Numbered from the stretch's first letter, positions 1-27,008 are shown. The stretch is DNA of 27,008 bases from a virus (IMGVR_UViG_3300025759_000562:1-27008), one strand, 5' to 3'. The notes: a model not told the origin generated them from the sequence alone. A program made the numbers and translations.

Positions 1-9
1 TGACACAAT

Positions 10-24
10 AAACCAATAAAAATG
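10..24 (+). repeat. Diverged copy (R0) of the 18-bp start-site repeat
   Basis: AAACCAATAAAAATG shares the AAACCAATA half of the repeat found further right, but the GAGAG half is replaced by A's. Its ATG (22-24) is followed at once by TAA, so the real start of the next gene is the ATG at 32. The 15 bases CACAATAAACCAATA (4-18) also occur just after the tRNA at 447-461, so both the upstream context and the element core are shared. Confidence 0.6.
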
Positions 25-31
25 TAATACT

Positions 32-322
32 ATGAATTTTGGAGAAGCAATTAAAGCATTGAAAGCTGGTCAAAAAGTAGCCCGTGAAGGCTGGAACGGA
101 AAAGGGATGTTCTTGATCCTGAACGGAGGATACTCTGTACCCGCAAAGGACTCTCGGCCAGACAATCACATCAACCAGGAGTTTCTGGAAAAGCAGGGAT
201 GTGATTCACTCATTATTGGAAAGCATATTGATATGTGGACCGCGCAGAAAACTCTATGTGTTGGGTGGCTAGCTAGTCAAACTGACATGCTGGCTGATGA
301 TTGGGTAGTTATTACTGATTAA
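32..322 (+). CDS. tad2: DUF2829 / Tad2-like anti-Thoeris protein
   Basis: A 96-residue protein with the hallmarks of the DUF2829 family: an N-terminal MNFGEAIKALKAG start, GQKVAREGWNGKGM at residues 13-26 and WLASQTDMLADDW at 79-91. Members of this family called Tad2 are known to bind the cyclic ADP-ribose signal made by Thoeris ThsB proteins, which stops activation of the ThsA effector. The length is normal for the family and both conserved blocks are present, so it appears intact. It lies in an accessory stretch of tiny genes beside a tRNA, a typical place for phage counter-defence genes. The ATG at 32 is chosen because the repeat-like ATG at 22 is followed at once by TAA. The family assignment is strong from recognition. 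That this copy sequesters a Thoeris signal, and which one, is inference. Confidence 0.85.
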   Translation: MNFGEAIKALKAGQKVAREGWNGKGMFLILNGGYSVPAKDSRPDNHINQEFLEKQGCDSLIIGKHIDMWTAQKTLCVGWLASQTDMLADDWVVITD

Positions 323-323
323 A

Positions 324-374
324 CTTTACACATCAGAACTAACGTGTAAAGAAATCAGGAAAATCTTTACACAT
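324..374 (+). promoter_or_regulatory. Inverted plus direct repeat of CTTTACAC before the tRNA
   Basis: CTTTACAC (324-331) and GTGTAAAG (344-351) form a perfect 8-bp inverted repeat around a 12-nt loop. CTTTACACAT occurs again at 365-374, directly against the tRNA 5' end. The middle arm can therefore pair with either flank. No U-run follows, so this is not a clear intrinsic terminator. It could be a processing hairpin, an operator, or a cluster of weak DnaA-box-like sites (CTTTACACA against TTATNCACA, 7 of 9). Function is not established. Confidence 0.5.
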
Positions 375-448
375 GCACCTATAGCTCAGATGGTTAGAGC
401 AAACCGCTCATAACGGTTAGGTCGTAGGTTCAAGCCCTACTGGGTGCA
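375..448 (+). tRNA. tRNA with CAT anticodon (Ile2-type or elongator Met)
   Basis: A full cloverleaf can be folded. The acceptor stem is GCACCTA (375-381) with TGGGTGC (441-447), with one G-T pair. The D stem is GCTC/GAGC, the anticodon stem AACCG (402-406)/CGGTT (414-418), the loop CTCATAA with anticodon CAT at 409-411, and the T arm GTAGG-TTCAAGC-CCTAC. The discriminator is A448 and the CCA end is not encoded (ACAAT follows). G1-C72 excludes a normal initiator, which has a C1-A72 mismatch. C4-G69 and C5-G68 match the determinants known for tilS-modified tRNA-Ile2 (lysidine), which reads AUA, so Ile2 is somewhat favoured over elongator Met. Confidence 0.9.
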
Positions 449-452
449 CAAT

Positions 453-470
453 AAACCAATAGAGAGATGA
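453..470 (+). repeat. 18-bp start-site repeat, copy R1
   Basis: Exact AAACCAATAGAGAGATGA five bases after the tRNA. Its ATG (467-469) starts the 44-residue gene. Confidence 0.9.
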
Positions 471-601
471 AGCCTAGAAAATGTCCTCCTTCCTTAGAAG
501 ATAAAATAGCAGCACTCAACAAGTCTACGCCAGAGTGGATCGACCAACTTGTAACAACACAAATGGATCGTTTGGATGCTGAATTTGAATCATCCAAATA
601 A
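467..601 (+). CDS. Small hypothetical protein (44 aa)
   Basis: A 44-residue ORF starting at the ATG inside repeat R1, reading MKPRKCPPSLEDKIAALNKS at its start and ending ...DAEFESSK. It stops with a TAA (599-601) that overlaps the first bases of repeat R2. The product is charged, soluble-looking and has no family I recognise. A possible amphipathic helix runs from about residue 10 to 42. The gene is credible because it exactly fills the space between two repeat copies and starts at the same point in the repeat as its neighbours. Function unknown. Confidence 0.65.
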   Translation: MKPRKCPPSLEDKIAALNKSTPEWIDQLVTTQMDRLDAEFESSK

Positions 602-617
602 ACCAATAGAGAGATGA
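600..617 (+). repeat. 18-bp start-site repeat, copy R2
   Basis: Exact copy. Its ATG (614-616) opens only a six-codon frame, MRQWKW followed by TAA (614-634). The longer gene starts at the ATG eight bases further on (622), so this copy differs in use from the others. Confidence 0.85.
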
Positions 618-621
618 GACA

Positions 622-789
622 ATGGAAATGGTAAACGAAATACTACAATGGATTGCCATCATATGGGCAGGATGGGCAATCAATAAATTAGCAACTGCAA
701 TAGAAATATATGAAGAAGCTTTGAAAGATACGTGCAAACTGATTGCTCACAAATGGGAATACGAAAGACGTAAACGAGAAAACCAATAG
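622..789 (+). CDS. Small membrane-segment protein (55 aa)
   Basis: A 55-residue ORF from ATG 622 that begins MEMVNEILQWIAIIWAGWAI. Residues about 7-29 form a hydrophobic, tryptophan-containing segment likely to be one membrane helix. A charged tail with EEALKDTC and ends in KRENQ follows. The final N and Q codons and the TAG stop (787-789) come from repeat R3, read in its AAC-CAA-TAG frame. The start is uncertain. The repeat ATG at 614 is out of frame and gives only MRQWKW, and ATG 622 and 628 are both possible. No family is recognised. Small single-helix proteins of this type in phage accessory regions can be lysis, exclusion or membrane-sensing proteins, but nothing here decides it. Confidence 0.6.
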   Translation: MEMVNEILQWIAIIWAGWAINKLATAIEIYEEALKDTCKLIAHKWEYERRKRENQ

Positions 790-797
790 AGAGATGA
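780..797 (+). repeat. 18-bp start-site repeat, copy R3
   Basis: Exact copy. It gives the upstream gene its -NQ-stop ending and starts the 101-residue gene at ATG 794. Confidence 0.9.
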
Positions 798-1099
798 AAG
801 AAAGAGTAACACCAAAAGAAATTATAGAACTGGTACGTAGATTGCCAGACGCAGAAAGCCACATACACGAATGGGAAGGCAAACAATGCATAACACAAGA
901 ATGGTTGTGCGGGAACTTTGCAGGACGTTCGTTTGAAGCTCTCAAATTAGAAGATGCAGCTCAGGAAATGATTGAATACCTATACGAACATATAGGACAC
1001 GAAAGTATGGTTGGGAGAAGTGTAACCGATAGTGGCTTCCCTGACTTGCAAAGAGTTTATGAATACTGTAAACCTGAACCTGTTGAGGTAGAGGTGTAG
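794..1099 (+). CDS. Hypothetical accessory protein (101 aa)
   Basis: A 101-residue acidic protein starting at the ATG inside R3 (MKERVTPKEIIELVRRLP) and ending in PEPVEVEV. The open frame extends upstream to 743, but those codons lie over the 622-789 gene and read the repeat as TNREM, so the repeat ATG is the better start. Features seen are a conserved-looking HIHEWEGKQCITQEWLCG stretch near residues 23-40 and a helical middle. There are no metal-binding clusters, signal peptide or membrane helix. It stops with TAG 22 bases before the next repeat, unlike its neighbours, whose stops lie in or at the repeat. Function unknown. Confidence 0.75.
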   Translation: MKERVTPKEIIELVRRLPDAESHIHEWEGKQCITQEWLCGNFAGRSFEALKLEDAAQEMIEYLYEHIGHESMVGRSVTDSGFPDLQRVYEYCKPEPVEVEV

Positions 1100-1121
1100 C
1101 TATTACACACAACAACTTATA

Positions 1122-1139
1122 AAACCAATAGAGAGATGA
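1122..1139 (+). repeat. 18-bp start-site repeat, copy R4
   Basis: Exact copy, preceded by a 22-base spacer after the previous stop. It starts the 72-residue gene at ATG 1136. Confidence 0.9.
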
Positions 1140-1354
1140 AGAAGTATAGAATCATTGAGCGCACAAACAGTTATAGCCAAAAGTGGTATTGCGTGCAGAA
1201 AAAATCAATCTTCGGCTGGTGGTACAATGATGCCAATGTACTTGCTACATCTCATACGGGTTGGTATTCCTCCCTGCACGAAGCCGAATTTATATTTAGA
1301 GCAAAAACAACGCCTGTGAAAACCAGAGTCGTTAAGACAACAGAAAACCAATAG
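1136..1354 (+). CDS. Small aromatic-rich protein (72 aa)
   Basis: A 72-residue basic protein rich in Tyr and Trp, starting MKKYRIIERTNSYSQKWYCV. The pattern of a KYRI-x-E strand, a WYCVQKK strand, GWWY, and a YSSLHEAEFIF helix resembles small beta-alpha proteins seen in many phages, but I cannot name a family. The last residues are ENQ, with the stop TAG (1352-1354) supplied by repeat R5 in its AAC-CAA-TAG frame. The gene therefore fits exactly between R4 and R5. Function unknown. Confidence 0.75.
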   Translation: MKKYRIIERTNSYSQKWYCVQKKSIFGWWYNDANVLATSHTGWYSSLHEAEFIFRAKTTPVKTRVVKTTENQ

Positions 1355-1362
1355 AGAGATGA
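1345..1362 (+). repeat. 18-bp start-site repeat, copy R5
   Basis: Exact copy. It supplies the -NQ-stop end of the 1136 gene and the ATG of the 1359 gene. Confidence 0.9.
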
Positions 1363-1745
1363 CGAAAGTAGAACGCACGCAGTTGGCTTTGCTCGAACGC
1401 ATACGTCAGCTTGAAGTAGAAATCATAAGCAGGGGACTTCTTCCTATTGGCTACGTGCAGGAAATGGAAGAAGAGATGCAGGCCAAAATAAACCCCCAAA
1501 CCAATAGAGAGATGAAAACACCGATGCAAGAAGTATTTGATCACTTAAGAGCATCAAAAGAGACTGATAGTTTTGGGGAGGTCTATTGTGTAGATTGGTT
1601 ACTTGAGAATGAAAAGTCATTTCTTGAGAAAGAGAAAGATTCGATGTGTCAGTTTCAATCTGATGGTCAGAGAACAGACTTTTGGGTAAAGTATGAAGAC
1701 AGCGAAGACTGCTTTAACAAAACCTTTAAACCAATAGAGAGATGA
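1359..1745 (+). CDS. Read-through fusion of two repeat-bounded small genes (128 aa)
   Basis: From the R5 ATG, the frame encodes a 51-residue coiled-coil-like module (MTKVERTQLALLERIRQLEV at the start). It then runs straight through repeat R6, which in this phase has no stop and is translated as TNREM, into the next 77-residue module. The product would be 128 residues. Either this is a true fused protein, or the first module has lost its stop and the second is also made from the R6 ATG at 1512. The frame ends with KPIER-TGA, where the TGA (1743-1745) overlaps the next ATG. Neither module matches a family I know. Confidence 0.55.
   Translation: MTKVERTQLALLERIRQLEVEIISRGLLPIGYVQEMEEEMQAKINPQTNREMKTPMQEVFDHLRASKETDSFGEVYCVDWLLENEKSFLEKEKDSMCQFQSDGQRTDFWVKYEDSEDCFNKTFKPIER
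1498..1515 (+). repeat. 18-bp start-site repeat, copy R6 (read through in frame)
   Basis: Exact copy, entered in the one phase without a stop, so the upstream frame continues. Its own ATG is at 1512. Confidence 0.9.
1512..1745 (+). CDS. Hypothetical accessory protein from the internal repeat start (77 aa)
   Basis: Starting at the R6 ATG, this 77-residue acidic protein begins MKTPMQEVFDHLRASKETDS and has EVYCVDWLLENEKSFLEKEK in its centre. By analogy with the other repeats, this is the expected start, nested in frame within the longer 1359-1745 reading frame. The last five residues, KPIER, and the overlapping TGA/ATG junction come from repeat R7. No family is recognised. It may be made alone, as the C-terminal part of the fusion, or both. 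Confidence 0.6.
   Translation: MKTPMQEVFDHLRASKETDSFGEVYCVDWLLENEKSFLEKEKDSMCQFQSDGQRTDFWVKYEDSEDCFNKTFKPIER
1728..1745 (+). repeat. 18-bp start-site repeat, copy R7
   Basis: Exact copy. The upstream frame reads AAA-CCA-ATA-GAG-AGA-TGA (KPIER-stop), overlapping the ATG at 1742 (ATGA junction). Confidence 0.9.
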
Positions 1746-1954
1746 ACGCAGAAGATTTTATTAAGCAGCTAATTGAAAAGTACGACAATCCATCCTTTGA
1801 TGCAGAAGAAGAATGGTGGGATTGGGGAAATGTAAGTGATGCACACCATCACGGAGTTGAGCAAGGTACGCAGTACATCATAGACCAGTTAAAAACCTTT
1901 TTCAAACCAATAGAGAGATGGAAACAATCAAACAAAAAAGAAGAGAGGTGCTAG
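1742..1954 (+). CDS. Small acidic protein with a stop-loss tail (70 aa)
   Basis: A 70-residue protein starting MNAEDFIKQLIEKYDNPS, with an EEEWWDWGNVSDAHHHG motif near residues 22-38 and a helical C-terminus. It enters repeat R8 in the KPIER frame, but R8 ends in G instead of A, so the expected TGA becomes TGG (Trp). Translation continues for nine residues (WKQSNKKEERC) to a TAG at 1952-1954, giving a 37-base overlap with the next gene. The basic tail is therefore an accident of one base change rather than a conserved end, which is my inference. Function unknown. Confidence 0.7.
   Translation: MNAEDFIKQLIEKYDNPSFDAEEEWWDWGNVSDAHHHGVEQGTQYIIDQLKTFFKPIERWKQSNKKEERC
1904..1921 (+). repeat. 18-bp start-site repeat, copy R8 (last base A to G)
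   Basis: AAACCAATAGAGAGATGG, 17 of 18 bases. The change removes the TGA stop for the upstream frame but keeps the ATG (1918) of the downstream gene. Confidence 0.9.
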
Positions 1955-2298
1955 ACATTGTTGCTAAGCACTTTAATAGTAAGAACAGAAGCGTCCAAAT
2001 GTGTGGCTCGGAATGCCTCTATCTATCTGACGATGGGTCAAAGTGTGCGGTTGGGATGTTTATCAAAGATGAATACATCAATGATGATCGTTGGCTAGAT
2101 ACTCACAATGGAGAAGATGCTTACTACCTTCTTGAAAATACTGATGAGATTCTTGTTGAAGAATACCGTGGGCTAGGGGCAGAGTTCTGGACTAGCGTAC
2201 AGCGTCTCCATGATGAGGCAGTCCATTGGGACAAAAAAGGGCTAACCACTGAAGGGAAGGCTATGGTAGCTGAAATTAAAGAAGAGTTTGCCCTATGA
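1918..2298 (+). CDS. Conserved-looking phage hypothetical protein (126 aa)
   Basis: A 126-residue acidic protein starting METIKQKRREVLDIVAKHFN at the ATG of R8. It has a helical start, then a CLYLSDDGSKCAVGMFI segment (about residues 34-50), and a long C-terminal helical part. This layout, with an amphipathic helix leading to a G-x-KCA-x-G-x-x-I segment, recurs in many small hypothetical proteins of tailed phages, but I know no function or family name. Its TGA overlaps the next ATG (ATGA, 2295-2298), which suggests translational coupling. It is the last gene introduced by the 18-bp repeat. Confidence 0.8.
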   Translation: METIKQKRREVLDIVAKHFNSKNRSVQMCGSECLYLSDDGSKCAVGMFIKDEYINDDRWLDTHNGEDAYYLLENTDEILVEEYRGLGAEFWTSVQRLHDEAVHWDKKGLTTEGKAMVAEIKEEFAL

Positions 2299-2474
2299 TT
2301 GACCCAATGTGTTTTACTGAAGAGCAGGTACACATAGTATCTGATATTCAAAAGAAGTCCTTCGAGAACGGATTAGTATGGGGTGTAGTTTACACCCTTT
2401 GTGGTTTCTTGGGGATAGGTTTAGCAATGATGATTGCCACTAAGTGGGGACATCTAATATTTCAATTATGGTAA
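2295..2474 (+). CDS. Small single-helix membrane protein (59 aa)
   Basis: A 59-residue ORF overlapping the previous stop (ATGA) and ending at TAA 2472-2474 over the start of the next gene. A soluble N-terminal part (MIDPMCFTEEQVHIVSDIQK) is followed by one hydrophobic stretch at about residues 27-49 (GLVWGVVYTLCGFLGIGLAM in its core), consistent with a single membrane helix, then a short aromatic tail. Unlike its left neighbours it has no 18-bp repeat. Its fit between overlapping stops and starts supports it as real. Function unknown. Confidence 0.65.
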   Translation: MIDPMCFTEEQVHIVSDIQKKSFENGLVWGVVYTLCGFLGIGLAMMIATKWGHLIFQLW

Positions 2475-2665
2475 AATGGATTAAGCAGTGGTGGGCCTGC
2501 GCCTCCCGCAAAGATGAGCATGTGTATGTAGTGATGCAGATTGAAGACAGGGTAGAGGTGCCCATCGTAGTGACGTACTCACTAGACGATGCAGTAGAAT
2601 TAGTAGATAGTCTAAGCGCTAAAAGAGGGAAGGCAGCATGGTTCCGGAGAGTAAAATTAGTGTAG
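2468..2665 (+). CDS. Small basic hypothetical protein (65 aa)
   Basis: A 65-residue protein starting MVKWIKQWWACASRKDEHVY. The frame is open eight codons further up to a GTG at 2444, but ATG 2468 overlaps the stop of the previous gene in the way typical of this operon and is preferred. Two beta-like stretches (VYVVMQIEDR, VPIVVTYSL) and a DDAVELVDSL helix suggest a small alpha/beta fold. No family is recognised. It ends just inside the start of the DnaA-like gene, at the head of the replication operon. Confidence 0.65.
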   Translation: MVKWIKQWWACASRKDEHVYVVMQIEDRVEVPIVVTYSLDDAVELVDSLSAKRGKAAWFRRVKLV

Positions 2666-3069
2666 CTCCGCACATCTATGTAGGTCTGCAAAAGACTGCT
2701 AAGAACAGAGTATCTAAGCGGTACCATGTTATGTATGGGATGACCTACAAACGTATACTCGCATTGACCTCTGAGGCATTTGGGGTATCACTTGTAGAAG
2801 CTATGAGCAGATCTCGTATACACGAAGCAGTGTGTGCTAGACGAGCTTACATAGCTATATCCAGATATCATCTAGGTAGTAGCTACAACACTATCGGGAT
2901 GCTTATCGAGAGAGATCACTCTACGGTACTGCACAGCTTGCGGAGGCATGACGACTGGATGCAGGTCTACCCAGAGTATGCGGGAATATATAAGAGTATC
3001 GAGGAAGAGATAAAGTTTAAACCGCAGTTAGATGGGGAGGAAGACGAACCTGTTGGAGATCAAGTCTAA
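2638..3069 (+). CDS. Stand-alone DnaA domain-IV-like DNA-binding protein
   Basis: A 143-residue protein. Residues about 39-106 match the layout of the DnaA C-terminal DNA-binding domain: a lead helix (ILALTSEAFGVS), an SRSR turn, the basic ARRAYIAISRYHLG helix (68-80), then SSYNTIGMLIERDHSTVLHS (81-100). The last stretch is the helix-turn-helix with the DHSTV version of the DHTTV box-recognition signature. There is no AAA+ domain, so it cannot act as a complete initiator. It likely binds DnaA-box-like sites or recruits host machinery. The acidic tail is shared with the start of the helicase gene, which overlaps by 38 bases. Origin binding is inference. Confidence 0.8.
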   Translation: MVPESKISVAPHIYVGLQKTAKNRVSKRYHVMYGMTYKRILALTSEAFGVSLVEAMSRSRIHEAVCARRAYIAISRYHLGSSYNTIGMLIERDHSTVLHSLRRHDDWMQVYPEYAGIYKSIEEEIKFKPQLDGEEDEPVGDQV

Positions 3070-4210
3070 AGAACAGAAGAAAGCATTGAACCAGTGGGCC
3101 GCACAAGGTTTTACTGGTTCAATCATAGCTGGTACTGGATTCGGGAAGAGCCGATGTGGTGTACTAGCTGTTGCTCATGTGATTAAGACTTACGGGGGCA
3201 AGGGATTAATCCTTGTCCCTACTACCCAACTTCAAGATCAATTCAAAGAAGAGTTCAAGAAGTGGGGTAAGGAAGATGTACTAGATAGCATTGAGATTAT
3301 ATGCTATCAGTCAGCGCACAAGCTACGAGGAGAGGAATACTCCATAGTAGTTTGTGATGAGGTTCACCTTGGGCTGAGTCCTGTGTATAGACAGTTCTTT
3401 GAGTACAATGCGTACGAAAGGCTGCTCTGTATGACAGCTACTCTCCCAGAAGAAGATGAGTACCGCTCACTCTTGGTGAACCTTGCACCTATTTGTTACC
3501 TAATATCACTAGACGTCTGTGTACAGATGGGGTTGGTGGCTCCGTACGAAATCAATTGTGTCCCGGTCAAGTTACTGGATGACGAAGCAAAAGCGTACAA
3601 GAAAGCAAACAACAAATTCGTACACGCTAAGTATCGACTTGGTCAGTTTGATGCATTCAACATGGCTAAGATGGTACTGAGCGGGAAGGTTCCTGGTGAT
3701 AAGGCAGCTGCTGTTATGTTCTACGCCGCTATTAGAGAGCGTAAGGAGATAGTTCAGCATGCCTACAATAAACTAGATTACACAGACAGAATTGCTGCTG
3801 AGTATGAGGATAAAAAGATCCTCGTATTCTCTGGTACTAATTCGTTTACAGATGATATGGCCGAGCACCTTGACGGGTTGGCATACCATAGTGGTAAGAC
3901 GAAGAAGGTTAGAGAAAAGATACTCGAGCAGTACAAGTCTGGGGAGAACAAGATTCTTTGTTCAACCAAAGCTTTGAATCAAGGCTTCGATGTACCCGAC
4001 TCAGAGGTTGGGATCATTGCAGGTCTAGATTCTAAATCACTACCCATGATTCAGCGTGTGGGTAGACTACTTCGACTCGCAGAGGATAAGGTCGGTAAGA
4101 TCTTTATACTGTACGTAGCAGAGTCTCAGGAGGAGAAGTGGTTACGAAACGCTGTAAGCAAATTAAGTAATGTTAACTGGTTAAATTCAATTGACGATGT
4201 CACGTATTAA
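3032..4210 (+). CDS. SF2 DNA helicase (UvsW/XPB-like)
   Basis: A 392-residue superfamily 2 helicase with both RecA-like domains. Motif I is AGTGFGKS (residues 33-40), motif II is DEVH (109-112), motif III is TAT (135-137), and motif VI is QRVGRLLR (341-348), preceded by the STKALNQGFDVP segment (311-322). Proteins of this type remodel branched DNA during recombination-dependent replication and repair, as T4 UvsW does. The length is compact, with no obvious extra DNA-binding domain. It overlaps the DnaA-like gene upstream and the Myb-like gene downstream, so it is likely co-translated with them. The helicase assignment is firm and the UvsW-like role is inferred from context. Confidence 0.92.
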   Translation: MGRKTNLLEIKSKEQKKALNQWAAQGFTGSIIAGTGFGKSRCGVLAVAHVIKTYGGKGLILVPTTQLQDQFKEEFKKWGKEDVLDSIEIICYQSAHKLRGEEYSIVVCDEVHLGLSPVYRQFFEYNAYERLLCMTATLPEEDEYRSLLVNLAPICYLISLDVCVQMGLVAPYEINCVPVKLLDDEAKAYKKANNKFVHAKYRLGQFDAFNMAKMVLSGKVPGDKAAAVMFYAAIRERKEIVQHAYNKLDYTDRIAAEYEDKKILVFSGTNSFTDDMAEHLDGLAYHSGKTKKVREKILEQYKSGENKILCSTKALNQGFDVPDSEVGIIAGLDSKSLPMIQRVGRLLRLAEDKVGKIFILYVAESQEEKWLRNAVSKLSNVNWLNSIDDVTY

Positions 4211-4511
4211 AACAAAAAGAACTCGCTATACTGCTGATGATGACACTTACATTCTCGGATGTGTAGAACGACTCGGAGTATCTCGTGGTGCGCACAAAGC
4301 TGCAGTTATTCTTGGGAGAACTCACAATGGGATAGTACAACGCTACTACAATATCCTGCGAGGTAAGAAACGTATGACTGTTACTGGTCCTGCGACTATC
4401 GAAGTGAACCCCCCAACACCCGTAAAGCCTACGGAGACAGGGGATGTAACTGATGTGAAGTCAGTGAAGTTTTCGGTGAAAGGTGTAGAGGTCTACATGG
4501 TATTTAAATAA
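4197..4511 (+). CDS. Myb/SANT-like helix-turn-helix protein (104 aa)
   Basis: A 104-residue protein. Its first half (RYTADDDTYILGCVERLG then KAAVILGRTHNGIVQRYYNI, about residues 10-53) follows the Myb/SANT pattern: an acidic start, three helices, LGRT before the recognition helix and a basic end. The second half is a Pro/Thr linker (NPPTPVKPTETG) and a short beta-like tail. It is probably a small DNA-binding regulator or architectural protein. The start is ATG 4197, which overlaps the helicase stop. The TTG at 4191 is possible but weaker. The match is by pattern only. Confidence 0.65.
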   Translation: MSRIKTKRTRYTADDDTYILGCVERLGVSRGAHKAAVILGRTHNGIVQRYYNILRGKKRMTVTGPATIEVNPPTPVKPTETGDVTDVKSVKFSVKGVEVYMVFK

Positions 4512-4529
4512 ACCGTTTAAATCTTCGAT

Positions 4530-5069
4530 ATGAATGTAGAAATCAACACTGAAAGTCTTGCAAATCTTTGTATTACCGCGGACGAGTATCTATATTTGTA
4601 TCTGCTGCATCAAAAAGCCTACGATATTCTATCGACTTTGAGCCTCACTGTAGACTCAGAGAAACTGCAAACCAAAGGCTATTTGAAATTGGGTCAAGAG
4701 ACCTCAGAACATACTGTAAGAGAGCCATTCTACTCCCACCTAGAGTCCCCCTTCTTACAAATGTGGTCTGAACTCTTGGCCCATTTTCCTCTAAAGGTGG
4801 GTGCTAGGGTTCTTAGAGCTAAGAATCCTATGGCCAAGGCTAACGAGAAAGCACGCATCAGATACGAGAAGTATCTGGGTGGGAACGTTGGGAAACACAA
4901 AGAGGTTATCAAAGCTCTGGATGTAGAGTTGGATATGCGTAGAGGAGATGACTCCCTCAAGTTTATGCAACAACTAACCACATGGGTGAACAATCACTCG
5001 TGGGAAAAATACATTGGACTAGACGATGAACCGACCAGTACCCCCTCCAGAATTACCAGAAGGCTCTAG
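4530..5069 (+). CDS. Possible helicase loader / replisome organizer (179 aa)
   Basis: A 179-residue protein ending in a segment reading FMQQLTTWVNNHSWEKYIG (residues 145-163). This resembles the final TWLN-x-x-x-WE motif common in phage replisome-organizer and DnaD-like proteins. The N-terminus (ITADEYLYLYLLHQKAYDIL) looks like a winged-helix lead. The basic middle, around AKANEKARIRYEKY, may bind DNA. It overlaps the DnaB-type helicase gene by 44 bases, where a helicase-loading partner would be expected. The role is inferred from the motif and position. I do not know a named family for the whole protein. Confidence 0.55.
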   Translation: MNVEINTESLANLCITADEYLYLYLLHQKAYDILSTLSLTVDSEKLQTKGYLKLGQETSEHTVREPFYSHLESPFLQMWSELLAHFPLKVGARVLRAKNPMAKANEKARIRYEKYLGGNVGKHKEVIKALDVELDMRRGDDSLKFMQQLTTWVNNHSWEKYIGLDDEPTSTPSRITRRL

Positions 5070-5982
5070 CCTACCCCAGCTTAGACATATCTCCAAAGAA
5101 GTAGAGCGTTCTATCCAACACGTACGTGATGGTATGAACGGTAACAGAAACGTACTGCCTACTAAATGGGAGAGATTGAATAAGAACCTCATGGGCGGCT
5201 TACAGCCCGGTAAGATGTATGTCATTGCCGGTAGACCTGGGGTTGGGAAGTCTGCATTCAGTAACCAGTTGATCTTCGATCTGCTAGACAAGAATGCTCA
5301 GAAAGATATAGTAGTCGTATACTGGAGCTTTGAGATGCCCGGTGACCAGCAGATATTACGTGCTGGCTCTAAGGACACCAAGCTACAGACCTTCGAGCTA
5401 CTATCAGTTGAGCAGAAACTATCTCAGGAGAAGTTTGATAGTTACGTGAATGAGACACAGAAGTACAAGGGCTACCCCATCTATTTCTGTTCTATCCCCC
5501 AAGACATGACAGCGGTCAAGAAAGTGAATGAAGCGATCTTCAGGAAGAGTCCTAGGAAGACGATCATCAACTTGATTGACCACTCTCGTCTTGTTATTGG
5601 GAGAGAGGATACAGAACTGCAGAAGCTAAACACCCTGTCCAAAGGGTGTATGTGGATGCAGTCAAAGATGGGGAGTGTTACAATACTTCTGTCCCAACTC
5701 AACAGGAATATCGAGCAAGAGCACAGAGCAAAGAATCAATACCAACCTCTCCTCACGGATTTGTTTGGGGGCGATTCTATTGGTCAAGATGCTCATGTTG
5801 TGATGATGCTCCAACGACCGTACGATCTGTACAACATTACAGATACATACTGTGGTGAAGACCCAGTAGGGTTGTTGGCTGTGCATGTAGAAAAGAATCG
5901 GGATGGATTGCTAGGCATGATCCCGTTTCAAACAGATTTATCAACGTTTACTATTAATGAACGCAAACTTGGAACTACCTAA
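5026..5982 (+). CDS. dnaB: DnaB-type replicative helicase (C-terminal core only)
   Basis: A 318-residue RecA-fold helicase of the DnaB family. Walker A is GRPGVGKS (residues 69-76), a SFEMPGDQQ segment follows as in the DnaB SLEM motif, then the NLIDHSRLV Walker B region, LLSQLNRNIE, GGDSIGQDA and the EKNRDG loop near the end. Full-length bacterial DnaB is about 470 residues. The N-terminal primase-binding domain is missing here, as in several phage helicases, and only about 45 residues precede the core. It would be the replication-fork unwinding motor, working with the primase-like and loader-like proteins encoded nearby. It overlaps genes on both sides. Confidence 0.9.
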   Translation: MNRPVPPPELPEGSSLPQLRHISKEVERSIQHVRDGMNGNRNVLPTKWERLNKNLMGGLQPGKMYVIAGRPGVGKSAFSNQLIFDLLDKNAQKDIVVVYWSFEMPGDQQILRAGSKDTKLQTFELLSVEQKLSQEKFDSYVNETQKYKGYPIYFCSIPQDMTAVKKVNEAIFRKSPRKTIINLIDHSRLVIGREDTELQKLNTLSKGCMWMQSKMGSVTILLSQLNRNIEQEHRAKNQYQPLLTDLFGGDSIGQDAHVVMMLQRPYDLYNITDTYCGEDPVGLLAVHVEKNRDGLLGMIPFQTDLSTFTINERKLGTT

Positions 5983-6667
5983 GAAGAAGGTGAAAGCCCT
6001 TCGAAAGTCTCCCAAGAACATGGTCTTGTATGGACCACCTAAGATTGGTAAGACAACAGCACTCTCTTCATTGGAGGACTGTTTGATTCTCGATCTAGAG
6101 GACGGTACTGACATGGTTGAAGCGCTTAAGATTAAAGCGCACAACCTAACTGAGCTGTCTCAGATCGGGCAATCTATTATCAAGGAGGGTAGACCGTACA
6201 AGTATGTAGCAGTAGACACAATTACTCAGCTGGAAATTTGGTGTGAGTCAGAGGCTAAGGTACTCTACAGAAACACACCAATGGGTAAGAACTTTGACAG
6301 AGACAACAAAGGTCTGTCTGTTCTTTCTTTGCCTAATGGCGCTGGGTATTTGTATTTGCGTATGGCGTACAAGAAGTGGTTGGACAGGTTGAGTAAACTT
6401 GCCGACCATGTGATTCTGGTTGGTCACCTCAAAGACAAGGTGATCGAGAAGAAAGGTAAAGAGGTAACCTCTAAGGACCTCGACCTGACTGGTAAGATCA
6501 GAGGTATCACATGCGCTAATGCCGATGCTATTGGGTATGTCTTCCGTGAGGGGGACAAGACCATGATCAGCTTTGATGCTGGTCAAGACGTAAATGCTGG
6601 TTCTCGATGTGATCACCTGAAAGGGAAGGTCATGGAACTAGATTGGACAAACATTTTTATTGATTAA
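5957..6667 (+). CDS. Sak4-like RecA-fold ATPase (AAA_24 phage nucleotide-binding protein)
   Basis: A 236-residue ATPase. Walker A is GPPKIGKT (residues 26-33), an acidic LILDLEDGTD strand follows, and the hydrophobic strand YVAVDTITQLE serves as Walker B. Later come ILVGHLKDK and a GKIRGITCANADAIGYVF segment. This order is that of the phage AAA ATPases called Sak4 or 'phage nucleotide-binding protein', a minimal RecA-core family that anneals or pairs single-stranded DNA with a partner SSB. It follows the DnaB gene with a 26-base overlap and lies two genes before a possible ssDNA-binding protein, which fits a Sak4/SSB pair. Family confidence is good and the biochemical role is inferred. Confidence 0.82.
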   Translation: MNANLELPKKKVKALRKSPKNMVLYGPPKIGKTTALSSLEDCLILDLEDGTDMVEALKIKAHNLTELSQIGQSIIKEGRPYKYVAVDTITQLEIWCESEAKVLYRNTPMGKNFDRDNKGLSVLSLPNGAGYLYLRMAYKKWLDRLSKLADHVILVGHLKDKVIEKKGKEVTSKDLDLTGKIRGITCANADAIGYVFREGDKTMISFDAGQDVNAGSRCDHLKGKVMELDWTNIFID

Positions 6668-6672
6668 CTGCG

Positions 6673-7092
6673 ATGATTGACGCAAAAGTAAATGAGCAGC
6701 AGGAGGTTCAGACTAACCCAACCCCTGCAGTAATCACCGTTAGCGGTGTGATCAGTGATCTTGACAACGGTATTGACCGTGATGGGATTGCTACTAAGTA
6801 TGGCTTGACTAAAGCTGAAGTGAAGATTATGTTCCAACACCCAGCCCTCAAGGGTAAGCGTGTGAAGAAGAACAAAGTCAAGTCACTTCGCTTCAAGTTG
6901 GTGGATGATGTAACCCCAAAGGTTGATCCTAACCAGATGGACCTGCAAGACTGCATTGACTGCCCTCAGATTGAGGAGACTCAGGCTGAAGCTACTCTTG
7001 ACCAAGAAACTGTTAACGAGGTGTATACTGATACCCGCAGTGAAAACGAATACGAAACACTTAATACCTTTTTGAACGATGGCGATAGCTAG
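6673..7092 (+). CDS. Small acidic protein with HTH-like segment (139 aa)
   Basis: A 139-residue protein in three parts: a beta-like start (PAVITVSGVISDL), a helix-turn-helix-like core (GIATKYGLTKAEVKIMFQHP, about residues 38-57) with a basic patch KGKRVKKNKVK, and a long acidic tail from about residue 80. An N-terminal DNA-binding part with an acidic tail would suit a partner of the ssDNA-handling proteins on either side. I do not recognise a named family. Its TAG stop lies 14 bases inside the next gene. Confidence 0.7.
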   Translation: MIDAKVNEQQEVQTNPTPAVITVSGVISDLDNGIDRDGIATKYGLTKAEVKIMFQHPALKGKRVKKNKVKSLRFKLVDDVTPKVDPNQMDLQDCIDCPQIEETQAEATLDQETVNEVYTDTRSENEYETLNTFLNDGDS

Positions 7093-7867
7093 TAATAATT
7101 CTCAAGAAGCTGTAGCTGGTGGTGGCGTAACCCTGTACGTGGGTATCGCCCCTATGAGCGTAGTAGCTGTTAACCCAACTCAAGCAGAGCTTGCTGATCT
7201 GGGTGTAAACCTTAAGTCAGAACCAGAGTACACTGGAGTCACTATTAATGACAACGTGTACAACAAGGTTACCTTCTGGGTAAACCACGTTGGTCCTGAC
7301 TTCCTCACCCGCTTTGATGTCTTGATGCAACCAAACCATCGAGTGAACAAGGACGGTGACAAGTACATGTTTACTAACAACCGTGCTCAGATCTCTTGGA
7401 GTGATTCTGATCCTTCAACTAAGTACGATTGGTACAATGGTGAAGGTGTACGTAAAGCCTACGTTGGTGAGGATACCTTGCTCAACTTCCTGAAGGCTTG
7501 GGCTAACGTATCTAACGATGGTGATTGCTATCTAGAATCTATTGACCAGATCGTCAATGGTGATGTAGCTGAGCTGCGTGGGTATGTAGATGCACTTAAA
7601 GACAACAAGGTTCGTCTGCTGCTGGGTGTTAAGGATGAGAAGTACCAGAGTGTGTACACTAAGCACTTCGGTAGACTCAAGCCTCAGCGTAACGACCTGT
7701 TCGTTAAAGAACTGAACGGTGATTACGGTGCATTCAATGCTGAGTACAATGCTGACCTAGCGCTTCGTCGTTGGGAACCAGTTCTTGTAGCTCCAGACAG
7801 TGAGACTCCTAATGATCCACTAGGTTTGCAAGAGAACCAAGCTACCTTGGACCAAGCTCCTTGGTAA
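7079..7867 (+). CDS. Conserved replication-module protein, possible ssDNA-binding protein (262 aa)
   Basis: A 262-residue protein of a kind I recognise as recurring in phages of Bacteroidota, beside recombination ATPases. Recognisable blocks are VAVNPTQAELADLGVNLKSE (residues about 30-49), the aromatic NNRAQISWSD region, YVGEDTLLNFLKAWANV, KVRLLLGVKDEKYQSVYTKH, and FVKELNGDYGAFNAEYNADL. It ends in an Asp/Gln-rich tail with a terminal aromatic, ATLDQAPW, loosely like the partner-binding tail of SSB proteins. That tail, the beta-rich look and the place after a Sak4-like gene suggest ssDNA binding. This is an inference, not a family-based fact. Codon use appears richer in GGT/GCT/AAC codons than in its neighbours, as in highly expressed genes. 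Confidence 0.65.
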   Translation: MAIASNNSQEAVAGGGVTLYVGIAPMSVVAVNPTQAELADLGVNLKSEPEYTGVTINDNVYNKVTFWVNHVGPDFLTRFDVLMQPNHRVNKDGDKYMFTNNRAQISWSDSDPSTKYDWYNGEGVRKAYVGEDTLLNFLKAWANVSNDGDCYLESIDQIVNGDVAELRGYVDALKDNKVRLLLGVKDEKYQSVYTKHFGRLKPQRNDLFVKELNGDYGAFNAEYNADLALRRWEPVLVAPDSETPNDPLGLQENQATLDQAPW

Positions 7868-7885
7868 TAGGAACAGCTGGGGCTG

Positions 7886-8920
7886 ATGGGAGTAAATGCT
7901 AGACGCAGTGAGGACTATCTTCACACGGATGTCATCCTCTCTAAGATCACTGAGTACGATATTTTCAGATTCTACTGTCCTAATTTTAAGCAGGTCGGGC
8001 AGAAGTTTAAGTCTGATCTACGTAGTGATAACTCCCCAACTGTAAGTATAGTGATGTGGAAAGGGCGCCTGTTGTACAAAGACTTCGGGCGCCCAGACCA
8101 CACTTTTAATTGCTTTGGGTATGTTATGCACAAGTACTCTCTGGGCTTCCGAGAATGTTTATGCGTTATTAGTACTGACTTTGGTCTTGGTCTTACCAAG
8201 CATAATAGTAACAGTGCAGTGGTGGCGAAAACGTATGGAGTCCAAGAGATCGAAGAGAAGAAAGGAGCTAGAATCCAGGTAAAACGACGGGCTTGGGATA
8301 CTAGAGATAAAGAGTTTTGGGAACAGTTTGCTATTACTAAAGCTCTTTTGACTAAATTTAGGGTCTCACCTATTGAATACTTTTGGATCAATGAAACGCG
8401 TTTTCGATGCTATACGATCAGCTATGCTTATGACTTTCCTTTGGGTCGTAAACTTTATTGCCCGCTTGAGTCGGATCATAAATGGTATAGCAACACACCT
8501 AAAGAATGCGTACAAGGCTACGATCAACTTCCTCAAACTGGGGCGGTTGTATTTCTTACAAGTTCCCTCAAGGATATCATGTGTTTGGAGGTGCTTGGCT
8601 ATCAATCCGTTGCACTTCAAAGCGAAATGCAAATGCCAGACGAAGCTCTGATTAAAGAGCTGAAGTCTAGGTTCGATAGGGTTGTAGTGCTGTATGACAA
8701 CGACTACGATTCTGAAACTAATCCCGGCCAGACTATGGCTGAGAAGATCTGCGATGAGTACACACTCATCAACGTCTGCATTCCGGCTGAGTATCAGTCG
8801 AAAGACATCTCAGATCTAATCAAGAATCATGGAGTTGGTGAGGCAGATAACTTTATAAAGAACAGTTTACCTCATGGAATCACCGTACTACACAGACCAA
8901 AAGATTCGGACACAGATTGA
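7886..8920 (+). CDS. DnaG-like TOPRIM primase-related protein
   Basis: A 344-residue protein with the layout of phage DnaG relatives. Residues about 28-85 resemble the N-terminal domain (FKSDLRSDNSPTVSI, then LLYKDFG), but without the CHC2 zinc ligands. A TOPRIM domain follows, with TSSLKD (225-230) in place of the usual Glu-containing motif and VVVLYDNDYDS (267-277) keeping the acidic D-x-D element. The replaced glutamate is seen in some phage TOPRIM proteins and leaves full primase activity uncertain. It most likely primes DNA synthesis with the DnaB-type helicase encoded upstream. The end overlaps the next gene by 47 bases. Confidence 0.8.
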   Translation: MGVNARRSEDYLHTDVILSKITEYDIFRFYCPNFKQVGQKFKSDLRSDNSPTVSIVMWKGRLLYKDFGRPDHTFNCFGYVMHKYSLGFRECLCVISTDFGLGLTKHNSNSAVVAKTYGVQEIEEKKGARIQVKRRAWDTRDKEFWEQFAITKALLTKFRVSPIEYFWINETRFRCYTISYAYDFPLGRKLYCPLESDHKWYSNTPKECVQGYDQLPQTGAVVFLTSSLKDIMCLEVLGYQSVALQSEMQMPDEALIKELKSRFDRVVVLYDNDYDSETNPGQTMAEKICDEYTLINVCIPAEYQSKDISDLIKNHGVGEADNFIKNSLPHGITVLHRPKDSDTD

Positions 8921-9098
8921 TACAATCCTACACAAAGCCTCTACTATGATGGCTAACATCGGGACAAGAACTCCCCTAGATGTTGGAGATCAGAACGAAG
9001 CTAAACGACTAGAAAAAGAATGGCTAGAAGAGGTAAAAGAACTGGATCACGAAATGTACCAAAGTCTCGTACCACAAGCGGGTACCGAGGAAAAATAA
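8874..9098 (+). CDS. Small helical protein (74 aa)
   Basis: A 74-residue protein, MESPYYTDQKIRTQIDTILH at the start, wholly helical in appearance, with an acidic NEAKRLEKEWLEEVKELDHE stretch near residues 40-60. It is sandwiched between the primase-like and nuclease genes and overlaps both (47 bases upstream, 79 bases downstream). The unusually long overlaps constrain both reading frames. No family is recognised. It may be an accessory subunit of one of these enzymes, but only position suggests it. Confidence 0.6.
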   Translation: MESPYYTDQKIRTQIDTILHKASTMMANIGTRTPLDVGDQNEAKRLEKEWLEEVKELDHEMYQSLVPQAGTEEK

Positions 9099-9517
9099 AG
9101 GCTAAGCGCAAAGAGGTAGATGGGATTAAATTCCGCTCGATGCTCGAAGCCTTTTGTTATCGTAAGCTCAAAGAGGCTGGGATTGAAAATGATTACGAGA
9201 AACACAAGTACGTGCTTCTTGAGGGTTTTCATTATGCTAATTCGTCTTACGAAGACAATGGTAAGACTGGGTACCAAGACAAGAAGAAGTACAAGGTAAG
9301 GGACATTACATACACCCCTGACTTTGTAGACCCGAAAGGGAAGTGGATCATCGAATGCAAAGGATTTGCTAATGAACGATTCCCACTCAAGTGGAAGATG
9401 TTCAAGAAGCTGATGATGGAGCAAGATGACCCACCTGTACTCTTTGTCCCACGGAACCAGAACCAGTGTATAAAAACCGTAGAAGCTATTTTAGAACTAA
9501 CAGCCCCGACCGAATAA
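9020..9517 (+). CDS. DUF1064-like PD-(D/E)xK nuclease
   Basis: A 165-residue protein with a basic N-terminus (MARRGKRTGSRNVPKSRTTS) and a nuclease core: FRSMLEAFCYRKLKEAGI (Glu43), TPDF (Asp101) and IIECKG (Glu112, Lys114). The spacing E...D...E-x-K is the PD-(D/E)xK pattern. The SMLE-A-x-x-Y start and TPDF are typical of DUF1064 phage proteins, predicted Holliday-junction or branched-DNA nucleases. It would suit resolution of replication intermediates. It starts within the previous gene. Its TAA stop (9515-9517) lies in the loop of the terminator hairpin that ends this operon. Confidence 0.85.
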   Translation: MARRGKRTGSRNVPKSRTTSGYRGKIKAKRKEVDGIKFRSMLEAFCYRKLKEAGIENDYEKHKYVLLEGFHYANSSYEDNGKTGYQDKKKYKVRDITYTPDFVDPKGKWIIECKGFANERFPLKWKMFKKLMMEQDDPPVLFVPRNQNQCIKTVEAILELTAPTE

Positions 9518-9530
9518 GTTGGGGCTTTTT
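9502..9530 (+). terminator. Intrinsic terminator ending the replication operon
   Basis: AGCCCCGAC (9502-9510) pairs with GTTGGGGCT (9518-9526), nine pairs with one G-T, around a seven-base loop CGAATAA, followed by TTTTT. The stem starts inside the nuclease gene, and the gene's TAA stop fills the last three loop bases. The next start codon is at 9543, so a promoter for the following unit may lie within or upstream of this region, or termination may be partial. Confidence 0.9.
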
Positions 9531-9542
9531 ATTTATGTAAAC

Positions 9543-9863
9543 ATGAACACATTCAACACACTAACTGAGCCGTTATGGGTACAGCAGTATAAAGCTCACG
9601 AGATAAAACCTGGCGATTTGGTGACTGTAGCATATGGAAGTGGTGTAGAGTTCGCCATGTTCTTGAGATGGACTGGGGATGCAGGAGGGGCACACTTTAA
9701 ATTCCTTCCGTGCAATTCCGGTGATATAGATCAGAAAATCTCTAAGCATGTGGACTACATCAACAGTCATGCTAAGCACAGAGTACGCCCATTTGACGAG
9801 TCGTTACTAATTCCAGAATACACTACTTACTTACAGAAACTTAGAAACCTTTACTTCAATTGA
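9543..9863 (+). CDS. Hypothetical protein (106 aa), first gene after the terminator
   Basis: A 106-residue protein starting MNTFNTLTEPLWVQQYKAHE. The upstream in-frame TTG (9519) lies in the terminator stem, so ATG 9543 is chosen. A beta-rich centre with KPGDLVTVAYGSGVEFAMFL (about residues 23-42) looks like a small barrel of the SH3 kind, followed by a helical end (YTTYLQKLRNLYFN). No family is recognised. It lies two bases before the rIIA-like gene and is probably co-transcribed with it. Confidence 0.7.
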   Translation: MNTFNTLTEPLWVQQYKAHEIKPGDLVTVAYGSGVEFAMFLRWTGDAGGAHFKFLPCNSGDIDQKISKHVDYINSHAKHRVRPFDESLLIPEYTTYLQKLRNLYFN

Positions 9864-9864
9864 G

Positions 9865-12471
9865 ATGAGTATCAAGACTATTGATCAATCTGTGCGATCT
9901 AACACAGCAGGGTTAGAGAAGCGCATTAACAAGGGTGCTGAGAAGATGGTGTTTGACATCCTTCAATCAACTCAGTACTCTACCCCTATTCCTTCGACCA
10001 TACGTGAGCTGGTGACAAACGCCTGCGATTCACAACGTGAGAAGGAAGTGGCTATTGAGATTTTGACAGGAGAGAAGAAAGAGGCTGACTACTATATCCG
10101 CAGAGATGGGGAGCAGTACGTTGACTCTAACTTTGATCCCACGTACTACAACCTAGCTAATCTAAACACAGAGAATAACAATGTCACAATTAACTACTAC
10201 CGCAACGAAGGTGTTGGGTTTTGTGACAGAGTTGAGATCATAGACCACGGTGTTGGGATTGGGGATGGAAGACTAGAGGGTGTATTGGAGCTTGGGTATT
10301 CTACTAAGCGTAATACCTCTCAGAACTTTGGTGCCTTTGGATTGGGTGCTAAGGTTGCCCTATCTACTGGGGTAGACTTCTACACTATTGAGACTGTACA
10401 CAACGGTAAGCGATTCAAGTGTAACTGCTATCCGTACAAGACAGACTTCTTGATCCCTAAGTTTAATCCTAGCATTACGTTTAGTGATGGGACTGAGGTG
10501 CACTACGAGCCCACAGAGGATAAGAACTATACTATAGTTTCCTTTGGGGTAAAGAAGCATAACCGCTCTCGATACGAGGATGCAATCTCAGATCAGCTGA
10601 CCTACCTAGATAACGTCAAGTTCTTTATTAAGGAGGGTGAGTATAGCAGAGAGGTTAACTTTCAGTCTGAGGTAATCTACAACTCAGATACTCTCGTAGT
10701 TACAAACTATGGTACGTACTACAAGCCTCACATCATCATTGTCAAGGAGCCTGGCTCTAGCACTGGGATTAACTACGGGTACGTAGACTTCCGTGAGCTG
10801 GAGATGGAGCAGCTGTTTGGTAATGTGGGTCTGAAGTGTCCCATTCGACAGGCTATCAAAGGCACTTACGGGCAGGAGATAGTTATTCAGGATGGTGTAG
10901 AGGTTACCCCATCACGAGAGAAGGTTATCTGGAACGAGCACACTAAGAAGTTTATTCAAGGTGTGATTGACAGGGCTGCTGACGAAGCTACCTCTATTGT
11001 AGAGGAGAGCCTGAAAGAAGATGACTTTCTCAAGTGGGTGAATACCTGTAGAGATGTCTTGTTCAAGAACAACATTGCTGGGAACAGCGGAGTGTTGAAG
11101 CAACTGAGTAAGATCATCGACACAAACAAGATGTCCCCTAAGTATCCTAAGGACAAGTCTATCAAGTTCTCTGGTCCCCAGAGTTTGCTCGACGGACTGA
11201 GTGTCAAGTATGTTACTCAGTACGTCAAGAAAGGTAAGATACACATAGAGACTGAGTCTTTGAAGTCTTGGGCAGATGTAAACTTTGGCAAGATCTACTT
11301 CCGTGAGGAAGCTGGTAGGTCTAGAAATAAGGATCTGTACTTGACTGATGGGGGTACTAAGGCAGTCATCATTACCTGTACTGCAGATGTAGAGCCTGAA
11401 GTCCTACAGTATCTCAAAGACTCCTCGTTGCTAAAAAGCTACGATGATCTAGAGGTACCTGAAGACTGGTTATCTGGACTGAAGGGTAGAGAGGAAGCTA
11501 TTGAGCAGAATAATGCTTTGACTGGGTTGACTCGCGAAGAACGTCGTAAGGTTGAGCAGCGTATTGTTGCTTTTACTCTACGTCGTGACCACACGGAGCA
11601 TAGTAATTACATCCTGGACAAGGTGGAGCCAAAGTTGTCTACAGTTATGACCTCAGATCGACTTACGTACTATGGTACTAAGGAGGATCAGAACAAGCTG
11701 GTGATGGCTGCTAACATGCTAGCTCTTCAGGCTCCTCAACTACGGGATATAACAAATAAATTTATAAGCTATGTTGAAGATGGTCCCGCTTTCTATGTAG
11801 ATGAGAAACCAGTACGTTTTCAAGGCTGGTACAAAAGAGAGCTTGAGGAAGAGAAATTGAAGTCATTCTCTACTCCTCAGCTTCTTAGAGTTAGCAAGGC
11901 TAATGTCAAATACGTTTCTAAAAACCCAAACTGCAAACACATTGATGAGTTCTTTTGTCAATGGGATGCAGAGACAAACACTATATCTATGGACAAACAT
12001 GCAGGCAAGTGGATGGCTGCAAGCGCTATTGGTAACGTCCCGCGTTGGATAGGGGATTGCTCCTTTATCCCTGGATGGGAGGACCTGTACAATAAGCTAA
12101 TCAAGGTTAGGGAGATCTACAGACCCTATACAATGCCACCAGCTGAAGAGTGTAAGGAGGTGATGGATCTAATGAGTAGAATTTTAGAGTTCCAGAACTT
12201 TGCAACTACTACAGATGATGCAGATGCCCTTGCGTTTAAGTCTAAAGAACTGTTTATTGTTAATGACGTCAGTGCTGCAAAGGTATTTGACCCTGAGTTG
12301 ATTAGGCTTGCAAAAGTTATGGAGGAAATCTGTGATGGGATTAGCCCTTTGATGGAGAACCTTAACTTTGCAGTGCTTGATTCAACCGGATTAGAGCGAG
12401 AGCTCACCCACTATCTCAAGTCTCGCGGCAAGCTTGATATAGAAGTTAACATGCCGCAATCTAACCCTTAA
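9865..12471 (+). CDS. rIIA: rIIA-like GHKL-fold ATPase
   Basis: An 868-residue protein with a GHKL (Bergerat) ATP-binding domain at its start. The N box is RELVTNACDSQ (Glu48, Asn52, Asp55), the G1 box is EIIDHGVGIG (Asp127), and the G2 box is FGAFGLGAKVAL (155-166) after GYSTKRN. T4 rIIA, of similar size (725 residues), has the same domain and works with rIIB, which is encoded next here. The pair prevents host exclusion systems such as lambda RexAB from stopping T4 infection and associates with the membrane. This copy is somewhat longer, with a large C-terminal region I cannot place. The ATPase and the pairing are well supported. An anti-exclusion role in this phage is inference. Confidence 0.85.
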   Translation: MSIKTIDQSVRSNTAGLEKRINKGAEKMVFDILQSTQYSTPIPSTIRELVTNACDSQREKEVAIEILTGEKKEADYYIRRDGEQYVDSNFDPTYYNLANLNTENNNVTINYYRNEGVGFCDRVEIIDHGVGIGDGRLEGVLELGYSTKRNTSQNFGAFGLGAKVALSTGVDFYTIETVHNGKRFKCNCYPYKTDFLIPKFNPSITFSDGTEVHYEPTEDKNYTIVSFGVKKHNRSRYEDAISDQLTYLDNVKFFIKEGEYSREVNFQSEVIYNSDTLVVTNYGTYYKPHIIIVKEPGSSTGINYGYVDFRELEMEQLFGNVGLKCPIRQAIKGTYGQEIVIQDGVEVTPSREKVIWNEHTKKFIQGVIDRAADEATSIVEESLKEDDFLKWVNTCRDVLFKNNIAGNSGVLKQLSKIIDTNKMSPKYPKDKSIKFSGPQSLLDGLSVKYVTQYVKKGKIHIETESLKSWADVNFGKIYFREEAGRSRNKDLYLTDGGTKAVIITCTADVEPEVLQYLKDSSLLKSYDDLEVPEDWLSGLKGREEAIEQNNALTGLTREERRKVEQRIVAFTLRRDHTEHSNYILDKVEPKLSTVMTSDRLTYYGTKEDQNKLVMAANMLALQAPQLRDITNKFISYVEDGPAFYVDEKPVRFQGWYKRELEEEKLKSFSTPQLLRVSKANVKYVSKNPNCKHIDEFFCQWDAETNTISMDKHAGKWMAASAIGNVPRWIGDCSFIPGWEDLYNKLIKVREIYRPYTMPPAEECKEVMDLMSRILEFQNFATTTDDADALAFKSKELFIVNDVSAAKVFDPELIRLAKVMEEICDGISPLMENLNFAVLDSTGLERELTHYLKSRGKLDIEVNMPQSNP

Positions 12472-12484
12472 TCATTTCAGTAAA

Positions 12485-13639
12485 ATGATTCACATTAATG
12501 TGAGCAACGGACTGATTTCTGGTTCGTACGGAGAAACGCCCTTCTCTGTTACGTACGACGAGAAACTGTACGATGCTATGTCTAAGGTTGCAGAAGCAGC
12601 CAATGAAGCTACTGATCTAGAGACTTACAATCTCCATCTGGAGCTGTTTGCAACTCTAACTGTAGAGGATTACACTAAAGTAATTCAGGACAAGTGCGAG
12701 TTTATCTTTGTTAACCGAGCAACAGGAGAGTTCTTCCTGAAGGTTGGTGACATGGTGACTGATGTACCTATGCCACAAGCTCTTGTAGATCGTATCTACG
12801 AGTCTATGGACATGGGTATTGAGTTTGACCCACTTGTCAAGATGTGGACACGCTGGTTGCGTAATCCATTGTTGAAGGAGAAGGGAAGCAGATTCTCTGA
12901 ACGCTTCTTCAACTTCGTTAACATGAAGTACGTGCACCCTAAACTCAAGCAAGAGTTGATGGAGGAGCACGGTCTGAATGAAGACGTTGCAACTGAACGT
13001 GCTACTATGTACCAGATGAAGATCACTAAAGAGGGCCTTCTCAATGGGTACAAGGTATCTAGTGAGGTGCTCCACAAGTTTGATCCAGAGAGTGGGGAGA
13101 GAGTTTTGCGCTACAAACGTACATTCAATCCTGACACTGGGGAAATTAGCTCTGACGGTTTGCCTGATACAGTAGAGGAACGATTGTTCGAACCTTCTGT
13201 AATGGGGAACAGAGGAGATGCATTCTACTGTGAGGGGCTTAATGGCTTTGATAAGCCTGGTCACTTTATTCGTGTAGGTTGTACTCATCGCCTACCTGAT
13301 TGGAGCTACGTTAACACTAACGACGATATATCGTGTGTTAAAGGTTTACACGTAGGTGGGCTGAAGTACATTGCATGGTATGCGGGTGAGATTCATAATG
13401 TGTTTATCGACCCTATGCATGTAGGTGCTATCCCAGATGACGTTGACGGTGCAATCAGATGTTTGCAATACTTCGTCCACTCGTCTCTGGCTGGGGTAAA
13501 TGGTTCTATTTACCATAGTTCTACGTATGCAGCGAAGACAGATCAAGAGTGGGCAGAGATGCGTGCTGAGATCTTGAAAGACTTTGCTCAGAACTCTAGA
13601 GCTATTGATGAGTTTAAAGCGCAAGTACTGAATCTGTGA
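12485..13639 (+). CDS. rIIB: rIIB-like protein
   Basis: A 384-residue protein with landmarks of the rIIB family. These are a central KMWTRWLRNPLLKEKGSRF segment (119-137), ITKEGLLNGYKVSSEVLHKF (180-199; the family's ITxDG-x-x-AYK element), and a C-terminal domain DISCVKGLHVGGLKYIAWYA (281-300) followed by FIDPMHVGAIPDDVDGAIRC. These elements occur in the same order in T4-type and other phage rIIB proteins. It follows the rIIA-like gene after 13 bases, the usual pairing. No transmembrane segment is seen. The biochemical activity of rIIB is not known in general. It ends one base into the exonuclease start (TGATG). Confidence 0.82.
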   Translation: MIHINVSNGLISGSYGETPFSVTYDEKLYDAMSKVAEAANEATDLETYNLHLELFATLTVEDYTKVIQDKCEFIFVNRATGEFFLKVGDMVTDVPMPQALVDRIYESMDMGIEFDPLVKMWTRWLRNPLLKEKGSRFSERFFNFVNMKYVHPKLKQELMEEHGLNEDVATERATMYQMKITKEGLLNGYKVSSEVLHKFDPESGERVLRYKRTFNPDTGEISSDGLPDTVEERLFEPSVMGNRGDAFYCEGLNGFDKPGHFIRVGCTHRLPDWSYVNTNDDISCVKGLHVGGLKYIAWYAGEIHNVFIDPMHVGAIPDDVDGAIRCLQYFVHSSLAGVNGSIYHSSTYAAKTDQEWAEMRAEILKDFAQNSRAIDEFKAQVLNL

Positions 13640-14415
13640 TGAGTAGTATAGAGAGAATCCCGAAGGGAAGCGACGTGTGTCTTATTGATGGGGATTCTCT
13701 GTTGTACTACGAGATGGAGAAACCTACGTTCGAAGAAGCCTTGATGGGTTTGGATGGGCGTATTTCTCACATGCTATCGCAATGCAATACTAATCACTAT
13801 GCTGGGTTCTTGACTAGGGGTAAATGCTTCAGGTATGAAGTAGATCCTCAGTACAAGGCCCGGCGTAAGGATACTAAAGCTAGACGTCCTGTAATCTTTC
13901 CTGCTCTACAAGAGCACTTGATGCAGAACTGGGGCTTTACGTATACACCTGAGCTGGAGGCAGATGATCTAGTATCTTACTATTCGTACAACACGGAGCG
14001 TAAGACGATCATCTGTTCCCCAGACAAGGATGTATTGTATCAATGCGTAGGCATGCATTACAATTATCGTACGGCAGAGTTTATACATACCTCCCCCGAG
14101 GAAGCTTTGAAGTTTCTTTGGAAGCAGGTTCTAATGGGTGATTCTACTGACGGCATTCCTGGGTTGAAGGGTGTTGGTGAGAAGACGTCTGACAATTGGT
14201 TGAAGGATAGGACTAAGGACTTCGAGAGCTTTGCGCTCAAGAAGTACGTAGAACAGTGTGGAATGACAGAGGGAATCTTTAGATTCAATCAGACATTCAG
14301 ACTTGTGTACCTACTTAAGACTGATGAAGACATGCTTAGAGAGCTTGGGACTTCGTTTGAAATTCCTGAGCTTAAGATACTTACCAACAACCCCGTAGAC
14401 TCAGAAGGATGGTGA
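13639..14415 (+). CDS. 5'-3' exonuclease of the FEN / Pol I N-domain family
   Basis: A 258-residue nuclease from ATG 13639. A GTG one codon upstream is in frame but the TGATG overlap favours the ATG. Metal-binding motifs are in the family order: LIDGDSLLY (Asp17, Asp19), ELEADDLVSYY (Glu107, Asp109, Asp110), CSPDKDVLYQ (Asp129, Asp131), and GDSTDGIPGLKGVGEKT (168-184; the helix-hairpin-helix-like DNA-binding part). The residues in these motifs look complete. T4 RNase H and the Pol I N-terminal domain belong here and remove RNA primers or flaps. It lies in a repair group with uracil-DNA glycosylase. The arginine-rich YKARRKDTKARRP (72-84) matches the family's basic loop. Confidence 0.92.
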   Translation: MSSIERIPKGSDVCLIDGDSLLYYEMEKPTFEEALMGLDGRISHMLSQCNTNHYAGFLTRGKCFRYEVDPQYKARRKDTKARRPVIFPALQEHLMQNWGFTYTPELEADDLVSYYSYNTERKTIICSPDKDVLYQCVGMHYNYRTAEFIHTSPEEALKFLWKQVLMGDSTDGIPGLKGVGEKTSDNWLKDRTKDFESFALKKYVEQCGMTEGIFRFNQTFRLVYLLKTDEDMLRELGTSFEIPELKILTNNPVDSEGW

Positions 14416-15185
14416 AACTAGATAAGCTTAAATGGACCCCGCAAAATGGGAGGACTGTACGACTCTCTGGAAATCTTACTGATGTCCATCAGCAAGAAGA
14501 GAACGGAGAGATAGTAAAGCTGTATACAGCAGACGGGATGGAGATTACTGCTGGGAGTACTGTGTACCCTAGACCTAAAGACCCATTCCGAGTCAATATT
14601 ATTAGACCACTTGTGTTTCAAGGTAAGATGCTAGGTTATCATCTGTATAACGCTATGCTCAATTCCTCTAGCACATTTGCTCTACCCTTCCTTGGGGTAG
14701 ACAGGCAGTGGTTTATGTGGGACTCGCTGTTTATCAACTGCTTTATTGGGACCAACGAAGATGATACTGGGAGAGTGATTGCTCTTCTGTACAGATTCTC
14801 TGGTGACCAACAATTCTTGAAGTTCGAATCTGCGTTGTGCGCATTCAGAGCATTTATCAGACGGTACGATCCAGATCCGTACCATGTGATATTTGTTTTC
14901 AATGTGCCTAAGTCAGCCACTAAATCCTACGAGCACTTTATTAACGGACGATACTCAGAGATAGATGACATATGGAAACTGAAGATACTTGAATTTCATG
15001 GCTATGACATAGACGGAATGACCGGTAAGATTTTGTTTCAGGCAGACTCTCTACGCAGAGAGCTTGAAGAGGAGCTTGATGTAGAGCTCCCACCTGATGC
15101 AGAGTTGTACAGTGTTCCTAATCTAGATTACGAAGTATTTAATCCAGATTATTATTTACCCAACCCACATGAATTGGTTAAGTAA
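14409..15185 (+). CDS. Hypothetical protein between exonuclease and Ung (258 aa)
   Basis: A 258-residue protein I cannot assign. The first part is beta-rich (RTVRLSGNLTDVHQQEENGE then LYTADGMEITAGSTVYPRPK). The middle has aromatic and hydrophobic stretches (WFMWDSLFINCFIGTNEDD) and an alternating basic region, and the end is very acidic (LRREL EEELDVELPPD) before a Tyr/Asn/Pro-rich tail. It starts inside the exonuclease stop and overlaps the Ung gene by 17 bases, so its place in a repair module is fixed by coupling. No catalytic motif is evident. Confidence 0.7.
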   Translation: MVKLDKLKWTPQNGRTVRLSGNLTDVHQQEENGEIVKLYTADGMEITAGSTVYPRPKDPFRVNIIRPLVFQGKMLGYHLYNAMLNSSSTFALPFLGVDRQWFMWDSLFINCFIGTNEDDTGRVIALLYRFSGDQQFLKFESALCAFRAFIRRYDPDPYHVIFVFNVPKSATKSYEHFINGRYSEIDDIWKLKILEFHGYDIDGMTGKILFQADSLRRELEEELDVELPPDAELYSVPNLDYEVFNPDYYLPNPHELVK

Positions 15186-15873
15186 ACTAGGAGATTGGGG
15201 GGACGCTTTGTCCCCCTATATCTCTTCCGCAGCATTTGACATGCTAATAGAGCAAGTGAAGACAGATAAAGCTAAAGGAGTATTCCCTCACCCAGAGAAT
15301 CTCTTTAAGGCTTTTGAGACTACACAGCTCGAAGACCTAAAGGTTGTGATTCTTGGCCAAGACCCTTACCACAATGGACAAGCTACTGGCTTGGCGTTTG
15401 GGGTAGAGTCTAAGACTAAAATACCACCTAGTTTGAAGATCATACGTAGAGAGCTACAAGCTCAGTTCGATCATGTTCCTGATGAGTTTGATCACTCATT
15501 GGAGCATTGGGCTAAGCAAGGAGTTCTCCTCCTTAACACAGCACTTACTGTTGTTAAAGGACAAGCTGGTAGTCACTCACATTTGTGGGCACAACTCACT
15601 CCTATGTTTATCAAGGAGATGTGCTCACGGAAGAAAGACATTATATTTGTTCTCTGGGGTAAACATGCGCAAGGTTATGAGAAGTACATCCATAACACCT
15701 CGCATATCCTAAAATCCCCACACCCTGCAGCAGAAGCTTATTCAGGTGGGAAAGCTGGTTTCTTCGGGAACGGGCACTTCCTGAAAGTCAACGAGTTATT
15801 GGATACCCCAATCAACTGGTTTGAGCTTCCTAAGCGTGTGTCAGACGAAGAGCAAATAAAGATGTATGAGTGA
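15169..15873 (+). CDS. ung: Uracil-DNA glycosylase, family 1
   Basis: A 234-residue enzyme of normal length (E. coli Ung is 229). Motif A is GQDPYH (63-68; Asp65 activates water), the uracil-pocket LLLNTALTV is at 120-128, and the DNA-intercalating motif HPAAEAYSGGKAGFFGNGHF starts at His185. All active-site positions I can check are kept. It removes uracil from DNA by cutting the base-sugar bond and starts base-excision repair. With an exonuclease and a nucleotide-modification-associated gene beside it, it marks a repair/nucleotide group. Having it implies the phage genome itself is not uracil-substituted, as in phages that block host Ung. Confidence 0.95.
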   Translation: MNWLSKLGDWGDALSPYISSAAFDMLIEQVKTDKAKGVFPHPENLFKAFETTQLEDLKVVILGQDPYHNGQATGLAFGVESKTKIPPSLKIIRRELQAQFDHVPDEFDHSLEHWAKQGVLLLNTALTVVKGQAGSHSHLWAQLTPMFIKEMCSRKKDIIFVLWGKHAQGYEKYIHNTSHILKSPHPAAEAYSGGKAGFFGNGHFLKVNELLDTPINWFELPKRVSDEEQIKMYE

Positions 15874-16198
15874 TACAATCCACTATAGTACCAAAGACTG
15901 GGAGCTTAACGAAGCTTCTAAGAACAAGCAAGATGATGCTACTGTCGTTCGAGCTAAAGCTATCCTCCAAGAGATTGGGGAGCTGCTAGAACAGAAGAAC
16001 AAAGCGTATGGGGACTCAGCATTGTCTCCCATCCGTATCTTCTCTAAGCTCAAATCATCCGACTCAATACGAGTGAGGATAGATGACAAGCTCTCCCGCA
16101 TTTCTAATGTGGGGATCACAGATGAGACAGAAGACTCAGTACGAGATTTGTTAGGGTATCTTGTATTACTGCTTGTAGCAATAGAGAGAGGGGAATAA
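15866..16198 (+). CDS. DUF1599 / nucleotide modification associated domain 1 protein
   Basis: A 110-residue protein that matches DUF1599. Residues 44-59 read KNKAYGDSALSPIRIF, then SDSIRVRIDDKLSRI (65-79), then EDSVRDLLGYLVLLL (89-103). The all-helical acidic layout resembles MazG-like nucleotide-handling proteins, and the family takes its Pfam name from its frequent linkage to modified-base pathways in phages. I see no other modified-base biosynthesis gene in this window. It starts within the ung stop and ends in the loop of the terminator closing this unit. The exact substrate is unknown. Confidence 0.82.
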   Translation: MSDTIHYSTKDWELNEASKNKQDDATVVRAKAILQEIGELLEQKNKAYGDSALSPIRIFSKLKSSDSIRVRIDDKLSRISNVGITDETEDSVRDLLGYLVLLLVAIERGE

Positions 16199-16213
16199 TC
16201 CCCTCTCTTTTTT
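16185..16213 (+). terminator. Intrinsic terminator between convergent operons
   Basis: AGAGAGGGG (16185-16193) pairs with CCCCTCTCT (16200-16208), nine perfect pairs around the loop AATAAT, followed by a T run (16208-16213). The loop holds the TAA stop (16196-16198) of the DUF1599 gene. The T run is on the plus strand only, so leftward transcription meets the stem without a U tail. The minus-strand giant gene ends at 16212, within this structure. Confidence 0.92.
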
Positions 16214-19200
16214 ATTGCGTGAGGTCAAACCACTTGATGGCTTCCTCAGCATTTTTGTTCAATCCACTCCATAGTGGGATCGCTCGATCAAACTTCTTCC
16301 ACAACTTCCTATCTCCTTTGTTGTATCTCCCAACCTTACGGGAGTAGAAGATGTCCTTCTCCAATCCTTCAGCTCCCCCAAGTGCATACGGGATCTCTCT
16401 AAACATTATGTGACTAGTTAGGTCTACGATGTTGGCTAGAGGGCGTACTGCTGCTGTAGGAGATTTTGCCGTGTTTATAATTTCTTCCGATCTAAACTGT
16501 TTTAGCTCTGTATTCAGCCTCCTGAATTGATAGGCCCAGAACATATAAGTAGCTGCATCATCCTCATCGTCAGCCTCAGCTGCCATTCCTTGTAGGAGAT
16601 TGTATAGCATGAAGGCCATAGCCCCAAACGCTAGCTCCAAAGTTGTTCTTGTAACATTTGCTTTCTCATTCTTAGAGAGCATATTCCACACCCCTGGTTG
16701 TCCGTTTACTAGGCCCTTAGCTTGGTCACGTATGTAGTTCAGAAAGCTGATATACATACCCTGACTAGCTTGACCGGTCTCTGTATCTACGTGTAAATAC
16801 CCCATGTCTCCTAGCCCTCCGTGACCAAAGCGTCTTCTAAACGACGGTAGGAGGTACTTACGGAAGATCATCACTGCTTTACCAATTGCTCTTCTTTCGG
16901 CCATAGACCTGTCGAACTGTCCTTTGAGCTGGTTGGTTTTCTTCTGCAGTCCAGACAACGTATTCCTAAAGTCCATAATGCTGAAGTTGGCTACTTTAGG
17001 GTCTACGCTGTACATCCCATTCTCATCTCTCACCATTACATCCCACAAGTTAGCTGGGTCTCCCTTCGCATTGGTGATTACATTCCCATCCTTGTCTTTT
17101 AACTGTCCTTTATAGGAATCCATCAAGGACAGCATTCTTACTAGTGCTGTCTGAAACTCTGCTGCGTTCTGATACGCAAATGCACTATCTGCTGAGAACA
17201 GTTTCTTAGCTCTATTCCCGCTTACGTCTGTCCCAAACCTATCTGTAAAGTCAGAGAACGCATCGAACAGCTCAGCGCACTGCATCATCTTGTTGTCTGC
17301 TGCGAAAGCCTTGATGTCTTTTAGTGCACCGTCTTTTAGGGTCAGCAGCTGTCCTGCTAGTGTTTTGTTAGCCCATGCTAGATTCCTCTTTCCGTAGAAC
17401 TCCCCAGCAATTGCCTCTTCTAGAAGTCTCTCGTTATCAATCATTGCCTGGTTAACACCTTGCAGTTTGTTAGCCGCTAGAGAAGTGATTGATGTGAGTA
17501 GAGATACTGTACGAGCTACTTTGGTGCCAGAGATATCTAAGTTGAACTCCTTCCCACCTATAGTGAATGACCTCTTGAGGTTGTTCTTGAGGTCAACCTC
17601 TCCGTAGAATACAGAGTCAATGAACTCGTTCAGGTGTCGTAGGTGATTATCCGGGTTGGTGAATCTGTCTTGTTTTACAACACGATCCCTCATACCTCTA
17701 AGTCGTTGAGCTGCTTGGTTTACCCCAGGTATCCCAGAAGCATTCTGCTCTATAGTACCTCGCTGCTCAATGATGGTACGCATAGACTCTACAGATGCTA
17801 GTATCCTAGACTTCTGCTCAAACATGTTAGACATGTGGTCGAATCTAAGGATGCTCCCTATGGCGTCTCTACTTATGTCCTTCTGATCCACAGGGTTTGT
17901 AAAGAATACTGGGACAGTTTGTAGCCTCTCCCCATTCAGCCCAACTAGAACCCCATACTCTGTATCAGTTTCTAGTATCTGGAAGCTATCCTGTAGCATA
18001 TCCTTGCCTGCACTCCGTACCCCATTCTCGATACTCTTATCTAGAGCAGACTTTCTAATAGTTGGGAGGGCATACGAGAAGCTATCCCAATTGTTTTTTA
18101 CTTGGTTTGTTTTCCCAAGTCGGCTCTGAGACTTCTTATACTGGGTGAGCATAGCCTCATAGTAGCGGTACTCCACAGAGTTCTTGTTCTTTACAAGAGC
18201 ATCGTACTTAGGGTTGCGATACTTCTGCGGGCTTGGTTGAGCTAGTTTCCCTTTGAACGCTCTACGCTTTTTATCGTAGACGCTGTTAATTTCTTTCTGT
18301 ACCTCAGACGCTTGTGCCTCTAGTATACCTACTAGATCTACATTATCAGCCGCTGCTGCTGCAGCCTTGTCTTTGTTCAGAGTTGCTAGCTTATTAGTCA
18401 ATGCGGCTAACTGCTGCTGAGCATCGGCCACAGGAACACTGTTCTCTTGGTACCACTTGTTCATCTCTTGGTAGTACATCTTTGCAGCACCTGTAGATTG
18501 CCAAGCTTTTAGATCCTCCTGAGATTCTGGGCGTTTGTGCTTCTTAGCCAGGTTAGAGATCATATCAAACTCTGCCTCGTAGTACTTACCTGCGTTTACA
18601 GGTTGTACAAAGCTGAGCACGTTGATCTTTTTCTTTTTGATCTTCCCGTTCTGGGATGCCTCCCAATCAGTTACATAGTATGAGTGCTCCTCTAGGATAG
18701 GTTCATTAAACTTTGCATCGTTTACCCCTGCCCCTCTTGTAGCTGCATACTCTCTGTAAATGTCTTTGAGACTGTACTTAGTCTTTCTTGACTCCTCTGC
18801 TGCCTTGTAGATAGAGTTCTTTATGTGCGTAGCAAAGAGCTGTAGACCTGCCTGTGATGAGTAGATCATAGGGTCCATCATGTAAGACAGGTAGCCTTTA
18901 TTCTTCTGCGCCTCTCTGAGCTCTGTGATTAGGGTCTCTCTACCAATCTTTCTAGACTGTAGCTGTTCGATATTCAAATCGACTACCATATCCTTAAACT
19001 CATCCCCAGTAATCTCTCCTGACCTTTTCAGCTTTTGCAGCTCTCGGTATTTCTTGGTGTTGCGGTTAAGCCCCACCAACCTTTTGTTTTCTCGAACACC
19101 AGCAATTACCTCATCAAGCTGATTATTGACCTCGGGCCTGTGGTACTCTAGCAGAAGGTCTGCCTGCATAGGTATAATGTTATCCAAGAACCTAGTCTGC

Positions 19201-20726
19201 AATCGTTTCATACGACGCATAGCAGTAGTAAGCCTATTCACATAAGCATCTAGCTCTGCTTGATTACCACCATTGTTGGGTAGACGTCTGTCTTCTAGTA
19301 GTTCTAGCAGCCCATCCATAGCAGAGTACTCACCGGAGTGGAAACCAGAGATCATCTCGCTGATGTTCTGGATATCCCCCATCATCTTTAGACGCTCATC
19401 CTCAGAGACGTCTTCGCTGTAGTTGTTCTCTACATGCTCCATAGTAGCTTCTGCTGTAGCTACATATCTAGTGATGTAGTTCACAAAGGAGATCAGGTCT
19501 TGAACACTTTCTACTTTCTCCAATCGCTCTCTTTGCAGCTTAAGATCAGCAAGTGTCTGTGCGTTAGGATTTGGGGAGCTCTCTAGTTTAGTGATTGCTG
19601 TCTGGATCTTGATTCTTAGATCCCCTACAACCTGCTCTACTCTTCTCTCAGCTTTACTTCTTTGTACGTATGGGGCTAGTGCTCCTCTAAACTGCTCTGT
19701 CTGCATTTTACCTGCAAACATTTCTCTAGCTAGATTAGCTGCTGAGTCTTGTGATACCCCAAAGAGTCTACCAATAGCACGGTAGATTCTGTTCAGTAGC
19801 TGCTGTAGTTTACTTGGGTTTTTCTTTTCAAGTCTAGCACCCTCCAAACCAATAGCTGTAGCTAGTACTTCTTTGTCTAGCTGCTCTTGATTTAGCTCTG
19901 GGTATCTAGCTGCTACCTCTTCGTATAGAGTGCTGTCACGCAGCTCCTCTACAGCTTTCTGTACTAGAGGGTTGTTGTACCCCAGCAAGTCAATGTACAA
20001 GTGCCCAAACTCGTGGTAGGCTACATCTCCTTGCATGAGATCAGGATTGATTCGCACAGTGGGGGTTCCATCCTCCATAGCGATCTGACCTTGTGAGGTA
20101 ATAGTAGGATCTAGTACAACTTTGACCTCTACCCCTGCAGCTTTAAATGCTTTCTGTAGCTTGACTAGTTGGTTCTCAATGCTCCTAAGACCCCTATCTC
20201 CTCTCTCTAGCTTAGTGTCTTCCTCTATCTCTTGCTTTTCTCGCAGCTCTCTGATTCTACGGTACTGCTCAGCGAACGGGGACCCAGGTCGAGATAGCGC
20301 TTCTGCTACTCTATCTGCTACCATCTTGTTCTCTGCTATGACCTGAGGAGCTATCCTCTTCATTTTAGACAGAGTGCTCTCACTGACTTCGATCTTGTAC
20401 AGTTTGTCTGGGTTGTAGTTCATAGCCGCATCTGCGTTTATGACTTTGACCAAATCTTCTGCTACCTGAAACTGATCTTTTGCTAGGGTGTTCAGGTTAC
20501 TGATGTGTGCAAGATTGTCTTTGGATGTGGGGGACTTCGATACGTAGGTAGTGACCTTGGTGGTGTCGTTTATATCTGCTCTACGAAATACAACACCCCC
20601 ATTCTCCAAACGAGATACTACCTCTTCAGTAGTTCTCTTAGAGGACGCAGTGTCTGCTACGTAGTTTAGTACGGAGTTGTGAGTAGGATCACTCTTGCCG
20701 TTGATATAGTATTCACATGCTGCCAT
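16212..20726 (-). CDS. Giant virion-associated protein with zincin domain (1504 aa)
   Basis: A 1,504-residue protein. Residues 238-242 are HEFGH inside AYHEFGHLYIDLL, with a Glu at 286 in KEVLATAIGLEG, a likely third zinc ligand. This is the pattern of the zincin metallopeptidase domains found in large phage 'polyvalent' proteins. Long helical, charged regions follow. Near the C-terminus lies a hydrophobic segment (LELAFGAMAFMLYNLLQGMA) likely to enter a membrane, then a basic tail. Its ATG overlaps the stop of the RNA-polymerase-like gene (TAATG), so the two are probably made together and may be packaged and injected together. Both the peptidase activity and the injection are inference. Confidence 0.75.
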   Translation of the reverse strand: MAACEYYINGKSDPTHNSVLNYVADTASSKRTTEEVVSRLENGGVVFRRADINDTTKVTTYVSKSPTSKDNLAHISNLNTLAKDQFQVAEDLVKVINADAAMNYNPDKLYKIEVSESTLSKMKRIAPQVIAENKMVADRVAEALSRPGSPFAEQYRRIRELREKQEIEEDTKLERGDRGLRSIENQLVKLQKAFKAAGVEVKVVLDPTITSQGQIAMEDGTPTVRINPDLMQGDVAYHEFGHLYIDLLGYNNPLVQKAVEELRDSTLYEEVAARYPELNQEQLDKEVLATAIGLEGARLEKKNPSKLQQLLNRIYRAIGRLFGVSQDSAANLAREMFAGKMQTEQFRGALAPYVQRSKAERRVEQVVGDLRIKIQTAITKLESSPNPNAQTLADLKLQRERLEKVESVQDLISFVNYITRYVATAEATMEHVENNYSEDVSEDERLKMMGDIQNISEMISGFHSGEYSAMDGLLELLEDRRLPNNGGNQAELDAYVNRLTTAMRRMKRLQTRFLDNIIPMQADLLLEYHRPEVNNQLDEVIAGVRENKRLVGLNRNTKKYRELQKLKRSGEITGDEFKDMVVDLNIEQLQSRKIGRETLITELREAQKNKGYLSYMMDPMIYSSQAGLQLFATHIKNSIYKAAEESRKTKYSLKDIYREYAATRGAGVNDAKFNEPILEEHSYYVTDWEASQNGKIKKKKINVLSFVQPVNAGKYYEAEFDMISNLAKKHKRPESQEDLKAWQSTGAAKMYYQEMNKWYQENSVPVADAQQQLAALTNKLATLNKDKAAAAAADNVDLVGILEAQASEVQKEINSVYDKKRRAFKGKLAQPSPQKYRNPKYDALVKNKNSVEYRYYEAMLTQYKKSQSRLGKTNQVKNNWDSFSYALPTIRKSALDKSIENGVRSAGKDMLQDSFQILETDTEYGVLVGLNGERLQTVPVFFTNPVDQKDISRDAIGSILRFDHMSNMFEQKSRILASVESMRTIIEQRGTIEQNASGIPGVNQAAQRLRGMRDRVVKQDRFTNPDNHLRHLNEFIDSVFYGEVDLKNNLKRSFTIGGKEFNLDISGTKVARTVSLLTSITSLAANKLQGVNQAMIDNERLLEEAIAGEFYGKRNLAWANKTLAGQLLTLKDGALKDIKAFAADNKMMQCAELFDAFSDFTDRFGTDVSGNRAKKLFSADSAFAYQNAAEFQTALVRMLSLMDSYKGQLKDKDGNVITNAKGDPANLWDVMVRDENGMYSVDPKVANFSIMDFRNTLSGLQKKTNQLKGQFDRSMAERRAIGKAVMIFRKYLLPSFRRRFGHGGLGDMGYLHVDTETGQASQGMYISFLNYIRDQAKGLVNGQPGVWNMLSKNEKANVTRTTLELAFGAMAFMLYNLLQGMAAEADDEDDAATYMFWAYQFRRLNTELKQFRSEEIINTAKSPTAAVRPLANIVDLTSHIMFREIPYALGGAEGLEKDIFYSRKVGRYNKGDRKLWKKFDRAIPLWSGLNKNAEEAIKWFDLTQ

Positions 20727-23700
20727 TACTTACAAATTACATCTGTTCTATCCTGCCCAGTCACTCTTTGTCTGAGTGGGGCTAGAGTTTTTCTAGGGGC
20801 TTGTTTTTGCACACCCATTACTTCGCTCACGCTAACTACGGAGTCAGTGTTGACTCTGTCTGTACCGGTTGGGGTTTGTACCCGCTGTACTTTAGTTATC
20901 TCAGACTCTACACCTACGTCGTAGCTCTCCATGATTCTACCCCCAAGAGGATTTAGTTTATAGTATACACCGTCATTCCCCAATCTGTACACTGCCCTCT
21001 CCTCAGTCGCAGTGTTTGCAAACACCCTATATAGGGGGAGCTCAGATATCTTGCCCTTTACCCTCATCGCTCTTAGCAGTGGGGCTTTCATTTTTCTTAC
21101 AGGGATTATTGGGGAACCTCCTGCATATCTAGTACCATGCTGTCTGAGATAGTCTCCCATAAATGCCCCAAAGTAGTTTAAGTCTTCCAGGTTCTGCTCT
21201 TTGTAGAACTCGGAAACAGATTTTGGGAAACGCTCCCCTTGCTGCATCCCTTCTTGCCCATATCTACTATGTCTTGTTTCTAGGAAGAACTCGACTGGTA
21301 TCATGTCTGCGTAAGAGTTGTTGGATACTCTGAACCCATTTACAATAAGAGCGTTTGCGAAGAGATCTTCTACTAGGTTTTGAATCTCTCTGACAGAGTC
21401 TCTGTCACCAGGATTCTCAGCGTACTCTTCTGGGAACTCCATGAGGCGTCTAGCATCTTGGATGATGGAGTCTTTTTCAAATTTACTCATCTTCTGAGAG
21501 GTATCAAACTCCAGTAGCGAGATCCGCTCTGTGCTGTTGTCTTTGTTCTCGGTGAACTTAGCAATGAACTTGTTCTCTTTTAGCTTTGGGTTCTTCGTAG
21601 TAATAGCCCCAAACTGAGTAACTAGATTATCTTGTTTGTTGAGGTATCTAGTTTCTAGGTGGGTACGGCTAAAGAACTCTCTCATCGGGGAACCTGGCCT
21701 AGTTACTACGTGTAGCATTGCTGCTCTACGAAGTTCTTTGAGCTCTTCTGGCCTGACTTGGTCTTTACCCAAAGCCTCCATGTACTGTATCTCCAACTCG
21801 CGCATTGCAGGTGAGAATACCTTAGGCATCAGCTTAGCCCCAAGATCATTGGAGATGGAGTTAAACAGAGCGTTGAATCCCCCAGACATACCGAACGGAC
21901 CATCCTTCTCGAGGAACTGTTCTACTGGGCTAGTGTCTTGGGGTCTGCCGTAGTAGATGCTCTCCCCTCTCATACGAGTATCTGCACTGAATTTGTTTCT
22001 GCGAGACTCGTAGGACTTGAGACTATCTGCACTGTTCATCCCATCCATAGAGTCAGGGGCTATTACCTTGAACATTCTTTGAAGCTCTTGTCCTGCATTT
22101 AGGAACTTCATAAAGTTCGCAGCTGCGACTCTGGGGCTTACACTCCCATTCAAAATAGCTTCTGAGGACATATCAACTGTGCCCTCATCTAATCCGTCTA
22201 GCTTATCCCCTAGTACTTCTTCGAATGCTTTTTTGAATTGGTATACGTTGCCCCCATACTTGCTAAGTACCAAGTCAGTAGCTTCCCTAATAGTGGGGTG
22301 GTTCAAGTAGTAGTGTAGAAGTCTTGTATCCCCAACGTGTGTAATCCAATACAGCTCTACTGGGAGGGTAGCCACATTATCGTTCAAGGTAAACTGATAG
22401 GGCTTATTACCCGCATCTACTGCCGCTGATAGGTACCTAGATATCACCATGTTGATTGGGGTACCAGCATCCTCTCCAGCTGTTTCAGGAGCATATGTTT
22501 GCAGCTTGGTGAATCTCTCCCCATCTATACTGATAGCAGCAGACTCTAATACATTTACAGATCCGTGCTGAGCCACAGAGTGACCTGCTAGAGCGTTAGC
22601 CCACAATCCACGTAGTGCTACCCCCAAAGTATTTCTGATACCTGAGTTGATCTCCCCCATGTAGTCATTGAAGTTTATGGTAGAGTCAAGCCCAAGGCTA
22701 GCTTCTAGTTCTGCTACTATTGATTCCAGAGTAGTTTCATCTAGCGGAGCCAACGTTTCGTTGAAGTGCTGAGGGCTAGATTGTACAGCCTCTATTGTAT
22801 CGTAGATAATATTGTTCAGGATGCTCTCATCCATCCTCTTCATGCTGGTCTCCCCATTAACTAGTGCCTTGTACGGGGGCCTTACTTTGGTTAAGCCTGC
22901 GTCTGTCTTCCGCATCTCTGGGAAGATTAGAATCATCTTGTCGATGTCAAAGTCAGATCCAGTCAGCGTAGTGATTTGACCAGGTACGATAATAGCTTTT
23001 GCGTAGTTGTCTGGGAGTATCTTCTTTACTCTCATCAGTATGGTTGAAGACTTACCTTGGTTTGGGATACGATACCCAATCATCCTACCCTGCTCTGGGG
23101 TTAGTTCTTGCCCCTCTTCAATACCTAGCTTTCTAGCAATATCTGCTCGTACTGCTACCTCCATATGGGACAGTCTAGGACGACCTTTTGAGTCTCGGTC
23201 TGCGGTGTAGAACTCTAGCTCATTTGATTCACCGTATCCCCCAAGGTCAGCTACCTGTACAGCTTCCTGACCAGAGATCTTTTGCTTGAACGCACGGTTA
23301 ACAGCCATACCTAGGACGATGCGCTCTATTTTCTCAAAGTATACTGGGAAGTCCAGAGATAATTCAAATCCAGGTCTACCTGCTGCGTCCTCTATAATCT
23401 GTAGACCTCTGTTATAGTTGTCTGGGAGGTCTCTCTCCATGTTCTCTTCAGTGATAATACGTCGGAGATTTTGGTGGATGTTTTGAAGAGCTTCTTTTCT
23501 AGCCTCTGGGGTCTTAGCTGCGTCTAGTTTTGATATCCCGATCTCATTGTAGAGTCGAGCCATGTCTAGATCAATCTTACGATTGATTGCATCGTGGTAC
23601 AGTTTCTTTAGATCTTCCCCACTAACCTCTTGCTCTTGTGCTGTACCCCCGTCTATTACATACATTGCGTCATCCTTGATATTCGCAAGGGTGTTCTTAC

Positions 23701-26700
23701 GCACCTGTCTGTTGAAGGTTGCTAAGTCACTTTTCTTAGTTGGGATAATTTGTGGGAACCGCAGGGACTTAGACTCCAGTACATTAGTCTGAACGCCGTT
23801 GAGCTTAGCCTCTAGTTCAATAGCTTGTTGAGCAGGATCAGTACTAGCTGTGGCTAGGCTTTCTACATTAGACTTTCTACCCTTCTTAGTACTCTTAAAG
23901 TTGACTACGTCAATAGGTCTAGCCGGGTCCTCCATTCGTCTGCGTAAAGCATCCTTCATTGGATTACCCTCAGTTTCTGCTCTAAGAAGTACAGAGTATG
24001 AGTTCTTGGTTTCATCTGTACTAAGCACCCCATCCACTAACCCTACGTGTTCGTAGAATGGCTTCATTGGGTTCATAGGTACAGCATCCCCAGGTTTAAA
24101 TCCGGTAGGAGTAAACCCTTCTTGGTACTCAAATCTCCCAGTTGCTTCGTAAGCTTTGTATGCCTCTTCCTCTGCTCTACCCCAAGAGCCTAATCCTTGC
24201 TGTATATCTCTGTAGTGCTTTAGTGTGATGAATGACTGCCCGTCAGTTGCCTCCACTCCATCGTTCTGCCTGTAGCTTCTCTCAACTAGCTCTGCTTCTT
24301 TTAGAGCTTGTTCTGTTGTAGCTCCTCTCAGTACTGCTGCTTCGAACGCTGCATCTCTAAGCTCTACTGCTTTGGCGTTTGTACGCTCTATTTGCTGAGG
24401 GGTTAGATCTAAGTGAAAGTCTTCGAGGACCAGCTCAGTAAATTTATTGGGCATACCATAATTTGGTATACCTTCTACTGCAGGTGAGTTTGCTAGATCC
24501 TCTTCTGTAGCTACCTCCAACCCAGGAGTAGTTACGAGCGCCATACGCTTGTAGAAGTCTACTGCGTTTTTGAACTGAGCGATAGGACCTCTAAATACCT
24601 TGGCAAGCTCTAGTCTCCCAACCATATCATCAAAGACGAATGCTTCTGCAAACGCTTTCGATGTGGCTTTATTCTTTTGTATTGGGCGGTTTACTAGTTC
24701 CCCGTTCGCATCCTTTATAGTAAAGAACCCTCTTTCTCCGTAGACTATCCCAAGCCTATCCATCTGGGATACGAGCTCATCGGTCTGACCTTCTAGGTAC
24801 TCTAGAGTGCCCTCCACCATTTCTTCTAGTGCACTGTCTATCTCTTCTACAATGTCTGAGGTAGTGTTATTGTGCCTAGCTTCGATGTAAGTTTGAATGT
24901 GGTTAGACATTCGTGGGTCTAGAGACTGGTTGTTTACCTTGTTTAACTCTCTATTAGATACTGCCCCAGTCCCAAACAGCTGCATGGACTCATCCTTAGC
25001 AGCTTTACCGTTCTTGTAGTAGTTCTCATTGCGGTCGTATACTTCTTGGTTTCGGATACTCCCGTCCCTGCCTACTACCTTCTCTGCCTCTGCAATACGT
25101 ACAAGATCTTGTATGATTAGATCTTTTAGGACCTGTCTCTTCGAGACTACGTCTGTACCAAAGTCCCCACTCTCGTTACTGAATCTAGGTACTGTAACAA
25201 ATATGATGTTGGTACGATCTGCCTGAGTAGGTAGTGCTATCTTCGCCAGCTTAGCATTTCCGTTGTTGTGGTATGCTTGTAGTCGAGCGGTTAGAGATTG
25301 TCTCTCTGCGAAGTTCTCGTAGTCTGCTATATCCCCAAACTCTCGCAGTGCATCCAGTGTCTCTACCTTAAACTCTTTTGCGAATGCATCTGATTCTAGA
25401 GCAGTAAGTAGTGCTGACTGGTGTTCTCTCCCGATACCTGGTTTGTGGAACTTAGAGCTTCTTAGTACGTCTAGGGCATCTTGTCTGATGGTACCTGCTT
25501 TTACATCTCTAGCCCCAGGGGTTTGAAATGCTTCTACCATACGTGATAGGTTGTGTGGTAGATTGATTGGGTGGATAACATTCCCAACCATATTTACAAA
25601 TGCATCCCCCTTGTTGTCTTGGAACATAGGGGCGAACCTAGCTATGTGAGCTATTGCCTGCTTATTTGTTTTGAAGAGGTTGCTAATGGAGGGGACTCCT
25701 TTGTATACTACCTTTTTTCTAACTACGTCTAGATCTACAACTGAGCCATTCAGCATGCTGACTAGTGACTGAGAAGGACGGTCTCCTAGAACTAAGTAGT
25801 TGAACATGTCTGCCCCAGTCAGAAGCATTGCATTACCGTACCTAGATACAGTCTGCCCATTGTTCACTAAGCTTTGTACTGCCCTAGCATGTGCTTCTAG
25901 TGTACCCTCTTTACTCAGGTTGATACCGAGAGTGTGGGTTACAGCTGCATAGCTCATTACGGCTGGGTGCAAACTTCCGTCTGTAGTTGTGGGGTCTACG
26001 TTTGTATATGCTGCCTCAATAGCAACCTTAGCCTCGCTCTTTACAATCTGTACAGTCCCTGGGTTTTTGTAGGATAGTACTCCCTTGTCATTCTTAGTGT
26101 AGACTGCATTTGGGTTAGGGGTATCTCCCTCTATTGCGTTAGCCTCCCATTTAGCTATTGTAGCAGCCTCTACAGAGTTCATGTTAGGGTTTGAGGTAAT
26201 AGCCTTTACGTTACCATCTACAACCCCTACACGCATCATCACAAACTCTCTTGCAGATAGTCCGAATGCTGACCTAAACTGAGCTGCTTGCTTTCTGTCC
26301 ATCTTCTCCATGAACTCGTAGACAGGAGCATATTGCGGTTTGTGCTTAGACAGGTTCTTAAGTCTAAGCTTCATGCTTGGAAAGTTAGGGGCGCCAGAGA
26401 ACTCTTTAGCTAGGTCTCTGTACACTGTATCTGCATCAATGAATGAATCGTACCCCAAGAATGTTTTCTTACCTGAGGGTAGTGTAGATAGCGTTTGACG
26501 AATCTTACCACTCAGCTTCTTTGACGGGTCTTCTTGTAGTGAGCTCTTACCGTAGATCTTTTCCAGAATCTCTTGGTCGTCCTCTACCTCTGTGTACCCA
26601 GCTTCTGTTTGTGTAAGGGTATACCCAGACTCGTTCACTCTACGTTGTAGCAGCTCTCTCCACCCAACAATGTCGTTGTTCTTTGACTTGATGTCTTGCT

Positions 26701-26995
26701 GTAGTCTTTTAGCAGTCTTACCAGCTGTAGAGATACCCCCGTTCCAATAGTGGTAGATGTCAAAGTAAGTCTCTCTTATCCCAGTAGCCCCGTCCTTAGT
26801 GGTAGGGGAACCGTCTTCATCTTTAAGGATGTCTGCAGTAGCCTCTTCGAACTCATCTACCAGAGCGTCGTACTCTTCGTCCGTAGCAGTGTGGTATGCT
26901 TCATTAAGCTTAGACTCTATAGCGTACAGTTCTTTAGCACGCTCTGCACTGACTATTTCCCCTGTAGCCTCTACGATGTATGCATTACGTAGCAT
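20726..26995 (-). CDS. Giant crAss-like virion RNA polymerase (at least 2089 aa; 5' end may be cut off)
   Basis: A protein of at least 2,089 residues with the metal-binding signature of two-barrel RNA polymerases. GYRIPNQGKSS (1307-1317) is followed by IIVP and then GSDFDIDKM (1346-1354; Asp1348, 1350, 1352), numbered from ATG 26995. This parallels bacterial beta-prime, where R-x-PTLH precedes NADFDGDQM. In crAss-like phages a single-chain enzyme of about this size is carried in the virion and transcribes early genes. Gly is replaced by Ile between the second and third Asp. The frame stays open upstream of ATG 26995 to the window edge (codons I-P-T-T), so the true start may be outside. I cannot locate the second barrel. 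Confidence 0.85.
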   Translation of the reverse strand: MLRNAYIVEATGEIVSAERAKELYAIESKLNEAYHTATDEEYDALVDEFEEATADILKDEDGSPTTKDGATGIRETYFDIYHYWNGGISTAGKTAKRLQQDIKSKNNDIVGWRELLQRRVNESGYTLTQTEAGYTEVEDDQEILEKIYGKSSLQEDPSKKLSGKIRQTLSTLPSGKKTFLGYDSFIDADTVYRDLAKEFSGAPNFPSMKLRLKNLSKHKPQYAPVYEFMEKMDRKQAAQFRSAFGLSAREFVMMRVGVVDGNVKAITSNPNMNSVEAATIAKWEANAIEGDTPNPNAVYTKNDKGVLSYKNPGTVQIVKSEAKVAIEAAYTNVDPTTTDGSLHPAVMSYAAVTHTLGINLSKEGTLEAHARAVQSLVNNGQTVSRYGNAMLLTGADMFNYLVLGDRPSQSLVSMLNGSVVDLDVVRKKVVYKGVPSISNLFKTNKQAIAHIARFAPMFQDNKGDAFVNMVGNVIHPINLPHNLSRMVEAFQTPGARDVKAGTIRQDALDVLRSSKFHKPGIGREHQSALLTALESDAFAKEFKVETLDALREFGDIADYENFAERQSLTARLQAYHNNGNAKLAKIALPTQADRTNIIFVTVPRFSNESGDFGTDVVSKRQVLKDLIIQDLVRIAEAEKVVGRDGSIRNQEVYDRNENYYKNGKAAKDESMQLFGTGAVSNRELNKVNNQSLDPRMSNHIQTYIEARHNNTTSDIVEEIDSALEEMVEGTLEYLEGQTDELVSQMDRLGIVYGERGFFTIKDANGELVNRPIQKNKATSKAFAEAFVFDDMVGRLELAKVFRGPIAQFKNAVDFYKRMALVTTPGLEVATEEDLANSPAVEGIPNYGMPNKFTELVLEDFHLDLTPQQIERTNAKAVELRDAAFEAAVLRGATTEQALKEAELVERSYRQNDGVEATDGQSFITLKHYRDIQQGLGSWGRAEEEAYKAYEATGRFEYQEGFTPTGFKPGDAVPMNPMKPFYEHVGLVDGVLSTDETKNSYSVLLRAETEGNPMKDALRRRMEDPARPIDVVNFKSTKKGRKSNVESLATASTDPAQQAIELEAKLNGVQTNVLESKSLRFPQIIPTKKSDLATFNRQVRKNTLANIKDDAMYVIDGGTAQEQEVSGEDLKKLYHDAINRKIDLDMARLYNEIGISKLDAAKTPEARKEALQNIHQNLRRIITEENMERDLPDNYNRGLQIIEDAAGRPGFELSLDFPVYFEKIERIVLGMAVNRAFKQKISGQEAVQVADLGGYGESNELEFYTADRDSKGRPRLSHMEVAVRADIARKLGIEEGQELTPEQGRMIGYRIPNQGKSSTILMRVKKILPDNYAKAIIVPGQITTLTGSDFDIDKMILIFPEMRKTDAGLTKVRPPYKALVNGETSMKRMDESILNNIIYDTIEAVQSSPQHFNETLAPLDETTLESIVAELEASLGLDSTINFNDYMGEINSGIRNTLGVALRGLWANALAGHSVAQHGSVNVLESAAISIDGERFTKLQTYAPETAGEDAGTPINMVISRYLSAAVDAGNKPYQFTLNDNVATLPVELYWITHVGDTRLLHYYLNHPTIREATDLVLSKYGGNVYQFKKAFEEVLGDKLDGLDEGTVDMSSEAILNGSVSPRVAAANFMKFLNAGQELQRMFKVIAPDSMDGMNSADSLKSYESRRNKFSADTRMRGESIYYGRPQDTSPVEQFLEKDGPFGMSGGFNALFNSISNDLGAKLMPKVFSPAMRELEIQYMEALGKDQVRPEELKELRRAAMLHVVTRPGSPMREFFSRTHLETRYLNKQDNLVTQFGAITTKNPKLKENKFIAKFTENKDNSTERISLLEFDTSQKMSKFEKDSIIQDARRLMEFPEEYAENPGDRDSVREIQNLVEDLFANALIVNGFRVSNNSYADMIPVEFFLETRHSRYGQEGMQQGERFPKSVSEFYKEQNLEDLNYFGAFMGDYLRQHGTRYAGGSPIIPVRKMKAPLLRAMRVKGKISELPLYRVFANTATEERAVYRLGNDGVYYKLNPLGGRIMESYDVGVESEITKVQRVQTPTGTDRVNTDSVVSVSEVMGVQKQAPRKTLAPLRQRVTGQDRTDVICK

Positions 26996-27008
26996 TGTAG
27001 TAGGGATA

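Follow-up and report, generated by a model that had tools for sequence, protein, structure and literature searches.

A repeat at the starts of small genes

The window (the whole stretch of viral DNA that was analysed, 27,008 nt) begins with an array of small genes. The array is headed by a tRNA-Met gene. Downstream of the array lie the core gene F2, which starts at 2295, a DnaA-C-terminal-like gene and a replication module that encodes helicases and a Sak4-like annealing protein (Table 1). The 18-mer AAACCAATAGAGAGATGA, hereafter the joint, occurs in the array eight times between positions 453 and 1921, seven times exactly and once with a 17/18 match, always on the + strand. Shuffling gave a chance expectation of 0.02 ± 0.14 copies against the eight observed, and no further copy was found anywhere else in the 27 kb of the window. 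An earlier reading of the same DNA, made from the sequence only, had reported these copies within 1.5 kb, each except R2 ending in the start codon of a small gene, and had placed upstream stops at 789 and 1354 (TAG) and at 1745 (TGA). The copy number and the stop positions were confirmed, and seven of the eight joint ATGs open ORFs of 44–128 aa.

Table 1. Coordinates of the joints and neighbouring features (positions refer to the window unless a contig is named).
Feature	Position	Strand	Description
Half joint AAACCAATA	10..18	+	Follows TGACACAAT; next ATG (22) immediately hits TAA
Operator-like module	325-374; L088 3552; L093 4348; L013 6114
tRNA-Met (CAT)	375..449	+	Array head; ARAGORN
Joint R1	453..470	+	Preceded by the tRNA-Met gene; ATG opens a 44-aa ORF, 467-601
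Joint R2	600..617	+	Own ATG gives 6 codons; 55-aa gene from 622
Joint R3	780..797	+	TAG 787-789 closes the 622 gene; ATG opens a 101-aa ORF, 794-1099
Joint R4	1122..1139	+	Upstream gene stops 22 nt before; ATG opens a 72-aa ORF, 1136-1354
Joint R5	1345..1362	+	TAG 1352-1354 closes the 1136 gene; ATG starts F32, the exchanged cassette (MTKVERTQLAL...)
Cassette F32	1359..1497	+	97% DNA identity with L014, 91% with L011; unrelated flanks
Joint R6	1498..1515	+	Read-through phase; ATG also opens a 77-aa ORF, 1512-1745
Joint R7	1728..1745	+	ATGA overlap, TGA 1743-1745 closes the 1512 gene; ATG opens a 70-aa ORF, 1742-1954
Joint R8	1904..1921	+	17/18 copy, ends in ATGG; ATG opens a 126-aa ORF, 1918-2298
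Core gene F2	2295..2474	+	First common gene 3' of the arrays; without a joint in the window
Sak4-like ssDNA annealing protein	5957..6667	+	Candidate recombination function; PHROG 124, E 6.6e-29
AAACCCCTGAGTCATGA joints	L013/L082: 179, 354, about 498, 908; also L015		At small-gene starts

R2 is the exception. Its ATG reads MRQWKW-stop, and the longer ORF begins 8 nt downstream, at 622. This ORF lies in another frame than the joint ATG, as after a small indel or behind a six-codon leader. R6 stands in the phase that reads through, so that F32 and the next gene are fused in frame as a 128-aa ORF (1359-1745). The homologue of R6 in contig L014 has C6 where the window has C5, and this L014 joint ends in TAG. 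At R8 the variant ATGG holds no TGA, and the 1742 gene therefore continues to 1954. The half joint at the left end of the window, together with TGACACAAT, is similar to the 3' end of a tRNA plus joint in L079. tRNAs also precede the first joint in L079, L088, L089, L093, L095 and L013. F2 carries a joint in L009/L010/L019 and a degenerate one in L089.

Distribution in other viruses and hosts

The 17-mer AAACCAATAGAGAGATG was present in 11 of 2.9 million viral contigs, again at the starts of small genes. Near matches included, L014 holds seven copies (five exact), L011 four, L012 and L018 three each, and L009/L010/L019 and L016 two. The joint-bearing contigs form at least three groups with few genes in common outside the joint region. 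The window itself is the first group. In the second group, the primase-helicase is 35% identical to that of Maribacter phage Panino; in the L014/L018 group, the terminase is 40% identical to that of Phocaeicola phages. All nearest hosts belong to the Bacteroidota, and from this a host in the same phylum was assumed for the window as well.

The whole window gave no megablast match among annotated phage records, and a 30-nt probe containing the joint gave only weak matches there (E about 2 or more). In 84,980 prokaryote genomes the 18-mer was found as six single copies. This is about the estimated chance level, which indicates that the 18-mer is no host motif. L013/L015 and L017 each hold one uncertain copy. 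The copy of L013/L015 looks real because it stands directly after a tRNA, and that of L017 may be a chance match. The additional single-copy contigs retrieved with the relaxed pattern AAACCAATAGAGANATG look like chance matches and were set aside.

Relatives of the window helicase (L021–L040; helicase, 54–63%) lack both the joint and the cassettes, and relatives of the second group, or lineage B (exonuclease, 60–65%), lack the joint; all compared loci are metagenomic fragments. We looked for a relative that keeps gene content and gene order but lacks the repeat, and found none. Copies scattered away from start codons were not seen either. Where gene order could be compared between relatives, the cassettes between identical repeats differed.

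Tandem gene duplication with divergence, or an assembly artefact, could leave similar 5' ends and so place a repeat ahead of each gene. The 29 repeat-led ORFs, however, show no mutual homology, except between the F31 and F32 copies of different contigs and within the window's nested fused pair; the proteins led by the repeats of one array are thus non-homologous, and tandem duplication was rejected on this ground. The same joint and cassettes also occur in contigs named after different metagenome datasets. We consider an origin of this kind negligible in probability.

Termination of the upstream gene

Across the contigs, 35 joints were tabulated, and all but R2 open ORFs of at least 33 aa. An upstream stop codon lies inside 21 of the 35: TAG in 14, the TGA of ATGA in five, and TAA formed with a preceding T in two. 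R2 belongs to the last kind, its first two A's completing a TAA at 599-601. In the TAG phase the joint reads AAC-CAA-TAG, which gives the upstream protein the ending -NQ or one close to it. In the third phase there is no stop and the genes are fused, as at R6 (1498). The punctuation had been described as phase-independent, which is an overstatement: besides the fusions in the third phase, TAG accounts for 14 of 21 stops, against seven under equal phases (P = 0.002 for 14 or more). In other genes TAG is the stop in 11 of 91, and none of these 91 ends in -NQ. The TAG is unchanged in all degenerate joint copies; these copies are few, and its conservation there is suggestive only.

Some crAss-like phages reassign TAG. 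Such recoding was rejected for the window: six large genes have no in-frame TAG and, together with the 11/91 TAG endings, this indicates that TAG is a stop here.

Translation start without a Shine-Dalgarno sequence

The sequence-only reading had pointed out that GAGAG abuts the ATG, with no Shine-Dalgarno spacing. A Shine-Dalgarno sequence is indeed lacking, but this is ordinary for Bacteroidota, whose ribosomes work without Shine-Dalgarno pairing (PMC6847099, PMC9976891). In Flavobacterium johnsoniae, initiation is favoured by A at -3, -6, -12 and -13 and by low structure (PMC6847099). In the joint, A stands at -14 to -12 and at -6, and position -3 is a purine, G, rather than the preferred A; in an E. 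coli reporter the change from A to G at -3 costs only about 10%. The unpaired fraction at joint starts was 0.69 versus 0.52 at the other starts of the same phages (P = 1.5e-8). With its A positions, its purine at -3 and its low structure, the joint thus resembles a Shine-Dalgarno-independent start of Bacteroidota.

In the TAG phase, the distance from stop to start is 4 nt (TAG-AGAG-ATG). Reinitiation drops steeply with distance, with a cost of 5–70% for +2 nt (PMC10666635). Coupling by termination-reinitiation is plausible because the TAG phase sets stop and start only 4 nt apart. Judged from these features, translation probably initiates at the joint ATGs, partly by termination-reinitiation.

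A site for a regulator ahead of co-regulated genes, whether an operator, an early promoter or the target of an mRNA-binding protein, including an RNA-binding translational regulator, would also account for strong conservation, many copies and a place 5' of accessory genes. Some arrays are indeed preceded by an inverted repeat, CTTTACACRT, that resembles an operator and is distinct from the joint. The joint, however, is non-palindromic, keeps a single orientation and is base-exact next to the ATG. It also lies inside the upstream coding sequence and recurs in tandem in one apparent operon, and the 18-mer has an RNA fold of 0 kcal/mol. A regulator site is therefore an improbable reading in our opinion, though an RNA-binding translational regulator may act at the joint.

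L089 (4530-4565) and L095 (885-920) have a strong hairpin that resembles a terminator, includes a T run and stops some 5 nt short of the joint. With this hairpin directly upstream of the joint, the promoter of the genes that follow in both contigs is uncertain.

Cassette exchange at the joints

F32, a cassette of 49 codons (window 1359), recurs in the window, L011 and L014, and its neighbours on both sides are different in each. Between the window and L014, 133 of 137 DNA positions are identical, and the 100-nt flanks agree at 27 of 100. The homology is bounded by the two flanking repeats, and the same is true for L011. In the pair L011/L012, the homology of F31 terminates at the right-hand joint; L012 begins at the left edge. 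L089 and L095 have a common leader and joint. In L089 the joint is followed directly by the ATG of F2; in L095 a whole additional gene (c14) stands exactly between the two. F2, F11 and F33 were each found both with and without a joint. The data show that cassettes were exchanged between unrelated phage lineages with edges at joints. A modular joint at which small genes are gained, lost and shuffled had been proposed for the window, and the movement of F32 between unrelated phages supports this.

The cassettes are real genes, since dN is well below dS in most cassette pairs (0.10/0.79 for c27 and 0.07/0.68 for c14). They are under purifying selection. For the F32 pair of the window and L014, dS = 0, which indicates a recent transfer.

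A total of 83 homology edges was collected over 11 contigs; they are not independent, as the contigs share ancestry. Of these edges, 29 lie within 3 nt of a joint, and 2000 random placements gave a mean of 6.3 and a maximum of 17. With a margin of 6 nt, a joint was present in both partners at 12 of the 83 breakpoints and in one partner at 19, while 20 fell on a start codon that has no joint and the other 32 elsewhere. These classes indicate that start codons are the general boundary and that recombination from repeat to repeat can explain only a part of the exchanges. The earlier claim of recombination between identical repeats could thus account for the 12 two-sided edges and does not extend to the 19 one-sided edges or the 20 at repeat-free starts.

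The one-sided and repeat-free edges could also mean that the repeat is a selected translation signal and nothing else. Illegitimate crossovers would then fall anywhere, selection would keep those at gene borders, and the repeat would mark them passively. Two further points agree with this: the repeat is shorter than published pairing lengths (PMC3945230), and it fits the determinants of the start region (PMC6847099). Such a signal would, however, leave unexplained why 17 of 17 bases are identical across unrelated phages whose ordinary starts are dissimilar, and the 12 breakpoints with a joint in both partners speak against it. The exact identity across lineages with unrelated genes indicates that the joint sequence itself has moved. 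Overall, a purely passive marker is rather unlikely.

Single-gene cassettes between identical sites, arranged head to tail in variable arrays, also recall integrons, that is, site-specific recombination sites served by a dedicated recombinase. The joint has neither symmetry nor structure as such a site, let alone a structured attC, and some exchanges involve a repeat in one partner only. Tyrosine or serine recombinases (Pfam PF00589, PF00239) gave no match in 13 partial contigs, elsewhere in whose genomes such a gene may lie. We regard an integron-like system as very improbable.

Comparison with known systems

By form, the closest systems are the start-associated sequences (SAS and ESAS) of cluster K mycobacteriophages and similar motifs in Microbacterium phages of cluster EF (PMC3203893, PMC7302621). 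Like SAS, the joint is a short asymmetric repeat in many copies and a single orientation at the starts of non-structural genes, more conserved than a normal ribosome binding site and sometimes with the upstream stop inside. The sequence-only reading had stated that SAS are not reported to supply stops, which was wrong: the cluster K paper marks upstream stops within SAS (PMC3203893, Fig. 14 legend). The SAS is a 13-mer, GGGATAGGAGCCC, with the Shine-Dalgarno core AGGAG 3–7 bp from the start; most copies stand in gaps longer than 50 bp, and 17-bp inverted repeats occur upstream of roughly half of them (ESAS) (PMC3203893). AAACCAATAGAGAGATGA has no AGGAG core, and no conserved inverted repeat was found directly upstream of the joints. 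Unlike SAS, the joint is free of a Shine-Dalgarno sequence, includes the ATG and is often the entire gap, the upstream stop being contained in 21/35 joints rather than lying beyond a large gap; moreover, cassette exchange is seen at it. A further likeness is to termination-reinitiation at ATGA overlaps, with which the joint has in common the ATGA and a very short stop-to-start spacing (+4 nt) (PMC6728339, PMC10666635). Unlike the general ATGA coupling of neighbouring genes, the joint packages this coupling in a mobile repeated sequence.

By role, the closest systems are the PeSLs and the ninR borders. The PeSLs of T4-like phages, which Arbiol 2010 and Comeau 2014 are said to have described, are reportedly short repeats at gene borders where small accessory genes are shuffled as modules; they are said to lie in intergenic gaps and to contain a stem-loop terminator as well as an early promoter. 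Both papers are cited in PMC4503421. The analogy is functional only: both elements stand at the borders of shuffled genes, but the joint has no stem-loop, is read as promoter-free and would act, if at all, in translation. The ninR region of lambdoid phages is said, in the work attributed to Kroger & Hobom 1982 and Clark 2001, to be a chain of small genes with overlapping stops and starts, whose conserved borders are thought to guide mosaic exchange; these borders reportedly contain Shine-Dalgarno sites and belong to one phage family. The joint differs in being nearly invariant over 17–18 bp, free of a Shine-Dalgarno sequence and common to unrelated lineages. It functions like SAS and the PeSL elements of T4 and belongs to neither. 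What is new is a variant of start-associated repeat with direct evidence of exchange at the repeat across unrelated phages.

Proposed mechanism and significance

We think it quite probable, from the sequence comparisons above, that the 17–18-mer is a compact translation-restart joint and at the same time an exchange boundary for accessory-gene cassettes in Bacteroidota phages. Bases 1-14 would form a complete, unstructured start region free of a Shine-Dalgarno sequence, with the ATG following as bases 15-17. This sequence also closes the upstream gene, either by TAG 4 nt before the ATG or by ATGA if the next base is A. If an ORF carries a half joint at each end, its gain, loss or exchange would therefore preserve both termination and the restart of the next gene.

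As to movement, short homology at the joint together with annealing recombinases of the phages may promote crossovers. Candidate recombination genes are encoded, namely the Sak4-like protein in the window and a RecE-like exonuclease in the second group. Minimal efficient pairing takes 23–27 bp for Red-beta and 31–34 bp for RecA (PMC3945230), more than the 17–18 bp of the joint. Because the repeat is below these lengths, we infer that annealing at the joint is infrequent and that selection keeps the junctions which work; the joint is not claimed to be an active recombination site. More tentatively, and at somewhat less than an even chance, the joint may be a shared exchange standard that has spread horizontally through unrelated Bacteroidota phages and permits gene trading without a dedicated recombinase. 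If this is true, single accessory genes could be traded across lineages and function in any order.

Phage genomes are mosaic, built of small genes whose function is obscure, and how a gene is inserted without breaking an operon is rarely visible. At the joint the boundary is base-exact and the same in unrelated phages, and it would account for termination, restart and exchange together. The joint could serve as a short tag for finding exchangeable accessory genes in marine phage data. It also allows termination-reinitiation to be tested directly in bacteria with ribosomes that disregard Shine-Dalgarno sequences.

A second joint and further observations

Another stop/start joint, AAACCCCTGAGTCATGA, which is unrelated to the first, occurs in L013/L015. 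Two of its copies are exact and others are variants, and the genes upstream of it end in -TPES-TGA. One gene there is distantly related to the gene that starts at 1918 in the window. In the viral collection, no further contig with multiple copies of AAACCCCTGAGTCATGA was found. This second sequence suggests that the first joint may be one of a class.

The operator-like module consists of the CTTTACACRT inverted repeat followed by AAATCAGNAAAATCTTTACACAT, and is common to the window and L088/L093. It stands before the tRNA-Met gene in the window and abuts a degenerate joint in L088/L093. L013 has a single half-site of the module adjoining its joint.

On the - strand of the window there are two giant ORFs of 1504 aa (16212-20726) and 2089 aa (20726-26995), which have no significant Pfam or PHROG matches. 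Their layout is reminiscent of crAss-like phages. L020 is 99.3% identical to window positions 2231-6400, and the differences are concentrated in the DnaA-like gene (94% aa identity). This pattern suggests a recent local exchange in the DnaA-like gene.
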